A stretch of DNA of 64,000 nt from Crateriforma conspicua (GTDB lineage: Bacteria > Planctomycetota > Planctomycetia > Pirellulales > Pirellulaceae). A program made the position numbers and the translations under genes. The notes under the pieces were generated by a model. It had not been told where the DNA came from, made no database searches, and saw only the letters and a program-made list of their open reading frames with translations. This document shows positions 1-64,000 of the stretch, piece by piece (positions within the stretch are counted from its first letter, which is position 1; each line of letters starts with the position of its first letter). The DNA lies in assembly GCF_007752935.1 (NCBI RefSeq), contig NZ_CP036319.1, forward strand, positions 2,356,001-2,420,000. The letters are read 5' to 3'.

Positions 1-1519
1 ATTTCTGGTCGGTGACCAAATTTCCAAAGACGCCGTATGCACTGAAGTCCTGCTTGGGTGTTTCATTGATCAAGACGCCATCGACCGCTCGCCAGCCGTT
101 TTGCTTTCCCGCCGGGATCAGTGACCAGCCGGACAAATCGTTTTCGCTGAGCAGGTCGATGGGTTCACCAAATTCGACTTTGGCCAAGTCTGGTTTGGAC
201 GGCATCAATGGAATCCGCTTTCCACTCAGCCGAACCGTTTCGGTGGGGGATGAATCGTCGCCGGCCACTCGTTGTGTAAACGTCAGCGTCATCGAATCAT
301 CGTCGTTCAGCTTTGCAATCAAGTCGCCGACCAATTCATAGGCGACGTCCGCGCCCCCCGGTTTCCATTTTCGTTTACGAACGAATGCCAGGGACCCGTC
401 GTCGGTCCAGCGTGTTTTTTGAATCGGGCCAGCGCTACCGACGCTCCACAGCAGCGATCCGGTGGGGGTTTGCAGGTCGTTGGTTCGAATGTCCAGCCAT
501 ACCGGATAGCCGTCGGACAGATGGAATGACCAGGTTCCGTCATAGCCCAACCGTTGGACCGTATTCCAAAAGTCATCCCGCATCGCGTCCACGTCGATAC
601 GGTCGTAAACCCAAATCGGTCGACCGCCATTTTCCGGCGGCCCGGGAACCTGTTTTTCGTTCGCCATCTCGGGGTGCAACATCGCTTCGACCAAAGCCAA
701 GTCCCACATCACCCATTTTTGACTGTCGGGGAAACGACGAGTCCAGGCCTCGGTCAGGTAAGCTCCGACCGGTCCCATCTGACTTTGGCGTCGGAAGGAA
801 TCTTTTTGATCGAACTTGTACGCTTGTGATAACGTTGCGGTCATCACGTGCATTTCGACCTCGGGGTGAGACAACAGAAAATCGGCTGCGTTCAGATCGC
901 GACGGACATTGAACTCGGATTTGTTCCAAGCCCCAGTCGATTCGTCGTAGCGAAATCCCATGCAGTAGCATTTGATTTTCGGGGCGATCTCCGGTGCCAT
1001 CCGGATGGCGGATGCCAGGTTGGTTGTTGCACCGGTGCACACGACGATCAGCGATTGGTCATCGGGAATGGACCGGGCTTGTTCGATGATGAATTGACAG
1101 GCGGGGCTGTCTTTGGGGTCGGTGCCGCCCCAAGGTTTGCCCATCGGTTCTTCGGATCCCATCGGTGTCGGCAAATCGTCGCGCCGCATTCGACGCAACA
1201 ATTCTTCGTTCATCCGCTGGCTGGCCTGGACGGAATCGGGGTCACCCAGATAGTGCAGCCATTGTGTTGAGGTCAGCCCCAAGACCTGGAATTGGTCTTG
1301 ATGCAGCATCCGAACAATGGCGTACAGGTCATCGATTTCGTTGGCGGTATCACAATCCAAAATCAGTTTTGGTTTCGCCGTGTCCGCCGCTTGAATCTGG
1401 CCGGCAACGACCAACAGTATCAGCATCCAGACCCAGCGAATCGAACTGGGGTTTTGGCGTGGTCGGTCCGGTGTGAACGGTGTCATCAACGATGGCTTGG
1501 GCATGGATAATTGTGTCAT
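1..1519 (-). CDS. Exported nucleoside hydrolase fused to a DUF1080-type domain (3' end off the window)
   Basis: Reading leftwards from ATG 1519 gives an open frame to the window edge (about 506 codons seen). Residues 26-45 are hydrophobic and end QIQA-AD, a likely signal peptide (ATG 1504 and later Met codons are alternative starts). Residues 55-64 read DCDTANEIDD, the Asp-rich calcium/ribose-binding signature of inosine-uridine-type nucleoside hydrolases, and the next ~300 residues keep that family's layout. From about residue 448 the sequence changes to a beta-rich region (LLSENDLSGWSLI, then GWRAVDGVLI) typical of the start of DUF1080/3-keto-disaccharide hydrolase domains. It probably cleaves nucleosides or a related N-glycoside outside the cytoplasm; the substrate is not predictable. 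The C-terminal domain is cut by the edge, so the full architecture is inferred. Confidence 0.85.
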   Translation of the reverse strand, partial: MTQLSMPKPSLMTPFTPDRPRQNPSSIRWVWMLILLVVAGQIQAADTAKPKLILDCDTANEIDDLYAIVRMLHQDQFQVLGLTSTQWLHYLGDPDSVQASQRMNEELLRRMRRDDLPTPMGSEEPMGKPWGGTDPKDSPACQFIIEQARSIPDDQSLIVVCTGATTNLASAIRMAPEIAPKIKCYCMGFRYDESTGAWNKSEFNVRRDLNAADFLLSHPEVEMHVMTATLSQAYKFDQKDSFRRQSQMGPVGAYLTEAWTRRFPDSQKWVMWDLALVEAMLHPEMANEKQVPGPPENGGRPIWVYDRIDVDAMRDDFWNTVQRLGYDGTWSFHLSDGYPVWLDIRTNDLQTPTGSLLWSVGSAGPIQKTRWTDDGSLAFVRKRKWKPGGADVAYELVGDLIAKLNDDDSMTLTFTQRVAGDDSSPTETVRLSGKRIPLMPSKPDLAKVEFGEPIDLLSENDLSGWSLIPAGKQNGWRAVDGVLINETPKQDFSAYGVFGNLVTDQK

Positions 1520-1641
1520 GGGCGGGGCGAAGCAAGAACGATGTCTTGGGAGGGGATGCGAAAAGACGAAAGCCGCTTCAAGATATTCGACGCGGCGCGT
1601 CCGCGTGGGATGAGACCGCGTTTTGCCCGACGGGGTCAACG

Positions 1642-1686
1642 AAAAACCGCACGCCGCCATTCCGATGTCCGGATGGTCGCGTGCGG
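1642..1686 (-). terminator. Rho-independent terminator-like hairpin
   Basis: Perfect 8-bp arms CCGCACGC (1647-1654) and GCGTGCGG (1679-1686) enclose a second, partly paired CCAT/ATGG stem. On the minus strand the hairpin is followed by five T (1642-1646). It lies 68 nt past the stop of the 145-aa gene at 1754-2191, which it probably ends. Confidence 0.6.
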
Positions 1687-1753
1687 TCCGATTCAGTTTC
1701 AGTGCGTGGCGAACACGATCGGTGGGAGCTCGATCGGTGCCGGTCGCGATGTT

Positions 1754-2191
1754 TTAAATTTGCCGGATGCGGCGAATCAGGTTCAGCACATGTTGGGCTT
1801 CGTTCACGCCACCCGATTTGCGGATGAACTCCATGCCCAGTTCCAGAACATCCAGGCCGACGGTGGCGTCGATGGAGTTGGACGAATCGGCGGGGGCGGC
1901 CGTTTCGGCAGCGACAGGTGCGGACTTTGCGGCGGCCGGTTCCGATTTGCCTTTGTTCTTTTCCGCTTTGCGTTTCAGCTGGGCTTTAACGTTGGCCACG
2001 TCAGCGGCTTTAACGCCGTGGTGTGACAATGCGGCGACGACATCTTTGTTTCGCACACCGGGATGCTGTTTCAGATACAGCCGGACTCTTTCACTTTTAC
2101 TCAATTGGGGCTTTTCCACTTTGGTTTGGGTGGTTGATTCTCTTTGCGACTCGTCCAGCGCCGACTCAAGCAAACCATTCAGATCGTTCAT
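1754..2191 (-). CDS. Small conserved-looking protein with a winged-helix-like N-terminal region
   Basis: 145 aa from ATG 2191; upstream in-frame Met codons back to 2356 are less likely because that stretch looks non-coding. Three parts are visible: a short N-terminus (MNDLNGLLESAL), a basic helical region at about residues 28-65 (SERVRLYLKQHPGVRNKDVV, then ALSHHGVKAADVANVKAQLK) that reads like a small helix-turn-helix, an Ala/Pro/Glu linker, and a C-terminal helix of about 45 residues ending in NLIRRIRQI. The helical region suggests DNA or protein binding, but I do not recognise the family. It stands alone, with a terminator-like hairpin downstream. Function unknown. Confidence 0.7.
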   Translation of the reverse strand: MNDLNGLLESALDESQRESTTQTKVEKPQLSKSERVRLYLKQHPGVRNKDVVAALSHHGVKAADVANVKAQLKRKAEKNKGKSEPAAAKSAPVAAETAAPADSSNSIDATVGLDVLELGMEFIRKSGGVNEAQHVLNLIRRIRQI

Positions 2192-2792
2192 TCGATGAAG
2201 GTTCTCTTCTTTGCAATGTGTGATATGAGATCCGCGGTAGGGGTGGTACGGACGCACCGTCGATGATGAATAGGCGTTCAATCCCCGCGGATGGGTTAAA
2301 CCACCGTGCATCACGCATGACACGGCGTTCGGATTGAATGTGCGTCCAACAAACATGTGTAAGTGATCATTCCGTGCAGAGATCTACAGCGATCACCTAG
2401 CGATCCGTCACCCGAAAAGTGAATCCATTCCGCGTCCCCGAATGCTATTTCGTATTGGCGAAGCATGTGTGCGATTTTCCGCTCAATCGCCGAGCAACAC
2501 TTCGACCATCCCGACAAGCAGGGGCGGTGGACATTGCGATCCGCTGACCAGCCCAAAGTCAATAAAACGGGTCCAATGAACAATAGAGTAATCTGGCCTG
2601 TGATGTTACGGTTCGCAAGGTCCAATCCAGCGATGATCCGCCAAATGTATCGAAAAATGTGTCACCATCGATGTGATTGCAACACGGTGTGATAGACACA
2701 GGGTTAGATGTTCGCCACCAACATCACGACTCATGTTTGGGGGCTCATGATCGGGGGCATCCAATATGCCGGATTGTGGGCACGGTGATGGG
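2192..2792. other. 601-bp intergenic region, no gene recognised
   Basis: Lies between two minus-strand genes. Open frames at 2311-2625 (-) and 2465-2692 (+) have no recognisable protein character. The segment is visibly richer in A/T than the flanking genes and should carry the promoter of the gene starting at 2191; I could not fix a convincing -10/-35 pair. Confidence 0.5.
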
Positions 2793-3827
2793 CTACGATT
2801 GATCCGATTCCTCGCCGACCCACTGGCCCACGGTGTCGGTGCCCAGGATCAGCCCCAAGAATTCTTTTTCGTCCAAGACCCGAATGTTTTGGCCGGCGGC
2901 GCGGCGTTGTCGGGCGGTTTGTTCCTTGACGCTTTCCGTTCGGCCCGCCGCCGCGGTTCGTTCGTCGGGGCATCCGCGGACCAGCAAACTGGTTTTTCCG
3001 TTCACGTTGCCTTGGCACTGGCCGCCCGATTCACAGGCCAATCTTTCCGCCTGTTCACGCTGCAGGACCCGCAGCCGACCCGTGAAGACGATTCGCTGTC
3101 CTGCCAAAGGCTGAATGAACTGGGCGCGGATCAGCAGACGCTGGAAATCGACGCCGGGTGTGTCTTCCGGTTCACTGTGGGGTGGCGTGGGTGTGGATAA
3201 AGCGGTGTCGTTTGCTTGGGATGCTTGGCGGCTGCGGCGACGGCGCTGGGTGGTGGCACCGCGATATCCCCAGGGGCCGGCTCCGCCGCGGGCAAGTCCC
3301 AGTCGCGATTCCAGATCCGCCACCGATTCGGCTTTGCGGCTGATCCCCGCGGCCAACAGGATCTTGGCACAGGCAATGGAATCTTCCAAAGCGTCGTGAT
3401 GACGAAAATCCACACCCAGCCAAGTGGCCAAGGGTTTCAGACCATAACGTCGGCGATCAGGCCAAGTGCGTTTGGCGATCGCGCGGGTGCAGGTGAAGCT
3501 GAGCTCTGGAATCTCGCAGCGATGTTGTTGCAGGCAAGCACGCAACACGCCGATGTCGAACGCCGCGTTGTGAGCCACCAGGATCTGATCTTCCAGCCAC
3601 GGTTGAATGTCGGGCCAAAGCTGACCGAAGGTCCGTTCGTCGGCGACTTGATCGGGGGTGATCCCGTGAATGCGGATGTTCGACGGGTTGAAATAGGCTG
3701 GGACCGGGCGGATCAACCAGTTGGCCGAATCGATGATCTTGCCTTCGCTGACACGCACCGCCGCCAATTGGCATGCGCTGTCTTTGCGGTGACTGGCGGT
3801 TTCGAAATCGATAGCGGTGAAATCCAT
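2793..3827 (-). CDS. DEDDh 3'-5' exonuclease (DnaQ-like) with C-terminal BRCT domain
   Basis: 344 aa from ATG 3827, where the exonuclease fold begins directly (MDFTAIDFETAS). The upstream frame to 4055 is rejected because it adds unrelated sequence. All DEDDh residues are visible: D7 and E9 (DFE), D91 (HNAAFD), H144 and D149 (HHDALED). After a basic linker (~165-250), residues ~255-340 form a BRCT domain (QRIVFTGRL ... LACESGGQC ... VLDEKEFLGLI). Family knowledge: this architecture is like the epsilon-type exonucleases used in replication or repair, with BRCT binding partners or DNA ends. It is not obviously the replicative DnaQ, and no polymerase gene adjoins. Repair or single-strand trimming is the likeliest role (inference). 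Confidence 0.88.
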   Translation of the reverse strand: MDFTAIDFETASHRKDSACQLAAVRVSEGKIIDSANWLIRPVPAYFNPSNIRIHGITPDQVADERTFGQLWPDIQPWLEDQILVAHNAAFDIGVLRACLQQHRCEIPELSFTCTRAIAKRTWPDRRRYGLKPLATWLGVDFRHHDALEDSIACAKILLAAGISRKAESVADLESRLGLARGGAGPWGYRGATTQRRRRSRQASQANDTALSTPTPPHSEPEDTPGVDFQRLLIRAQFIQPLAGQRIVFTGRLRVLQREQAERLACESGGQCQGNVNGKTSLLVRGCPDERTAAAGRTESVKEQTARQRRAAGQNIRVLDEKEFLGLILGTDTVGQWVGEESDQS

Positions 3828-4077
3828 CCGTGATCCGGCGGTGGTCCAGGCAAACCGGCGGTGGCACTTGAAAACAATCGCGACCGCCATCGGGGAATTG
3901 CCGCCGGCTCGAGATATCCAGCTCGAGTCTTCCAACTCGGGCTTTTCGACATGGGCCTGCGGGCATGCCACGATTGTCGCCGCTGGAAGCGCCGCTGCCA
4001 ATCGGCGGTTTGCGTCGCGGAGGCCGGGAAGAAGAGCCCGACCGACTTGGGGCACGATCCGCGCTGTCGAAACCGGG

Positions 4078-5280
4078 TCAGGCCACGCTTTCGGGCATCC
4101 GGATTTCGCCGAATTCTTGGACGACCAAAGGCCGGGTCACGAACAGTTCCGATTCCTTCAGATTGATTTGGCGGCCCGCTTCGTCGATGTCTTGGACGAT
4201 CGGGTATCCGTAATCGGATCCGTTGGTGTGAATCGGGCGGACTCGCGACGCGTCGCTCAGTTCGACCATGCTGCCCAGCGGGTAAAGCGAAATGGTTTCC
4301 AACAAACCCGACACCGCGATCGGGGCAAATTTCCCGGAACTCATTCCGTTGACGATGTAGGCGACCGCGTCACAGGGGACGATGCGGGGCGCCGATGGCG
4401 GCGGGCTTGTCAGCGTCAGATACGTGTCCACCACGGTCAAAATGCGTCCCAGCGGGTGAATCGATTCGCTTTTCAATCGCCGCGGGAAACCCGTTCCGTC
4501 CAGACGTTCATGAACCTGGCCGACGATCATCGATGCGGTCGACGAACACCGTGGATCGGCCGCCATCATTTGTTCGCTTTGCAGCGGGTGCTGTCGATAG
4601 ATCGCTTCGCCGGCTTCGTCGCGACTTTGATGAGGAAAGCGTTGGTTGGGCGGCAATTCGAACAGAGTCCAATCGTGCGCCATCGCCGCGCGGCCCAGGT
4701 CCATGACGTCCTTGTGGGCCAAGTTCATTCGCAAGCCCACGCCGATCGCCAACGTGGAAAACTGGACGCACCGTCGGGTCAGGTCCAGATCGCTTTGCCG
4801 CAGTAACGTGTGGGCGACGACCGGATCGGATTCGTCGGTGACTTCATCAGCGATGTTTTCGATGGCCGGGTCGACGGTGCGAAGGTCGACGCGACCGGTT
4901 TCGGCGTATTGTTGCAACAGGTCGTCGACGATGGCCGCGTTTTCAAAGAACAGTTTGGCGGTTCGTTCCCGCTTGATTTCGTCGTATGCCGACATCGCCG
5001 CATCGGCTTGCTTTTGTGCAGGCGATGCGGTGGCGGTGGCTTTGGCGGTATCGGCGGATGGTTGCGTGGTTGGGGCGTCGCCGTCTTTGCCGCCACGCCC
5101 GGGCGTCGTGTACAGCTGTTCGACGCCGTTACGCATCAGCTTTTCGATCAACAGCCCGGTGATCAGTGATCCCTGGGTGATCATCAATTCGCCGGCCGAG
5201 TCATAAAGATCCGTCTCGGTCTTCTGCCCCAGCTCCAAATCCGCGGTCTGGATCATTTCCGTAAACTCAGCCTTACTCAT
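4078..5280 (-). CDS. HD-GYP domain protein, apparently degenerate
   Basis: 400 aa from ATG 5280, preceded by an AAGGGGG ribosome-binding site about 10 nt upstream, which favours this start over 5337. Residues 1-60 are a small N-terminal domain; ~70-95 are an Ala/Thr/Pro linker. The C-terminal half is HD-GYP-like: an HD pair at H202-D203, then a downstream HPLQSEQM and the signature HERLDGTGFP. These enzymes hydrolyse cyclic di-GMP. The HD is followed by WTLF instead of the usual xGK, and the position of the first metal-ligand His reads LTRRCVQF. Metal binding is therefore probably altered and the protein may act as a c-di-GMP sensor rather than an enzyme (inference). It is divergent from the FHA phosphatase gene at 5718. 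Confidence 0.8.
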   Translation of the reverse strand: MSKAEFTEMIQTADLELGQKTETDLYDSAGELMITQGSLITGLLIEKLMRNGVEQLYTTPGRGGKDGDAPTTQPSADTAKATATASPAQKQADAAMSAYDEIKRERTAKLFFENAAIVDDLLQQYAETGRVDLRTVDPAIENIADEVTDESDPVVAHTLLRQSDLDLTRRCVQFSTLAIGVGLRMNLAHKDVMDLGRAAMAHDWTLFELPPNQRFPHQSRDEAGEAIYRQHPLQSEQMMAADPRCSSTASMIVGQVHERLDGTGFPRRLKSESIHPLGRILTVVDTYLTLTSPPPSAPRIVPCDAVAYIVNGMSSGKFAPIAVSGLLETISLYPLGSMVELSDASRVRPIHTNGSDYGYPIVQDIDEAGRQINLKESELFVTRPLVVQEFGEIRMPESVA

Positions 5281-5717
5281 CCGATAGTTACCCCCTTTGG
5301 TTGATCTTAAAATCGGCAATCGGGCAAAGTGGCGCACAGGTAAGCTGTCAAAACTGCGGCGCTTCGCGATGATTTATTGGCGATTTCCTGCGGCTTTGGC
5401 CAATGATGCGGGTCGCCACAGGCGAATTTCTCGCCCCCTCGCCGAAACCGGCCCGGCGGTAGCCGTTCAGGCGTATAGCGGGCCGCGGGGGGAATCCCCC
5501 CGGTAAAACCGATGGTCCGGTCCAATGTGAGGCCATTCGATCGCGGCCGGGGCCATCGAGCGATGAAACCGGGCATGCGAGCGGTGAAATCTGAGTTCGC
5601 TGGGGCGATTTGGTCGAATCGATCTTGATTGTGGGGGGCACGTCCTGCTTTTAAACTGCACCGTCCCCGCGGCGGAATCAAAGTTCGCGGGCAACAGTTT
5701 CTTCGACGTGGCGATTC
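5281..5717. other. 437-bp divergent intergenic region
   Basis: Separates the HD-GYP gene (-) from the FHA-GAF-PP2C gene (+), so it should hold both promoters. Frames here continue from shadows of the flanking genes. No operator, tRNA or small RNA was recognised; only the SD next to 5280 is clear. Confidence 0.5.
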
Positions 5718-7472
5718 ATGGCATTCCTTTCCTGCAGTTCTCGTATTCCCGGACAGGCCGACGCGGCACCCGCCGAACGGTTTGAATTGACCGAGGCGGT
5801 GACGACCATCGGTCGCCACCCCGATTGCACCATCGTGGTCGAAGCCGGCGCGGTCAGCCGATTCCATGCGCGGATTCTGCACACCGACGACGAGTTTCGC
5901 GTCGAAGATTCCGGCAGCCGAAACGGCACGTTCTTGAACGGCCAATTGATCGCCGAGCCGCACGTCTTACAGGAAGGCGACCGCGTCCGGATCAGCGACA
6001 TCGATTTCGTCTTCCACCGCGAAGACGTCCCGCAGTTCGCCGCCGGCCAAGCGATGACGTTCGACGGTTCCAGTTTCGGAATCGTGATGGTGGACGAAAA
6101 CGAAACGAAGAACGAACCGTTGCCTCAGGTGCAATATTCGTCTTCGCAAGAAGGCTTGAAGATGTCCGCCACGCCGGAAGCCAAGCTGGCGGCGCTGATG
6201 CGGATCAATCGAAACTTGACCGGTGCACTGACGCTGGACGAAGTCTTTCCCAAGGTCTTGGAAAGCTTGTTCGAAATCTTTCCGGCCGCCGATCGCGGAT
6301 TCATCGTCACGCAAACTGGCGAAGGCAAGTTGGTTCCCCAGTGGGTGAAGACACGACGCAGCCGTGATGAAACCGAAACCGTCCGGATCAGCCGGACCAT
6401 CATTCGCCAAGTGATGGAAAGCCGCGAAGCGATTCTGTCGTTGGACGCGATGGACGACAGCCGTTTTGACAGCAGCGAATCCATCGCCGATTTTTCGATC
6501 CGGTCGATGATCTGCGCACCGCTGCAGGACGAAGACGGCAATTCGATCGGCGCATTGCAGATCGATTCGACGCAAGGTCACGGCCAGTTTCGTGATGAAG
6601 ATGTGGACCTGTTGTCCGGCGTCGCGGCCCAGGCCAGCATCGTCATCAACAATGCGCGGATGCACCAACAGGCGCTCGCGCAACAGGAAGTCGAACAAGA
6701 CCTGCGATTGGCGACCGAAGTCCAACAGGCGTTCTTGCCGCAAACGTCGCCCGACGCGGTCGGCTTTCGGGTCCGCAGTTTCTATCAAGCCGCCAATCAC
6801 ATCGGCGGTGATTACTTTGATTACATCTCGCTTCCCGATGGTCGCATCGGTGTCGTCGTCGCGGACGTTGTCGGTCACGGTGTTGCCGCTGCGATGTACA
6901 TGGCAAAACTGTCGGCCGAAACTCGGTTCTGTTTGGCCAGCGAACCCGATTTAGGCAAAGCGATCGAGATGCTGAACAATCGGATGAGCCGTTTGCATGT
7001 CGAACGGTTCGTCACGTTCTTGTTGGTGGTGATCCAGCCCAATGAAGATCGCATCAGCATCGTCAACGCCGGTCACATGCCACCCATCGTTCGTGATTGC
7101 GGCAATGGCCAACTGTGCGAACCGGGCGAAGAAGAATCGGGCTTGCCGATCGCGATCGACGAAGGCATGGACTACGAAGCGGTTGATTTTCAAATGTCCA
7201 CCGGCGATCTGTTGGTGATGTACACCGACGGTGTGAACGAAGCGATGAACATCGCGGACGAAGAATTTGGAACCGACCGGATCAAGGATCTGACCGCCCA
7301 AAGTGGCACTGCGGATGAAGTGAAGCAGCGAATCGTCGACGCGGTGTTCGAACACATCGGCGACGGCGACCAGTTTGACGATATGTGTTTGGTGGTCATC
7401 GAACGCATCAGCGAGACGCAACCGCCCGATGGCATCAGCGATACCGCCGGCGAAATTGTGGACCCCGTCTGA
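5718..7472 (+). CDS. FHA-GAF-PP2C (RsbU/SpoIIE-type) Ser/Thr phosphatase
   Basis: 584 aa. Residues ~20-105 are an FHA phosphothreonine-binding domain (TIGRHPDCTI, SRFHARI, DSGSRNGTFLNG). Residues ~150-315 are GAF-like (ALTLDEVF ... ICAPLQDEDGNSIGAL). After a coiled linker, ~335-575 are a PPM-type phosphatase of the SpoIIE/RsbU group: GGDYFD, VADVVGHG, YTDGVNEA and FDDMCLVV supply the metal-binding Asp residues. Family knowledge: such proteins dephosphorylate anti-sigma antagonists or other phosphoproteins in partner-switching circuits; FHA suggests control by a Ser/Thr kinase. No kinase, anti-sigma or STAS gene is adjacent. The stop overlaps the ATG of the acylphosphatase gene (TGATG), so the two are probably translated together. 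Confidence 0.93.
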   Translation: MAFLSCSSRIPGQADAAPAERFELTEAVTTIGRHPDCTIVVEAGAVSRFHARILHTDDEFRVEDSGSRNGTFLNGQLIAEPHVLQEGDRVRISDIDFVFHREDVPQFAAGQAMTFDGSSFGIVMVDENETKNEPLPQVQYSSSQEGLKMSATPEAKLAALMRINRNLTGALTLDEVFPKVLESLFEIFPAADRGFIVTQTGEGKLVPQWVKTRRSRDETETVRISRTIIRQVMESREAILSLDAMDDSRFDSSESIADFSIRSMICAPLQDEDGNSIGALQIDSTQGHGQFRDEDVDLLSGVAAQASIVINNARMHQQALAQQEVEQDLRLATEVQQAFLPQTSPDAVGFRVRSFYQAANHIGGDYFDYISLPDGRIGVVVADVVGHGVAAAMYMAKLSAETRFCLASEPDLGKAIEMLNNRMSRLHVERFVTFLLVVIQPNEDRISIVNAGHMPPIVRDCGNGQLCEPGEEESGLPIAIDEGMDYEAVDFQMSTGDLLVMYTDGVNEAMNIADEEFGTDRIKDLTAQSGTADEVKQRIVDAVFEHIGDGDQFDDMCLVVIERISETQPPDGISDTAGEIVDPV

Positions 7473-7786
7473 TGGCGGCTTCGTCCGATGCACGCGGGCC
7501 ACGTGTCGATGACCGATCGCGCCGAGTCGTGGTGACCTATCGTGGGCATGTCCAGGGCGTCGGCTTTCGCGCCACTGCCGTGCACTGTGCCCGCGGGCTT
7601 GCGGTGGATGGGTTTGTTCAAAATCTGCCCAACGGCGACGTTCGAATGGATGTACAGGGACCTCGGGGCGACGTCGATGAATTGATGCGACGGATCGGGA
7701 TGGAAATGTCGGGACGGATCGATGACACGCTGGTCGACCCGCGCGACGCCATGCCGCCACGTAACGGTTTTCGTATCCGCTATTGA
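7472..7786 (+). CDS. acyP: Acylphosphatase
   Basis: 104 aa from ATG 7472, whose A is the last base of the upstream TGA. Upstream in-frame starts lie inside the phosphatase gene and are rejected. The core YRGHVQGVGFR carries the acylphosphatase loop with catalytic R33, and GFVQNLPNGDV carries catalytic N51. The enzyme hydrolyses carboxyl-phosphate bonds such as acetyl- or carbamoyl-phosphate. The first ~17 residues are an extension beyond the usual ~90-aa family length. Coupling to a phosphatase gene may be only an operon arrangement. Confidence 0.93.
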   Translation: MAASSDARGPRVDDRSRRVVVTYRGHVQGVGFRATAVHCARGLAVDGFVQNLPNGDVRMDVQGPRGDVDELMRRIGMEMSGRIDDTLVDPRDAMPPRNGFRIRY

Positions 7787-8012
7787 TGGCCGATCATCGA
7801 TGGGCGGCCGTGCTTTGGTTTTCTTTTCCGGTGGCGTCCGTCGGCCGTCAAGAAATTCATCAGGTTTTCAGCATCGTCCGCGGACTGATCCGATAAGCTT
7901 GTCGGCCACGTCATTTTGGGGCATCCGTCGTTTTCGGCACCTTCTTTTGGCTCGGTTTGCCACGCGGGCATGATGAACCGGGCCTGTCTTGTTCTTTCGG
8001 AGACCTCATTTG

Positions 8013-9287
8013 ATGAATCGATTGTTCACCGTCGCATCCGCGATCGCTGCCTTGTCTTTGTCGGTGGTTCCACAGGTTGCTTGGGCTGGGAACTGGGGGC
8101 ACTGGCGCGGCGAAGACGGCAATGGCGTGGCGACCGATGCCAATCCACCGGTGAAGTTTGGCTCCGACGAAAATGTACGTTGGAAAGTCGACTTGCCGGG
8201 CAAGGGATCGGGATCGCCGGTCGTCTGGGATGATCGCGTGTTCGTCACGTCGGCGGCCGCGCTGTCGGCTGACCCGCTGGGGATGCACGAGTTTTTGGTG
8301 ATGGCGTTTGATCGCAACACCGGGCAAACCTTGTGGTCACAGGTGGCGGTCAAAGCCAGGCCGCACGAAGGAACGCACAGTACCAACGGATTCGCGTCCG
8401 CATCGCCGTGCACCGACGGGCGTCACGTTTACGCATCATTCAATTCACGCGGTTTGTTTTGCTACACCATGGACGGCCAGTTGGTGTGGAAGCGTGACTT
8501 TGGCGACATGGCCATGCGGAACGGCTTTGGCGAAGGCAGTTCGCCGACGATCGAAGGCGACATGTTGTTGGTCCCCTGGGATCACGAAGGAGCATCCCGT
8601 CTGTATGCCTTGGACAAGAACACCGGCGAAATCCTTTGGAAAACGGATCGTGATGAGCCGTCCAACTGGGGAACGCCGTTGGTGATCGAAAGCGAGGGGC
8701 GTTCGCAGGTCGTGTTGACCGGCCAGAACAAGGTCCGTTCGTATGACTTGCAAACAGGCCAAGAACTGTGGTCGTGCGGTGGCCAAACGGAGCGACCGGC
8801 GGCATCACCCGTGGCCACCGACGATTTGGTGATCGTCACCAGTGGATTTCGCGGTGCGTTCTTGGGGGCCTTTGATCCTCGTGGCCGCGGCGACATCGAA
8901 GGCACGTCAAGCGTCGTCTGGACGCGTCATCGAGACACACCGGATATTGGATCGCCGTTGCTGAGCGGAAACCGGTTGTACTTTTACAAAGGCAAATCCG
9001 GTGCATTGACTTGTGTCGACGTCACCACCGGACGTGAACACTATGTCGCCCAGCGAATCAGCGGGTTGCGAACGATCTATGCGTCGCCGGTCGCCGCCGG
9101 CGGACACGTTTATCTAAGCGACCGCAGCGGATCGATCGTGGTGATCAAGGACAGTCCCGAATTGCAGATCGTGTCGGTCAATCAAATGGGGGAAACCGTC
9201 GACGCGACTCCCGCACCCGTGGACGATCAATTGATTGTTCGTGGGGAAGACCATTTGTTCTGTCTGCAACGGTCTGAGGAAGGTTGA
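8013..9287 (+). CDS. Exported PQQ-type beta-propeller repeat protein
   Basis: 424 aa from ATG 8013, preceded by GGAG at good spacing (ATG 7989 is an upstream alternative). Residues 1-25 are a signal peptide ending QVAWA-GNWG. The mature protein opens with WGHWRGEDGNG, the usual start of planctomycete PQQ-like proteins, and contains repeated blade motifs such as AFDRNTGQTLW, ALDKNTGEILW and SYDLQTGQELW. The fold is the BamB/quinoprotein eight-bladed propeller, acting in the periplasm. There is no evidence for bound PQQ or a dehydrogenase; it may be a scaffold or binding protein. Monocistronic by spacing. Confidence 0.88.
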   Translation: MNRLFTVASAIAALSLSVVPQVAWAGNWGHWRGEDGNGVATDANPPVKFGSDENVRWKVDLPGKGSGSPVVWDDRVFVTSAAALSADPLGMHEFLVMAFDRNTGQTLWSQVAVKARPHEGTHSTNGFASASPCTDGRHVYASFNSRGLFCYTMDGQLVWKRDFGDMAMRNGFGEGSSPTIEGDMLLVPWDHEGASRLYALDKNTGEILWKTDRDEPSNWGTPLVIESEGRSQVVLTGQNKVRSYDLQTGQELWSCGGQTERPAASPVATDDLVIVTSGFRGAFLGAFDPRGRGDIEGTSSVVWTRHRDTPDIGSPLLSGNRLYFYKGKSGALTCVDVTTGREHYVAQRISGLRTIYASPVAAGGHVYLSDRSGSIVVIKDSPELQIVSVNQMGETVDATPAPVDDQLIVRGEDHLFCLQRSEEG

Positions 9288-9551
9288 GGGTTGAAGCCTT
9301 CGCGGGAATCAAAAACGCATCATCAAGTCGGGGGCTGGGGGTAAGGTCGGACAGAGTGCCGGTTTTTCAGGCTGGGACTGTTCTGGCGGTTTTCGTGGCT
9401 TCAACCGCCCACTTGGCGGGATCGCCCGCCGGGATCGGTGGGCCAAATGGTCGCAAGCGAGCTATGCATTGTTGTTGACGATCGACGGGATCGTCGGCGA
9501 TGCCATTGACCTGACTTGTTTGTTGCCGCGTTGGCACGGGATCGACCCTCT

Positions 9552-10946
9552 ATGAAGGTGCAGCGTTTTGTCGTCGTTGAACCTCGCAATTTCCGCGTGA
9601 TGCTGGGCGGGTTCCTGGCCACGCTGGCGTTGGTCGCCGGTGGCACCCTGGCTTTGTTACAGCAGCGTTACGATTCGACCGGTCGTTCGTTTGACGCCGC
9701 GGAAGTGACGCAACAGTTGGCTGCCACGCCGCTGGGAATGCAAATCGTGCGACGCGTCGAAACGATGCGTCCCGATGCCGACGGCACGGCCAGTTTGCAA
9801 GTGGTGATCGGTCAAGCGATCGAAAAACTACCGCCACAAGCCGACGTGCTGCGGTATCTGGGGATCGCAACCGCGGTCGCCGTGTTGGGGCTGGTGATAT
9901 GTGGCAGCGGCGGGCCGTCGATCGTCGGGTGCATTTTGTATCCGATCCCCGCAATTCTCAGTTTGTTGGGGTATTGTCTGCGTTACGGTCGCGGCACGGT
10001 GATGGTGCGTCTGGCGCACTTGATCGCAGGTGTGGGCATGCTGGGGTACGCCTATCAGTTGGGCTGGATGCCTCAGGACACACCACCCTATGCCGATCCG
10101 GCGACGCCGTGGTCGATGGTGTTGGCGGTTTATGGCTTGGGCACGCTGGGGATGGCGGCCATTGCGGGCGCAGTGATCAACATGTGCCTGGGCGGAAAGC
10201 GATACGATCCGGATTGTTTGAACGTTCACACTGCTGCGATGATGAACGCCCCCAATTCACAGGTTTCGCGTCAGCTGCAAAACGTTGCGGTGGCCAGCGG
10301 CGAAGACGGCTTGGCGGGAATGAAGATCGATCATGTTGTCCGGCACTACCATGACCCATCGATCACGATTTCGATGGACGGCAACCTTTCAACCAAGCTG
10401 GCCAAGTTCACGTCGGAACTGGAATCGTTGGATTTCGAATCCCCTTTGGTGATCGAAGTCGGCGGCCACGAAGGGCTGGTCAATCAGGTGGTTCAGGTCG
10501 GCTGTCAAAACATGGTGCTGGCGGTCAGTTTTGATCGCTCCGGTGCAAGCGATGGTTCGGATGCTTTGTGCGTTTGCTTGTTCGGCGTCTTGGCCGACGG
10601 TCAAGTCGTCTGCACCGTCACCAAAGACGCCGTCGCGGGAATCACCAAGCGGAACGCCAACAGCGGCCAGATTCAGATCGCCGGCAGCCGATCGGCTGCG
10701 GGGATCTTGAAGCAGCATTTGGAAACACTGGTCCAGCGGGCACGTCGATCAGGGACGGAAGTCGCCGAACTGTATCCTGGCGAATGGCGTGACGTTTACG
10801 CTTACGTACATCGAGTGATGCTGGATATCGGACACCAGCACGGCGACAACGGATTCAAGGTGACGCCGTCATCGCACGGCCGTTTCCAGTTCCCGTTCCA
10901 AGCCGTCCAGCCGCTGAGTGTTGCCAGCGGGTCGGCACCGGTTTGA
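9552..10946 (+). CDS. Polytopic membrane protein of unknown function
   Basis: 464 aa from ATG 9552 (a start at 9516 would add 12 residues of non-family character). A first membrane segment lies at ~17-37 (LGGFLATLALVAGG), followed by a ~55-aa loop, then four hydrophobic segments between ~95 and ~215 (including ATAVAVLGLVICG, LSLLGYCL, LIAGVGMLGYAYQLG and LGTLGMAAIAGAVINMCL). The remaining ~250 residues form a soluble domain with alternating strands and helices (LVIEVGGHEGL, VCLFGVLADGQVV, LKQHLETLVQRARR). I do not recognise the family. Neighbours give no functional link. Confidence 0.75.
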   Translation: MKVQRFVVVEPRNFRVMLGGFLATLALVAGGTLALLQQRYDSTGRSFDAAEVTQQLAATPLGMQIVRRVETMRPDADGTASLQVVIGQAIEKLPPQADVLRYLGIATAVAVLGLVICGSGGPSIVGCILYPIPAILSLLGYCLRYGRGTVMVRLAHLIAGVGMLGYAYQLGWMPQDTPPYADPATPWSMVLAVYGLGTLGMAAIAGAVINMCLGGKRYDPDCLNVHTAAMMNAPNSQVSRQLQNVAVASGEDGLAGMKIDHVVRHYHDPSITISMDGNLSTKLAKFTSELESLDFESPLVIEVGGHEGLVNQVVQVGCQNMVLAVSFDRSGASDGSDALCVCLFGVLADGQVVCTVTKDAVAGITKRNANSGQIQIAGSRSAAGILKQHLETLVQRARRSGTEVAELYPGEWRDVYAYVHRVMLDIGHQHGDNGFKVTPSSHGRFQFPFQAVQPLSVASGSAPV

Positions 10947-11030
10947 CCGTTTGCCTGTTCGGGTTACCCATGGCGATGCGACAGCGTGATCGTCGCCGGA
11001 CAAGGTAGCATGGCTGTTGCGGACGGCCGC

Positions 11031-11843
11031 TCAGTTCTGGGCGGCCCGCATGTTGTCCATGCTTTCGCGGACGATGCGTTCGACACCGGGTGAATAGTCA
11101 AACACTTCGACGCTGACATAGCGGTCGTACTTGGCGTCCATCAGTGCCTGGAAGATCGGCCGGAAATCGACGTCGCCCATGCCGGGGCCCAGCAGGTTGG
11201 GGTCGTTGGCGTGGAAGTGCAGCATGACATCAGCGTTGTCGTGGATGATGTCGGGGATCGGGTCGGCTTCGCTGCTCATTGCTTTGACGTCCAGGTGCAA
11301 TCCCACGTGATCGCTGCCGACCAATTCGATCAATTCACGGGCTTCGGCAGCGGTGTTCAGGAAATTGCCTTCCTGGGGACCCAAAGGTTCCAAGGCGATT
11401 TTGACGCCGCATTCTTCCAGCGTCGGGCTGATGTCCTGCAGGACCACCGTGGCGGCGGCCGTCGCGTCGACCATCGACTCGCCTTCGGGGACGTTACGTT
11501 GTTGCGGTGAACCCAGCACCATGACTTCGCCATCGATGTCGGCACAAAGGCGGATCAGATCGCGAAAGTACTCGACGGTTTCCAGGTGAATCCGAGGATC
11601 GGTGCTGGTCAGGTGAAAGCCTTCGGTCTTTGCCAACAGCCAGTGCAGCCCGATCACTTCCATCCCGGCCGCATGAACCGCATCGCGATAGGCGCGGCGT
11701 TGCGCATCACCGTAACTGCGGATGTCATCGGTCAGCATGAATGGCGCGACTTCCCACCCTTGGTAGCCGGCTTCGGCGGCGAACTGGAGGGCACGGTTCA
11801 GGTCCCAGTCGCCGAACGTTTCATTGCAGATGCCGTATTTCAT
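11031..11843 (-). CDS. Sugar phosphate isomerase/epimerase-like TIM-barrel protein
   Basis: 270 aa from ATG 11843 (MKYGICNETFGDW, the usual opening of this group); a start at 11891 adds 16 unlikely residues. Xylose-isomerase-like barrel features include GYQGWEVAPF, VIGLHWLLAKTEG, EVMVLGSPQQRN, KIALEPLGPQEGN (metal Glu), VGLHLDVKAM, LHFHANDPN and YVSVEVFDYSPG (final metal Glu). These enzymes isomerise or epimerise sugars or related polyols. Substrate unknown; no sugar operon surrounds it. It is divergent from nusA. Confidence 0.85.
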   Translation of the reverse strand: MKYGICNETFGDWDLNRALQFAAEAGYQGWEVAPFMLTDDIRSYGDAQRRAYRDAVHAAGMEVIGLHWLLAKTEGFHLTSTDPRIHLETVEYFRDLIRLCADIDGEVMVLGSPQQRNVPEGESMVDATAAATVVLQDISPTLEECGVKIALEPLGPQEGNFLNTAAEARELIELVGSDHVGLHLDVKAMSSEADPIPDIIHDNADVMLHFHANDPNLLGPGMGDVDFRPIFQALMDAKYDRYVSVEVFDYSPGVERIVRESMDNMRAAQN

Positions 11844-12207
11844 GGGGGTCAGTTGCTCCGTGAAGGCCTTGGCGTTTGGTGCGACGGTCAAATGAATCGT
11901 CGAAGAAAAATGCGGTGACGCGACGTTTTAACCGCACGCCCACGGTCATCCCAGACGACGGCGTTGATCGGCCGGTCATCACGACCCGATGAAACGTACG
12001 CCGCGGGGCCGAAAATCGTGCCAGCCGGGGCGGTTGTGTTGACCGCCTCAGGGGGCATTGTTGCGGCGCGGATGGGCGCCGTTACGGCCGGACTTTGGTT
12101 GACATCTTGGCCGACGAAAGATAGGCTCCAAACATTCGAGTCCAGCAAATGCACGTGTGCCCGGGCCCATTCAGGTTCGGGCTGTTTTTTTACACCCCCA
12201 CGCCGAC
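11844..12207. other. 364-bp divergent region upstream of nusA; no rimP
   Basis: Lies between the isomerase gene (-) and nusA (+). A candidate plus-strand promoter is annotated separately at 12099-12127. rimP, which often precedes nusA, is not here: no frame resembles it. A minus-strand frame at 11888-12217 looks like composition only. Confidence 0.5.
12099..12127 (+). promoter_or_regulatory. Candidate sigma70-type promoter of nusA-infB
   Basis: TTGACA at 12099-12104 matches the -35 consensus fully. After a 17-bp spacer, TAGGCT at 12122-12127 is a weak -10 (3 of 6). It lies 81 bp before the nusA start and points the right way. Without start-site data this is only a candidate. Confidence 0.45.
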
Positions 12208-13752
12208 ATGAATCCACAAGACATTCTTCGCTACGTCGATTCCATGCATCGCGAGAAGAATATCGATACCGACCTGGTTTTTTCGGCGATCGAATCCGCG
12301 CTGCAATCGGCCGCGAAGCGTCAGTACGGCGAAGAGTCGGATATTACGGTCAATTTGGACCGCAGCAACGGTCGCATCATGGCGACCCTGGACGGCCAGC
12401 CGTTGGGTGACGACCAGATCGGGCGCATCGGCGCCCAGACCGCCAAGCAGGTGATCATTCAAAAGGTTCGCGAAGCCGAACGCGATTCGTTGATGACCGA
12501 GTATCGCGAACAGATCGGCGAGATCGTTAGCGGGATCATCGGAAAAGCCGACGGCGGCGTTGCCACTGTCAATCTGGGCAATGTCGAAGCAATCTTGCCG
12601 CGTAGCGAACAGATCCCCGGCGAAACACTGCACGCCAATGAACGCGTGCGTGCGATCGTGTTCGAAGTCCGCGCCGCGGGTAATCGTGTGCGGGTCGTTC
12701 TAAGCCGCACGCGGCCTCAGTTGGTCCAGCGTTTGTTCGAACAGGAGATCCCGGAACTGTCCGAAGGCGTGATCAGCATCAATTCGATCAGCCGCGAACC
12801 GGGATACCGCAGCAAGGTGGCCGTCAGCAGTGTCGATTCCCAGGTCGACCCCATCGCCGTGTGCGTGGGTTATCGCGGCAGTCGGATCAAAGCGGTTCGC
12901 GAGGAACTGGCGGGTGAACACATCGACGTGGTTCGCTTCAGCGATGACCCACAAGTCTTGATTCCCAACGCCCTGCAACCGGCGGAAGTCGAGCAGGTGT
13001 TGTTGTGCGACTTGATCGGGCGGGCCATCGTGCTGGTTCAAGAAGACCAGTTGTCATTGGCGATCGGGCGTCGCGGCCAAAACGTTCGCCTGGCCAGCAA
13101 GCTGTGCGGCTGGGACATCGAAATCATGACTGGCGGCGAACTGGAAGAACAGATCGAACGCGCCGTGACGGGCTTTAGCCAGATCGATGGCGTTACCGAA
13201 GAGATCGCGCAGGCTTTGGTCGAACAGGGCTATCTGTCCTACGACGACCTGTCGGTGATCGAACCGGATGTGTTCGCGGAAATGAGCGGCTTGCCGCTGG
13301 AGACGATTGACCGGATCGTCGAAGTCGCCGAAGCGAGAGCCGAGGAAGCCGAGGAGGCGGCGGCCGAAGAACGAGCCCAGCGTCGCGAACGCGAAAAGGC
13401 GCAGAAGGCCGTGGAGGCTCAGGGCGGTGAAGCCCCGACCGGTGAGGCAGCAACCAGCGAAGCACCTGCGGATGATGCAGGGGCCGAGCAAGCGGTGTCG
13501 GCTGAAGCAGAGTCGGTCGAAGTGGAAGCGGAGTCGCCCGAAGCACCGGTTGCAGAAGCAGAGGCTGAGCCGGCCGAAACAGAGGCTCCGGCTGAGGAAG
13601 CCGAAGCGTCGGCGGATGCCGAAGAAGCGGTTGCCGAGTCGGCCGACGATTCACAGGAGACGGACGCATCGCAGGCCCAGCCGACGGCGGTCGGGCAAGA
13701 CGGCGGTGACGTCGACGGTTCAGACGACCCCCAGCGGAACGAACCGAGCTGA
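12208..13752 (+). CDS. nusA: Transcription termination/antitermination factor NusA
   Basis: 514 aa from ATG 12208 (MNPQDILRYVDSMHREKNID); ATG 12157 upstream is less likely. The order is that of NusA: N-terminal RNA polymerase-binding domain (1-~100), S1 domain (~105-170, IGEIVSGIIGK), KH1 (~195-265, GYRGSRIKAVREEL), KH2 (~275-340, AIGRRGQNVRLASKL), then a helix-hairpin-helix (~350-395). NusA controls pausing, termination and antitermination on RNA polymerase. Residues from ~400 form a ~115-aa Ala/Glu/Pro-rich acidic tail with no fold apparent, in place of the acidic repeats of proteobacterial NusA. It heads the nusA-infB-rbfA block. Confidence 0.96.
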   Translation: MNPQDILRYVDSMHREKNIDTDLVFSAIESALQSAAKRQYGEESDITVNLDRSNGRIMATLDGQPLGDDQIGRIGAQTAKQVIIQKVREAERDSLMTEYREQIGEIVSGIIGKADGGVATVNLGNVEAILPRSEQIPGETLHANERVRAIVFEVRAAGNRVRVVLSRTRPQLVQRLFEQEIPELSEGVISINSISREPGYRSKVAVSSVDSQVDPIAVCVGYRGSRIKAVREELAGEHIDVVRFSDDPQVLIPNALQPAEVEQVLLCDLIGRAIVLVQEDQLSLAIGRRGQNVRLASKLCGWDIEIMTGGELEEQIERAVTGFSQIDGVTEEIAQALVEQGYLSYDDLSVIEPDVFAEMSGLPLETIDRIVEVAEARAEEAEEAAAEERAQRREREKAQKAVEAQGGEAPTGEAATSEAPADDAGAEQAVSAEAESVEVEAESPEAPVAEAEAEPAETEAPAEEAEASADAEEAVAESADDSQETDASQAQPTAVGQDGGDVDGSDDPQRNEPS

Positions 13753-14093
13753 CGTCGTGTCGGGCCGTCAAGACCGGGGATGCCGACCAGCAAAGTCGGC
13801 GTGTCGGAGCCCCGAGTCGCGAAATTGACGGCTTTTGGCGACGGAAGCGGTTTCCCAATTGTGGAACCTTGCGTTATTCTACCCGACTGGCAGAGCCGCG
13901 CTCGCCGTCCCCCGATGGCATCCCACCGAAAGCGGACGCTTTGATTCTTCGGTAATTCCCCCCGGGATTCCTTGAAAGTCGATGAATCCCGGCGTTGGAG
14001 GACCAAGTTTATGTGACCGAATATTTGAACCAAGGATCGGGGTGCGCCGACGCATTGCCGATTCACCATTGATTTCCCCAGGATCTTACCCCC
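13753..14093. other. 341-bp nusA-infB intergenic region
   Basis: No gene seen. A small perfect 6-bp hairpin, GCCGAC/GTCGGC, lies near 13780-13800 shortly after the nusA stop, without a T tract. The infB start is preceded by AGGA about 10 nt upstream of its GTG. Confidence 0.4.
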
Positions 14094-17000
14094 GTGCCCG
14101 TACGCATTTACGCGCTCGCAAAAGAACTGAACCTCGACAGCAAAGACCTTGTTGAAATTGTCAAGAAAGTCGGGCTGACCGGCAAAGGTTCGGCGCTGGC
14201 TAGCTTGACGGATGACGAAGCCGTCAAGGTACGCGAACATCTTTCCGGCGGCGGCGCCTCGGCTGGCAAAAAAGCCCCGGCCGCCAAAGCCGCTCTTGCC
14301 GATTCGAGCCCCGCGGCACCCGTTGCCGCTGTCCGCGACGCCGTTGTTCCCAGCGGGCGTCGCCCGATCACGATCCGAGGCGGACGTGGGGCAACCGAGC
14401 GACGAAACGACGCCGCCGCGACATCTGGCGATGTGACCACCGCCGATGCCCCCACCGAAACCGGGGCCGACGAAGTTCAGGTTTCCGAAACACCGACGGC
14501 GGAAAAAGCACCCGTCCCGGCGATGCCGGCCGAACCACCGGCCACGCCGCCGCCCGCGATGCCGCCGCTGGAGTCCAAGGCAGCTGCCTCCGGTGCGGAT
14601 GATGCCTCGGCCAAGGATCGCTCCGACCAGGCCGAGCGTCCGGTGCCCAAGATGCCCAAGTCCGGTCCGCTGTCACGCGGCCCGCTGTCGAAGGATGCTT
14701 CGCCGTCGCGTCCGATTCCTAGAATGCCTGCCAAGTCGGGCAAGCCGGCCGGTCAACCATCGGCGCCTGCGACGCCGCCCAAGACCGAAAAGAAAGCGGC
14801 ACCTGCTGCGCCGGCTGCCAAGTCCGGTGATACGTCGATGGCCGAACGCATCGCCAGCCGCATGGGGTCCACCGGCAACCGCGTGGTGCCCAATCGTCCG
14901 GGCCAACCGGTGGCTCCGGTCCGCGGCCAAATGGGGGCCGGCAACCGCGTGCGATCGCTGGATCGTCCACGACGTGGGGGCGGTGAAGGTGACGCCAATG
15001 TCAAAGGCGGCGGCGACGCCGGCAAGGGCAAGAAACGCGAACCCAAAATCAAAATCAATCTGGCCCAGCTGCCTGATGCTCCGGCCCCGGCTGAAAAGCC
15101 GGCTGCCAGTGGACCGGCTGCTCAAAAGCCCGATATCAAGCTGAGCAAAGACTTGATCGCCGGCCACAAAAAGGGCATGTCGGCACCGCTGCAAAAACTG
15201 GAATCCGAGGAAAAGGAACGCACCGCGGCCAAGCGTGGCGGTGGCGGCTTGAAAGGTTTCAGTGGCCGTAAGAAGGGTGCGGAGGAAGAAGAGGAACGGC
15301 CCGGCCGCAAGAAAGGCAGCTTGGCCGGCATGGCCAGCGCCCGCGCCGAACGCGTACGGGGTGGCGGTGGCCGCCGAAATTTGGGCTCCGGAGACTACCG
15401 GGGTGGCCGCCGATCGCCCGGCAATTTCCGAAAGACCACGCTGAAACGCAAGGGAACCAACACCGCCGCGCCGCGGAAGGAAAAGGTGACTTTGGAGTTG
15501 CCTTGTACCCTGCGTAGCTTCTGTGAAGCCGCCGGAGTTCCCGTTGCCCAAGTGCTGCGTGTCCTGATGGGCATGCAGATGATGGTCAACATCAACAGCG
15601 AAATCGATTTGGAAACCGCCGAGCTGTTGGCGACGGAGTTGGACCTGGACATCCAGCTGAAAGAAACCGAGACGCTGGAAGAAGAGGTCATCACCCAGCT
15701 GGAGGAAACCGAGGACGATCCGGAATCCTTGGTTGCTCGGCCGCCGATCGTGACGTTCCTGGGGCACGTCGACCACGGGAAAACCAGCCTGCTGGATTAC
15801 CTGATCGGAATCGACGTGGTCAGCGGCGAAGCCGGCGGGATCACCCAGCACATTCGTGCTTACCAGATCGACAAAGACGGCCAGCCGATCACGTTTGTCG
15901 ATACGCCGGGCCACGAAGCGTTTACCGAAATGCGGGCCCGCGGTGCGAACGTCACCGACATCGCGGTGCTGGTCATCGCAGCCGATGACGGCATCATGCC
16001 GCAAACCGAAGAAGCGATCAGCCACGCCAAAGCCGCCGAAGTGCCGATCGTCGTGGCGTTGAACAAGATCGATTTGGAAGGCGTCGATCCGAACCGTGTG
16101 ATGACGCAGTTGACCGAACACCAATTGACGCCCAGCGAATGGGGCGGCGATGTGGAAGTGGTGCCCACCAGTGCCATCAAGGGCACCGGAATGGACACCC
16201 TGTTGGACACATTGCTGACGGTGTCCGAGTTGCATGAATTCACCGCCAACCCGAACCGCCAAGCGTTGGGCGTTTGTTTGGAAGCCGAACAACACGGCGA
16301 CAAGGGGGTGATTTCCAAACTGGTCGTTCAGAACGGAACGCTGAAGGTTGGCGACATCATTGTTTGCGGTCCGGCCCACGGCCGTGTCCGTGCGATGACC
16401 GATCCGCTGACCGGAAAACCGATCACCGAAGCCGGACCGTCCACCCCGGTCAGTTTGACGGGCTTGGATCAACCGCCCGGTGCCGGTGACCGTTTCCACG
16501 TCTTGGATGACATTTCCAAGGCCCGTGAAATCGCCTCGCAACGTGCCGAATCGTCCAGCCGCCAATCCCTGTCGGGCATCACCACCAAGGTGTCGTTCGA
16601 GAACTTCCAAGAAATGTTGATGGAAGGCAAACTGGGGTCGCTGGAAGACAAGGTCAAGTTGAACATCATCGTGCGGGCCGACGTGAAAGGTTCGTTGGAA
16701 GCGATCGACAAGGAACTGAGCAAGTTCGACCACCCCGAGGTCGAAATCCGCGTGCTGCAACGCAGTGTCGGCGGGATCACCTTGGCCGACGTCACCCTGG
16801 CCAGCGCATCCGATGCGGTGATCATCGGTTTCAACGTCATCCCGGACGAACAAGCCCGGTCGATGGCGGACGAACGTGGCGTCGAAATTCGCCGCTACGA
16901 CGTGATCTATAAGTTGACCGACGACATCAAGGCGATGATCGAAGGCCGCTTGAAGCCGGAAGAACGGGTCGTCGAACTGGGACGTGCATTGGTCAAGCAG

Positions 17001-17267
17001 ACCTTCAGCATCAGCCGCGTTGGAACGATCGCCGGGTGCTATGTCGCCCAAGGCGTCATCGAACGTGGGTGCCGCATTCGCGTCAACCGCGACGGCCGGA
17101 CCATCGGCGATTACGCCTTGGATACCCTGCGACGGGTGAAAGAGGATGTCAAAGAAGTCCCCCGCGGAATGGAATGCGGGATTCGATTGGCGAACTTCAA
17201 CGACGTCAAACAGGATGACGTTCTGGAGGCTTACAAGATCGAAGAGGTTGCTCGTACGCTTGATTGA
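14094..17267 (+). CDS. infB: Translation initiation factor IF-2
   Basis: 1057 aa from GTG 14094 (reads VPVRIYALAKELN), with AGGA upstream. The first ~50 residues are the IF2_N domain. Residues ~55-460 are a long low-complexity linker, first Ala/Pro/Glu-rich then Gly/Lys/Arg-rich. A second IF2_N-like segment at ~462-510 (LPCTLRSFCEAAGVPVAQVL) precedes the GTPase: G1 GHVDHGKT at 557-564, G3 DTPGHE, G4 NKID and G5 SAIKG. Domains II-IV follow to the end. IF-2 delivers initiator tRNA to the 30S subunit. The linker is long even for IF-2. Second gene of the nusA-infB-rbfA block. Confidence 0.97.
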   Translation: MPVRIYALAKELNLDSKDLVEIVKKVGLTGKGSALASLTDDEAVKVREHLSGGGASAGKKAPAAKAALADSSPAAPVAAVRDAVVPSGRRPITIRGGRGATERRNDAAATSGDVTTADAPTETGADEVQVSETPTAEKAPVPAMPAEPPATPPPAMPPLESKAAASGADDASAKDRSDQAERPVPKMPKSGPLSRGPLSKDASPSRPIPRMPAKSGKPAGQPSAPATPPKTEKKAAPAAPAAKSGDTSMAERIASRMGSTGNRVVPNRPGQPVAPVRGQMGAGNRVRSLDRPRRGGGEGDANVKGGGDAGKGKKREPKIKINLAQLPDAPAPAEKPAASGPAAQKPDIKLSKDLIAGHKKGMSAPLQKLESEEKERTAAKRGGGGLKGFSGRKKGAEEEEERPGRKKGSLAGMASARAERVRGGGGRRNLGSGDYRGGRRSPGNFRKTTLKRKGTNTAAPRKEKVTLELPCTLRSFCEAAGVPVAQVLRVLMGMQMMVNINSEIDLETAELLATELDLDIQLKETETLEEEVITQLEETEDDPESLVARPPIVTFLGHVDHGKTSLLDYLIGIDVVSGEAGGITQHIRAYQIDKDGQPITFVDTPGHEAFTEMRARGANVTDIAVLVIAADDGIMPQTEEAISHAKAAEVPIVVALNKIDLEGVDPNRVMTQLTEHQLTPSEWGGDVEVVPTSAIKGTGMDTLLDTLLTVSELHEFTANPNRQALGVCLEAEQHGDKGVISKLVVQNGTLKVGDIIVCGPAHGRVRAMTDPLTGKPITEAGPSTPVSLTGLDQPPGAGDRFHVLDDISKAREIASQRAESSSRQSLSGITTKVSFENFQEMLMEGKLGSLEDKVKLNIIVRADVKGSLEAIDKELSKFDHPEVEIRVLQRSVGGITLADVTLASASDAVIIGFNVIPDEQARSMADERGVEIRRYDVIYKLTDDIKAMIEGRLKPEERVVELGRALVKQTFSISRVGTIAGCYVAQGVIERGCRIRVNRDGRTIGDYALDTLRRVKEDVKEVPRGMECGIRLANFNDVKQDDVLEAYKIEEVARTLD

Positions 17268-17849
17268 TCCATCCGACGGCCCTGCGCCTGATTTCGGCGG
17301 GATCGTCCGTGGCGGCGATCGATCTTGCGATGGTTTCGACCGCCGCAGACGCTGGACGGAAACGGATCGCGGTTCACGACGGTGGATCCCACCGCTGCGA
17401 TGACGGCGGCCGGTGACATCGTCCACCTTCCGCGGATCATCGACCCCCGGGATCAATCGGCAACCCACCCAGCAATGATCCTTCGCCATCGTTTCAGTTC
17501 GACCAGACGTTTGCGAATCGCCGGCGTTTTGCCGCGCGATGAGCGCGGCAATTTGCCAATCACGATCCGGATCGATTGCACCCGAGGGGATGCCGGGCCT
17601 GTCGAATCAACGCAAACGTGATCCCGCCGGCACCGGACCTCGCCATGGTTTTCATCACGGCGGTTCGTTCCGGTGAAACGGGGTCGCCGATTCGTTGGCC
17701 CTACCAGTGGGGCGGCACATGGCGGTCGTGACGATCGCATCGGTGCGTTCCCCGCCACTAGCCGCCCGACGACCGACGTTGCGATGGTCGCCGGGTCCGC
17801 CCGAATTATTCTGACCTATCCATCATCCACGAATCCTTACCGACCACTC
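17268..17849. other. 582-bp infB-rbfA gap, no gene recognised
   Basis: Frames exist on both strands (for example 17325-17621 + and 17453-17758 -) but none has recognisable domains, a good SD or convincing protein composition. The ylxP (DUF503) gene found here in many bacteria is absent. It may carry a separate rbfA promoter. Confidence 0.5.
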
Positions 17850-18266
17850 TTGTCCAGCCGACGCCTATTGAAAGCCGCCGAAGCGATCCGCGAAGTCGTC
17901 GCCCAGGCCATCTTGACCGAACTCCGTGACCCCCGCGTCAAAGACGTGACGGTGGTGGGTGTTTCGGTCAGTCCCGACATGCGCGAAGCCAAGGTGGCCG
18001 TCAGCGTGATGGGCGATGAAAAGCAACAGACCTTGTCACTGCGTGGTTTGCAGAACTCCGCCGGATTCCTGCAAAGCAAAATCGCCCAACGGATCGACAC
18101 GCGTTACACCCCGCGGCTGCAATTCAGCCTGGACAAAGGCCAACACAACGCCATGGTCGTGGGCGAATTGCTGGCCAAGATCCGCCGCGAACAACAAGAC
18201 GATTCTGACGACGACGGGGCCGACGATGTCGACACGTTGCCGTCCGATGACCAACCCACATCCTGA
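17850..18266 (+). CDS. rbfA: Ribosome-binding factor A
   Basis: 138 aa if translation starts at TTG 17850 (LSSRRLLKAAEAIREVV), exactly where the RbfA fold begins. ATG 17784 in the same frame would add 22 residues with little family character, and ATG 17673 more. The start is therefore uncertain. The KH-like RbfA core is clear: TELRDPRVKDVTVVGVSVS, DMREAKVAVSVMG, SKIAQRIDTRYTPRLQF, then an acidic tail (QQDDSDDDGADD). RbfA assists 16S rRNA 5'-end maturation and cold adaptation. The next gene follows after 22 bp. Confidence 0.92.
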   Translation: MSSRRLLKAAEAIREVVAQAILTELRDPRVKDVTVVGVSVSPDMREAKVAVSVMGDEKQQTLSLRGLQNSAGFLQSKIAQRIDTRYTPRLQFSLDKGQHNAMVVGELLAKIRREQQDDSDDDGADDVDTLPSDDQPTS

Positions 18267-18288
18267 TTGACGCTACCCACACAAACGA

Positions 18289-19521
18289 ATGTCCGCAAGC
18301 AATCGCGCCAAGCTGATCGAAAAGCTTCACAAGGCACTGAAGAAGAATTACAAGGTGCCGCCCACGCAACCGTCGCGTCCATTGTTGGAACACGTGTTGT
18401 ACGCGTCGCTGTTGGAAGACTGTCCCGCCGATTTGGCCGACGAAGGGATGGCCAAGCTGGAACAGGACTTCTTTGATTGGAACGAAGTCCGGGTGACGAC
18501 CATCAGCGAATTGGCTCAGGTGTTGGGCCGGCTGCCCGATCCGATTCGTGCCGCGTCACGGCTGAAGGGAAACCTGCAGGCGATTTTCGAGGAGTTCTAC
18601 ACGTTCGACCTGGATCACCTGAAGAAGGAAAACTTGGGCAAAGCCGTCAAGAAGTTTTCCGAGATGCCGTCGATGAGTTCGTTCGTGCTGGGATACACCG
18701 TCCAGCACGGTTTGGGCGGGCATTCGATCCCGTTGGACTACAGCGCGATGGTCGTGATGCTGGTCTGTGGCATCGCGTCGACGTCCGAAGCGTCCACCGG
18801 AAAGGTCCCCGGCTTGGAACGGGCGATTCCCAAGAGCAAAGGTTTGGAGTTTTGTGCGCTGTTGCACCAGTGTGCCGTCGACCTGAACCAAAACGCCAAA
18901 GACAAGACCGCGATGCAAACGCTGGTCGCCGTCGATAAGAATGCCGAAGCCAACTTGAAGGAATGGTTGTCCAGCAAGAAGGAGGCTCGCAAACGGGCCG
19001 CCGAACGCAAGGCAGAAGAAAAGGAAGCGGCACGCGAAAAGGCCAAGGCGGAAGCCGAATCGGCACAGCGGGCCGCGATCGAAGCCGCCGCAAAGAAATC
19101 GGCCTCCGCGTCGCGCCGAACCAAGAAAACCGCCTCTCAACCGTCGGCCGCCGAACAGGCCGCCGCCGAACAGGCTGCCGCGGCAAAGAAGGCCGCATCG
19201 AAATCAAAGTCCAAGTCGTCCAGGTCGTCAAAGGCAAAGTCGGACAAGCCTAAGGCGGAAACTGCCAAGTCCAAGGACAGTCCGACCAAGACCAGTTCGA
19301 CCAAGGACAGCACGACGAAATCATCCTCGTCCACCAAGTCGGCTTCGTCGCGAAAGTCGACCTCGAAGTCCACCGCAAAAAAGAAGTCGTCCACCACGCC
19401 TGATGCCGGAAAGAAGCCCGCCAAAACCAAATCGTCATCGACCGGTGACACCAAATCGGCGTCGAAGAAAGCGGCCAAAAAATCAAGCTCTCGCAAGCTG
19501 AGCAAACGTAAGCCGCGTTGA
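18289..19521 (+). CDS. HhH-GPD/endonuclease III-like protein with Lys-rich histone-like tail
   Basis: 410 aa. Residues ~28-165 resemble the helix-hairpin-helix core of EndoIII-type base-excision proteins: LLEHVLYASLLEDC, VRVTTISELAQVLGRLPDP, LKGNLQAIFEEFY, then MPSMSSFVLGYTVQHGLGG and IPLDYSAM with D150 where the catalytic Asp would be. The catalytic Lys of bifunctional glycosylases is not evident, and no C-x6-C-x2-C-x5-C iron-sulfur loop is present. From ~229 the protein becomes a charged helix and then ~180 residues rich in Lys, Ser, Ala and Thr (KSSSSTKSASSRKSTSKS), like histone H1 or Hc1 tails. Probably a DNA-binding protein; glycosylase activity is uncertain. Follows rbfA closely, so likely co-transcribed. 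Confidence 0.72.
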   Translation: MSASNRAKLIEKLHKALKKNYKVPPTQPSRPLLEHVLYASLLEDCPADLADEGMAKLEQDFFDWNEVRVTTISELAQVLGRLPDPIRAASRLKGNLQAIFEEFYTFDLDHLKKENLGKAVKKFSEMPSMSSFVLGYTVQHGLGGHSIPLDYSAMVVMLVCGIASTSEASTGKVPGLERAIPKSKGLEFCALLHQCAVDLNQNAKDKTAMQTLVAVDKNAEANLKEWLSSKKEARKRAAERKAEEKEAAREKAKAEAESAQRAAIEAAAKKSASASRRTKKTASQPSAAEQAAAEQAAAAKKAASKSKSKSSRSSKAKSDKPKAETAKSKDSPTKTSSTKDSTTKSSSSTKSASSRKSTSKSTAKKKSSTTPDAGKKPAKTKSSSTGDTKSASKKAAKKSSSRKLSKRKPR

Positions 19522-19626
19522 CGGCAATGTGGTTGATGGTGAGGTTATCGGGTCGACCGCCCGGACGTTGAAACCGAACCGATCTTAAAATCTTCTGTGC
19601 AACTGAATTGATACCGGAGTGTTTCC

Positions 19627-20376
19627 ATGGCAGGCCACTCGAAATGGGCCAACATTCAACACCGCAAAGGACGCGTCGACGCGGCTCGCGGCAAGATGTG
19701 GAGCAAGCTGAGCAAAGCCATCATCATGGCCGCCAAATCCGGTGGCGGTGATCCGATGGCCAACTTTCGGCTCCGCAAGGCGATCGACGACGCAAAAGCC
19801 GTCAGTATGCCCAAGGACAATATTGAACGTGCCATCAAACGTGGCACGGGCGAATTGGACGGCGGGGACATGGAAGAAATCCTGTATGAAGGCTACGGCC
19901 CCGGCGGCGTCGCGGTGATGTGCGAAGCGATGACGGACAACCGGAATCGCACCGCCCCGGAAATGAAGCAATTGTTTTCCAAGTTCGGCGGCAATCTGGG
20001 AAACAGCGGCTGTGTGTCGTATCTGTTCGACCGCAAGGGCGTCGTGGTTTTTGAAGACGGCGTGGACGAAGAGCAGGTGACGATGATCGCCATGGAACAC
20101 GGCGGCGAAGACATCGACCACAACGACGATGGCAAGCTGCAAGTGACCAGTCCGCCCGACGCTTTTGACGGTCTGGTCGAAGCTTTCACCGATGCCGAAT
20201 TGGCGATCGACTACAGCGAAGTTTCACAGGTTCCCCAGACGACCGTCGACTTGGAATCGGACATGGCGCGAAAGGTGTTGTCGTTGCTGCAGGCGTTGGA
20301 TGACCACGACGACGTCCAGAATGTCAGCACGAACCTGAACATCACCGACGAAGCGTTGCAGGAAGAAGACGCCTGA
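19627..20376 (+). CDS. YebC/PmpR family protein
   Basis: 249 aa from ATG 19627 with GGAG 8 nt upstream. MAGHSKWANIQHRKGRVDAA is the family's N-terminal signature. The three-domain layout follows: basic helical N-terminus, GTGELDGG, YEGYGPGGVAVMCEAMTDN, then GCVSYLFDRKGVV and an acidic C-terminus. Family knowledge: members act as transcriptional regulators or as translation factors for polyproline stretches. Length is normal (~240-250 aa). Monocistronic by spacing. Confidence 0.95.
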   Translation: MAGHSKWANIQHRKGRVDAARGKMWSKLSKAIIMAAKSGGGDPMANFRLRKAIDDAKAVSMPKDNIERAIKRGTGELDGGDMEEILYEGYGPGGVAVMCEAMTDNRNRTAPEMKQLFSKFGGNLGNSGCVSYLFDRKGVVVFEDGVDEEQVTMIAMEHGGEDIDHNDDGKLQVTSPPDAFDGLVEAFTDAELAIDYSEVSQVPQTTVDLESDMARKVLSLLQALDDHDDVQNVSTNLNITDEALQEEDA

Positions 20377-20552
20377 AAACCCTGCGGATGACCTAAGCTG
20401 GTCAAACTTTGACGGTTGTGTGGGCGCGGGCCGGTGCGCCCGGTTATTCGATCCGACACTGTTCAAAGGTTCGTGTGGGTCGTGCCGATCGCAACGATAT
20501 GCGTTCTGGTACACCCATCATCCGAATCCCGCGACACCGCGTTGCCCCATCG

Positions 20553-22637
20553 ATGCGCAAACGCCGCGGCCGATCGCTGCGACGCGGTCGTCGATGGTTG
20601 GCGGTCGCGTTCGGTGCATTCCAGATGGTCGGTGCCACGCCGATGGCGGCCCAACCGCCCCGTCCGATTCGCTTGCCCGCGTCGGACGCTGGCACGTCGA
20701 CGGCCCACAGTCGCGTCCGCCCAGGTCAGAAATCGTTTGATCTGGCGTCGGTTCGAATCCAGGTGACCGACGATTTTGCGTTGCCACCCGAATCGTCCGA
20801 CGGGGCAGATGCCGTCCATCCCCCATCGCTGGGATCGGCCCAAGCGGAACCGACGCCGGTCACACCAGGGGCCAAGGACGCCACCTTTGTTCCCTTGGAA
20901 ACGCCTGACACGGTGTTGCCACCGACACCCGAGGTGCCCGGCGATGTGTTTTCGCTGGCGACGCCGATCACCGATAACCACGGTTGGCTGGATCCGTATC
21001 GCGGCAGGGTGCTGGAGATTGAAACGGATGTCACCAAGACACCGGACAGCCAAAGCATCCCGTCGTCGGACGAAGTTCACCTTTGGTGGCAAGACGCCCT
21101 GAAGCAACCGTTGGGCATGTCGCCACGTGCGATCCCGGTCGACGTTTCTTGGTTGACCCGGACGGCACTGCAATCATCGCCGCTGGTTCAATCTTTGCTG
21201 ACCCAGCCAAAGATTGACCAGACGGCGGTGGTGATCGCCGACGCGGAATTCGATGCCGCGGTTTATCTGGAAGGCAAATTTGTCGACACCGATGAACCGG
21301 TCGGCGATACGTTGACGACCGGCCGCGCGTTCGGTCGCTACCGTGACGAAACGTTTTCGGCGGACGTGGGCATGAACCGCCAGTTGCGTGGCGGGGGAAC
21401 GTTGGAAGCGGTACAGCGCGGTGGATTTCAACAGAACAACAGCGACTTTCTGGTCCCCAACCCACAGGGCACCACACGGTTGGAACTGAACTATTCCCAG
21501 CCGTTGCTGAAGAACCACGGACGTGCGGTCAACGAAATCAGTATCGTTCTGGCCAGCATCGACGTTCGATTGACGCGTGGCGAAGTCCGACAAGCGTTGG
21601 AAAAGCATTTGGTATCGGTCACGCGAGCGTATTGGGATCTGTACCAGGCCCGTTGCGAATGGATGCAGCGGAGCCGCTTGCTGCGACGCACCGAAAAGCT
21701 GCATTCCATTGTCGTGGCGCGTCAGCATGTCGACACGATCACGCGGCAGCGTTTGCGATCCGAGGCGGCTTTGGCCGAACGCCGGACGGGACTGAGTCGT
21801 GCGGAGGCTTCGATCGGCGACGCTCAGGCCAAATTGCGGATGTTGACGGGCAGCGAGATTTTGCAGCACGACGTGCATGTCGAATTGACGCCCCAGGAAG
21901 TCCCACCGGCGGTGCTGATCCCCATCGCCACGCGTGATGCGGCGGTCATGGCGCTGGACAATCGTCCTGATTTGGACGTCGCAATGCAGCGGATTCGATC
22001 GGCATCGGCCAAGATCGGCGTCGCCAAGAATCAGGTTCTGCCGCGGTTGGATTTGTTGCTGACGGGATACGTCGCGGGTCTTGATTCACGCCGCGACACT
22101 TGGGGGGCTTTTCTGAACCAATTTTCCGACGGTGCTCCCACTTACGCGGCCGGATTGCGATGGGAATTGCCGGTCGGCAATCGCGCGGCGCGGGCACGAT
22201 TGACCCGAAATCGCTGGGAATACTGTCGGGCGTTAGAAGAATTCCGACAAGCGACCGAATCGGTGTTGGCGGATGTTGACATCGCCACACGCGAAACGAA
22301 AACCAGCTATCAAGAGATGTCGGCTCGTTATCAGTCGATTTTGGCCGCGCGTCGCGAAGTCGATTACTTGCAACAACGCTATGAACGCTTGGTCGAACCG
22401 CAGCAATCCGCGATCGTACTGATCGAAGACTTGCTGGACGCCCAACAGCGTCTGTTCAACGCGGAAAAAGACTTTGTCGACGCGCAGGTCGCCTATGCAA
22501 TGTCGTGGGTCGAATTACGTCGATCCATGGGCGTCCTGTTGCGGGCCGCGTCAAGCCAAACGGATGACGTGGACGCGTCGCAACAGGTCGATGCACCGGA
22601 GATGATGTTTGGCGATGTGGTGGAGCCGGCACAATGA
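20553..22637 (+). CDS. TolC-family outer membrane efflux/secretion protein
   Basis: 694 aa from ATG 20553 (MRKRRGRSLRRGRRWLAVAF), whose basic N-terminus and hydrophobic stretch ending PMAAQ suit a signal peptide; ATG 20499 and 20409 are upstream alternatives. Residues ~30-200 are a Pro-rich region peculiar to this protein. After that come two TolC/OEP-type repeats: beta segments (FRQTYRF-like barrel strands, QPLLKNHGRAVNEISIVLAS) and long helices (EKHLVSVTRAYWDLYQA, LAERRTGLSRAEASIGDAQA, YQEMSARYQSILAARREVDY). It should form a trimeric outer-membrane and periplasmic channel. Its stop overlaps the start of the SecA-like gene by ATGA, opening a five-gene operon. Confidence 0.88.
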   Translation: MRKRRGRSLRRGRRWLAVAFGAFQMVGATPMAAQPPRPIRLPASDAGTSTAHSRVRPGQKSFDLASVRIQVTDDFALPPESSDGADAVHPPSLGSAQAEPTPVTPGAKDATFVPLETPDTVLPPTPEVPGDVFSLATPITDNHGWLDPYRGRVLEIETDVTKTPDSQSIPSSDEVHLWWQDALKQPLGMSPRAIPVDVSWLTRTALQSSPLVQSLLTQPKIDQTAVVIADAEFDAAVYLEGKFVDTDEPVGDTLTTGRAFGRYRDETFSADVGMNRQLRGGGTLEAVQRGGFQQNNSDFLVPNPQGTTRLELNYSQPLLKNHGRAVNEISIVLASIDVRLTRGEVRQALEKHLVSVTRAYWDLYQARCEWMQRSRLLRRTEKLHSIVVARQHVDTITRQRLRSEAALAERRTGLSRAEASIGDAQAKLRMLTGSEILQHDVHVELTPQEVPPAVLIPIATRDAAVMALDNRPDLDVAMQRIRSASAKIGVAKNQVLPRLDLLLTGYVAGLDSRRDTWGAFLNQFSDGAPTYAAGLRWELPVGNRAARARLTRNRWEYCRALEEFRQATESVLADVDIATRETKTSYQEMSARYQSILAARREVDYLQQRYERLVEPQQSAIVLIEDLLDAQQRLFNAEKDFVDAQVAYAMSWVELRRSMGVLLRAASSQTDDVDASQQVDAPEMMFGDVVEPAQ

Positions 22638-24664
22638 TTCCACGATTCACCATGGGCTTGGCACGCAAACGTGATCGGCTGACGATCGGGGACCGCTATC
22701 GTGTCGGTATTCGCGAGATGGTTCGTCGTTGTTGCGATGAACTGACACCGCTGTGTGAACATGCCCACGATCGCTACATCGAACGGTCGCCACAGCAGGT
22801 GCGCGATCACTTCACCATGCTGCGTGGCCAAATCGTTGATGGCATGTTCGCGATCGACGATGCTTCGGCGTGGGCTGATTTGGCCGGATGCATCACTGCA
22901 GCGCTACAGCACACGCTGGACAAGCGTTTGTATCCGACCCAGATTCTGGCGGGATGGCAGATCGCGGCCGGCCGGATCGCTCAAATGCAAACCGGTGAAG
23001 GCAAGACGTTGGCGTGTTTCCTGCCGGCTTGCCTGATGGCGGCAACCGGACGCGGTGTGCATGTGGTCTGTCCCAATGATTATCTGGCACAACGTGACGC
23101 TCAGTTGCTCGCGCCGGCTTTCGAATCGCTTGGTTTGTCGTGTGGTGTCGTTCTGGATGACCCAAATCCGGCGGCAAAGACGGATCTGTACCACGGCGAC
23201 GTGGTGTATGCGCCGGGCGCAGTGCTGGGGTTCGATTTTCTGCGCGATCGCTTGGCCGAAACACAGTGGATGCGGTTGGGGCGATCGCATCGTCTGGCCC
23301 AAACGGCGATGGGGCAAGGACGACCGCCTGCGATGATGCGTCCGTTGCACGCGGTCATCGTGGACGAAGCGGATCACGTATTGATCGACGATGCTGTGTC
23401 GCCACTGATTTTGTCACAGCGTCGTCAAGTCGGCCGGCAATTGGATGACCTGCTGATGTCGGCTCGCCAGGCCGCAATGCGGATGCAATCCGACATCGAC
23501 TATGTGGTTCGTCAGGATCATCGCCAAGTCGAATTCACCGCAGACGGGTTTCATCGCATCTACGACGATCAATGGCCGGTGGATGATGCAAGGTTGAAGC
23601 GTCCTTGGCATGACTACGTACGCGCGGCGTTGTTGGCGCAGCATGTGTTTCAACGCGATCGTGATTACGTGATTCAAGATCAAACGGTCCAGATCGTTGA
23701 TCGATCCACCGGGCGAATCTTTGCCGACCGCAGTTGGTCCGGCGGCATCCACCAGGCCGTTGAAACGAAGGAAGGCGTTCCGGTGACGGCCGAAACGGAA
23801 TCGGCCAGTCAAACGACGCGACAAGCCTTTTTTCGCCGCTATCGCTGGATCGGTGGAATGACAGGGACATCGGATGGTTGCCAGCGGGAATTTGCGTCGG
23901 TGTATCGCTGCTGCGTCCAGGTGATTCCGTTGCGTTTGGCCAGTCGTCGGTGTGTATTGGCCGACGCGATCTTTGCCGACCAGGATGCCAAGGTTCAGTG
24001 GATCGTCGATGAAGCGGTGCATGCATCGCGGATCGGTCGTGCGGTGTTGATCGGCACGCTAAGCATCGAACAGTCGCTGGCGATTTCCCAGCTTTTTGAT
24101 CGCTGTGGCATCCGGCATCAGGTGTTAAGCGGGATCCAAGACCGCGGCGAGGCGGAGATCATCGCCGACGCCGGGCAAAGTGGCGCGGTGACCGTGGCCA
24201 CCAGCTTGGCCGGACGCGGGACGGACATCGCATTGGATGCGACGACTCGGCAACGTGGCGGTTTGCACGTCATCGTGTGCGAACACCATCGTCTGGCTCG
24301 GGTGGATCGTCAGTTGATCGGACGTTGTGCGCGGGGTGGCGATCCTGGGACGGCGCGGTTTTGTCTGGCCGCCGACGACGGAATTGCCCAAGGCCGCAAC
24401 GACTGGTTCGGAGGCCTGATTCGCGGGCACGTCCGGTCGGTCGGAAACGGCGTGGCCGGATCGCATGACCATGCGTCGCTGGTTCGTCCCGTCGATGTTC
24501 CGCCGGGGCAATTGCGTCAACACGTTTTGGACATTCAACAAAACCAACAACGCAACGAAACCGCCGCGCGGCTGGCAATGATGCGGCAATATCAGGTCGA
24601 TCAGGCTTGGCAGACGCCACGGCCGGCCTGGCAACCCGATTCCGAGCTTTCCTTTCAAGGATGA
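22634..24664 (+). CDS. SecA-like translocase ATPase, C-terminally truncated paralogue
   Basis: 676 aa, starting within the TolC stop (ATGA). All SecA motor motifs are present: Walker A GEGKT at 121-125, CPNDYLAQRD, Walker B DEAD at 244-247 followed by LIDDAVSPLIL, the preprotein-binding domain at ~285-395 (RSTGRIFADRSWSGGIHQAV), GGMTGTSDG, and TSLAGRGTDIAL at 524-534 with QLIGRCARGGDPGTARF closing NBD2. Only ~94 residues follow, against about 280 in E. coli SecA, so much of the helical scaffold/wing region and the zinc-binding tail are missing. The housekeeping SecA is presumably elsewhere. Position between TolC-like and adaptor genes suggests a dedicated motor for this export system (inference). 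Confidence 0.9.
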   Translation: MIPRFTMGLARKRDRLTIGDRYRVGIREMVRRCCDELTPLCEHAHDRYIERSPQQVRDHFTMLRGQIVDGMFAIDDASAWADLAGCITAALQHTLDKRLYPTQILAGWQIAAGRIAQMQTGEGKTLACFLPACLMAATGRGVHVVCPNDYLAQRDAQLLAPAFESLGLSCGVVLDDPNPAAKTDLYHGDVVYAPGAVLGFDFLRDRLAETQWMRLGRSHRLAQTAMGQGRPPAMMRPLHAVIVDEADHVLIDDAVSPLILSQRRQVGRQLDDLLMSARQAAMRMQSDIDYVVRQDHRQVEFTADGFHRIYDDQWPVDDARLKRPWHDYVRAALLAQHVFQRDRDYVIQDQTVQIVDRSTGRIFADRSWSGGIHQAVETKEGVPVTAETESASQTTRQAFFRRYRWIGGMTGTSDGCQREFASVYRCCVQVIPLRLASRRCVLADAIFADQDAKVQWIVDEAVHASRIGRAVLIGTLSIEQSLAISQLFDRCGIRHQVLSGIQDRGEAEIIADAGQSGAVTVATSLAGRGTDIALDATTRQRGGLHVIVCEHHRLARVDRQLIGRCARGGDPGTARFCLAADDGIAQGRNDWFGGLIRGHVRSVGNGVAGSHDHASLVRPVDVPPGQLRQHVLDIQQNQQRNETAARLAMMRQYQVDQAWQTPRPAWQPDSELSFQG

Positions 24665-24669
24665 ATGTG

Positions 24670-25503
24670 ATGCGTTTGTCGATCATGTTGCCCGCTATCG
24701 CTTGGCTGCTGTGCACATCAATGGTTCGGGCCGAAGGCGTGCGAGGATTCTCCGAACCGTATCGGCGTGTGATGGTATCCGCCTCGGAAATGGGAACGTT
24801 GGCGGCGATTGACGTGGTCGAAGGACAGCATGTTCAGCGCGATCAAGTCTTGGGGCAACTGGACGATCGCGTTCTGCAAGCCAGTTTGAAAATCGCGCAA
24901 GCCGCCAAGGATGCCGAAGGTGCCATGCGGGCCGCCAAAATCGACTTGGAAATCAAGAAGCGTCACTTGGAAGGCTTCGTCGAACTCAGTCAGGCGGGCA
25001 ATGCAAGTGTCCGGGAAGTGGAACGGGCCCAAGCCGACTATGACCAAGCACTCGCGCGGGTACAGGCCGCTGAAGAACAGATCTTGTTGCGGCAGTTGGA
25101 ATACGATCGCACTATCCAGCAGATTGAAAAACGCCGGGTTCGTTCGCCTTTTGATGGTATCGTGACGGAGATCATCAAGCGTCCCGGCGAATTCGTTTCA
25201 CCAACCGATCCGGTGATCTTCGAAGTGGTGCAACTGGACACGCTCCGGTGCAACCTAACGATTCCCAATGATCAGATCCAACATCTGCGTTTGGGCATGG
25301 AAGTCAAACTGGTCGTGGGACAGCGGCAGGAACCCGTCACCGCGATGGTCGAATACATCGCGCCGGTTGTTGATCCACAAAGTGGAACGGTTCTGGTGAA
25401 ATTGCGAATCCCCAACAGTTCACAAGAGCTGAAGGCGGGGTTGGTTTGCCGTTTGGATTTGCCAGGTGATACACGCACCGCACGGTTGTTGCGGACCCGC
25501 TGA
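24670..25503 (+). CDS. Periplasmic adaptor (membrane fusion protein, HlyD/AcrA type)
   Basis: 277 aa from ATG 24670, chosen because AAGGA at 24657-24661 lies 8 nt upstream; ATG 24661, overlapping the SecA-like stop, is the alternative. A signal peptide ends near MVRAEG. The protein has the usual split lipoyl domain (VSASEMGTLAAIDVVEGQHV and RRVRSPFDGIVTEI) around a coiled-coil hairpin (~60-140), then a beta-barrel (LRCNLTIPNDQI) and a PQSGTVLVKLRI domain. Family role: bridges an inner-membrane component to a TolC-like channel. Its stop shares a base with the next ATG (TGATG). Confidence 0.92.
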   Translation: MRLSIMLPAIAWLLCTSMVRAEGVRGFSEPYRRVMVSASEMGTLAAIDVVEGQHVQRDQVLGQLDDRVLQASLKIAQAAKDAEGAMRAAKIDLEIKKRHLEGFVELSQAGNASVREVERAQADYDQALARVQAAEEQILLRQLEYDRTIQQIEKRRVRSPFDGIVTEIIKRPGEFVSPTDPVIFEVVQLDTLRCNLTIPNDQIQHLRLGMEVKLVVGQRQEPVTAMVEYIAPVVDPQSGTVLVKLRIPNSSQELKAGLVCRLDLPGDTRTARLLRTR

Positions 25504-27092
25504 TGCATCCCAGTCGCGTGTCTCATGCCACGCGGATCGGATCGGGTGAAGAAGAAGGCGGGAGTGCCGTGTCGCAGTATGAATCCATCACGAATCGCAG
25601 CAGCGATGCCGACGGGCGGGCGGTGTCCGGCCGTTCGCTCGCCGGTTCGGACGATGCCACGGCGGCGCTCGATGCCGCGATGCACTTGTTGTCCCGTTTG
25701 GGACAGGCCGGTGATTCGATCGATCCTGCCGCGGTCGTTTTGGCCGACGCGTTGGAGCTGCAAATCCATTTGGAATCGCATCGTGACCTGCACGATGCCA
25801 TGTGCGAAGCGGCCGGTTGGATGGGACGGTCATGGTCGGCGCGGACGGTCATCGTCGGCTTCATCGACAGCCCCGAATCGCCTTGCCGCGATGCGATCGT
25901 CTGGCACTGTCCAACGGCGGAGGATCCCGAAGAAAGGATCGAAAGCAAGCTGGATTCGCAACAAGACGCCGCGCTGGACGAGGCGCTGCGACGTGGAGAA
26001 CCGACGTGGTTCCCGCCACGGCATCCGGGCGATCGCTGTGGGGCTTTGGCGATCGAGCGATTGGCAAATTCGATCGATGCGACGCTGTTGCTGACCGTTC
26101 CCTTGGTCGACGAACGTCTTCGTTGCTGTGGCGTGGTGCTGCTGGTCGAACCATCACCGCCCGATCCATCCATTTGCATCCAAAGCCGCGTGAATGCGGT
26201 GGCGGTGCCACTGGCGGAAAAGCTTTCGCAGTTGTATCGGCATCGTCCGTCACGACTGCAACGTTGGTTGGGGGACCTCGGCAAAGCGATCAGCGGCCGA
26301 AGCGGCACGATTCTGTGGTGCAGCGTCGTGTGTCTGTGTTTGTTGTTGATGATTCCCATTCCGTACAACATTCATGGCCAGTGTGAATTGCTGCCCAGCG
26401 GACGCCGCTTTGTGGTGGCGCCGGTCGACGGTCCTTTGGAATCTTCACGCGTCCGACGTGGGGATTCGGTTGCCCGTGGCGATGTGTTGGCCGTCATCAA
26501 CGCGTCGGAAATGGATTTGGAATTGGCGGCGTTGGAAGCGGAATTGGCCCGTTCTCGCAAGGCAATCGACACCTATCTGGCGGAAAGCAAGACGGCACAA
26601 CAACAGTTGGCGGAGCTGGAAGCAGAACGCTTCGAGCTGGAATCCCAATTGTTGCGGCATCGTCGCAGCCAACTGCAATTGACCAGTCCGATTGATGGAG
26701 TGGTTATCCGTGGCGATCTTCGCGACGCCGAAGACGCACCGCTGACGCGCGGTCAAACACTGTTTGAAGTCGCGCCTTTGGGACGTCAGCGTTTGGAGAT
26801 CGCGATTCCACAATCGGAAATCGCCTACGCCGCTGCGGGTTCAATGGCCACGTTTCGGTTGCACGCTTTCGCCGATCGCGAATGGATGACGACGGTGCGT
26901 CGTATCCACCGGACCGCTGATGTCAAAGACCGAGAAAATGTATTTATCGCCGAAGCGGTCATCGATGACCCCGAACATCTTTTACGGCCCGGCATGAAGG
27001 GGCGTGCCTGGATCGAATCGGGGACGGCTTCGTTGGGGTGGGTGATGTTGCATCGGCCCATCGCCCGATTGCGCGTCTGGTTGGGATGGTGA
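25503..27092 (+). CDS. GAF-like domain - TM - HlyD adaptor fusion
   Basis: 529 aa from ATG 25503, overlapping the previous TGA; ATG 25524 and later Met codons are alternatives. Residues ~75-240 look like a cytoplasmic GAF-type domain (AMCEAAGWMGRSWSARTVIV, LLTVPLVDERLRCCGVVLL, VAVPLAEKLSQLY). A single membrane helix lies at ~268-285 (ILWCSVVCLCLLLMIPI). The rest is an HlyD-like adaptor: lipoyl half VAPVDGPLESSRVRRGDSV, coiled coil ~340-385, second half LTSPIDGVVIRGDLRD, then a beta-barrel and a short C-terminus. The fusion would couple a cytosolic sensor or docking domain to a periplasmic adaptor. What the GAF domain binds is unknown. Confidence 0.82.
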   Translation: MHPSRVSHATRIGSGEEEGGSAVSQYESITNRSSDADGRAVSGRSLAGSDDATAALDAAMHLLSRLGQAGDSIDPAAVVLADALELQIHLESHRDLHDAMCEAAGWMGRSWSARTVIVGFIDSPESPCRDAIVWHCPTAEDPEERIESKLDSQQDAALDEALRRGEPTWFPPRHPGDRCGALAIERLANSIDATLLLTVPLVDERLRCCGVVLLVEPSPPDPSICIQSRVNAVAVPLAEKLSQLYRHRPSRLQRWLGDLGKAISGRSGTILWCSVVCLCLLLMIPIPYNIHGQCELLPSGRRFVVAPVDGPLESSRVRRGDSVARGDVLAVINASEMDLELAALEAELARSRKAIDTYLAESKTAQQQLAELEAERFELESQLLRHRRSQLQLTSPIDGVVIRGDLRDAEDAPLTRGQTLFEVAPLGRQRLEIAIPQSEIAYAAAGSMATFRLHAFADREWMTTVRRIHRTADVKDRENVFIAEAVIDDPEHLLRPGMKGRAWIESGTASLGWVMLHRPIARLRVWLGW

Positions 27093-27096
27093 TCGG

Positions 27097-29316
27097 ATGG
27101 CGGAATCGTACGACACCTTGGATGTCATGACACGGCCGGTGCGACTGAAACCGGGCTTGCGTTTTCGGCCCGTCCGCCAGCGTGGGCGTTGGCTCTGTCA
27201 GATCGAACAACCGTCACAGCATCGCTTTTTCCGCATCGGACCGACGGAATACGCGTTGATCAGCTTCTTTGACGGACAGACGACGTTGGCCCAGGCCTGT
27301 GCGATGGCGGCGGCCAAGTTGGGCTGCGATGCACCGTCGACCGAACGTGCCAAAAGCGTTTTGCAGTGGATGGTGCGTCAGCGTCTGGCATCGTTCGCGG
27401 ACAATCAAAATGACGTTGGGATAACCGAAACCATTGGGCACTTGCGGTCGGGTGGCTCATCGCATTCGGCCACGTCGGTGAATTCGGATCGCACCGCATG
27501 GTGGCAGCGATTCAATCCGTTTTGGATCAAGCTTCCTTTGCCAAATGTTCATCGCGTGTTGGATGCTGCTTCGATGGCTGTGTTGCCGTTGTATCAGCGT
27601 CTCGGCTGCATCCTTTGGTCTTTGCTGATTCTGGTCGGAATGGGGATGGCTTGGATTCAGCGTGGTGAATTGGTGGCCGGCGGAACCGATGTCTTTGATC
27701 CCGACCAGTGGGCCTACTTGATCGGTATTTGGCTGGTTTTGAAATTGGTTCACGAACTGGGGCATACCGCGGCGTGCCGGCGATACGGTGTGAAGGTTCG
27801 GCAGGCGGGGATTGTGGCCGTCTTGTTGATGCCGATGGTCTACGTGGATCTGACAGATGCTTGGATGTGCCGCAGTCGCCGTAAGCGGATGATCATCAGT
27901 GCCGCCGGAATCTACTTGGAATTGGGAATCGCAGCCATCGCCGTCTTGGGTTGGACTTGGTCAGCCGATCCGGTGCAACGATTGGTATGGCACCAGGTGC
28001 TGTTTGCCGCTGGGGTTTCGACCGTGCTGTTCAATGCGAATCCTTTGATGCGGTTTGACGGCTACTATCTGTTGGCGGACGCTTTTGATTTTCCCAATCT
28101 GTATTCCGTCGCACAGCGAAGGGTTGCGTCGTCGATGCGTTGGTTGCTGTTGGGCCAACGTCCGCCGGATTTTGACGAACCGTGGTGGCGTCGCTGGGCG
28201 ATCGATGCGTATGGATGGGCGTCCCTGTTTTGGAAGGGGATCATAGCAGTGACGCTGGGGATCGCTGCCGCCTGGATGTTTCAGGGCGCCGGCGTGTTGA
28301 TCGCCATCCTGGGAATCGCACAGTGGGTGGGGCGGCCCCTGGTCGCCGCGTTTCAAACGATGAAGCAAGAATCGGCGGGGACGTCGATGCTGCGGCCGGT
28401 TTTCGTCACGTTCGCCGGCTTGGGGCTGATCTCGGGAATCGTGTTTTGGATGCCGTTTCCGACACGACTGGCGGCCCCCGCGGTGGTTCGATTCCCACCG
28501 GAGTGTTCGGTCCGCTGCGGCGTGGACGGTTTTGTCACCGCGGTGTTTGTCCGCGAAGGGCAATGGGTATCACCAGGCGATGTGTTGGCATCGCTGGAAA
28601 ATGATGCCTTGCGAATCGAACTGGCCGATGTGGAAATTCAGTTGCAACAGATCGAACAACAACAACTGACCGCGATCCACCAACTGGATGCCGCTGCGGA
28701 TCAGATCTTTCAACAGCGGCGGGCATCCCTGGTCAGTCGTCGTGATCATCTGGCGAGACAGGTCGACCGATTGCGGCTGGTGGCGCATCGCACCGGGCGG
28801 GTCGAAGCGCGGGGTTTGGAAGAGCGTTTGGGAATGTACGTCCAGAAGGGCGATTCCTTGATGGACATCGTCGATGATGGGCACAAGGAAGTGGTCGCAT
28901 TGATCGACCAAGCGGGCATTCGCACCGCACGACGGTTTGAAGGGGACGCCACGATCTTTGCCAGCGAAGCGGTGGGGAATTTCACCGGGAAACTGGAACG
29001 CATCGAACCTCAGGCGACCGATCGATTGCCCACGCCGGCTCTGGCGGCCACGTCCGGCGGGCCGATGGCGGTGCGAACGGATGATTCGCCATCGGATTCG
29101 TTGGAACCGAACGAAGGGCCCGGCGAATCCGTCCGCTTGATCGAACCACATTTCATGGCGATTGCGCGTTTGGACGAATCGACCGCCAAGCGGGTGCCCG
29201 CCGGATTGTTGGTGGAAGCACGTTTGGGGTACCGCGACGAAACGATTGCCCAGCGGGTTCGCACCGCTTTATTGCAACGCTGGTACGACGACGCGGCCGC
29301 TTCGAACCGCCGGTGA
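27097..29316 (+). CDS. PqqD-like domain - M50 metalloprotease-like membrane domain - HlyD adaptor fusion
   Basis: 739 aa, four bases after the previous stop. Residues ~15-105 resemble a PqqD/RiPP-recognition winged helix (FFRIGPTEYALISFFDGQTT, WMVRQRLASF). Membrane helices begin near 155. HELGH at 219-223 with NPLMRFDGYY at 315-324 are the zinc-binding and NPxxxDG motifs of site-2 (M50) proteases. From ~485 a periplasmic adaptor follows: VRCGVDGFVTAVFVREGQWV, a coiled coil ~535-575, and a second lipoyl-like half (ERLGMYVQKGDSLMDIVDD). Similar fusions are known with peptide export and RiPP loci. Its zinc motifs look intact; whether it cuts a substrate or serves as the inner-membrane channel is not known. 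Last gene of the operon. Confidence 0.86.
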   Translation: MAESYDTLDVMTRPVRLKPGLRFRPVRQRGRWLCQIEQPSQHRFFRIGPTEYALISFFDGQTTLAQACAMAAAKLGCDAPSTERAKSVLQWMVRQRLASFADNQNDVGITETIGHLRSGGSSHSATSVNSDRTAWWQRFNPFWIKLPLPNVHRVLDAASMAVLPLYQRLGCILWSLLILVGMGMAWIQRGELVAGGTDVFDPDQWAYLIGIWLVLKLVHELGHTAACRRYGVKVRQAGIVAVLLMPMVYVDLTDAWMCRSRRKRMIISAAGIYLELGIAAIAVLGWTWSADPVQRLVWHQVLFAAGVSTVLFNANPLMRFDGYYLLADAFDFPNLYSVAQRRVASSMRWLLLGQRPPDFDEPWWRRWAIDAYGWASLFWKGIIAVTLGIAAAWMFQGAGVLIAILGIAQWVGRPLVAAFQTMKQESAGTSMLRPVFVTFAGLGLISGIVFWMPFPTRLAAPAVVRFPPECSVRCGVDGFVTAVFVREGQWVSPGDVLASLENDALRIELADVEIQLQQIEQQQLTAIHQLDAAADQIFQQRRASLVSRRDHLARQVDRLRLVAHRTGRVEARGLEERLGMYVQKGDSLMDIVDDGHKEVVALIDQAGIRTARRFEGDATIFASEAVGNFTGKLERIEPQATDRLPTPALAATSGGPMAVRTDDSPSDSLEPNEGPGESVRLIEPHFMAIARLDESTAKRVPAGLLVEARLGYRDETIAQRVRTALLQRWYDDAAASNRR

Positions 29317-29335
29317 ACGACGATTCCGCCGTCGT

Positions 29336-30592
29336 CTACGAAACCAATGATTGCACCTGGCGAATCAAGTCGCGGTAGTTGGTTTGCGGTGTTAGGATGC
29401 CCGTCAGTGTGACGATCGGCTGGCCGATGGCGATGTCGTCGGTTTGGGCGGGGATGTCGGTGCACCGGATCGATTGGTCTTCGGCGTGCAACTGGCGGCA
29501 CCATCGCTGGATGGCTTGCGAACACAGTCTTCCCGCCCGAAGCGAGTAGACGATCCGTTTGAATCGATGAATTGAATGATTTGGATTCGGGACCCGCACC
29601 CAAGTATGCAGACGCTCGGATTGTGCCCGAACGTGCCACCGGATCAGCGATGGTTGCGTTGCCGGGCTGGAACCGGAGGGCTCCGGTGCAAGTGTGTGTT
29701 CGACTAATTCCATCGACGCGGACCACCGTGGATTGACTTCCAGCAACCACGGTGGCTGGTCGCCTGACAGAACCACATCCGCATTGAACAGGCCGCGGTA
29801 TCGGGTTCGTTCCACCAGGCTTTGGCCAAGACGCTGCAGCCGATCCTGTGTCGACTGTTGCAAGGACACCGGGCCGAGGGAACCGGCGTAGATGAATGGC
29901 AGATCGCCGAACCTGGTGGTGATGGTCCGGCACACCCCCAGCATTCTCGCTTCGGCCCCATCGGCGATGTATGTCACGCCATGCGTTCGCCCGGCGACCC
30001 ATTGTTGTTGAAACGTCATGCCGGGTTGGAATTTGCGATTCGGATCCGACCATCGAACGCCCAAGCCGCCGGTGCCCGTCATCGATTTTTCCAGCCAGCG
30101 GTCATGGTCTACCGATTGCCGCCGGTGTTGGTGCGCTGTGCTTGCTTCATCGACGATCGGACGAGTCGCGGGAAATCGACAATCCGATACCCCGGCCGCC
30201 TGGGCCCAAAGATCGCGGCAGCGGATCGTTTTTGCTTCGCACCACCGCCCTTGATCAACTTCGACGTCCGGCGGAGTGATCAGATCACCGGCGGCGACAA
30301 CGGCGGCGTCTGGCCACCGGGCCTTGGCACGCCGTAGGGCGGCCGCGATCTGGTCCGGACCGGAAATCTGCTGGAATTCTTCACAAAGATCTCGAGTATC
30401 CGCGTCGCCGAATCGGTCGATTCCCCAAATTCGCAGGCCTCCACGGCGGGCCGACGCGGCGGCGGATCGCACCGATGCCCCCATCAGGATGACTTTACCG
30501 ACCACGGCGGCCGAATCGGTTGACGGGGCTGGGCTGTCGCGGTGGTCTGGCGGAGGTTCCGTATCGCCCGGGATCGCGTCAGGTGCTTGCAT
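29336..30592 (-). CDS. ATP-grasp protein of the H4MPT/C1 gene set (Orf17-like)
   Basis: 418 aa from ATG 30592 (GTG 30595 is adjacent in frame). An N-terminal Pro/Ser tail is followed by a Rossmann-like PreATP-grasp region (KVILMGASVRSAAASARRGG, IDRFGDADTRDLCEEF) and an ATP-grasp core with WLEKSMTGTGGLGVR, FQQQWVAGRTHGVTYIA and FNADVVLSGDQPPWLLEVNPR, the last carrying the metal-binding Glu-x-Asn. It is divergent from fae and 80 bp away; ATP-grasp genes of this type accompany H4MPT gene sets in methylotrophs and planctomycetes. Likely role: a ligase step in H4MPT or methanofuran-like cofactor synthesis (inference). It converges on the M50 gene with an 19-bp gap. Confidence 0.8.
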   Translation of the reverse strand: MQAPDAIPGDTEPPPDHRDSPAPSTDSAAVVGKVILMGASVRSAAASARRGGLRIWGIDRFGDADTRDLCEEFQQISGPDQIAAALRRAKARWPDAAVVAAGDLITPPDVEVDQGRWCEAKTIRCRDLWAQAAGVSDCRFPATRPIVDEASTAHQHRRQSVDHDRWLEKSMTGTGGLGVRWSDPNRKFQPGMTFQQQWVAGRTHGVTYIADGAEARMLGVCRTITTRFGDLPFIYAGSLGPVSLQQSTQDRLQRLGQSLVERTRYRGLFNADVVLSGDQPPWLLEVNPRWSASMELVEHTLAPEPSGSSPATQPSLIRWHVRAQSERLHTWVRVPNPNHSIHRFKRIVYSLRAGRLCSQAIQRWCRQLHAEDQSIRCTDIPAQTDDIAIGQPIVTLTGILTPQTNYRDLIRQVQSLVS

Positions 30593-30676
30593 CACGGTGC
30601 CGCTCTGCTACGTTCATCACTTCCATGGCCCACCCCCGCCCCCTCGAAATTACATTCTTGAAAGGTACCGACACTC

Positions 30677-31174
30677 ATGCAGTTTTACATCGGCGAAGCC
30701 CTGGTCGGCGACGGCAACGAAGTTGCCCACATTGACTTGATGATCGGCAGCAAGAACGGCCCGGTCGGAACCGCATTTGCCAACGCGCTGTCGACCCAGA
30801 GTGACGGTCACACCAACCTGCTGGCGGTTCTGGAGCCCAACGTTGCTGTGAAGCCGTCGACGGTCATGATCACCAAGGTCACGATCAAGGGCATGAAGCA
30901 AGCCGTGCAGATGTTCGGTCCCGCCCAAGCCGCTGTGGCCAAGGCTGTTGCCGATTCGGTTGCCGACGGCGTGATCCCCAAGGATCAAACCGAAGAATTG
31001 GTTTGCGTCTGTGGCGTGTTCATCCACCCGGCCGCTGAAAGTGACGAAAAGATCTACACGTACAATTACGAAGCCACCAAGCAAGCGATCGCCGCCGCGA
31101 TGAAGAACGAACCGTCGGCCGATCAAATGTTGGCCAAGAAGGACAGTGCGGCGCACCCGTTCAAGGGATTCTAA
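30677..31174 (+). CDS. fae: Formaldehyde-activating enzyme
   Basis: 165 aa from ATG 30677, with AAAGG upstream. IGEALVGDGNEVAHIDLMIG is the Fae signature; H18 is the catalytic acid. The rest matches the family throughout (NLLAVLEPNVAVKPSTVMI, MFGPAQAAVAKAVADSVADG, CGVFIHPAA, YNYEATKQAI). Fae condenses formaldehyde with H4MPT to methylene-H4MPT. Length is normal. The gene is followed by a UUCG hairpin and a terminator-like structure before mtdB, so it may be expressed above mtdB. Confidence 0.97.
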   Translation: MQFYIGEALVGDGNEVAHIDLMIGSKNGPVGTAFANALSTQSDGHTNLLAVLEPNVAVKPSTVMITKVTIKGMKQAVQMFGPAQAAVAKAVADSVADGVIPKDQTEELVCVCGVFIHPAAESDEKIYTYNYEATKQAIAAAMKNEPSADQMLAKKDSAAHPFKGF

Positions 31175-31179
31175 TCTTG

Positions 31180-31193
31180 GCGGGTTCGCCCGC
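31180..31193 (+). other. Small hairpin with UUCG loop after fae
   Basis: GCGGG (31180-31184) and CCCGC (31189-31193) close a TTCG tetraloop six bases after the fae stop. There is no T tract. It may protect the fae mRNA 3' end or form part of a two-hairpin ending with the next structure. Confidence 0.45.
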
Positions 31194-31223
31194 TTGCAAT
31201 GACGCCAACGACTTTCAAACGTT

Positions 31224-31262
31224 CCCCGGCCGCGCAGTTTTTGCCGGTCGGGGTTTTATTTT
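31224..31262 (+). terminator. Terminator-like hairpin between fae and mtdB
   Basis: CCCCGGCCG (31224-31232) pairs with CGGTCGGGG (31245-31253) with one G-U, and TTTTATTTT follows at 31254-31262. This has the form of a rho-independent terminator or attenuator. It ends only 9 nt before the mtdB ATG. Confidence 0.7.
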
Positions 31263-31271
31263 GGATACATC

Positions 31272-32150
31272 ATGCCCAAAAAGATTCTGTTGCAGTTTGA
31301 CACCGGTGACCATGCCAGTTCCTTTGATTCGGTGGTGGCAATCGATTCCGGGGTGGATCACCTGTTGACCTATCGCGACGTTCATCCGTCGGCGGTGCGT
31401 GGTCTGGTCCACGGTGCGATGTTCACACGCGGTGGTGACGACTTGGCATCGACCGCGATTTTCATCGGCGGCGAAGACGTCCTGGATGCTGAGAAGTTGT
31501 TGCAGTCGGTGTGCAACACCTTCTTTGGGCCCGTCCGCGTTTCGGTGATGTTGGATGCCGGCGGCTGTAACACGACGGCCAGCGCGGCGGTGGTCGCGGC
31601 GGGACGACACGTCGAACTGGGAAATGCCAAAGCGGCGGTGTTGGGCGGTACCGGACCGGTCGGTCGACGCGTCGCCCAGTTGCTGGCCGGTGAAGGCGCC
31701 GACGTGGTGTTGACCAGCCGTTCACAGGAGCGTGCCGAAGCCGCGTGCCAAGACATTCGTGAAAAAGTGGGGGCGGATCAAGCATCCACCGCGTTGCTGA
31801 CCGCTGCGGCACCTCGCGGCGAAAACGAATTGAAAAAGGTGATGGCGGATCGCAACTGCGTGATTGCTTGTGGGGCCGCGGGAGTCCAATTGTTGTCCGC
31901 CCAAGTGGTGGAATCGATGTCCGATCTGGCCGTGGCGATCGACCTGAATGCGGTCCCACCGGCGGGGATCGAAGGCGTGTCGATGACGGACAAGGCCGTG
32001 CCTGTTGGCGGCGGCGTCGGATACGGCGCGATCGGGGTGGGTGGGTTGAAGATGCGAACGCACGTCCAGGCGATCGAGCGGTTATTCACGGCGAACGATC
32101 TGGTGCTGGACGCCGAAGAGATCTATGCGATTGCAAAAACCGTCGGGTGA
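31272..32150 (+). CDS. mtdB: NAD(P)-dependent methylene-H4MPT dehydrogenase
   Basis: 292 aa from ATG 31272 with a weak GGA site. The protein opens with MPKKILLQFDTGDHASSFDS, typical of MtdA/MtdB, and carries a Rossmann motif VLGGTGPVGRRVAQLLAGEG at ~122-141, TSRSQERAEAAC for the nucleotide ribose, and GGGVGYGAIGVGGLKM. It oxidises methylene-H4MPT to methenyl-H4MPT in the route begun by Fae. MtdB rather than MtdA is inferred from the fae/ftr context; NAD versus NADP preference cannot be read with certainty. Confidence 0.92.
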   Translation: MPKKILLQFDTGDHASSFDSVVAIDSGVDHLLTYRDVHPSAVRGLVHGAMFTRGGDDLASTAIFIGGEDVLDAEKLLQSVCNTFFGPVRVSVMLDAGGCNTTASAAVVAAGRHVELGNAKAAVLGGTGPVGRRVAQLLAGEGADVVLTSRSQERAEAACQDIREKVGADQASTALLTAAAPRGENELKKVMADRNCVIACGAAGVQLLSAQVVESMSDLAVAIDLNAVPPAGIEGVSMTDKAVPVGGGVGYGAIGVGGLKMRTHVQAIERLFTANDLVLDAEEIYAIAKTVG

Positions 32151-32172
32151 CAAGGCGTTGCACCGGAGCCGG

Positions 32173-32200
32173 CTGGCGTGAAAAGCGGGTTTCACGCCAG
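32173..32200 (+). terminator. Strong hairpin after mtdB
   Basis: Perfect 11-bp arms CTGGCGTGAAA (32173-32183) and TTTCACGCCAG (32190-32200) with a 6-nt loop, 22 nt past the mtdB stop. No T run follows, so it may be a weak or protein-assisted terminator or an mRNA-stability element. Confidence 0.45.
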
Positions 32201-32377
32201 TGACGTCGGGGGCATTCAAGACGTGAAACTTGATCTTCCGCGATTGTCTTGTTTTCCGCGCAAATCTTGGTCATTTCATGCGGATTGATCTTGCACGGCG
32301 TTTTCGCCATTTGGCAATTTGCCCCGGTCTATGGATCTGTCTTTGATAGTTCGAAAGAGATCAGGGTTATTCCCGCC

Positions 32378-32899
32378 ATGCGATCAAATACCACTTGCCC
32401 ACCTTATCGTTTTCAAAAAACGACCCGTCGTTGCATTGCCATCGCTGCTTTGGCGTTCGGCATTTGCGTCAATGCCACCGTGGCGAATGCACAGGAATCG
32501 TCCAGCGTCTTCAGTGGCGACAGCGCGACAGCGCCTGCACCGACCTTTGGTGAAATGGCGTCGAAGATGAATCCGATGAACTGGCAGATGCCCAAGTTCA
32601 AGATGCCCAGCTTTTCGGGTGTGATGCCCGGACAAGAGGACAAGGACCGGATCATCAAGAAAAAGGACAGCTTGTTTTCCGATGTCGGCGCCACAGCCAA
32701 ACGCAGTTGGACGCGGACCAAGGAAGTGCTGAATCCGGCAAGGCTGAATCCGATGAACATGTTCGCCGGCAACGCGTCGAAACCGGTGACGACCGAGACG
32801 AAGAAGCCAGGCTTCTTTGGATCGCTGTTCGCACAGCCGGAGCCAGAAGAAAAGGTCGCCACCGTGGGTGAATTCCTGAGCCAGGACCGCATCCGTTAA
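32378..32899 (+). CDS. Small exported protein, function unknown
   Basis: 173 aa from ATG 32378; an upstream ATG at 32249 would put the signal peptide in the interior. The N-terminus (RRCIAIAALAFGICVNATVA) ends NANA-QES, a signal peptide. The mature protein is small and basic, with Met/Pro/Lys repeats (MNPMNWQMPKFKMPSF), a KKDSLF segment, WTRTKEVLNPARLNPM, KKPGFFGSLF and a conserved-looking end TVGEFLSQDRIR. No domain recognised. It resembles small planctomycete secreted proteins of unknown role. Confidence 0.72.
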   Translation: MRSNTTCPPYRFQKTTRRCIAIAALAFGICVNATVANAQESSSVFSGDSATAPAPTFGEMASKMNPMNWQMPKFKMPSFSGVMPGQEDKDRIIKKKDSLFSDVGATAKRSWTRTKEVLNPARLNPMNMFAGNASKPVTTETKKPGFFGSLFAQPEPEEKVATVGEFLSQDRIR

Positions 32900-33050
32900 A
32901 ATCGCTTCGAACCGACCGCCCGATGTTTTTGATCGGGACGGCCCGACTTGTCCGGCGACCTTGGTCGGACGATGATGCACGTGGGGCGACGACCAGACCA
33001 TCGGACTTGGTCGTCGCGGAACCAACACGCCACGATCAAGTGCATCTAAC

Positions 33051-34382
33051 ATGGCCATGCCTCCCTGGACCGTCGAACTTCTGTATCGCCAGATTTCTGG
33101 CGCCGCGAAACAAGCACAACAGTCCGAGACGATCGACAAGATCAAATCTCGCGCATCGGAACTTGTCCAAGACCTGCCTGATTCGGCGGCACGCGGCATC
33201 GAATCGGCCGGGCGTCGTTTGGATCGGCTGATGAAGTCGGCGGAACAATCGACCAAGGCGTTCCGACAGTGGTCGGAAAAATTCAACGCGGTCACGTTGC
33301 CTTGCGTGAATGCGACCGGGACGTTGTTGGACCCACGTTGCAGCCCGCCGATCAGCGAAGTCGTCGTCGCAGCGGGCATCGAAGCGATGCAAGGCAATCG
33401 TGTTTGCGATACCTCGCTGGATCATCGGCTGCATCGACACTTGCACCAAGCCATGAACTTGGCCGACGATCGGGATGTAGCCGTGGCCGCTTCCATGTCG
33501 GCGGCGCTGATGGCGGTGTCGACGATCTCGCTGGATCGCCCCTTCTTGGTGCCACGCAGCGAAGTGTTTCGCGTTGACGGTCGGCCCACGTCGGACTTGT
33601 TGGGCGGGGTTTTTGCGATGACCGCAGAAATCGGCGACAGTCGGACATTTGTGGCCGAAGATTTGGCCGGCAATTCCAATGCGATTCTGATCCGCGGCGA
33701 TAGCGGCGCGGCGGCGATTTCCTGGGACACCGTCGCGGCGGATGATCAACCGTGGGCGGCCGTGCTACGGTGCGGAACGCTGCGCGGCGGCGGCGATCCG
33801 GCAACGGGTGGATCGATCGAAGGCGGTGATCTGGCTTCGGTCGGCGAACTGTTGAATCAGGGAGCCGAATTTGTTGTGGTCCCCGGCGATGGTTTGATCG
33901 GTGGTCCGGCTTCGGGCCTGATCGTCGGGAAGAAATCGGTGTTGGTCGACATCACCGGTCACGAGTCTTGGTCCGCGTGGGCCGCGGGTACCGCGACGAT
34001 CGCGATGTTGTGTGAAGCTTGTGAGCGTCAAGCGTCGGCCGCTGTTGATGGATCCGCGGCATTGTCGATGTTGAACACATCGGTCGAAAACCTGAAGGCA
34101 CGTTGCGAACGCTTGGCGACGCGGCTGAGTGCGACGGATATCGAACAGACGATTCAGATCACCGATCGGTCGGCCGGAATCATCGCGGATGGTCGCTGGC
34201 AATTGCCGTCGCGACAGATCGAATTGCGACGTCCCGATTTGGACGCGAAAGCCTGGGCCGAAAAACTGGCCCAGCATCACCCGTCAGTCTTGTTGGATGC
34301 CGAAGACGATGCGCTGCGGATCGATTTGCGCTGGGTCAACCCGGCCGATGACGGACGCATTGCCGAAGCGATACTGGATTAG
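33051..34382 (+). CDS. SelA-like protein lacking the PLP-binding lysine
   Basis: 443 aa from ATG 33051 (ATG 33057 is possible). The layout follows L-seryl-tRNA(Sec) selenium transferase: a helical N-terminal domain, VNATGTLLDPRC where SelA has its NATG motif, and VVPGDGLIGGPASGLIVG where SelA reads SGDKLLGGPQAG. The Lys that carries pyridoxal phosphate is Gly281 here. Length matches SelA (~460). SelA proper makes Sec-tRNA; without the lysine this reaction is unlikely. No selB, selD or tRNA-Sec was seen nearby. It may be a structural or regulatory paralogue, or use a different chemistry (inference). Confidence 0.75.
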   Translation: MAMPPWTVELLYRQISGAAKQAQQSETIDKIKSRASELVQDLPDSAARGIESAGRRLDRLMKSAEQSTKAFRQWSEKFNAVTLPCVNATGTLLDPRCSPPISEVVVAAGIEAMQGNRVCDTSLDHRLHRHLHQAMNLADDRDVAVAASMSAALMAVSTISLDRPFLVPRSEVFRVDGRPTSDLLGGVFAMTAEIGDSRTFVAEDLAGNSNAILIRGDSGAAAISWDTVAADDQPWAAVLRCGTLRGGGDPATGGSIEGGDLASVGELLNQGAEFVVVPGDGLIGGPASGLIVGKKSVLVDITGHESWSAWAAGTATIAMLCEACERQASAAVDGSAALSMLNTSVENLKARCERLATRLSATDIEQTIQITDRSAGIIADGRWQLPSRQIELRRPDLDAKAWAEKLAQHHPSVLLDAEDDALRIDLRWVNPADDGRIAEAILD

Positions 34383-34494
34383 TGGGCTGCGTCAGGATCC
34401 CGAGCATCGGGGTTGGACGCGATGGGTGCGGTTGACCGGTTGTGGGTGAAGTCGGCGGCTGGGGAAACGCGAAAGATTGCGTTTGATGCGCCGA

Positions 34495-35445
34495 TTAGGT
34501 GTCGGGCGATGCGTCGTCAAACATCGACGGCGTGGCGACGGCGGTGGTCTGTTTCTTTTTAGGCTTCTTTGCCTTATCTGCCAGGCGACGACCTTTGGAT
34601 GTCGATGGTGCGCTGCGTTTGGGATCGGAAGCACCGACCAGCGGATCGCCGGGGCAGGTTTCGTCCAGTCGCTGTTGCCCACGGCTGGCATAGTCCGCGG
34701 ACATTTCCAGTGCGATCGATTTTCGTGAAAGCTTTTTCGCGACCACGGCCGTCGAACCGCTGCCGGAAAACGGGTCCAAGACGACTTCGCCCGGTCGGCT
34801 GCAAGCCCGGATGATCCGTCCGAGCAACTGTTCGGGCATCTGGCATCCATGGAAACCGGCGCGTTCTTTGAAGGTGCCGGCGACGCGAGGAAAGTACCAC
34901 GTGTCTTCGTCTTCGGCGAAGCCTTCGGCCAAGTCTTGTGGCCGCAGGATCCACGTGTCGTCGGGCAACCGGCCTTTGGGGTTCGCTCGGCGATCGCCAT
35001 AAACCAGTTGGCGTGCCGATGGGACGCGGACATCGGGATCGTCCGCGTTGAAGACGAAGTGGTCCGGGTCTTTGACGAAGTAGAAAAGGTGAGCGTGGGA
35101 ACGGGTGAATTTGTATTTGCAGTTCACGCCGAACGTGTAATACCAAATCACCCAGTTGCGACAGTGAAAGCCGACCTTTTGGGATTCGATCTTCAGTTCC
35201 GCGGCAAATTCGTCACCGATCGCCAGCCAGAACGTGCCGTCGTCTTTCAAAACACGGTGGACTTCGCTGATCCACTGGTTGGACCATTGCAGATAATGGT
35301 CCACCGGCATGCGATCTTCATAGACGTCGTAGTCGTAGCCGATGTTGAACGGCGGGTCGGCGAACGCCAAATCCACGCTGCCGTCGTCCATCTGTTTCAT
35401 CAGTTCGACGCAGTCGCCTTGATGAATTTGATCAAGCTTCAACAC
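34495..35445 (-). CDS. Orphan beta-class DNA methyltransferase (N6-A or N4-C)
   Basis: 316 aa from ATG 35445. Motif [15 protein letters not shown] lies at 30-42, near the N-terminus, and motif [17 protein letters not shown] at ~232-247, the order of beta-class enzymes such as CcrM. Between them sits a target-recognition region ([21 protein letters not shown]). The C-terminal ~50 residues are a basic tail (KKPKKKQ). No restriction gene is adjacent, so it may be a housekeeping or regulatory methyltransferase; the target cannot be read. It is convergent with the SelA-like gene. Confidence 0.9.
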
Positions 35446-35514
35446 GGATGCCGTCCATCGTTACGTGGCGTTTGGCGTGAGCGCGGGGCGCTATGGCATC
35501 GCCGCGTCACCGAA

Positions 35515-35604
35515 ACGACCGAAAGCCAGCGAAGGCGGACTTTCGGTCGTCGCAAGTCATGTTGAGATGACGATCAATTTTGGATCTGCAAAACGATCGT
35601 CATC
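35515..35604 (-). terminator. Two successive inverted repeats after nrdJ
   Basis: Arms GATGACGATC/GATCGTCATC (35566-35575 and 35595-35604, 19-nt loop) start 11 nt past the nrdJ stop. A second pair ACGACCGAAAG/CTTTCGGTCGT (35515-35525 and 35540-35550, 14-nt loop) follows. Both are perfect. Neither has a T tract, so termination is plausible but not certain. Confidence 0.5.
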
Positions 35605-35615
35605 CCGACGCTGGT

Positions 35616-38600
35616 TCAGCTACAGCCCATGCTGTTGCCACAGTTGTGGCATAGATAGCAGTTGCCGTTTCGCACGGTGATGCTGCCACAGTTGTCACAA
35701 CTGGGGGCATCGATTTGGAAGCGTGCGAATTGCTCCGTTTGGCCGGCGGGATTGTTGCCGTCGGACACGATGTCCAGCGATGCGTGTCCGTTGCCATTGC
35801 TTTGTCCGTTGCCGTTACCAATACCGTTGGACGGGCTGGCGGACTTGCCGTTTCCAGCGGCCGGTTTCTCGGTGGCCGGTGGTGTGGAACTGACGCGACC
35901 GGATAGACCAGGGATGTCTTTCAGGTTTTGTTGCAGGGCGGCTCGTTCGGCCAGTTGGACTGCGGCGGCGGCACCGTCACGCAGTTCACGCATCACGGGA
36001 CTTTGGTTGACGGCGACTTCCGGGCCGTTGCCCGCACTGCCGCCAGGGTTCACGCTGCCGGTGGGCACGTTTTGGTTGCCTTCACCGCTCATGAAGGTCA
36101 GACCCAGCCAACGCGCGATGTAATCCACGACGCTCTTCGCGATCCGGATGTCCTTGTTGGACGTGTGACCCATCGGTTCAAAGCGTGTGTGGCTGAACTT
36201 GTTGACCAACACTTCCAGCGGGACGCCGTACTGCAGGGCGATCGACAGTGCGGTGCCGAAGCTGTCCATGATGCCGCCGATGGTGGATCCTTCTTTCGCC
36301 ATCGTGATGAAGATTTCACCGGGCCGACCATCGGGATACAGACCCACACACAGATAGCCTTCGTGACCGGCGATGCTGAACTTGTGCGTCAAGCTTTGGC
36401 GGGTGTCGTTCAGACGTTCACGCCGCGGTTTGTAGACGACCTTCTCCACCGTCTTGGTGACGACCTTGGCTTCACCGGATGCTTCGGCCTTGCCGTCGTC
36501 GGACTTGGTATTCAGCGGTTGCGATTGCTTGCTGCCGTCGCGATAGATGGCGATCGCCTTCAGGCCCAGTTCCCAGCCCCAGAAATAGGCGTCGGCGATG
36601 TCTTGCGGGGTCACATCGTTGGGCATGTTGACCGTTTTGCTGATCGCACCCGACAGGAACGGCTGGGCGGCGGCCATCATCGTGACGTGGGCACGCCACG
36701 CGATGCTGCGGACGCCGTTGGCCGCTTTGAAGGCACAATCGAAAACGGGCAGGTGTTCGGCTTGTAGGTCCGGTGCACCTTCGATCGTGTCGTTTTCGTC
36801 GATGAACTTCAGGATCGAATCGATTTGTTCGCTTTGATAGCCCAGCTTGTCCAAGCCGCGGCGGACCGTCTGGTTGACGATCTTCAACATGCCGCCGCCG
36901 GCCAGTTGCTTGTACTTCACCAACGCGATGTCCGGCTCGATGCCGGTCGTGTCACAGTCCATCATGAAGCTGATCGTGCCGGTGGGGGCCAACACGGTCG
37001 CTTGGGCGTTGCGGAATCCGTAACGTTCGCCGATTTCGCAAACGTCGTCCCACAGTTTGGCGGCGGCTTCCTTCAATTCGCTGGGGCCGTCGTCGTTGAT
37101 GTCGTCGCAGGCTTCGCGGTGCATCCGCATCACGTTCAGCATCGGCTTTTCGTTTTCCGCATACGCTTCGAACGGACCGACAACACCGGCCAATTCGGCG
37201 CTGGTGCGGTTGGCTTCGCCGTGCAGGATGGAGGTCAGCGAACCGCACAGACCACGAGCCGCGTCGCTGTCGTACGGCAGACCCGATGACATGATCACGC
37301 TGCCCAAGTTGCTGTAACCCAGACCCAGCGGGCGGAAACGATGACTGTTGCGAGCAATCGGCTCGGTCGGATAGCTGGCGTGATCGACCAAGATTTCTTG
37401 GGCGATAAAGAACAGACGTGCGGCGGCGCGGAAACGCTTGACGTCAAAGCTGCCGTCTTCGCCCAAGAACTTCATCAAGTTGATGCTGGCCAGGTTGCAC
37501 GCCGTGTCGTCCAGGAACATGTATTCGCTGCACGGATTGGACGCGTTGATGTCGCCGCTGTTGGGGCACGTGTGCCACTTGTTGATCGTCGTGTCGTACT
37601 GGACGCCGGGATCGCCACAGTGCCACGCACATTCGGCCATCTTGTTCAGCAGTTCTTTGGCATCGTACGACGGCGCGTCGACGGTCGGTTTGTCGGTGAC
37701 CCAGCGGGTCTGCCACTGGCCGCCCGCCCGGACCGTTTCCATGAAGTCGTCGGTCACACGCACCGACAGGTTGGCGTTTTGGAAACAAACGCTGCTGTAG
37801 GCTTCGCCGTTGAAGTTGCTTTCGTAGCCTTCGCGGATCAGGGCGTGTGCCTTTTGTTCTTCCTTCCACTTGCATTCGATGAATTCCAGCACGTCGGGGT
37901 GCCAGACCTTCAGCGATTGCATCTTGGCCGCACGACGAGTCTTTCCGCCGCTCTTGATGACACCGGCGATGGAGTCATAAACCCGCATGAAGGACAGCGG
38001 GCCGGACGGGGTGCCGCCACCGGACAGCTTTTCACGTTGGCTGCGGATCGTCGACAAGTCGGTGCCGGTACCGCTGCCGAACTTGAACAACATCGCCTCG
38101 CTGCACGCCAGACGCATGATGTCTTCCATGTTGTCGTCGACGCTTTGGATGAAACACGCCGAACCCTGCGGAAACTCGTAGGGGTTTTCCGGCTGTAGCG
38201 TTTCGTCGCTGGTCCGGTCCCAGTGCCAGTTGCACTTGTCGCCCACCACGCCGTATTGCGGGTACAGGCCGACGTTGAACCACACGGGACTGTTGAACGC
38301 GCCGTGTTGGTGCAGGCACAACCACGTCAGGTCACGATAGAACCGGTCGCCGTCTTCGGCGGAATCAAAGTAACCGTCTTCCAAGCCCCAGTCGGTGATC
38401 GTGCGGGTGACGCGGTGGATCAGTTGGCGGACCGACCGTTCACGTTCGGTACCGTTCTTGGGATCGCCATAAAAATACTTCGAAACCACGACGTTGGTGG
38501 CCAGTTGGCTCCACGACGATGGGACTTCGCAATCGGTTTGCTCGAACAGCGGTTTGCCGTTCTCGTCCTTGATCGCCGCACTACGCAGTTCCCAGGTGGT

Positions 38601-38786
38601 GGTTTCGAAAGGCGTCGAATCGTTCTGGGGGCAGAAAACCGTATCGATTTTCAGTCCCGAGCGATCTGTACGCAACGCATCGCTGAACCGTTGCCGGGCA
38701 TAGGCGACACCATGTTCGGCATTGACCTTCTCCAGAGCCGGGTCGGAACTTTCCTTGCGATCGGATGCGGGCAGAACAGTAGCCAT
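35616..38786 (-). CDS. nrdJ: Adenosylcobalamin-dependent (class II) ribonucleotide reductase
   Basis: 1056 aa from ATG 38786. It is a single-chain B12-type reductase: SACFIQS at 209-215 and TACNLASINL at 428-437 hold the redox cysteine pair, NPCSEYMF at 417-424 gives the active-site N-x-C-x-E, and KSGGKTRRAAKMQ is characteristic of this NrdJ group. Residues ~800-870 carry a TSCPD-like region (TRQSLTHKFSIAGHEGYLCV), followed by a Gly/Asn linker and a C-terminal zinc-ribbon with CDNCGS ... CYLCHNCGN and final Cys. It makes deoxynucleotides without oxygen dependence. A promoter and two NrdR-like boxes lie upstream, and inverted repeats downstream. Confidence 0.96.
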   Translation of the reverse strand: MATVLPASDRKESSDPALEKVNAEHGVAYARQRFSDALRTDRSGLKIDTVFCPQNDSTPFETTTWELRSAAIKDENGKPLFEQTDCEVPSSWSQLATNVVVSKYFYGDPKNGTERERSVRQLIHRVTRTITDWGLEDGYFDSAEDGDRFYRDLTWLCLHQHGAFNSPVWFNVGLYPQYGVVGDKCNWHWDRTSDETLQPENPYEFPQGSACFIQSVDDNMEDIMRLACSEAMLFKFGSGTGTDLSTIRSQREKLSGGGTPSGPLSFMRVYDSIAGVIKSGGKTRRAAKMQSLKVWHPDVLEFIECKWKEEQKAHALIREGYESNFNGEAYSSVCFQNANLSVRVTDDFMETVRAGGQWQTRWVTDKPTVDAPSYDAKELLNKMAECAWHCGDPGVQYDTTINKWHTCPNSGDINASNPCSEYMFLDDTACNLASINLMKFLGEDGSFDVKRFRAAARLFFIAQEILVDHASYPTEPIARNSHRFRPLGLGYSNLGSVIMSSGLPYDSDAARGLCGSLTSILHGEANRTSAELAGVVGPFEAYAENEKPMLNVMRMHREACDDINDDGPSELKEAAAKLWDDVCEIGERYGFRNAQATVLAPTGTISFMMDCDTTGIEPDIALVKYKQLAGGGMLKIVNQTVRRGLDKLGYQSEQIDSILKFIDENDTIEGAPDLQAEHLPVFDCAFKAANGVRSIAWRAHVTMMAAAQPFLSGAISKTVNMPNDVTPQDIADAYFWGWELGLKAIAIYRDGSKQSQPLNTKSDDGKAEASGEAKVVTKTVEKVVYKPRRERLNDTRQSLTHKFSIAGHEGYLCVGLYPDGRPGEIFITMAKEGSTIGGIMDSFGTALSIALQYGVPLEVLVNKFSHTRFEPMGHTSNKDIRIAKSVVDYIARWLGLTFMSGEGNQNVPTGSVNPGGSAGNGPEVAVNQSPVMRELRDGAAAAVQLAERAALQQNLKDIPGLSGRVSSTPPATEKPAAGNGKSASPSNGIGNGNGQSNGNGHASLDIVSDGNNPAGQTEQFARFQIDAPSCDNCGSITVRNGNCYLCHNCGNSMGCS

Positions 38787-39023
38787 GACTTTTGAAGACT
38801 CCTAAAGGTCGTCCGTGAACGCCGGGGGTGTGAAGTTGGTACGCGGTCCTCGCGTCACACCCGATCGACGTCGCTGCGAAAATAGAAACAAGACTTGCCC
38901 AACACATCTGATCGCCCCGACCACGAGTCGTTGCACACTTTCGGCCCCTTAAGTCCATCGGAGGGATCGGAAAATTCCATCTTTCCCGCAGAGTGGTTGA
39001 AATCGGCCGAATCGGTAATGCCA

Positions 39024-39071
39024 GCACTACCGGTAGTGCATTCTAGGCTCGTGAAGCACTAGATGTGGGTC
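39024..39071 (-). promoter_or_regulatory. Pair of NrdR-box-like operators for nrdJ
   Basis: Box 1 (39024-39039) is the perfect palindrome GCACTACCGGTAGTGC; its arms CACTA...TAGTG match the NrdR consensus ACACWATATATWGTGT at 10 of 16 positions. Box 2 (39056-39071, GCACTAGATGTGGGTC) is weaker, 9 of 16. Their starts are 32 bp apart, about three helical turns, the usual NrdR spacing. They lie just downstream of the promoter, suited to repression. Confidence 0.6.
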
Positions 39072-39081
39072 AACGCAGGGG

Positions 39082-39109
39082 ATGATAGGGATCCCGGCGT
39101 CGCTGTCAA
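39082..39109 (-). promoter_or_regulatory. Strong sigma70-type promoter of nrdJ
   Basis: On the minus strand TTGACA (39109-39104) is a full -35 match, and TATCAT (39087-39082) is a 5-of-6 -10 at 16-bp spacing. An A/T tract (39110-39117) upstream could act as an UP element. The implied start is near 39075, leaving a ~290-nt leader before nrdJ. Confidence 0.65.
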
Positions 39110-39688
39110 CAAAAATTTGCCGTCGGCCCTAAGTCATTGAAACAGAATGCTTTACGGCAGATTCGGCGAAACAGCCCGATCGTCGCCACCGTCCCGCCGA
39201 TGCGCGCAAAGCCAAGCCGCATGAAGGTTTACAGAAATTTGCTAGCAAATTCCGACAAGCCGTGGAAAACTTGTCAAGAAAAACAAAATTCTCCAGCCCA
39301 ATCGACGCGGCCCGCAGGACCCTTTGGTTTTGACACCCGCGGATCGCCCCCAGTCTTCCCTTTGAACGGCGCAGACTGCACGGGTCGCAAACGTGCCTTT
39401 TCAAACAGGCCGGCTTCTGGAGGCCACTGGGTCGGAGCGATCGGGCTGTGGGCACCGCGGGATTGAAATCCGCCGCGGACGATGGGGCGACCCCCGCGGC
39501 CAAAGATTATCCCAGACTTCAAACTTTCTTCGCCATCAGCCCGACGTGCGGCGATTGGTCAACTAGGATTTTGACGTGGATCGGCCGTTTTCGATGTGGC
39601 TTGTTTGCCTGGCCCGAGGCTACCGGTCCCGCCATCGTCGCGTTGAACGCAACCGTTTCTGACACGTCCCCCTCGGATCGTCCCGTTG

Positions 39689-40273
39689 ATGCCCCGCGTC
39701 CTTTTGACCGCTTTCGAGCCGTATGACCGCTGGAAAGACAATGCCAGTTGGCAGGCGTTGGTGGAATTGACCAACTGGTACGATGGGCCCGCGCAATTGG
39801 TCACCCGACGTTATCCGGTGGATCTGTCGGAAATGAGCCACCGGTTGCGGGAAGACCTGCATCAGGGATTCGATTTGGCCATCCATTTGGGCCAGGCCCC
39901 TGGTTCGGCGGTGATCCGGCTGGAATCCGTCGGATTGAACCTGCGAAGCGACGGAACCCCGCTGATTCCGAACGCCCCCGAAGCGTACCGGACGGCTTTG
40001 CCCCTGGACGCGGTCGCCGACGCGTTGAAAGCCGCGGGCATCCCTGGGCGGGTGTCGCACCACGCGGGGACGTTTTTGTGCAACGCGGCTCTTTATCTCA
40101 GCCAGCATTATGGCCAGTCCTTCGGCATGTCGACGCAAAGCGTGTTTGTGCACCTGCCGCTGACTCCGGCGCAAGTGGCCGCGGATTCGCAGGATTTCGC
40201 CAGCATGAGTTCGCAGTTGTCCGCCGCGGCGATCGCGATGACCATCGCTCGGTTGACCGAACGCGTCGCCTGA
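39689..40273 (+). CDS. pcp: Pyroglutamyl-peptidase I-like (peptidase C15)
   Basis: 194 aa from ATG 39689 (TTG 39686 precedes it). The fold opens with VLLTAFEPYDRWKDNASW, and the triad is visible: Glu in IRLESVGLN, Cys in HHAGTFLCNAALY and His in VFVHLPLTPAQ. It removes N-terminal pyroglutamate from peptides in the cytoplasm. Slightly shorter than the 215-aa E. coli/Bacillus enzymes. Not in an operon. Confidence 0.88.
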   Translation: MPRVLLTAFEPYDRWKDNASWQALVELTNWYDGPAQLVTRRYPVDLSEMSHRLREDLHQGFDLAIHLGQAPGSAVIRLESVGLNLRSDGTPLIPNAPEAYRTALPLDAVADALKAAGIPGRVSHHAGTFLCNAALYLSQHYGQSFGMSTQSVFVHLPLTPAQVAADSQDFASMSSQLSAAAIAMTIARLTERVA

Positions 40274-40461
40274 GAGGCGGCAGCGCACGACCGCCAGGTG
40301 ACCCGGCCAAGTCCGCAAAGCAGTTTTTTGACGGTCGGGGGTAAAGATATGACGGTCGTTCGGCCGATACCGGTTGTGACGAGCGTTTCGGACAGCAGTC
40401 CGAAGCGTGTTTCACACATTTCAGATTGACTGTGGAAGCCAATCCGCGAAGGCGAGAATCG

Positions 40462-40698
40462 ATGACCCGCATCACGAAAAAACAACGATTGACCGGCGGT
40501 GCCTTGCTGACCCTGATCATCGGTTCGACGTTGGCTGCGGCCACGGGGTGCCAGTCCAGCATCAACGGCCAGACGTTGCCCAGCGCGTACTACCTACAGG
40601 ACGACGTGCAATACTTCCCGGTCGGTCCGGAATTCAAGCTTTCGCGTGAAGCCGCGGCATTGCAGGCCGCTCGCGCCGAAGAAAAAGCCAACCGCTGA
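40462..40698 (+). CDS. Small lipoprotein
   Basis: 78 aa from ATG 40462; ATG 40426 upstream is less likely. A hydrophobic stretch (GGALLTLIIGSTLAAATGC) ends in a lipobox with Cys27 followed by QSS. The mature chain is only ~52 residues, with TLPSAYYLQDDVQYFPVGPE and an Ala/Glu/Arg-rich helix. This pattern is common in small planctomycete lipoproteins of unknown role. Confidence 0.75.
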   Translation: MTRITKKQRLTGGALLTLIIGSTLAAATGCQSSINGQTLPSAYYLQDDVQYFPVGPEFKLSREAAALQAARAEEKANR

Positions 40699-40840
40699 TC
40701 CGAAGCCGACCGCGGTTGCGGTTTGCTTTGTTGCCATGCCGGGATCGCATCCAGTAGCGTAGATGCGATCCTGACGCAGGACGTGGACATTGCCTAGGGT
40801 CCGCGTCGCCAATCGGGCGGTGTGCCGATATCATGCGGCC

Positions 40841-41290
40841 ATGAACAAGCCACATTCCAACGCGCACCGTTTCTTTCCGGCCGCCGCTCTGGTCGCCGTG
40901 ACCTTCTTTCTAGGGTCCACGCCGGGCTGTCGTGACGCCACGGTCACAAGCCCCGCGACGACCGACGATGTCGCCGTGTCGACCGGACCGGTGACCGTCG
41001 AAGTCATTTCGGACGATTCCAACCAGACGGTCACCATCGATGATGTGGCCGAAGGCACAACGTTGGAAGACGTCATGCGACAGGTCGAATCACTGGACGT
41101 CGGTGTCACCGGCAGCGGCGAAATGGCATTCGTCGACAGCATGCTGGGGCAGGCAACCGGGACCGAAGGCGGCTGGACGTTCAAAGTCGACGGCGAATTT
41201 TCCAAGCTGGGCATCGGATCGGTCAAGCTGAGCCCGCCGACCACCGTGACGTGGGCCTACAGCGATTGGCCCGACGCGGCGTCGGAGTAA
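40841..41290 (+). CDS. DUF4430-like (transcobalamin C-terminal-like) lipoprotein
   Basis: 149 aa from ATG 40841 (ATG/other starts upstream at 40790 rejected because the signal peptide starts at 40841). The signal ends FFLGSTPGC, a lipobox. The mature domain has VEVISDDSNQTVTIDDV, EGTTLEDVMRQVESL, GGWTFKVDGEFSKLGIG and VTWAYSDW, the beta-grasp layout of DUF4430. Related domains form part of transcobalamin-type cobalamin binders, but cobalamin binding here is not shown. Anchored in a membrane, probably facing the periplasm. Confidence 0.72.
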   Translation: MNKPHSNAHRFFPAAALVAVTFFLGSTPGCRDATVTSPATTDDVAVSTGPVTVEVISDDSNQTVTIDDVAEGTTLEDVMRQVESLDVGVTGSGEMAFVDSMLGQATGTEGGWTFKVDGEFSKLGIGSVKLSPPTTVTWAYSDWPDAASE

Positions 41291-41349
41291 GACGTATTCG
41301 TCGGGGCTTTGGGGCGGAACATCGGCAGCCGGTCGAGGTTACGCACGGC

Positions 41350-41928
41350 TTAAGACGGAAGCGAAGCGGGCTGGTTGGCGATTTGACGCATCCAATCTTG
41401 GACTTTGGTCAGGGTCGGAAACTGTGACGCGATCCCCGCGATGCCGATGGCGGGAAAGATCAGGAACAGCAGATCGCCTTGAAGCATCATCAGGATGCTG
41501 CCCATCACGCCAACGCCTTCGAAAATTGCGCTGGTCACGATCCGCGCCGCTTGGTCGCCGCCGGACAGATAACGCATCGGGCCTTCTATCGGATCGTCGC
41601 CGTCGGGCACGGTAAATCCGCCGGGCTGTTCAGCGCGAAAACGCTGTACGGCCGCTTTGCGGATGGTGGGCGGAAGGAAGAAGGCGGCGGCCAGGCTGAT
41701 GGCGGTGAACGCCGTTGCGATGCCCGGCAGGACCAAGTCCCCGGCACCGGCGGGTTCACGTTCCTCGGCCGCCAATTCCTGGGCCACTGTTTCTCTCTGG
41801 TCGGCCGATGACAGGGTCAAGTAGGTCATCACCGCGGCGATCAGGATCAAGCCTTGGATCAGAGCGAACGTGATGATCTGGCCGATTCGGATCAGTGCAG
41901 AAAACGTCGGGGTGGGCTGGGCGTCCAT
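41350..41928 (-). CDS. Small membrane protein of unknown function
   Basis: 192 aa from ATG 41928. Hydrophobic segments lie at ~13-37 (IGQIITFALIQGLILIAAVM), ~64-86 (LVLPGIATAFTAISLAAAFF), and ~135-166 (AIFEGVGVMGSILMMLQGDL and LLFLIFPAIGIAGI), giving about four membrane passes. Charged loop EEREP and a C-terminal helix VQDWMRQIANQ follow. Family not recognised. Confidence 0.7.
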   Translation of the reverse strand: MDAQPTPTFSALIRIGQIITFALIQGLILIAAVMTYLTLSSADQRETVAQELAAEEREPAGAGDLVLPGIATAFTAISLAAAFFLPPTIRKAAVQRFRAEQPGGFTVPDGDDPIEGPMRYLSGGDQAARIVTSAIFEGVGVMGSILMMLQGDLLFLIFPAIGIAGIASQFPTLTKVQDWMRQIANQPASLPS

Positions 41929-41997
41929 GGTGGCGTCGGTCTTGTGGGAAATCGTGTTCGGTGATGCAAGGCTTGCGTGTTGTTCGCAAACGCGGTG

Positions 41998-42921
41998 TCA
42001 GGGTCGCACGTTGTACTTGGGGCTGCGGCTGCGGATCAATTCGCTTTCATACGCCCGTCGCATGGCCGATTTCGATGCCGGCGAATCGGCGGCAAAGACG
42101 TGCAGTTCCACCGAGACGTTCTCGGATCGAGGACTCTGTAGCATCATCGCCAGCGCCGCGTTGTGGCTGCCGTCAAAGTGTTGTTTCAAACGTTCGGCCA
42201 GATTCACGGCTTCGCCGATGTAAAGGTAACCGCTGGCGTCTTTGAACAAGTAGACGCCCGGTCGCGTTGGGACGTCGGTTTGTTTCAGTTCGTCCAGCGA
42301 ATACGTTGTGACTTCGCGTTGCCAGTCGGCGACCTGCAGCACCAATTCCGGTCGCAGCCGACGCGTCTTGCGCAGCCGCAGCAGTGTCCGCCGCACGGCA
42401 TAGGCGTCAACGTCGGGGGAAAGCTTGCGTGCTTCTTCGGTCAGCTCGCGATACGTGCGTGGGTCGGCCAGTAATTGATCGGTCGTCATGCGGTGTCGGT
42501 CCATCACCGCACGTCCGGCCATCTCGGCGATCACCTGCACGTCATCATCGACCGGTTTGGCACGCCGCGTCGCCGATGTCGTCAGCTTGCCGGCTTTGCG
42601 AAGCCCCAACAGCCGCAGGAAAAGTTGACGCTGTTGATCGTCCGTCCATGTCGATGTGTCTTGAAGGCCAGCGATTTGCGCGACCGCTTTCAAGAAATCG
42701 GCACGCAAGTCGTCTCGCACCAACAACTCATCACTGCTGAATCCTTGCGACGACCGTGCGAAGGCTTCGTCGATGACCGTATCTGGTGCAACCGCATCGC
42801 TCGTGGCTTGGGGCGCATCCGCGAACGACTGGCCGGATATCGAAATGGCCAAGGCGATGCCGACCAAGATCGTCACGACAGACGATGGGCGTGATCGTCG
42901 TGCTGAGTGGTGGATCGGCAT
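41998..42921 (-). CDS. Exported protein with C-terminal GIY-YIG nuclease domain
   Basis: 307 aa from ATG 42921; ATG 42981 or 43092 are alternatives but would bury the signal. Residues ~8-36 form a signal peptide (RRSRPSS, then VVTILVGIALAISI, ending SFA-DAP). A helical middle region carries no known domain. At ~220-307 is a GIY-YIG domain: GVYLFKDASGYLYIGEAVNL, then ERLKQH and ESELIRSRSPKYN, so the Tyr pair, Arg and C-terminal Glu are all present. GIY-YIG enzymes cut DNA; an exported one is unusual. Possible role in extracellular or periplasmic DNA processing (inference). Confidence 0.78.
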   Translation of the reverse strand: MPIHHSARRSRPSSVVTILVGIALAISISGQSFADAPQATSDAVAPDTVIDEAFARSSQGFSSDELLVRDDLRADFLKAVAQIAGLQDTSTWTDDQQRQLFLRLLGLRKAGKLTTSATRRAKPVDDDVQVIAEMAGRAVMDRHRMTTDQLLADPRTYRELTEEARKLSPDVDAYAVRRTLLRLRKTRRLRPELVLQVADWQREVTTYSLDELKQTDVPTRPGVYLFKDASGYLYIGEAVNLAERLKQHFDGSHNAALAMMLQSPRSENVSVELHVFAADSPASKSAMRRAYESELIRSRSPKYNVRP

Positions 42922-43009
42922 CGGTGCCTGGGCAAACGACGGTTGGGGGCTACGATTGTCGGTCGATATTGTTTGTGACATGCACCCGAGTTTACCCCAA
43001 GCCGATGTC

Positions 43010-44008
43010 ATGCGAATCGTGTTGTGTTTTCCGGTGACCGATAGCCAGGTGGCGCGGATTGCCGAAACGGTCCCCGATGCGGAAGTCGTCAATGCCGGTC
43101 AATCGCGGATCGACGAACTGTTGCCCACCGCGGACATCTTCATCGGTCACGCCAAAGTCCCCGTGAATTGGGATCGTGTGCTGGATGCGGGGCGTCTGCG
43201 CTGGATCCAATCGTCGGCGGCCGGGCTGGACCACTGCTTGGTGCCCGGGGTGATCGAAAACGATTCGATCATCGTCAGCAGTGCGTCGGGGCTGTTCGCA
43301 CCCCAAGTCGCCGAACAGACGTTTGCGTTATTGTTCGGTGTGATCCGACGGGCACCGGTGTTCTTCAACGCTCGCAAAGTTCGCGACTTTTCACGCCAGC
43401 CGACCGATGATCTGCGTGGTAAGACGGTCGGTATCGTCGGGCTGGGCGGCAACGGTCGCGCGATCGCGGACATGTTGTCGCCCTGGGACGTGCGTGTCGT
43501 CGCCACGGATTTCTATCCCGTCGATCGTCCGGGGTCGGTGGAAACGTTGTGGCCGGCGGACCGGTTGAATGATTTGCTGGACATCAGCGATGTGGTGATC
43601 CTTGCGATCCCGCTGAACGAAAACACCGACGGCATGTTCGACGAAGCGGTGTTCAACCGAATGAAACGCGGCAGCTACTTGATCAACGTGGCCCGCGGTC
43701 GCGTGGTCAAGGAATCGGCTTTGGTCGCGGCACTTCGCAGTGGGCGTTTGGCCGGCGCTGGGCTGGATGTCACCGAGGTCGAACCGTTACCCGCGGACAG
43801 CCCGCTTTGGGATGATCCCAAAGTGATGATTTCACCTCACATCGGCGCACAGTCGTTTCGTCGTGTCAGCGATACCGTCGATCTCGCGTGCATCAATTTG
43901 AAACGCTTCGTCGCCGGACAGCAGCCCTACAATGTGGTCGACAAGCGGTTGGGCTTTCCCCATCCGGCGGACGTCTATCGCCCGTGCACCGAGAACCCGA
44001 ACGGATGA
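43010..44008 (+). CDS. D-2-hydroxyacid dehydrogenase family protein
   Basis: 332 aa from ATG 43010 (MRIVLCFPVTD). ATG 42980 adds ten residues, and ATG 42773 lies inside the divergent GIY-YIG gene. Rossmann motif GIVGLGGNGRAIADML lies at ~143-158. Substrate Arg is in NVARGRVV, the active Glu follows LDVTEVEPL, and His is in ISPHIGAQS. Reaction: NAD(P)-linked reduction of 2-keto acids. Exact substrate unknown. A 67-aa frame follows nine bases later. Confidence 0.9.
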   Translation: MRIVLCFPVTDSQVARIAETVPDAEVVNAGQSRIDELLPTADIFIGHAKVPVNWDRVLDAGRLRWIQSSAAGLDHCLVPGVIENDSIIVSSASGLFAPQVAEQTFALLFGVIRRAPVFFNARKVRDFSRQPTDDLRGKTVGIVGLGGNGRAIADMLSPWDVRVVATDFYPVDRPGSVETLWPADRLNDLLDISDVVILAIPLNENTDGMFDEAVFNRMKRGSYLINVARGRVVKESALVAALRSGRLAGAGLDVTEVEPLPADSPLWDDPKVMISPHIGAQSFRRVSDTVDLACINLKRFVAGQQPYNVVDKRLGFPHPADVYRPCTENPNG

Positions 44009-44017
44009 TGGGATTCA

Positions 44018-44221
44018 ATGAGCAGTAGTCAAAGACGTATCGTGCCGGCTGACGCGATCATCGAGAAAGGCCACGGACACGCAAGTCCGATTTTGCTGCC
44101 CGCCAAGCCCGAATCTCGCAAAGACTTTGTCACCGAATTCAACGAGACTTACGCCGCGTTGGGGTGGCGAATCGAGTGGAATGAAGACGGGACGATCCGC
44201 TGGCCCGGAAAAAAACGCTGA
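44018..44221 (+). CDS. Short hypothetical protein
   Basis: 67 aa, nine bases after the dehydrogenase stop, so probably in the same transcript. It is hydrophilic (VPADAIIEKGHGHASPILLP, KDFVTEFNETYAAL, WNEDGTIRWPGKK) and reads like a folded small protein rather than noise. No family recognised. Confidence 0.6.
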   Translation: MSSSQRRIVPADAIIEKGHGHASPILLPAKPESRKDFVTEFNETYAALGWRIEWNEDGTIRWPGKKR

Positions 44222-44250
44222 TCGGGTTCGTTTGTGCGCGTTTGTGTTTT

Positions 44251-44350
44251 CTCTCACGGAGTCACGAAGGCACGGAGGAGGAGAGAGGGTGAGGAAGGCT
44301 AGGGATCGGATTCCGTGAAATCTCCGTGCCTTGGTGCCTTTGTGCGAGGT
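44251..44350 (+). repeat. Palindromic repeat family, copy A
   Basis: 100 bp, opening CTCTCACGGAGTCACGAAGG and ending in the near-complement of that arm (CTCCGTGCCTTGGTGCC, then TTTGTGCGAGGT). About 50 bases of spacer hold GGAGGAGAGAGGGTG. A direct copy follows at 44376, and the same arms recur at 60138-60540. Confidence 0.85.
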
Positions 44351-44375
44351 CACCGATTGCGGGTGCTGCTGTTTT

Positions 44376-44475
44376 TCTCACGGAGTCACGAAGGCACGGA
44401 GGAGGAGAGAGGGTGGGGCAGGATGGGGATTGGATTCCCTGAAAGCTCCGTGCCTTGGTGCCTCTGTGCGAGGTG
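44376..44475 (+). repeat. Palindromic repeat family, copy B
   Basis: Direct repeat of 44251-44350 with a few substitutions. Arms TCTCACGGAGTCACGAAGGC and CTCCGTGCCTTGGTGCCTC can pair. It ends about 46 bp before the terminator of the Cys-rich gene. Confidence 0.85.
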
Positions 44476-44521
44476 ATTCGATCACGGGGATCGCGGCGGA
44501 TGTGTGTGCCATCGGCGCATG

Positions 44522-44556
44522 AAAAAACCCCGTCGATCCAATGGTGATCGACGGGG
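44522..44556 (-). terminator. Rho-independent terminator of the Cys-rich gene
   Basis: Perfect 11-bp arms CCCCGTCGATC (44528-44538) and GATCGACGGGG (44546-44556) with a 7-nt loop. On the minus strand a run of six T (44527-44522) follows. It lies 33 nt past the stop at 44589. Confidence 0.92.
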
Positions 44557-44588
44557 CCATGCATTTTCTAATCAAGCTTTGCAGCGGA

Positions 44589-45110
44589 TCAGTGACCGCA
44601 ACCGCAAGCCGGAGCAGCTTCGCAACCGCAAGCCGGTTCGATGATTTCGCAGCCACAGGTGGGCTCGATCACTTCGCAACCGCAATCGCATCCGTGATTG
44701 TGCTTGTTGAACAGCTTCTTGAACAATCCCAGCGGGTTGCAGGGCTTGTGGCAAGGTGCGGGAGCGTCGCAGCCGCAAACCGGCTCGCAACCGCAGACGG
44801 GTTCGCAAACGGCAACTTCGCAACCGCAAGCGGGTTCAACAACCGGTGCGCAGCAGGCGTCGCAAGCGCTGTGACGCTTGAACAACTTGCTGAACAGACC
44901 GCACTTCGGTGCGGGAGCTTCGCAGCCACAAACCGGCTCGCAAACCGGTGCACAAACGGGCTCGCATCCGCAAACCGGCTCGCACACGTCACAACCGGAA
45001 TCACATCCGTGACCACACAACTTGTCAAACAGGCCGAACGCGCTGGCGCTCGGGGCACTGCTGGCGGCGATCGCGAAAGCCAACAGAGCAGGGACGATTA
45101 CACGACGCAT
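44589..45110 (-). CDS. Exported cysteine-rich repeat protein
   Basis: 173 aa from ATG 45110, with GGAGAA 7 nt upstream; the longer frame to 45296 is rejected. A signal peptide (VIVPALLAFAIAASSAPSAS) ends ASA-FGLF. The mature ~148 residues contain 32 Cys, mostly in CGCEP and CEPVC units. Three copies of a G-L-F-x-K-L-(F/C) block begin each section (GLFDKLCGHG, GLFSKLFKRH, GLFKKLFNKH), so the protein looks built from three modules. Likely a disulfide-rich or metal-binding envelope protein (inference). A strong terminator follows; single gene. Confidence 0.82.
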   Translation of the reverse strand: MRRVIVPALLAFAIAASSAPSASAFGLFDKLCGHGCDSGCDVCEPVCGCEPVCAPVCEPVCGCEAPAPKCGLFSKLFKRHSACDACCAPVVEPACGCEVAVCEPVCGCEPVCGCDAPAPCHKPCNPLGLFKKLFNKHNHGCDCGCEVIEPTCGCEIIEPACGCEAAPACGCGH

Positions 45111-45491
45111 CGTGAATTCTCCATGGAAAGGTAACTGAACGGGATTCGCCAGCCGCAACACGTCCGAACGGCCGAGCAACCGTGGGATGTCGAAAGCGTC
45201 GGCCACAGCCATGACAACCTTCGCGACTCCGACGGGTCGACCTTGAAACGTGGGAGGAATCAAAGGCCGGTCGGCGTGTGGCGGCAAGCGCGACACCGAA
45301 ATTTGGTGTCGTGAATGGCTATCGGTCAGGTTGCCAATGCGTGATGCGTTGACTTGGCGGGAAATGCCGGTGGCCGCCGGAATCGGTGACGATCGCGACG
45401 ACTTTGACGGTCGCCCGGACCTGTCGGATCAAGCCGGTCGGTGAACACGGGGAAAGAAGGCTGCCGGATAGCGGGCAGCGGAACATCGTGT
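45111..45491. other. 381-bp region between lutC and the Cys-rich gene
   Basis: Both flanking genes run leftwards. It holds a terminator-like hairpin for lut (45452-45479), an inverted repeat CGACACC/GGTGTCG (45291-45311) and the SD of the Cys-rich gene. No gene called. Confidence 0.5.
45452..45479 (-). terminator. Candidate terminator of lutABC
   Basis: Arms GCTGCC (45460-45465) and GGCAGC (45474-45479) with an 8-nt loop, followed on the minus strand by CTTCTTTC. It starts 12 nt past the lutC stop. The stem is short and the T tract interrupted. Confidence 0.5.
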
Positions 45492-46124
45492 TTAGGGCAG
45501 CAGAAAGACCTGGAGCTTGCGGCACCCGTGGGCACCGAGCACCAGAGATTGTTCGATGTCGGCCGTCTTGCTGGGGCCGCTGACGAAGACGCCGAAGGGC
45601 GATTCAATATTACCGATCTGCTGGTAGGCCTGGTGCATGTTGCTGACGATCTGGCTGCGCGAAACGACGATCGCCAAGTATTGTGCGATGAAGATCAGCA
45701 CGCGGTGCGGCAACGTCGCCCCGTCGATCCAAATGGCGCCGTTTTCCGCGACGGCAAACTGGCCCTGTGCGATCGTCCAGTCCAGCGGCGCGAATTCGTG
45801 TGGATCATCGACCGCGGACGCATCGACGTTTCCATTGACGGCGTCGGGGACCAGCGAACAGATCTGCTCGGCTGATGAAAAGACGTCGATTCCCAGCAGA
45901 ATTTCCGCAACTTGTTCCGGCCGGTCGACCAAGTGGCTTTCGCCGCCGACCGCCTGCAAGTTTTGCTGAAACACCGCCAGCGGATCATCAAACTGAGTCA
46001 ACGACGACGTGTCGATCGGCGGGATGGGGTTGCTGTCGATCACTTGGCCACGCAGGCGGTCCATGATCGCGCGTCGGCTGTCGGTCGTTGCTGTCACCGA
46101 TGACTTGACAGTGGATTCGTTCAC
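45492..46124 (-). CDS. lutC: LutC-like LUD-domain protein of lactate utilisation
   Basis: 210 aa from ATG 46124, overlapping the lutB stop. After a variable N-terminus, ~70-210 are an LUD/LutC domain with TIAQGQFAVAENGAIWIDG, RVLIFIAQYLAIVVSRSQIV, and SGPSKTADIEQSLVLGAHG. Family knowledge: with LutA and LutB it forms the L-lactate to pyruvate oxidation complex. Third and last gene of the operon. Confidence 0.9.
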   Translation of the reverse strand: MNESTVKSSVTATTDSRRAIMDRLRGQVIDSNPIPPIDTSSLTQFDDPLAVFQQNLQAVGGESHLVDRPEQVAEILLGIDVFSSAEQICSLVPDAVNGNVDASAVDDPHEFAPLDWTIAQGQFAVAENGAIWIDGATLPHRVLIFIAQYLAIVVSRSQIVSNMHQAYQQIGNIESPFGVFVSGPSKTADIEQSLVLGAHGCRKLQVFLLP

Positions 46125-47575
46125 GATGCGTCTCCATTGGACCGCGTGTTCGCGTGGGTTGTCGCGTTCCCGTTGACCGAATCACGGCGTTGTGGATTGC
46201 CCCGGTTGGCGATGTACCACTGACGGAAACTTTCCCGTGGCGGTTTCGGCAATTCGCGGGCCTTGGTCCACGTGTTGAATCGGTTGTGAGTGACGAAGTG
46301 CGGCAAGACACGCAGCGCCGTGCGTCCCATGGATCCGGCGGTCCGGTACAGCCCCGGTCGCTGAAACAAAAACGAAGCCGTCTTCATCGCGACGCGTTTG
46401 GACAACGGCAACAGTCCATTTCCGACCAATTCACCACGCCACGCCAGCAATTGATGATGCAGTGGGATCTTGACGGGGCAAACGTCACTGCAGGAACCGC
46501 ACAGACTGCACGCATACGGCAGCGACTTGTACGATTTGGCGTCACGCGATGGCGACAGCACACTGCCGATTGGTCCCGGCACGGTCGCGCGGTAACTGTG
46601 TCCGCCGCTGCGGCGATACACCGGGCACGTGTTCATGCACGCTCCACAGCGGATGCAGTGCATGGCGGGGCGGAACGTGTCGTTGCCCCGCAGTCGTGTG
46701 CGGCCGTTGTCGACCAAGACGATGTGTAATTCGCTGTTGTCGTCTTTGGGACCGTGAAAATGTGACGTGTACGTGGTCACAGGCTGTCCGGTTGCGCTGC
46801 GGGCCAGCAATCGAGTGAACACCGACAGATCGGCCAGCGACGGGATCATCTTTTCGATCCCCATGCAAGCGATGTGGACTTTGGGAAGCGATACGCCCAA
46901 GTCCGCGTTGCCTTCGTTGGTACAGACGACAAAGCCACCGGTTTCGGCGATGCCAAAATTCACCCCGGTGATGCCGACTTCACCGGCCAAGAATTTGTTT
47001 CGTAAATGGTTGCGTGCGGCTTCGGTCAGGTATTGCGGATCGGACGCCCCGGCATCGGTGCCCAAGTGTGTGTGGAACGTCTGGCCGACTTCTTCCTTCT
47101 TGATGTGGATGGCCGGCAGGACGATGTGGCTGGGCGTTTCTTCGCGAAGTTGGACGATGCGTTCACCCAGGTCGGTGTCGACGACTTCGATGCCGTTGTT
47201 TTCCAGGTACGGGTTCAGCCCGCATTCCTCGGTCAACATCGACTTGCTTTTGACGATTCGCTGGGTGCCGTGTTGTCGCAGAATCTTCAACACGATGGCG
47301 TTGTGTTCTTCAGCATCCGCGGCCCAGTGCACGGTTGCACCACGGGCGGTCGCGTTGCGTTCGAATTGTTCCAGGTAATCGCCCAAGTTGGCGATCGTGT
47401 GGGTCTTGATCGCCGAAGCACGTTCGCGCAGGTATTCCCATTCGGGCACCGATGACGCTTGACGGTCACGCTTGACGCGGACGAACCACAGGGCGTCGTC
47501 GTGCCAGTGCGAACGATCTTCGTTGGTCACAAACGGCTTGGCAGCGGTCGGGTGGTCGACGATCGGCAGCTTCAT
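46121..47575 (-). CDS. lutB: LutB-like iron-sulfur lactate utilisation protein
   Basis: 484 aa from ATG 47575, which overlaps the lutA stop (ATGA); the longer frame to 47698 lies in lutA. An LUD region fills ~60-290 (GVNFGIAETGGFVVCTNEGN). Two 4Fe-4S motifs follow: CIRCGACMNTCPVYR and CSLCGSCSDVCPVKIP. A basic C-terminal tail of ~60 residues (PKPPRESFRQWYIANRG) follows. Carries electrons in L-lactate oxidation. Confidence 0.94.
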   Translation of the reverse strand: MKLPIVDHPTAAKPFVTNEDRSHWHDDALWFVRVKRDRQASSVPEWEYLRERASAIKTHTIANLGDYLEQFERNATARGATVHWAADAEEHNAIVLKILRQHGTQRIVKSKSMLTEECGLNPYLENNGIEVVDTDLGERIVQLREETPSHIVLPAIHIKKEEVGQTFHTHLGTDAGASDPQYLTEAARNHLRNKFLAGEVGITGVNFGIAETGGFVVCTNEGNADLGVSLPKVHIACMGIEKMIPSLADLSVFTRLLARSATGQPVTTYTSHFHGPKDDNSELHIVLVDNGRTRLRGNDTFRPAMHCIRCGACMNTCPVYRRSGGHSYRATVPGPIGSVLSPSRDAKSYKSLPYACSLCGSCSDVCPVKIPLHHQLLAWRGELVGNGLLPLSKRVAMKTASFLFQRPGLYRTAGSMGRTALRVLPHFVTHNRFNTWTKARELPKPPRESFRQWYIANRGNPQRRDSVNGNATTHANTRSNGDAS

Positions 47576-48351
47576 GATCGCTGTGCGGCGGCAAGAGGAG
47601 CGGTTTCCAATTCGCGTCCGACCAACACCTCGGACACATGCATCACTTGCAAGCGGTTTTGCTGGCGACGCAAGATTCCCTGCAAGTGCATCAAACAACT
47701 CATGTCGGCCGACACGATCACCTCACTGCCGGAACCCGAATGATCGGCGATCCGGTCGCGACCCATCGCGGCCGACACGTCCGCTTCATTGACCGCAAAC
47801 GTGCCGCCGAATCCACAACATTCGTCCACGCGGGTCAGCGGCATCAGTTCAATTCCCTGAACTTGATTCAACACCGCAGCGACTTTGTCCGGACGCTGGA
47901 CCATCCGTTCGCTTTGCGACCCCAGTCCCAATTCACGCAAACCGTGACAGCTTTGATGGACACTGACTCGGTGCGGGAAACAGACGTCAGGGATCCGGCC
48001 GCCGTGCACGTCGTGGATGTATTCGCAAAGCTCGAACGTTCGGTCGCGGACCGACGTGAATGCGGGATCGTCGTCGGCGAAGTACTCCGCGTAGTGATGC
48101 CGCACCATCGCGGTGCACGAACCGGAGGGACAAATCACAGCGTCATAGCCGGTAAACAGTTCGACGAAACGCCGGGCAACCGGCGCGGTGTCACTGTTAC
48201 AGCCGGTGTTGGCCATCGGCTGGCCACAACAGGTTTGCCCGTCGGGAAAGACGACATCCAGACCCAGGCTTTCCAACAGTTCCAGTGTCGCGACGGCGAC
48301 CTGAGGAAAGAACTGGTCGATGTAACAGGGAACAAAAAGGGCGACTGTCAT
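47572..48351 (-). CDS. lutA: LutA-like CCG-domain lactate utilisation protein
   Basis: 259 aa from ATG 48351. Two cysteine-rich CCG domains: TCCGQPMANTG near residue 41 with an upstream CYIDQF, and DECCGFGGTFAVNE near 177, with CPSGSC and SCHGLREL as associated ligands. Such domains bind FeS clusters in heterodisulfide reductase/GlpC-type proteins. First gene of lutABC, translationally coupled to lutB. Confidence 0.94.
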   Translation of the reverse strand: MTVALFVPCYIDQFFPQVAVATLELLESLGLDVVFPDGQTCCGQPMANTGCNSDTAPVARRFVELFTGYDAVICPSGSCTAMVRHHYAEYFADDDPAFTSVRDRTFELCEYIHDVHGGRIPDVCFPHRVSVHQSCHGLRELGLGSQSERMVQRPDKVAAVLNQVQGIELMPLTRVDECCGFGGTFAVNEADVSAAMGRDRIADHSGSGSEVIVSADMSCLMHLQGILRRQQNRLQVMHVSEVLVGRELETAPLAAAQRS

Positions 48352-48524
48352 CGACGTCGTTGGGGAACGGTGTTGCGGTCAAGAGGAGTGCGGCGCCAGG
48401 TTGGGCGTGCAACCGTGCGCCGACCGCCAAGATAACCCATCGTGTGGCAGTGGCGAGATCGTCAACGATCAATCATTGACGATTTTCGCAAAGCAAATTG
48501 TTAACCACTTGCCGCGGACGTCGA

Positions 48525-49748
48525 TCACCACCGCAAAACCGCGGTTCCCCAAGCCAGTCCCGCGCCGAATCCGCTAATCAGCACCAAATCGTCGCGTTTC
48601 AGCCGACCGTCCTTGGACGCTTCGTCCAGCACCAGCGGAATACTGGCCGCCGAAGTGTTGCCATAGCGGTCAAGATTCATCAGGGCCTTATCGCCGGCGA
48701 TGTTCAACGCCGCGACCGACGCGTCCAAAATCCGCTGGTTGGCTTGATGCAACACGACCCAGTCGATCTGGTCGGCTGACACACCGGCGTCGCCCAGCAC
48801 ATCTTTGCCGCTGTCTTCGATCACGCGGACCGCCCATTTGAAGACCGCGCGACCGTCCATGCGAAAATATTGGCCGCCGCAGGCGTACTGCTCCGGTGTA
48901 AGCGGATGTTTTGATCCGCCGGCTTTGATTTGCAACAAGTCCCCGCCGCTGCCTTCGCTGCCCAACTGATACGACAGCAAACCATAACGGTCGTCCGAAG
49001 ATCCGTCGGCGGCGAATCCGTTGGGGTGCGCCGGATCCAACCGCAGCGACACATCGTCGTCTTGGCCCGAATCACCGGCCATCGCCGCATCGTTGCCGAC
49101 CGTTGCGTCATCGGGGACCAACAGCACCGCGCCGGCGGCATCGCCGAACAGGGGATAGGTTTTCTTGTCGCTGGGATCGACCGTACCGTTCATCGCATCG
49201 GCACCGACGACCAAGACACATTGGTGATTTCCGCTGGCGACAAACTGCCCCGCGGTGATCAATGCATAGACGAATCCGGCACAGGCGGCGTTGACGTCCA
49301 TGGCCGGCGCCAACGCACCCAGCCGTTCTTGCAGCTGGCACGCCGTTGACGGCGTCGGATAGTCAGACGTCATCGTGGCAACAATGATCAGGTCGACTTC
49401 GTCCGCGGTGCGACCGGCCGACTTCAGGCAATCCATCGCGGCTTGATAGGCCATGTCGCTGGTGGTTTCACCTTCGGCCATCACACGACGTTGCCGGATG
49501 CCGGTTCGCCGGACGATCCAATCGCTGTCACAGCCCAACGCGGCCAAGTCTTCATTGGTCACGATCCGCTGTGGTGCGTACGATCCCGTCCCGGCAATGC
49601 GAAATCCAGTCAGACGTCCCAAACGCCCACGGCCGCTGGTCGTTGTGGTGGGGGCCGGCGACGCGTCATTTCGCAGACGTTCACGGCGCGCGGACGACCC
49701 GCTGGTGGGGCGACGAACCTGTTCGGACGAAATCGGCGTGGAGGTCAT
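48525..49748 (-). CDS. Beta-ketoacyl-ACP synthase III (FabH-like)
   Basis: 407 aa from ATG 49748. Residues 1-45 are a Ser/Thr/Pro/Arg-rich extension not found in typical FabH (~320 aa). The thiolase fold then starts (LTGFRIAGTGSYAPQRIVTN). Triad: C156 in AACAGF, His in VVLHQANQRI and Asn in YGNTSAASIP. A ~45-residue Asp/Gly-rich insert follows residue ~225. It starts fatty-acid synthesis by condensing acyl-CoA with malonyl-ACP; no other fab gene adjoins, so it could be a specialised paralogue. Internal Met codons could give a shorter protein. Confidence 0.9.
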   Translation of the reverse strand: MTSTPISSEQVRRPTSGSSARRERLRNDASPAPTTTTSGRGRLGRLTGFRIAGTGSYAPQRIVTNEDLAALGCDSDWIVRRTGIRQRRVMAEGETTSDMAYQAAMDCLKSAGRTADEVDLIIVATMTSDYPTPSTACQLQERLGALAPAMDVNAACAGFVYALITAGQFVASGNHQCVLVVGADAMNGTVDPSDKKTYPLFGDAAGAVLLVPDDATVGNDAAMAGDSGQDDDVSLRLDPAHPNGFAADGSSDDRYGLLSYQLGSEGSGGDLLQIKAGGSKHPLTPEQYACGGQYFRMDGRAVFKWAVRVIEDSGKDVLGDAGVSADQIDWVVLHQANQRILDASVAALNIAGDKALMNLDRYGNTSAASIPLVLDEASKDGRLKRDDLVLISGFGAGLAWGTAVLRW

Positions 49749-49914
49749 GGGCGGTCAATCGCGGGAAGAACACACCGGGTCGGTCCAGGATGCCAGGCCG
49801 ACGGCGATCGTGTTGCCGGATAATAATGCGACGCCGGTCGACCGACGCGCAATCCAGCGGCGGTGTCAATTCCGGCCGGCAAACGCGGTCGATTCAACCA
49901 TCAGTTCGCCAATC

Positions 49915-51288
49915 ATGAGCGGGAGTATAACGATCAGGCTTCAGCAGCGGCAGACGAACCAGTGGCGGACGTTATTTCGCCCACGGTGGACCCACGAATC
50001 AGCCCGGTCGATTGCCAGGTCGGCTCGATCGTCCGGCTTTTTCGTCCGACGGTCGATCGCGGGCGTCATTCTGATCGCCGTGCCGCTGCTTGTCACGGGT
50101 TGCCGGCCGCGGCAGAGCGACGAAGTCACCCTGATGAAGGTGGCCGGCGGGTCCATGGCCCCGGCATGGGTGGGGCGGCACGGCGAAGTCCGCTGTGAAC
50201 AGTGTTTGTCGTCCCTGCGGATCGTCACCGCGATGATGCCGCCCAAGGGGGAAACGTTCGTCTGTCCGTTTTGCGGTGGCGAAGTGACCAGTCCCGGTGT
50301 GGCCGATCGATCGGGCGATGTTGTGGCGGTTCATCACCCCCGAGGCAATGACCACCGCTGGCAGCGTGGCGATTTGGTCGCGGTGCGACGAAATGGCATT
50401 CCGCGTTTGAAGCGGTTGGTGGCATTGCCGGGCGATGTGGTGGCCTTGGACGGCTTGCGTTTGACCGTCAACGGCCGCACGGCGGGCGACCACTTTGACG
50501 CTCCGTTGATCGTCGTCAATCAAGACTGGTTGTCAGATCCAGACGCCGAGAGGCCTTCATCGGAGGGACGTCCGTTTTCTTGGTGGCAACCGTCGGACGC
50601 ACAAGGACGTCCGAATCGCGGATGGGCACGCCAGGATTCCGCGTGGACCGCGGCACGATCGCGCGACGACGCGACGCCATCTTGGCTGGTGTATCGGCAC
50701 CGGAACGTTTTTCATTCGCTTCGTCAGGACAGCATTCGCGACAACTATCCGGGAAACGTTTCGCTGGTCCGCCCGTTGTACGAAGTGGACCGACTGGTGC
50801 TGACGGCCAACGTCCAGGCCGGGCCGGATGCCAGCGTGGCGACGGGGCCCTTGGGCGAAGGCGGCATCGAAGTTTATTTCTGGACCCCTGATGGCATCGT
50901 GATGCATCGACGTCCGCTGCCGCGCGACATGTCCGCGATGCGATTCTACAGTCGCGACGCGGTCTTGGTCCCCGCAGATCGAAACGCCACGATTCCGGTG
51001 ACGCAAAAAAGGCCGGTCGCCATCACGGCGCCGCCGGGCACCGTCGTGGCGGGTTTGCTACTGGAACGCCCGGTCGAATATCGGCTGCGGCGAACCGATG
51101 CGACGGAATCGTTCCCGCTGCGTCTGGGCGAAGACCAATTCTTCGTCTTGGGTGACAACGTCCCCGTTTCGGTCGATAGCCGCAAATGGGGGCCGATCCG
51201 ACGCGATGATCTCATCGGGTGGGTTCCCGCGACGGCGGAACCGATTGCCGCTGGTCGCTTACCGGCCCAGCCGATCAATCGGGAATGA
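49915..51288 (+). CDS. Signal peptidase I-like S26 protein with inserted zinc ribbon
   Basis: 457 aa from ATG 49915; the open frame runs back to 49453, antisense to fabH, and is rejected. A membrane segment lies at ~46-63 (IAGVILIAVPLLVTGC). Catalytic Ser80 is in GGSMAPAW, Lys166 in RLKRLVALPGD, and the late box GDNVPVSVDSRKWG is present near 420. Between Ser and Lys is a zinc ribbon: CEQC (94-97) and CPFC (117-120). A second long insert (~190-380) sits before the late box. The enzyme should cleave signal peptides at the outer face of the membrane; LVTGC also resembles a lipobox. It is not the typical LepB of ~250-320 aa. Its end overlaps lysA by 14 bp. Confidence 0.82.
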   Translation: MSGSITIRLQQRQTNQWRTLFRPRWTHESARSIARSARSSGFFVRRSIAGVILIAVPLLVTGCRPRQSDEVTLMKVAGGSMAPAWVGRHGEVRCEQCLSSLRIVTAMMPPKGETFVCPFCGGEVTSPGVADRSGDVVAVHHPRGNDHRWQRGDLVAVRRNGIPRLKRLVALPGDVVALDGLRLTVNGRTAGDHFDAPLIVVNQDWLSDPDAERPSSEGRPFSWWQPSDAQGRPNRGWARQDSAWTAARSRDDATPSWLVYRHRNVFHSLRQDSIRDNYPGNVSLVRPLYEVDRLVLTANVQAGPDASVATGPLGEGGIEVYFWTPDGIVMHRRPLPRDMSAMRFYSRDAVLVPADRNATIPVTQKRPVAITAPPGTVVAGLLLERPVEYRLRRTDATESFPLRLGEDQFFVLGDNVPVSVDSRKWGPIRRDDLIGWVPATAEPIAAGRLPAQPINRE

Positions 51289-52558
51289 TCTCGCCGCGGG
51301 TCAAGTCGTCCATCGTTTCCCGCTGGCGGATCAACTTGGCCGATCCGTCTTCGATCAACACCTCGGCCGGACGCAGCTTGCTGTTGTAATTGCTGGCCAT
51401 CACGAAGCCATAAGCACCCGCGTTCTCCAGAATCAGATAGTCGCCCACACCGACGGTCGGCAGCATTCGCGATTCCACGTACCCGCCTTCGCGTTGGGTA
51501 AAGATGTCGCCCGATTCGCACAGCGGGCCGCCGACGATCGTCGGGACTTCTTCGCGTGCCGCCGCGTTGCCTTTGATGCTGCAGACGCTGATCGGATGAT
51601 AGGCGCCGTACATTACCGGACGTGCCAAGTCGTTGAAGCCCGCGTCGACCAAGACGAACAAGTTGTCGCCGACCTTCTTCACCGCGCGGACTTCGGCGAT
51701 CAAGTATCCACTTTCGGCGGACAAGAAACGGCCCGGTTCGATTTCCAATTGCAACCGGTGGCCGAACGATTCGCTCAAGCGATTTCGAGTGTCGTCCCAG
51801 ATTTGAAAATACTTTTCAATGTCGACGTAAGATTCGTCATCCTTGTACGGCACGGGCAATCCGCCGCCGGCGCTGATGGTTTTCAACGTGCGACCGACTT
51901 CATGAGCCGCCGATTCCATCGCCGCGCCGACTTGGCCCAGGTGTTCCAGATCGGTGCCCGATCCGATGTGCATGTGCAGCCCCGTCACGGTCACACCGTT
52001 CTGGTCGGCTCGCAACAGACAGTCGTTGATCTGTGAATGCCAAATGCCGTGCTTGCTGCCGTCGCCACCGGTGTTCGTCTTTTGGCTGTGCCCGTGTCCG
52101 AATCCCGGGTTGATCCGCAAGGTGATTTCACAGCCCGGCAAGCGGCTGCCGATCTGGCTGATCATGTCGGGCGACCCGCAATTGACGTGCAAGCGGTGAT
52201 CGACACACATCTCCAAAGCTTGGCGGTCAAAGATGTCGGCGGTGTAGACGATCTCGTGACTGCCCGGGCCGCCCTGGTATCCGGCCTTCATCGCCCGGTG
52301 GATTTCGCCCGCGCTGACCGCGTCGACGACAACCCCGCGTCGTCGCATCCGTTCCAGGATCGCGATATTGCTGCAGGCCTTTTGTGCGTACCGGATCACG
52401 TCGAACGATTTCAGCTGTTCGATCCGCTGGTCAATGACGTTTTGGTCGTACACGTACAGCGGTGTGCCGTACTGGCCGACCAAATCGGCGATCGTCTGTC
52501 CGGCGATTTCGGTGCGGGCGGTCGGAAAAGCGGTGGTGGCGGCCATCGAACGCGTCAT
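51275..52558 (-). CDS. lysA: Diaminopimelate decarboxylase
   Basis: 427 aa from ATG 52558 (ATG 52546 also possible). The PLP lysine is K60 in IRYAQKACSN. Barrel motifs HMHIGSGTDLEHLG and SAGGGLPVPY are present, and GGPLCESGD carries the active Cys at the dimer interface. Last step of lysine synthesis: meso-diaminopimelate to L-lysine. Length is normal. Convergent with the signal peptidase gene, overlapping by 14 bp. Confidence 0.95.
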   Translation of the reverse strand: MTRSMAATTAFPTARTEIAGQTIADLVGQYGTPLYVYDQNVIDQRIEQLKSFDVIRYAQKACSNIAILERMRRRGVVVDAVSAGEIHRAMKAGYQGGPGSHEIVYTADIFDRQALEMCVDHRLHVNCGSPDMISQIGSRLPGCEITLRINPGFGHGHSQKTNTGGDGSKHGIWHSQINDCLLRADQNGVTVTGLHMHIGSGTDLEHLGQVGAAMESAAHEVGRTLKTISAGGGLPVPYKDDESYVDIEKYFQIWDDTRNRLSESFGHRLQLEIEPGRFLSAESGYLIAEVRAVKKVGDNLFVLVDAGFNDLARPVMYGAYHPISVCSIKGNAAAREEVPTIVGGPLCESGDIFTQREGGYVESRMLPTVGVGDYLILENAGAYGFVMASNYNSKLRPAEVLIEDGSAKLIRQRETMDDLTRGEIIPD

Positions 52559-53052
52559 CCAGTTCTAACAATCGGGGCAACTAATGGGAGGCAGCAATTC
52601 AGTCGACGCAGGATACACCGCCGTCGCGTTTTTGGGCAGCAAGGGCCGCAGCGACGGCGTGCGGCTTGGCGTGCGGCTTGGCGTGCGGCTTGGCGTGCGG
52701 CTTGGCGTGCGGCTCGGCGGCCGGCGTGAGACTCGGGGCGGTTGACCGAGCCGGAAAGGCCGCCTCGTTTGCCCGATCACCCCAAGCATCGGATTCCCCG
52801 TCGCCGGGTTAACCGCGAAGAAGTCCAGACGCAACACCGCGACAAATCGGCGGCTGTGAAAAACGAGCGTGTCGGCAACGCTCTTCTTGAGAGAAAATAA
52901 AGGACGCAGGTTCGTCAGAGCCACGCGCGTGCAGTCATGTTTTGAATCATGCTGGTGTGCCCCGGCGGCAAAACCTGCCCATCCCACCCGCCTTTGTCTG
53001 CGTCGGCGAATCATCCCTCGTGATTGCCACGCGCATCCCCACCCTGACCATC
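52559..53052. other. 494-bp divergent region with a 12-bp tandem repeat
   Basis: Between lysA (-) and the adaptor gene (+). It contains five 12-bp units at 52657-52716. Frames crossing it are repeat artefacts or extensions of the flanking genes. Promoters for both genes must lie here but none is clear. Confidence 0.5.
52657..52716 (+). repeat. 12-bp tandem repeat, five units
   Basis: Four exact copies of GCGTGCGGCTTG and a fifth with one change (GCGTGCGGCTCG), in direct tandem. Intergenic, about 100 bp upstream of lysA. Such arrays vary in copy number by replication slippage. Confidence 0.9.
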
Positions 53053-54492
53053 ATGAACGATGCCCCCCGCCCCCTGCGCCGTTGGATCAAACGCATCGCG
53101 ATTGCTCTGGTGCTGTTGTCCGCCGTCGGTGCGGCGTCGACCATCGCGACATCGTCACTGCGTGTCGAAGAATCCCCGGTCGGGATGACCTACACCGTTC
53201 GCCGCGGATCGCTGGCGGTGACCGTCACGGAAAACGGCACGGTCGAAAGCAGCAACAACAAAGAAATCAAATGCATGGTCAAAGGCGGCAGCACCGTGCT
53301 GTGGGTCATCGAAACCGGCACCATCGTCCAGCCAGGTGACGTCTTGGTGCGTCTGGACCAATCGCAAATCGAAGACAACATCTTGGCCCAAGAGATCGTC
53401 TACGAAAACGCGCTGGCCAATAAGATCACCGCGGAATCCGATGTGGCGGTGGCACGCAAGAGCATCACTGAATACTTGGAAGGCACTTACGTTCAAGAAC
53501 GCAGCACGATCGAAAAAGACATCTTCGATGCCGAACAAGCGCTCACCCAAGCCAAGCTGAATTATGAATCATCCGTCCGTATGGCGGGCAAGGGATTGAT
53601 CAAGTCGTTGCAGCTGAGCCGTGAGAAGTTTGCCGTGGAATCGGCACGCAAAGATTTGGAATTGAAACAGACTCAACTGGAATCGCTGGAGAAGTATAAG
53701 AAGGAAAAAGAACTTCAAACCCTGCAAAGTTCACTGCGTGCCGCCGAAGCCCGTTTGGCATCCTTCGAAGCCTCGTTGAAGTTGGAACAAGCTCGACTGG
53801 ATCGCGAAAGGGAACAACTGGAAAACTGCACCATCGTTGCCGACGTCCCCGGCATGGTGATCTTTCCGTCAATGGCCGAATGGAAATCCACGCCCGACAT
53901 CGAAGAAGGCGCGGTCGTTCGCGAACAACAAACCCTGTTGATCATCCCCGACGTTTCCAAAATGCAGGTCAAAGTCGGCATCCACGAATCGAAGGTCGAT
54001 CGTTTGTCGGTCGGAATGCCCGCCAGGGTCGAATTGCAAGACGACGTGTTGGCAGGCAAAGTCAGCGAGATCGCCGAAGTCACGCGACCGGCCGGTTGGT
54101 GGACCGGCAACTTGGTGAAATATGACACGCTGATCCGCCTGGAATCTCAACCCGGGCTGAAGCCGGGCATGACGGCTTTGGTGGATGTGGTGCTGGCCCA
54201 GTACGACGACGTGCTGACCGTGCCGGTGGCCTGTGTTTTGGAGGACGGCGATCGTCACTTGTGCTGGGTCGTTACCGAAAACGGCGTCCAACGCCGCGAA
54301 CTATCCTTGGGCGATACCGACGACGAATTTGTGATCGTCCAGGCAGGCTTGGCCGAAGGCGATCGCGTGATTTTGAATCCCACCGTCTATGTGGATGAAG
54401 CTCAAGACGCGGCCGGGCGCGTCGGCGGCACCGAGGCCGATGAATCGAACGATTCCGAGACCACCGCATCATTGGAGCCGACCGAAACATGA
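53053..54492 (+). CDS. MacA/HlyD-like membrane fusion protein
   Basis: 479 aa from ATG 53053; an ATG at 52942 is rejected because the membrane anchor is close to 53053. An N-terminal TM helix (RIAIALVLLSAVGAASTIAT) lies at ~13-32. Lipoyl half VTVTENGTVESSNNKEIK, a long coiled coil of ~190 residues (to ~ELEQARLDREREQLEN), second half CTIVADVPGMVIF, then beta-barrel and a C-terminal acidic tail. The coiled coil is long. The stop overlaps the permease start (ATGA), so the two are a unit: adaptor and MacB-like permease. Confidence 0.92.
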   Translation: MNDAPRPLRRWIKRIAIALVLLSAVGAASTIATSSLRVEESPVGMTYTVRRGSLAVTVTENGTVESSNNKEIKCMVKGGSTVLWVIETGTIVQPGDVLVRLDQSQIEDNILAQEIVYENALANKITAESDVAVARKSITEYLEGTYVQERSTIEKDIFDAEQALTQAKLNYESSVRMAGKGLIKSLQLSREKFAVESARKDLELKQTQLESLEKYKKEKELQTLQSSLRAAEARLASFEASLKLEQARLDREREQLENCTIVADVPGMVIFPSMAEWKSTPDIEEGAVVREQQTLLIIPDVSKMQVKVGIHESKVDRLSVGMPARVELQDDVLAGKVSEIAEVTRPAGWWTGNLVKYDTLIRLESQPGLKPGMTALVDVVLAQYDDVLTVPVACVLEDGDRHLCWVVTENGVQRRELSLGDTDDEFVIVQAGLAEGDRVILNPTVYVDEAQDAAGRVGGTEADESNDSETTASLEPTET

Positions 54493-55799
54493 TGCGGTTC
54501 TGGCAAACGCTGTTGCTGGGCGTTAAGAGTCTTCTGTTACAGAAGTTGCGATCGGCCCTGGCAGCCCTGGGGATCTTCATCGGAACGACCACCGTGATTT
54601 GGCTGGTCGCTATGGGGGAAGGTGTCAGCCATGACGCGCAGCAACAGATCTTGGAACTGGGTGCGACCAACATCATCGTCCGCAGTATCGAACCGCACAG
54701 CAGCGAAGCGGCCGGCGAACGCGTCAAAACGTATGGACTGACCCGCGCCGATTACCGGCGCATGATGTCCAACATCCCCACGATCGTTCGCGCGGTTCCC
54801 ATCCGCGAACTACGTCGTGAATTCATGGTCGGCGGTCGTCGCCTGGACGCCAAGCTGATCGGCTGTACGTCGGATCACTTGGCGTTGAACCGACTGCAAA
54901 TCGCTCGGGGACGATGGTTGCGCAGCGACGATGATCGCGAGAACGTGATCGTGCTGGCCGACGGTACCGCCAAGCGTTTGTTCGGATACGAAGACCCCAT
55001 CGGACAAAAGGTACGTGTCGAAAGCGACGTTTATACCGTGATCGGCCAAACCAAACCTCGCGAAGCGTCCGCGGCGGTCGGCGGCAGTTTGGAAGCACGC
55101 GATTACCGTTTTGACGCCTACATTCCTTTGGAAACGTTTCGGCATCGGGTCGGTGACCAGATCATGACCCGCACCGGTGAAGGTTTTAACTTCAAAGGCG
55201 AAGTCGTCGAGTTGACGCAAATCACACTGACCGTTGGCAGCGTGGACGAAGTCGATGAAACCGCGTCGATCGTCAGCTTTCTATTGCAAAAATATCATGA
55301 CCAGGAAGATTACGCGGTGGTCGTGCCCAAGGAACTGCTGCGGCAAGCCGAGCGAACGCGAACGATGTTCAATGTGCTGCTGGTCGTGATCGCCGGGATT
55401 TCATTGTTGGTCGGCGGGATTGGCATCATGAACATCATGTTGGCGACGGTGACCGAACGGACCCGAGAGATCGGTGTGCGTCGTGCGATCGGCGCCAAAC
55501 GCAGCGATATCGTGCAACAGTTTTTGGCAGAAACTTTGGTGCTGACCGGCGGCGGTGGCTTGCTGGGCGTGTTGTTTGGTCTGATGTGCGGGCCGATCTT
55601 TGATTTCGTGCGAAACACGGCGGAACTCATTTCGCCGGATCTACTGCCGCCGATCGTTCACACGTTGGAGCCGCGGATTGCGCTGTGGTCGGTCTTCCTG
55701 TCGCTGTTCATCTCGCTGGGGGTCGGTCTGATCTTTGGCGTCTATCCGGCACGTCGTGCGGCGATGATGAATCCGATCGACGCATTGCGTCACGAATAA
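54489..55799 (+). CDS. MacB/FtsX-type ABC transporter permease
   Basis: 436 aa. An N-terminal TM helix (SALAALGIFIGTTTVIWLVA) is followed by a MacB periplasmic core domain (~50-270), then three TM helices near 300, 350 and 405 with the FtsX consensus (GIGIMNIMLATVTERTREIG, RRAIGAKRSDI). It moves substrates by mechanotransmission rather than a channel. There is no ABC ATPase on either side, so the partner must be encoded elsewhere. Confidence 0.92.
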   Translation: MMRFWQTLLLGVKSLLLQKLRSALAALGIFIGTTTVIWLVAMGEGVSHDAQQQILELGATNIIVRSIEPHSSEAAGERVKTYGLTRADYRRMMSNIPTIVRAVPIRELRREFMVGGRRLDAKLIGCTSDHLALNRLQIARGRWLRSDDDRENVIVLADGTAKRLFGYEDPIGQKVRVESDVYTVIGQTKPREASAAVGGSLEARDYRFDAYIPLETFRHRVGDQIMTRTGEGFNFKGEVVELTQITLTVGSVDEVDETASIVSFLLQKYHDQEDYAVVVPKELLRQAERTRTMFNVLLVVIAGISLLVGGIGIMNIMLATVTERTREIGVRRAIGAKRSDIVQQFLAETLVLTGGGGLLGVLFGLMCGPIFDFVRNTAELISPDLLPPIVHTLEPRIALWSVFLSLFISLGVGLIFGVYPARRAAMMNPIDALRHE

Positions 55800-55921
55800 A
55801 AAACGCCGGAGGGGGTATCGTCTAGTAGCAGACCGGCGCGTCGCGCCCGGTTAGCTTGGCGTCTCATGGGGCTGCCACCTTGTTCACTTGTCGGCTTTTC
55901 TTTCTGGCGGAGTCTCTGATC

Positions 55922-57016
55922 ATGCACCGTTTCTACCGGGCGTCTGCTGCGCTCTTCGCAGTGCTAGCAGCCATCTTGTTCGGCACGCCGGCGTCGGCGG
56001 AAATCGTTCTGGATTACACGCACGACACCGGGTTCTTTAGTAGCAATGCGACGGCCAAGGCAGCGTTGGAAGCTGCAGCATCCGATATCAATGCCGTGTT
56101 GAATTTGAATTTGGACGCAATTACGGATGACACCGTCACCGGCAATGGTGGTGGCGGAACCGTGTTAAATTTTGACTTCCGATATCAGTACACCAATCCG
56201 GCGACTGGTGCGTCTGTCACCGTCAACGACACCACGACGCCGGCGAACGAAATTCGCATCTACGTCGGCATGCGGAACTTAACGGGCAGTACTTTGGGCC
56301 AAGGCGGATCGGGAGGGTCAGGAATTGCAATTGGCGGGGTTTCCGGGTCTGGGCCGATCTCCGCCGCCATCGCCGACGCTCAGGCAAGCTACCAGCACCG
56401 TCGAAACGAAGGGCCAGTGATTGGGACGCTGTCTGGGAATGTCAGCGGAAACTCTTTCTCTTTCGAGATGGGGCCGGCTCTCGGCAACCTTTGGTTCGAC
56501 CAAGACACCAATAATGACGGTGCCACCGATAGTGCCGCGGTTCTGAATGCGAACTGGCACTTTGATCACACGACCAGTGTCGCGGCAGGCAAAGACGATT
56601 TTTATTCCGTCGCGCTTCACGAAATGCTGCACTCGATCGGTTTTGGTGGATCAGAGACTTGGGACGACTTGGTCAGCGGCACCGATTGGCTGGGCAGCGA
56701 AGTGATCGATTTGAATGGAACGGGTACCGGCATCATCGACGGCGGTGGTGCTCACTTCGCGGCGGGATTGATGAGCACTCGGATCACCGATGGCATGGCT
56801 CAGGAAGTCGTCATGGATCCGACATTGACGACCGGAACACGCAAATACTTGACCGATTTGGATGTGGCTTTGTTGCGTGACATTGGGTACTTGAATGCCA
56901 GCGCCGTCCCCGAACCGTCGACGTGGTTTGCACTTGCTATGATCGGTGGCGGTGCTTGTTATCGCCGTCGCCGCCAACGTGCCAAGCAATCAATGGAGGC
57001 TGCGGCGGACGTCTGA
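55922..57016 (+). CDS. PEP-CTERM zincin metalloprotease
   Basis: 364 aa from ATG 55922, with GGAG about 10 nt upstream. Signal peptide ends PASA-EIV. HEMLHSIGFGGSETW at 233-247 is a metzincin-type zinc-binding region with H233, E234 and H237. The C-terminus is a PEP-CTERM sorting signal: VPEPSTW, a hydrophobic stretch (FALAMIGGGACY) and RRRRQ. An exosortase should remove the tail and anchor or export the protein; no exosortase gene is in the window. Middle region is Gly/Ser/Thr-rich. Confidence 0.88.
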   Translation: MHRFYRASAALFAVLAAILFGTPASAEIVLDYTHDTGFFSSNATAKAALEAAASDINAVLNLNLDAITDDTVTGNGGGGTVLNFDFRYQYTNPATGASVTVNDTTTPANEIRIYVGMRNLTGSTLGQGGSGGSGIAIGGVSGSGPISAAIADAQASYQHRRNEGPVIGTLSGNVSGNSFSFEMGPALGNLWFDQDTNNDGATDSAAVLNANWHFDHTTSVAAGKDDFYSVALHEMLHSIGFGGSETWDDLVSGTDWLGSEVIDLNGTGTGIIDGGGAHFAAGLMSTRITDGMAQEVVMDPTLTTGTRKYLTDLDVALLRDIGYLNASAVPEPSTWFALAMIGGGACYRRRRQRAKQSMEAAADV

Positions 57017-57046
57017 TTCTGTCACAGCTTTGCGGGGCTTTCGCCG

Positions 57047-58468
57047 ATGGATTTCTTTCACAGTGGATCCTGGCAATCCAAACGCGAATCCTTTGACGTC
57101 ACCAACCCGGCGACCGGTGATGTGGTCGACCGGGTACCCGCCGCGGACGTGAGTGATGTCGACGCTGCAATCGATCACCTGGATCGAGTCGGCCGCCCCG
57201 TGATGGCCCGCATGCCCGCTCACCAGCGGGCGGCGATTCTGTTGCGAGCGTCCCAAGCGATTGGCGAACAGTCCGATTCGCTGGCCCGAACGATCAGCAG
57301 CGAATGTGGTAAGACGATCCGCGAGGCTCGTGGCGAAGTCGCGCGTGTGGCCGAGGTGATGCGGCTTAGCGGCGAAGAAGCCAAACGAATCAACGGCGAA
57401 GTGTTGCCGCTGGACGCGGCCGCCGGTGGCGAACACAAACTGGGATTCACCCTGCGTGTTCCCTGTGGCGTCGTTGCCGCGATCACGCCGTTCAACTTTC
57501 CGCTGAACCTGGTCTGTCACAAAGTCGGTCCGGCCATCGCCGCCGGCAACGCGGTATTGATCAAGCCCGCCAGCGACACGCCGCTGTCATCGCTGAAGCT
57601 GGTCGGCATTTTGATCGACAGTGGTTTGCCCGCTTCGGCGATCGCTTGTTTGACCGGTGGTGGTGGCGTTCTGGGCAAAGCCATCTGTGGCGATGACCGG
57701 ATCCGAAAAATCAGCTTCACGGGCAGCCAAGTTGTCGGCGAAGCAATCTGTCGTTCCGCCGGTTTGAAACGCGTGACGATGGAACTGGGCAGCAACAGCC
57801 CGCTGGTCGTATTGCCCGACGCCGACTTGGACGCGGCCGTCGCCGCCACGGTCGCGTCGGGGTTCGCCAACGCAGGCCAGGTCTGTATTTCGGCCCAGCG
57901 TTTGATCGTCGATCGATCGGTGCACGATGATTTTCTGCAGCGGTTGTTGCCCGCGGTCGAAGCGATCCGTCTGGGCGATCCGCTGGACGAACACACCGAC
58001 ATGGGCCCGCTGATTCGGCGCAGCGAAGCCGATCGAGTGAGGGCTTGGCTGGACGAAGCAACCGCCGCCGGTGCTCACGTTGCGACCGGCGGCGAACAAG
58101 ACGGCGCGTTTGTCCGGCCGGCGGTGATCACGGACGCGAATTCGACGATGAAAATCGTCCGTGATGAATTGTTCGGCCCCGCGGTCGCCGTCCAAGCGGT
58201 CGCCGATGTCGACACCGCGATCGCGGCGGCCAATGACACGTCGTTCGGTTTGTCCGCCGCCGTGTTTACCCGCGACCTGGACGCGGCGATGCGTTTCGCC
58301 CGCAACGTCGACAGCGGCAACATTCACATCAACGGTGGGCCGATGTGGCGATCCGACTTGATGCCTTACGGAGGCGTGAAAAACAGTGGAATCGGCAAAG
58401 AGGGCCCACGTTATACGATCGCCGAAATGACGGAAACCAAAATGATCGTTTTGCATTTGGGCGACTGA
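57047..58468 (+). CDS. NAD(P)-dependent aldehyde dehydrogenase
   Basis: 473 aa, starting 30 bp after the PEP-CTERM gene. ALDH motifs are present: PFNFPLNLVCHKVGPAIAAG, FTGSQVVGEAI, catalytic Glu in MELGSNSP and Cys in NAGQVCISAQR. Related to glyceraldehyde-3-phosphate or lactaldehyde dehydrogenases. Substrate not readable. Adjacent to 5-FCL and ftr (96-bp gap), which could point to C1 or small-aldehyde metabolism (inference). Confidence 0.93.
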   Translation: MDFFHSGSWQSKRESFDVTNPATGDVVDRVPAADVSDVDAAIDHLDRVGRPVMARMPAHQRAAILLRASQAIGEQSDSLARTISSECGKTIREARGEVARVAEVMRLSGEEAKRINGEVLPLDAAAGGEHKLGFTLRVPCGVVAAITPFNFPLNLVCHKVGPAIAAGNAVLIKPASDTPLSSLKLVGILIDSGLPASAIACLTGGGGVLGKAICGDDRIRKISFTGSQVVGEAICRSAGLKRVTMELGSNSPLVVLPDADLDAAVAATVASGFANAGQVCISAQRLIVDRSVHDDFLQRLLPAVEAIRLGDPLDEHTDMGPLIRRSEADRVRAWLDEATAAGAHVATGGEQDGAFVRPAVITDANSTMKIVRDELFGPAVAVQAVADVDTAIAAANDTSFGLSAAVFTRDLDAAMRFARNVDSGNIHINGGPMWRSDLMPYGGVKNSGIGKEGPRYTIAEMTETKMIVLHLGD

Positions 58469-58564
58469 TCCCGTCCAATCGGCTTCACAAAGCGTGCCGC
58501 GGCCATTCAACTGCGGACGGTTTCTACCGCTTCGCCCCCATTCCCATTGCAGGAGTCCTCCAGC

Positions 58565-59170
58565 GTGAGTCCCACCGAAGATCTGGCCGCCCGCAAGACC
58601 GAAATTCGCAAGGCGGCCCACGCGGCTCGCAAAGCCCAGGAAGACAAGGACACCATCAGCCGCCAGATCACTGACCGCATTTTGCAGCTGCCCGAATACC
58701 GGCAAGCCAAATGCGTGATGTGGTACGTCGATGTCCGCGACGAAGCCCGTACGCGTCACGCGTTGCCCGATGCGATTGCCAGCGACAAGAAAACCGTCAT
58801 CCCGTTCTGTGTCGACGGTGAATTGGAATTGTTCCACCTGGAATCGATGGAGGAACTGGAACTGGGGATGTACAAGATCCTGGAACCGGCCGAGTCGCTG
58901 CGGCACGTCGCCGAGAAACGCGTTGATGTCAGCGAATTAGATTTGATCCTGGTGCCCGGCGTCGGATTCGATGACCGTGGCGGACGCACCGGCCACGGCA
59001 AAGGCTATTACGACAAGTTGCTGGAAAACGCGCGAGCCGATACGCCGCTGGTCGCACTGGCGTTTGAGTGTCAAATGTTCGACGAAATTCCGATGCAGGA
59101 TCACGACATCTACATGGACAAGGTCATCACCGAAGACCGCGTGATCGAAGGGCGGGGACGCAATGGCTGA
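58565..59170 (+). CDS. 5-formyltetrahydrofolate cyclo-ligase
   Basis: 201 aa from GTG 58565, with AGGAG at 58550-58554. TTG 58547 gives six more residues. Family motifs: RKAAHAARKA at the N-terminus, VMWYVDVRDEARTR, and near the C-terminus LILVPGVGFDDRGGRTGHGK and GYYD for nucleotide and substrate. Converts 5-formyl-THF to methenyl-THF with ATP. The last 8 bases overlap ftr, so the two are translationally coupled. Confidence 0.92.
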   Translation: MSPTEDLAARKTEIRKAAHAARKAQEDKDTISRQITDRILQLPEYRQAKCVMWYVDVRDEARTRHALPDAIASDKKTVIPFCVDGELELFHLESMEELELGMYKILEPAESLRHVAEKRVDVSELDLILVPGVGFDDRGGRTGHGKGYYDKLLENARADTPLVALAFECQMFDEIPMQDHDIYMDKVITEDRVIEGRGRNG

Positions 59171-60071
59171 TCTGAAGCAACTGGTCGAAGACACTTATGC
59201 CGAAGGGTTTCGCAGTATCTATGGCGAAATCCTGATCACCGCGCGCGACGAGAAATGGTTGCGGCACGCGTTGAATGCCGTCACCGGTCACGCCAGCAGC
59301 ACGATCTTGTGTGATTGCGAAGCCGGTGTGGCCCAAATCGTTTCCAGCGAACAGACCCCCGACGGTCGGATCGGCGGTGTCGTGCAATTTCACGTGCCAC
59401 GGTTTCGCAAAGACCGACGTGAGCATTTGGAAAAAGTGATGCTGGCGCGGATCAGCCAAAACGTGCTGACGTGTCCGACCGCCCGGTGTTTCAATCGACT
59501 GGATACCGAAGACTATTTCAAGTTGGGACGCAAAGTCGCGTTCTTCGGTGACCGGCATCAGTTCCGCGACCAACGTTATGGAACCAAAGGTTGGGTCATC
59601 CCGATTTTGGGCGGTGAGTTTTATTTGACTCGCCGGTTTGGTTTTCGCGACGGCGTGATGGGCGGCAATCTGTGGTTCTTTGGTCCCGATGAAGACATCG
59701 CATTGGCGGCTGCCGAAAAAGCTGCTCAAGCAGCCGATGCGGTGCCCAATGTCATCACCACATTTCCCGGCGGTGTTGCCGCCAGCGGGTCCAAAGCCGG
59801 CAGCAGCTATGATTTCACGATTGCATCGACTTACGCCGAATTTTGTCCGACGCTGAAAGAGAAGCTGGGGGCCGAATCCAAGGTGCCCGAAGGTGTGGGC
59901 AGCATCATGGAAATCATCATCAACGGTCGTGATCTGGACTCATTGAAAGACGCGACGCGTGCAGCGATTCATGCCGCCGCAGACACGGACGGATTGATAC
60001 GCATCACCGCCGGCAACTATGGCGGACGCCTGGGCAAGTCGTTGATCCATCTACACGAGTTGCTGGACTAA
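59163..60071 (+). CDS. ftr: Formylmethanofuran-H4MPT formyltransferase
   Basis: 302 aa, close to the family length. Matches along its full length: VEDTYAEGFRSIYGEILITA, CDCEAGVAQ, PTARCFNRLDTEDYFKLG, GGNLWFFGPDEDIALAAAEK and AGNYGGRLGKSLIHLHEL. Ftr moves a formyl group between H4MPT and methanofuran. The other formylmethanofuran pathway genes (fhcA-C, mch) are not in the window; fae and mtdB are 28 kb away. Confidence 0.96.
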   Translation: MADLKQLVEDTYAEGFRSIYGEILITARDEKWLRHALNAVTGHASSTILCDCEAGVAQIVSSEQTPDGRIGGVVQFHVPRFRKDRREHLEKVMLARISQNVLTCPTARCFNRLDTEDYFKLGRKVAFFGDRHQFRDQRYGTKGWVIPILGGEFYLTRRFGFRDGVMGGNLWFFGPDEDIALAAAEKAAQAADAVPNVITTFPGGVAASGSKAGSSYDFTIASTYAEFCPTLKEKLGAESKVPEGVGSIMEIIINGRDLDSLKDATRAAIHAAADTDGLIRITAGNYGGRLGKSLIHLHELLD

Positions 60072-60137
60072 ATCGTCGCCTTTCGCTCCGCCGAAAGATT
60101 GCGAAAACAAACAGTCGCCTCCCAAGCATTCACACTC

Positions 60138-60213
60138 CTCCGTGCCTTGGTGCCTCCGTGAGAGCCATCCGCCCAGGTTGCGAGGTCTCTCACAGAGGCA
60201 CGAAGACACGGAG
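60138..60213 (+). repeat. Palindromic repeat, copy 1
   Basis: 76 bp. Arms CTCCGTGCCTTGGTGCCTCC and GAGGCACGAAGACACGGAG pair over about 27 bp with few mismatches, around a loop containing CATCCGCCCAGGTTGCG. Copy 2 is 176 bp on. Confidence 0.88.
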
Positions 60214-60313
60214 TAGAAGATGAAGAAGAAGGCGGTGGGGATCGTGGTGAAGGTCAACGATTCCATCGCTTCGGTGGTCTGATTCGAACAACCCCTCTCA
60301 ACCACTCACACCC

Positions 60314-60389
60314 CTCCGTGCCTTGGTGCCTCCGTGAGAGCCATCCGCCCAGGTTGCGAGGTCTCTCACAGAGGCACGAAGACACGGAG
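60314..60389 (+). repeat. Palindromic repeat, copy 2
   Basis: 76 bp, same sequence as copy 1 across both arms and loop. The spacer between copies also repeats (CGATTCCATCG, then GATTCGAACAACCCCTCTCA), so the larger unit of about 170 bp is duplicated. Confidence 0.88.
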
Positions 60390-60478
60390 TCGAAGATGAA
60401 GAAGGAGTGCGGCGAAGGTCAACGATTCCATCGCGTCGGTGGCCTGATTCGAACAACCCCTCTCAACCACTTACACCC

Positions 60479-60540
60479 CTCCGTGCCTTGGTGCCTCCGT
60501 GAGAGTCATCTGCCCAGGCTGCGAGGTCTCTCACAGAGGA
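60479..60540 (+). repeat. Palindromic repeat, copy 3 (truncated)
   Basis: Begins like copies 1 and 2 but stops after CTCTCACAGAGGA, missing the last part of the right arm. Starts 165 bp after copy 2. Confidence 0.82.
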
Positions 60541-60610
60541 AAATGCGAAATCAACTTTGGTGGCATTGGTAGCCCGGTTCGAACCGTCGCCTGCCCTGCA
60601 CCATGGGCGC

Positions 60611-60643
60611 AAAGAAACAGGCTTGGTCGCGACACCAAGCCTG
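60611..60643 (-). terminator. Terminator of the large metalloprotease gene
   Basis: Perfect 10-bp arms CAGGCTTGGT (60618-60627) and ACCAAGCCTG (60634-60643) with a 6-nt loop. On the minus strand TTTCTTT (60617-60611) follows. It is 43 nt past the stop at 60687. Confidence 0.82.
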
Positions 60644-60686
60644 AATCGTGTTCCCCGTTCAGGAACAATCGTCATGTTGCGAAACG

Positions 60687-63600
60687 CTACGGCGTCGTCG
60701 CGGGTTGCTGGCCGGGTTGGACCGGCTGACCTTGTTGGCCCATCAACATCATCATGATCGGCATCTGCTGTTGGGAGCCACCGTTGTAGGTGTAACCCGC
60801 GTCCAAAGCACGATCGATCCGTTCCTTGGATTCCGTCAGGTGGGCCATCGTATAAGCGTCGATCTTTCCGGCACACTTGTCCATCGTCACCTTGATGCGA
60901 TTGCTCAGGTTCCGAAGTTGCATGCGGGACAGATTGCTGATCGGCATTTGTGCCGCCACGTCATCGCTGCTGTCCAGGATCAAATCGATCAAGCGTTGCA
61001 GGTGTTCGCGTTGCAAGTTGCGTCGCAGCGAACTGATCATCGGATTGCGATCATCTCGGTCTTCGGGGCATTCTTCGCCCAACTCGGTCCACACCGCATT
61101 GCTGATACGGTCCAGCAATTCGGGCAACGTCAACGCGTCTTCTTCCGGCGGAAGACGTAATTCGTTGTCATACACACGACGCAGCGTGGTCGGATTCATC
61201 AACATCGTCAGCGCCGACGCTTGCATTCCAAGCACGCGATCATGGATCGGCCAAGTCGCTTCGTCGGACAGAGCCGAACGCGATCCGCCGCCCAGCCATT
61301 TGTCCACGCCCATGCGTTCCAGCAGTTTGGGTTCCAGGCCGAAAGCTTCGTCACGGAACGTGGTTTCGATCACGTATTCCAACGCTTCACGCTGGTCCTT
61401 GGCAGGCACCACTTGGACCGGAGGCCGGTCACCGGGGTCACCCTTCTTGTCGCGATTGACGAACGCACCGCCGATCCAGTTGGCCATCATGCTGACCGTT
61501 CGGGATTGCAATGACAGTGTCAATTCATAGCCGCGTCGCGCCTTGGCCCAACTGTCGCCGTCTTTGACGAACGAATCCAGAAGGCGACCGCGATACAGAT
61601 TCACCAGCTTCATCTGTTCCTGACAATACGACAGCGGATCCTTGGCAAAATCATATCGCCGGGCGTACGGATCCGGTCCGCTGGTGTCTTCGTCGGTTGC
61701 GTATTGCAGTTCCGGTTCGACGCAGCGTTTCAGGATTTCCGGCAAGTCCTTTTCTTCAAAGGTGTAGCCGTATTCGATAGCCCAGAAATCATAGGGGCCG
61801 ATGTCGATCATCGCGTAATCGCCCTGCGTTTCGCCGGCTTCGTAGCGATAGTTGATCGGCGCGTAATCCATCACCGAACTGGCGAAGGTGCGTTTGCCTT
61901 TGACGTCTTTGCTGTTGATTTCGTCCAGCGTCAACAGTGAACTGGCTTTGAAGTTGTGACGCAGGCCCAACGTGTGTCCGACCTCGTGGGCGACCAAGTC
62001 GGCCAGCAACGGTCCGACGAACCACTCCGGCATGCCGTCCAGCAATTCACCGGGATCCGCCTTCTTGGACTTCGCGTCGTCATCGTCACTCTTGGCGACC
62101 GCTTCGTCATCCTTGTCGGCATCTTCGTCTTCGTCATCAGACGATTCGTCGTCGTCCTTCTCGTCGCCATCCTTTTCTTTGTCGTCGTCCTGTTTCTTCT
62201 TATCCGACTCCGCGGCTTCCTTTTCCTTCTTCTCTTTTTCCTTTTCGGCTTCTTCGTCCGCCATCAAGGTCAACGCCCAGTCCATGCGGGCCAGTGCCAG
62301 GTCCAGGCTGCGGCTGCTGGCGGCCATGCACAGACCGTTCTTTTGACTGATCTGGCCGTACAGCCCATCAAATTCATCGTCGCCCAACAGGCTGGGGTCG
62401 GCCTGTGCCATCTTGAACCCGGCCATCGGCTGTTGTGCTTGGCGAGCGTACTTGGCACGCAAGTGGTTGGCGTTTTCGGGAGCGGCCAAGCGGACACGCG
62501 GATCCCAATTCGGGTGACGTCCCAGCCATGCCAGCGTTTCCGCCGTCATGCCTTCCATCGCCAGCTTGGGCATCAATTCGTGATAATTGAAATTGAAGTG
62601 GCGGATCCAGCCGTCGGTCAGGATGATATCGGCGTCCAGAATTTCACCCGTTTCGGGATGCACGCGGCTCGGGCCGATGGCCGTCCCGACGTCGTTGTTC
62701 AGCCAGCGAATGAAGTTGTATCGAACGTCCTCGGGGTCCTTTTCCATGTGGACCTTGCTTTCGGCGTCCTGGTATTCGATCACGATCGCATCGACGATAC
62801 CGACCTTTTCAAACGCCTTGTTCCAATAATCCACGCCGGCTTTGATCCAGCGGCGATAACGCACCGGGGCGGTGTGTTCGACGTAAAAGCGGATCGGTTC
62901 TTTGGGCGGGCTGAGCTTCAGCTTCGGATCCCGCTTTTGTAGACGCCAGCGATTGATGAAGCGAATGACGGTTTCATCGTCCTCGTATTTGCCCAGGTCG
63001 GTGAACGATGTTGTGAAGTAACCCACTCGTTCGTCCGCCTTGCGGGGACGGAAGCCCGACGATGCCGAGGGGACTTCGCTGAACGAATAGTGGATCGTTT
63101 GCAGGCGGCTGTTGGCACCGACGATCTCAAAAGCGATCTCGACGTTTTCGGGAAAGACCTTCGCCTTTTCCAACGACTTGATGCGTGACCGTGACGATTG
63201 CCGAACCGACGATCCGAAGAACGTCGACGCGCTGCCGACCAACAGATTGTCCAAGTCGATCACCGGACCACCGCTGGGGCCGATCGCGACGATCGGAATG
63301 TCCAGCAAGACTCGGTCGGTGAACAGTCGTTTGACCGACGATTTGGCTTCCGGTTCGCCCGACGCTTTGATGTCCAGATTCGGGGCGATCAGTGCCAGCC
63401 GGTCATCGTAACGACGCCACTGGACGACCCATTCGCCGGCCTGTAGTCCCGCATATCGATCCCCACTGCTGACGGTCAATGCGATGAAGTACCGCTTGGT
63501 GCTGAAGTTCTTGGGCAATTCGCCCAGCAACTGAGCGTCCTTTTCCCGCTTCCACAAACGGAACAAGCCTTTGCTGGCCGTTTGATCGGAGACTTTGATC

Positions 63601-63725
63601 TCGGTGTAGTCTTCCGAAACCTTATCAAACGGGGGCAGGCTGGCGGCCGAGGCCGGTGCGGACATCAACATTCCGCAAATGGCGCTAGCGGCTACCCATC
63701 GGGCACGGTCCCACAATCGGGTCAT
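60687..63725 (-). CDS. Exported zinc-dependent metalloprotease (DUF5117/DUF4953-like) with acidic insert
   Basis: 1012 aa from ATG 63725 (GTG 63734 precedes it in frame). A signal peptide (WVAASAICGMLMSAPASA) is at the N-terminus. HEVGHTLGLRHNF from residue 580 is the extended zinc motif of metzincins, with a downstream Met-turn candidate SVMDYAP. Residues ~480-555 are a highly charged insert of Asp, Glu, Lys and Ser (KKKQDDDKEKDGDEKDDDES) just ahead of the active site. N-terminal region ~30-230 is DUF5117-like. The C-terminus is rich in Gln/Pro/Met. Acts outside the cytoplasm; substrate unknown. A strong terminator follows. Confidence 0.9.
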   Translation of the reverse strand: MTRLWDRARWVAASAICGMLMSAPASAASLPPFDKVSEDYTEIKVSDQTASKGLFRLWKREKDAQLLGELPKNFSTKRYFIALTVSSGDRYAGLQAGEWVVQWRRYDDRLALIAPNLDIKASGEPEAKSSVKRLFTDRVLLDIPIVAIGPSGGPVIDLDNLLVGSASTFFGSSVRQSSRSRIKSLEKAKVFPENVEIAFEIVGANSRLQTIHYSFSEVPSASSGFRPRKADERVGYFTTSFTDLGKYEDDETVIRFINRWRLQKRDPKLKLSPPKEPIRFYVEHTAPVRYRRWIKAGVDYWNKAFEKVGIVDAIVIEYQDAESKVHMEKDPEDVRYNFIRWLNNDVGTAIGPSRVHPETGEILDADIILTDGWIRHFNFNYHELMPKLAMEGMTAETLAWLGRHPNWDPRVRLAAPENANHLRAKYARQAQQPMAGFKMAQADPSLLGDDEFDGLYGQISQKNGLCMAASSRSLDLALARMDWALTLMADEEAEKEKEKKEKEAAESDKKKQDDDKEKDGDEKDDDESSDDEDEDADKDDEAVAKSDDDDAKSKKADPGELLDGMPEWFVGPLLADLVAHEVGHTLGLRHNFKASSLLTLDEINSKDVKGKRTFASSVMDYAPINYRYEAGETQGDYAMIDIGPYDFWAIEYGYTFEEKDLPEILKRCVEPELQYATDEDTSGPDPYARRYDFAKDPLSYCQEQMKLVNLYRGRLLDSFVKDGDSWAKARRGYELTLSLQSRTVSMMANWIGGAFVNRDKKGDPGDRPPVQVVPAKDQREALEYVIETTFRDEAFGLEPKLLERMGVDKWLGGGSRSALSDEATWPIHDRVLGMQASALTMLMNPTTLRRVYDNELRLPPEEDALTLPELLDRISNAVWTELGEECPEDRDDRNPMISSLRRNLQREHLQRLIDLILDSSDDVAAQMPISNLSRMQLRNLSNRIKVTMDKCAGKIDAYTMAHLTESKERIDRALDAGYTYNGGSQQQMPIMMMLMGQQGQPVQPGQQPATTP

Positions 63726-64000
63726 GGCATTCACTCTGGCAAAGAAATTTTATTCCGTCGGCTCGTCCATCGGACCGACGTTGGCGTGACGAAGGCGGGC
63801 AGGCCGGATCATCCGAAGATTCCAAAACTTCGTCTCATTCCGATCGGTTTCGTCCGCCCAGGACGGGATCAACAAGAAACGGTAGCTCAGAAGAGCCGCC
63901 GCCACCGGCAAAACGGTTTCTCCAGCGCGTCTTCGATTCTGACGCACGGCGGGGCCGGAATGTTTTGCCGTCTTTACCGTTTTATCCGATATTCTCCTTC

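Follow-up and report, generated by a model that had tools for sequence, protein, structure and literature searches.

The DNA analyzed here (the window) comprises 64,000 nt, corresponding to bases 2356001–2420000 of the single 7.18 Mb contig that makes up the host genome. Five open reading frames (ORFs), all on the forward strand and at the positions reported in an earlier note on this DNA, form a compact operon (Table 1). The co-oriented run with very small gaps or overlaps described in that note is borne out when the start of the adaptor gene is set at the ATG at 24661: genes 1 and 2 overlap by 4 bp, gene 3 overlaps gene 2 by 4 bp (58 bp from the alternative TTG at 24607), genes 3 and 4 overlap by 1 bp, and gene 5 follows gene 4 after a gap of 4 bp. 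The operon is preceded by genes for NusA, IF-2, RbfA and YebC, and followed by a gene for an ATP-grasp protein and by C1-metabolism genes.

Table 1. Genes of the operon, with positions in the window.
Feature	Position	Strand	Properties
TolC-family outer membrane channel protein	20553..22637	+	694 aa; OEP 1.5e-28 (Pfam); proline-rich N-terminal extension
Short SecA-like ATPase	22634..24664	+	676 aa; SecA_DEAD 3.6e-70, SecA_PP_bind 2.3e-24, P-loop_SecA 1.8e-38 (Pfam)
HlyD-type periplasmic adaptor	24661..25503	+	HlyD_D23 4.6e-20 (Pfam); RND_mfp 2.9e-37
Second HlyD-type protein	25503..27092	+	HlyD_D23 1.3e-15 (Pfam); N-terminal soluble part; GAF-HlyD family member
PqqD-like/M50 intramembrane metalloprotease/HlyD adaptor fusion	27097..29316	+	739 aa; Peptidase_M50 2.5e-6, HlyD_3 3.5e-10

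Two of the five proteins had been described as fusions of more parts than the window copies display. The HlyD part of the fourth protein, read earlier as a GAF-TM-HlyD fusion, was readily detected; a GAF domain was not found in it by Pfam at E ≤ 0.01, and was found in five of nine relatives. Likewise, the M50 and HlyD parts of the fifth protein were recovered, and PqqD is absent from the Pfam matches of the window copy and present in 7 of 36 members of the fusion family. The combination of a TolC-family channel with HlyD/MacA-type adaptors resembles type I secretion and tripartite efflux (HlyBD-TolC, MacAB-TolC). The locus differs from these systems in its inner-membrane part, which is an M50 protease fused to an adaptor, in the N-terminal position of the tag on its apparent cargo (see below), and in the motor. 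As the earlier note had stated, no ABC motor is found among the five genes by Pfam, and of 97 loci with a short SecA, a single one has an ORF within 8 kb that a motif test scores as ABC-type. A hidden RND motor is disfavored, as none of eight large flanking ORFs that were checked has an RND match (two of the eight are without any Pfam match).

The short SecA retains the DEAD motor, the preprotein-binding domain and the second motor domain, and does not have the complete scaffold, wing and two-helix finger of a preprotein translocase: most of the scaffold is missing, as are the wing and the C-terminal parts, Pfam lists no scaffold/wing family for this protein, and the tail after motif VI is short (approximately 105 residues). 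Contig-end fragments aside, the tail of complete relatives, measured onward from the first residue of motif VI, is either 81–113 or 240–280 residues long. All listed NCBIfam SecA and SecA2 models match the window protein below their cut-offs, and within motif VI a G replaces the nearly invariant Q568. In a tree of 180 SecA sequences, one branch (support 0.88) has the 64 long SecAs, without exception, on one side and 111 of the 112 short ones on the other; the remaining short SecA (L078) sits at a contig end. The short SecA clade thus stands apart from housekeeping SecA, as this tree places all the long SecAs elsewhere, and the window gene is not the only copy, since the host has a long SecA of its own. 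A SecA-family ATPase in addition to a long SecA is reminiscent of the SecA2 accessory Sec systems; the differences are the scores below all SecA2 cut-offs, the short tail, the position outside the long-SecA clade, and the association with HlyD and M50 proteins instead of SecY2.

Loci of this kind have been described before, which rules out a first discovery of the operon and corrects the impression in the earlier note that no description had been published. The main text of Kamneva, Poudel and Ward reports 'secondary SecA_DEAD' genes beside genes for M50, HlyD, GAF-HlyD and sometimes OEP proteins; the encoded SecA proteins are without the scaffold/wing domain and form a separate SecA clade, there is no ABC transporter in the locus, and SecA was proposed as its ATPase, with a role termed completely unknown (Kamneva et al., 2015; PMC4452313). 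The window shares with that locus the extra SecA without scaffold/wing and the M50-HlyD and HlyD neighbors, and its fourth gene encodes a member of the GAF-HlyD family, the GAF domain itself being undetected there. It differs in what can be said of function: the published account, as given in its main text, names no cargo, export tag or protease role, and the words 'giant', 'cadherin', 'hemolysin' and 'VCBS' are absent from that text. In the open-access literature searched, we found no exporter named for LEPR-XLL/DUF4347 proteins, no link between such cargo and the locus, and no mention of SecA together with DUF4347. With the locus family itself already published, the new element is its probable cargo: large, repeat-containing proteins whose N-terminus bears a LEPR-XLL motif.

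The same genes are found together in different phyla, in agreement with the SecA–TolC–HlyD–M50 neighborhood that the earlier note had set out. Their grouping is more than accidental: within 8 kb of the 97 short-SecA loci, which were not dereplicated and are in some cases cut by contig ends, we identified M50-HlyD at 60, GAF-HlyD at 58, HlyD at 56 and TolC at 24. The M50-HlyD fusion of the window carries HELGH at residues 219–223 and the Asp of NPLMRFD at position 321. The HExxH motif and the Asp of NPxxRxD are kept in 75 of 75 M50-HlyD sequences that cover both (two partial rows do not). An AlphaFold2 model of the fusion (pLDDT 86) surrounds the zinc motifs with long helices, starts with strands followed by helices that are compatible with PqqD (residues 13–100), and has an adaptor domain whose Foldseek matches include AcrA, MacA and MexA; the best 50 Foldseek rows are adaptors, and contain no M50 structure. 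The M50 part, listed in the earlier note as a membrane protein, is probably a protease, judging from the complete zinc site in all 75 sequences; a role as a mere pore is disfavored by this conservation.

The fusion also resembles the M50 proteases of RiPP maturation, which have HExxH and sometimes a PqqD-like domain; its matches to the daptide and YydH/LiaK metalloprotease models stay under the respective cut-offs. A RiPP-like system for peptide maturation and export, akin to the daptide or YydH/LiaK pathways, would accommodate these matches and the PqqD domains of the family. The fusion of the protease to an HlyD adaptor is a point of difference, and the recurrent neighbors of the operon, the apparent cargo, are large proteins (hundreds to more than 8000 aa); moreover, no recurrent modifying enzyme was noticed in a search that covered genes other than small precursors. 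We give this explanation very little credence.

The neighbors in question are the LEPR-XLL proteins. Their motif, L-E-x-R-x-[LM]-[LFM]-[SDA], ends a basic N-terminal stretch (median of 6 K/R in the 30 preceding residues) and is often followed by DUF4347 (PF14252). A large ORF with a LEPR-type start lies upstream of the operon on the opposite strand at five planctomycete loci (L005, L008, L010, L012, L013) and in the same arrangement at five others (L022, L039, L043, L045, L048; four Endozoicomonas and one record named Salinisphaera), with motifs such as LEERLLMS, LEDRLLMSATP and LEPRLLLSADP. When three of these ten ORFs were scanned with model NF012209, L048 scored 33.6 bits (cut-off 17) and L010 12.2 bits, below the cut-off, and L008 was not listed; DUF4347 is present in L008 and L010 and not in L048. 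Further domains among the matches of these three are RTX, Laminin_G, cadherin-like and VCBS-type repeats. Some DUF4347 genes have no LEPR motif by the pattern used (for example L231, L232, L353, L356, L360–L362, L383).

DUF4347 has an invariant His and Cys (H117 and C160) across 19 sequences. In its structural model (pLDDT 80), strands 109–115 and 149–158 stop just before these two residues. In cysteine proteases of clan CD, His and Cys likewise follow consecutive strands of the core. The best Foldseek match is a P. aeruginosa Hcp3-Tce1 entry (1.4e-6), followed by caspases, legumain and MARTX cysteine protease domains, at modest TM-scores of 0.27–0.57. The model suggests that DUF4347 is a cysteine protease of caspase-like fold. 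It thereby resembles the caspase-like proteases of clan CD, for example those in MARTX; it differs in its place close to the cargo's N-terminus, where it directly follows the tag, and its protease activity is a prediction.

The host genome itself encodes such proteins. Its four DUF4347 genes, none of them close to the window operon, each have a LEPR-type motif near the N-terminus and cadherin, lectin or carbohydrate-binding domains; for the largest, a frame of 8497 aa, the domain scan covered 2076 aa. The 8497-aa frame stands in divergent orientation to a second operon, TolC-HlyD-GAFHlyD-M50HlyD (L228), which is without SecA. Besides the long SecA and the window gene, the host has one more SecA_DEAD gene, again short, near 3277236–3279134, making three in all; the 20 kb surrounding this third gene contain neither another gene of the system nor a LEPR-type ORF. 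Within the 64-kb window no ORF matches the strict LEPR pattern; two ORFs matched a loose pattern and were rejected, as both are unlike LEPR N-termini.

Co-occurrence across genomes was assessed by assigning short-SecA status by eye from the match listings in both phyla; two genomes with one short frame each (G026, G207) were counted as having cut long SecAs. Among 281 gammaproteobacterial genomes, with status taken from the matches listed at E ≤ 1e-150 (173 of the 281 genomes), all 18 genomes with a short SecA among the matches listed carry LEPR-XLL or DUF4347 (14 and 14 genomes, respectively), vs. 30 of the other 263. One of the 18, G254, is the center of the gammaproteobacterial sample and had been picked for carrying the locus. 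At least 57 of 244 Planctomycetota genomes have a short SecA among the matches listed; 80 genomes were rechecked, and approximately 46 others with weak best matches only were counted as without it. By this count, a short SecA was found among the matches listed in 29 of 35 genomes positive for NF012209 (E ≤ 0.01) vs. 28 of 209 negative ones. In 12 of these 28 negative genomes, the short-SecA locus does contain LExRxLL ORFs, and NF012209 alone was therefore rejected as too insensitive to serve as the sole cargo detector. DUF4347 occurs in 18 planctomycete genomes, 12 of which have a short SecA among the matches listed (3 of these 12 DUF4347 matches are weak, approximately 1e-7). In a further search of 30 chosen short-SecA genomes, at least six of which had already been seen to have a LEPR-type gene, NF012209 matched 29 at E ≤ 0.05 and 19 at E ≤ 1e-4, compared to 1 of 14 control genomes; the best frames measure 6511–8470 aa in ten records of Vibrio, Endozoicomonas-like organisms and Oceanospirillaceae.

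Genes for the probable cargo and the operon are also physically adjacent, which provides candidates for the conserved neighboring substrates that the earlier note proposed to look for; none lies in the window. We inspected 20 planctomycete short-SecA loci, taken in score order and leaving out the host genome, G122, G241 and the second copy in G176. LEPR-type ORFs of at least 300 aa were present at 12 of them (32 ORFs in total) vs. none of six stretches used as controls (the window itself and five taken from genomes with a short SecA), a control that is weak because four of the five control genomes had a negative SecA locus themselves. Shuffling the N-termini gave a mean of 0.43 LEPR-type matches among 328 ORFs. 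The 12 positive loci represent three lineages: six belong to the family of the host, each with the operon flanked by three or four LEPR-type genes, four to genus g10 and two to genus g9. Three of the eight loci without a LEPR-type neighbor are cut by contig ends. At least 9 of the 18 gammaproteobacteria have a cargo gene within approximately 4 kb of the operon (G254, G316, G355, G478, G484, G485, G525, G548, and G553; the first three distances were obtained by coordinate arithmetic). In G516 the distance is approximately 7 kb, and in the rest of the 18 the cargo gene is on a different contig, farther away, or at a position that was not resolved. Two Methylobacter loci have a LEARQLF/Y ORF directly downstream.

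Both gene sets could merely be common in the large genomes of the same lineages, with no functional link between them. The counts and the Fisher tests on them take no account of relatedness, and some of the cargo-negative control genomes are small, as this explanation would have it. It does not account for the physical adjacency in both phyla, nor for a matched gain within a single genus: among the nine sampled genomes of g10, DUF4347 is confined to G144 and G202, and these two alone have a fourth SecA match in addition to the usual three; the added SecA lies in a TolC-SecA-HlyD-GAFHlyD-M50HlyD operon approximately 3 kb from the divergent DUF4347 gene. We therefore consider a chance association highly improbable; the tie between the gene set and the LEPR-XLL/DUF4347 proteins is the best-supported claim of this analysis.

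The tie extends to operons without SecA. In G004, G069 and G092, genes for HlyD, GAFHlyD and M50HlyD adjoin a cargo gene of LEERIV type, and none of the three genomes yielded a short SecA; G027 has one such SecA-less locus with LEERIV-type cargo and a short SecA in a second operon. Similarly, four loci of gammaproteobacteria counted as without short SecA (L352, L354, L355, L357) have GAFHlyD, M50HlyD and HlyD beside DUF4347. Of 41 genomes with cargo genes and no detected short SecA, 26 gave an M50-HlyD match at E < 1e-80, vs. none of 39 genomes with neither, several of which are small and two of which gave weak partial matches (5e-34, 7e-32); the other 15 of the 41 are without M50-HlyD at this threshold. 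Divergence is greater in some of the M50-HlyD proteins from SecA-less settings, and the cargo there has motifs such as LEPRFMFDGA and LEERIVLDA. These observations support the view that the short SecA is a frequent partner, and M50-HlyD the more constant part of the machine. They also weaken the proposal that SecA is the sole, essential or defining motor: the ATPase motifs are in place, and the motor role is unproven because the short SecA is not universal.

The same data bear on a type-I-like exporter without defined cargo, as envisaged previously (Kamneva et al., 2015) and in the earlier note, in which the short SecA would supply the power, the M50 protein the pore, and miscellaneous proteins or peptides would be exported. 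The conserved SecA/HlyD/M50/GAF neighborhood, reported in the main text of that study (PMC4452313) and found here, and the near absence of ABC-type ORFs are in its favor. The specific distribution of the cargo, the full protease site of M50 and the existence of SecA-less operons all argue against it, and we regard it as improbable. Of the dedicated protein or peptide exporter suggested by the earlier note, the protein-export role is now better supported because the associated cargo class can be named; the part that has lost ground is SecA as its defining motor.

We propose that the operon encodes a trans-envelope machine for the export and maturation of large LEPR-XLL surface proteins, often with DUF4347, and we assign this reading a probability of roughly 0.6. 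Transport, cleavage and the motor role of SecA are steps that we infer. RiPP recognition elements (RREs) provide a model for the reading of a tag by a PqqD-like domain. By analogy with these elements, the PqqD/RRE-like domain of M50-HlyD would read the LEPR tag in the cytoplasm, and the tag would act as a stand-in for a hydrophobic signal peptide. The M50 protease, the active site of which is conserved, would then cut the tag, perhaps after LL. Where present, the short SecA may drive the unfolded chain by ATP hydrolysis, as its ATPase motifs suggest, and the HlyD-type adaptors and TolC would, by their family membership, carry the chain outside. Finally, the exported protein may be processed, or released, by DUF4347, for which a caspase-like fold is predicted and in which one His and one Cys are invariant.

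Alternatively, the LEPR-XLL proteins could cross the inner membrane by another route, either SecYEG working together with the long SecA or a transporter that has escaped notice, with the M50 and HlyD proteins forming a module for processing, sorting or surface release and the short SecA acting as an accessory targeting factor. Operons and genomes that have cargo and M50-HlyD yet no short SecA fit such a division of labor, as does the conserved M50 active site. In addition, the parts missing from the short SecA are those that touch SecYEG in ordinary SecA. However, signals for SecYEG need a hydrophobic core, and LEPR N-termini seldom hold one: a hydrophobic stretch was found in 6% of 114 LEPR N-termini vs. 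70% of 64 adaptor proteins, in slightly different windows. The adaptors and TolC also suggest a through-channel, and on balance we think such a route unlikely.

The proposed export and maturation machine can be taken one step further, to a secretion pathway of the LEPR-XLL proteins' own that lies outside the numbered types. It would combine RRE-like reading of a non-hydrophobic tag, an adaptor-fused intramembrane protease, a minimal SecA (where present) working without SecYEG, and self-processing by DUF4347 outside the cell. We put this extended form forward tentatively, and would sooner doubt it than rely on it.

The analysis joins two orphans, a secretion-like locus described in 2015 and the LEPR-XLL/DUF4347 tag, which is carried by proteins that rank among the largest predicted in bacteria. 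If the proposal is true, these bacteria would have an export pathway reserved for such proteins, whose signal can be tested and whose protease and cargo can be named, and it would raise the question whether a minimal SecA can function without SecYEG.

The Crateriforma conspicua genome carries, beside the window operon, a second operon that lacks the SecA gene and a second short SecA gene at a separate locus (see table). Divergent from the SecA-less operon lies an open frame of 8497 aa with the motif LEDRILLS and a DUF4347 domain. In the 20 kb surrounding the second short SecA gene, neither other system genes nor LEPR-type ORFs were found.

Features in the Crateriforma conspicua genome (G000) and an example of the DUF4347 domain
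Feature	Position	Remark
TolC-HlyD-GAFHlyD-M50HlyD operon	G000:C1:2625000-2644900 (L228)	second operon, SecA-less
Short SecA gene	G000:C1:3277236-3279134 (L226)	second of the genome
ATP-grasp protein, formaldehyde-activating enzyme, methylene-H4MPT dehydrogenase-like gene	window 29336-32150	immediately downstream of window operon
Separate HlyD-type and MacB-like permease genes	window 52942-55799	~24 kb from window operon
DUF4347 domain	L227:10257-10748	example

Motif VI of the window SecA reads RCARGGDPG (24323-24349), whereas the family has RCARQGDPG, with the Q nearly invariant among the aligned short SecAs (n = 29). The match to another planctomycete short SecA (G205:C1:438462-440327) is interrupted by a single inner TAA, and this copy is perhaps decayed or misassembled.

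Elsewhere in the window, the genes immediately downstream of the operon belong to C1 metabolism, here in a planctomycete, and the HlyD-type and MacB-like permease genes form a conventional MacAB-like set. An open frame of 938 aa (14673-17489, minus strand) runs antisense to the IF-2 gene; it is unlikely to be a gene and probably arises from codon bias.

In relatives of the same family (loci L390-L396), each operon is flanked by three or four LExRxLL-type genes, with the motif variants LESRQLLD, LESRSMLA, LEGREMLN, and LESRLALS; most genomes bearing these variants have no match to the LEPR-XLL model NF012209. DUF4347 domains contain an invariant His and Cys. Structural modeling predicts a caspase-like fold for this domain, and the top PDB match of the model is an Hcp3-Tce1 entry from a P. 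aeruginosa type VI system.
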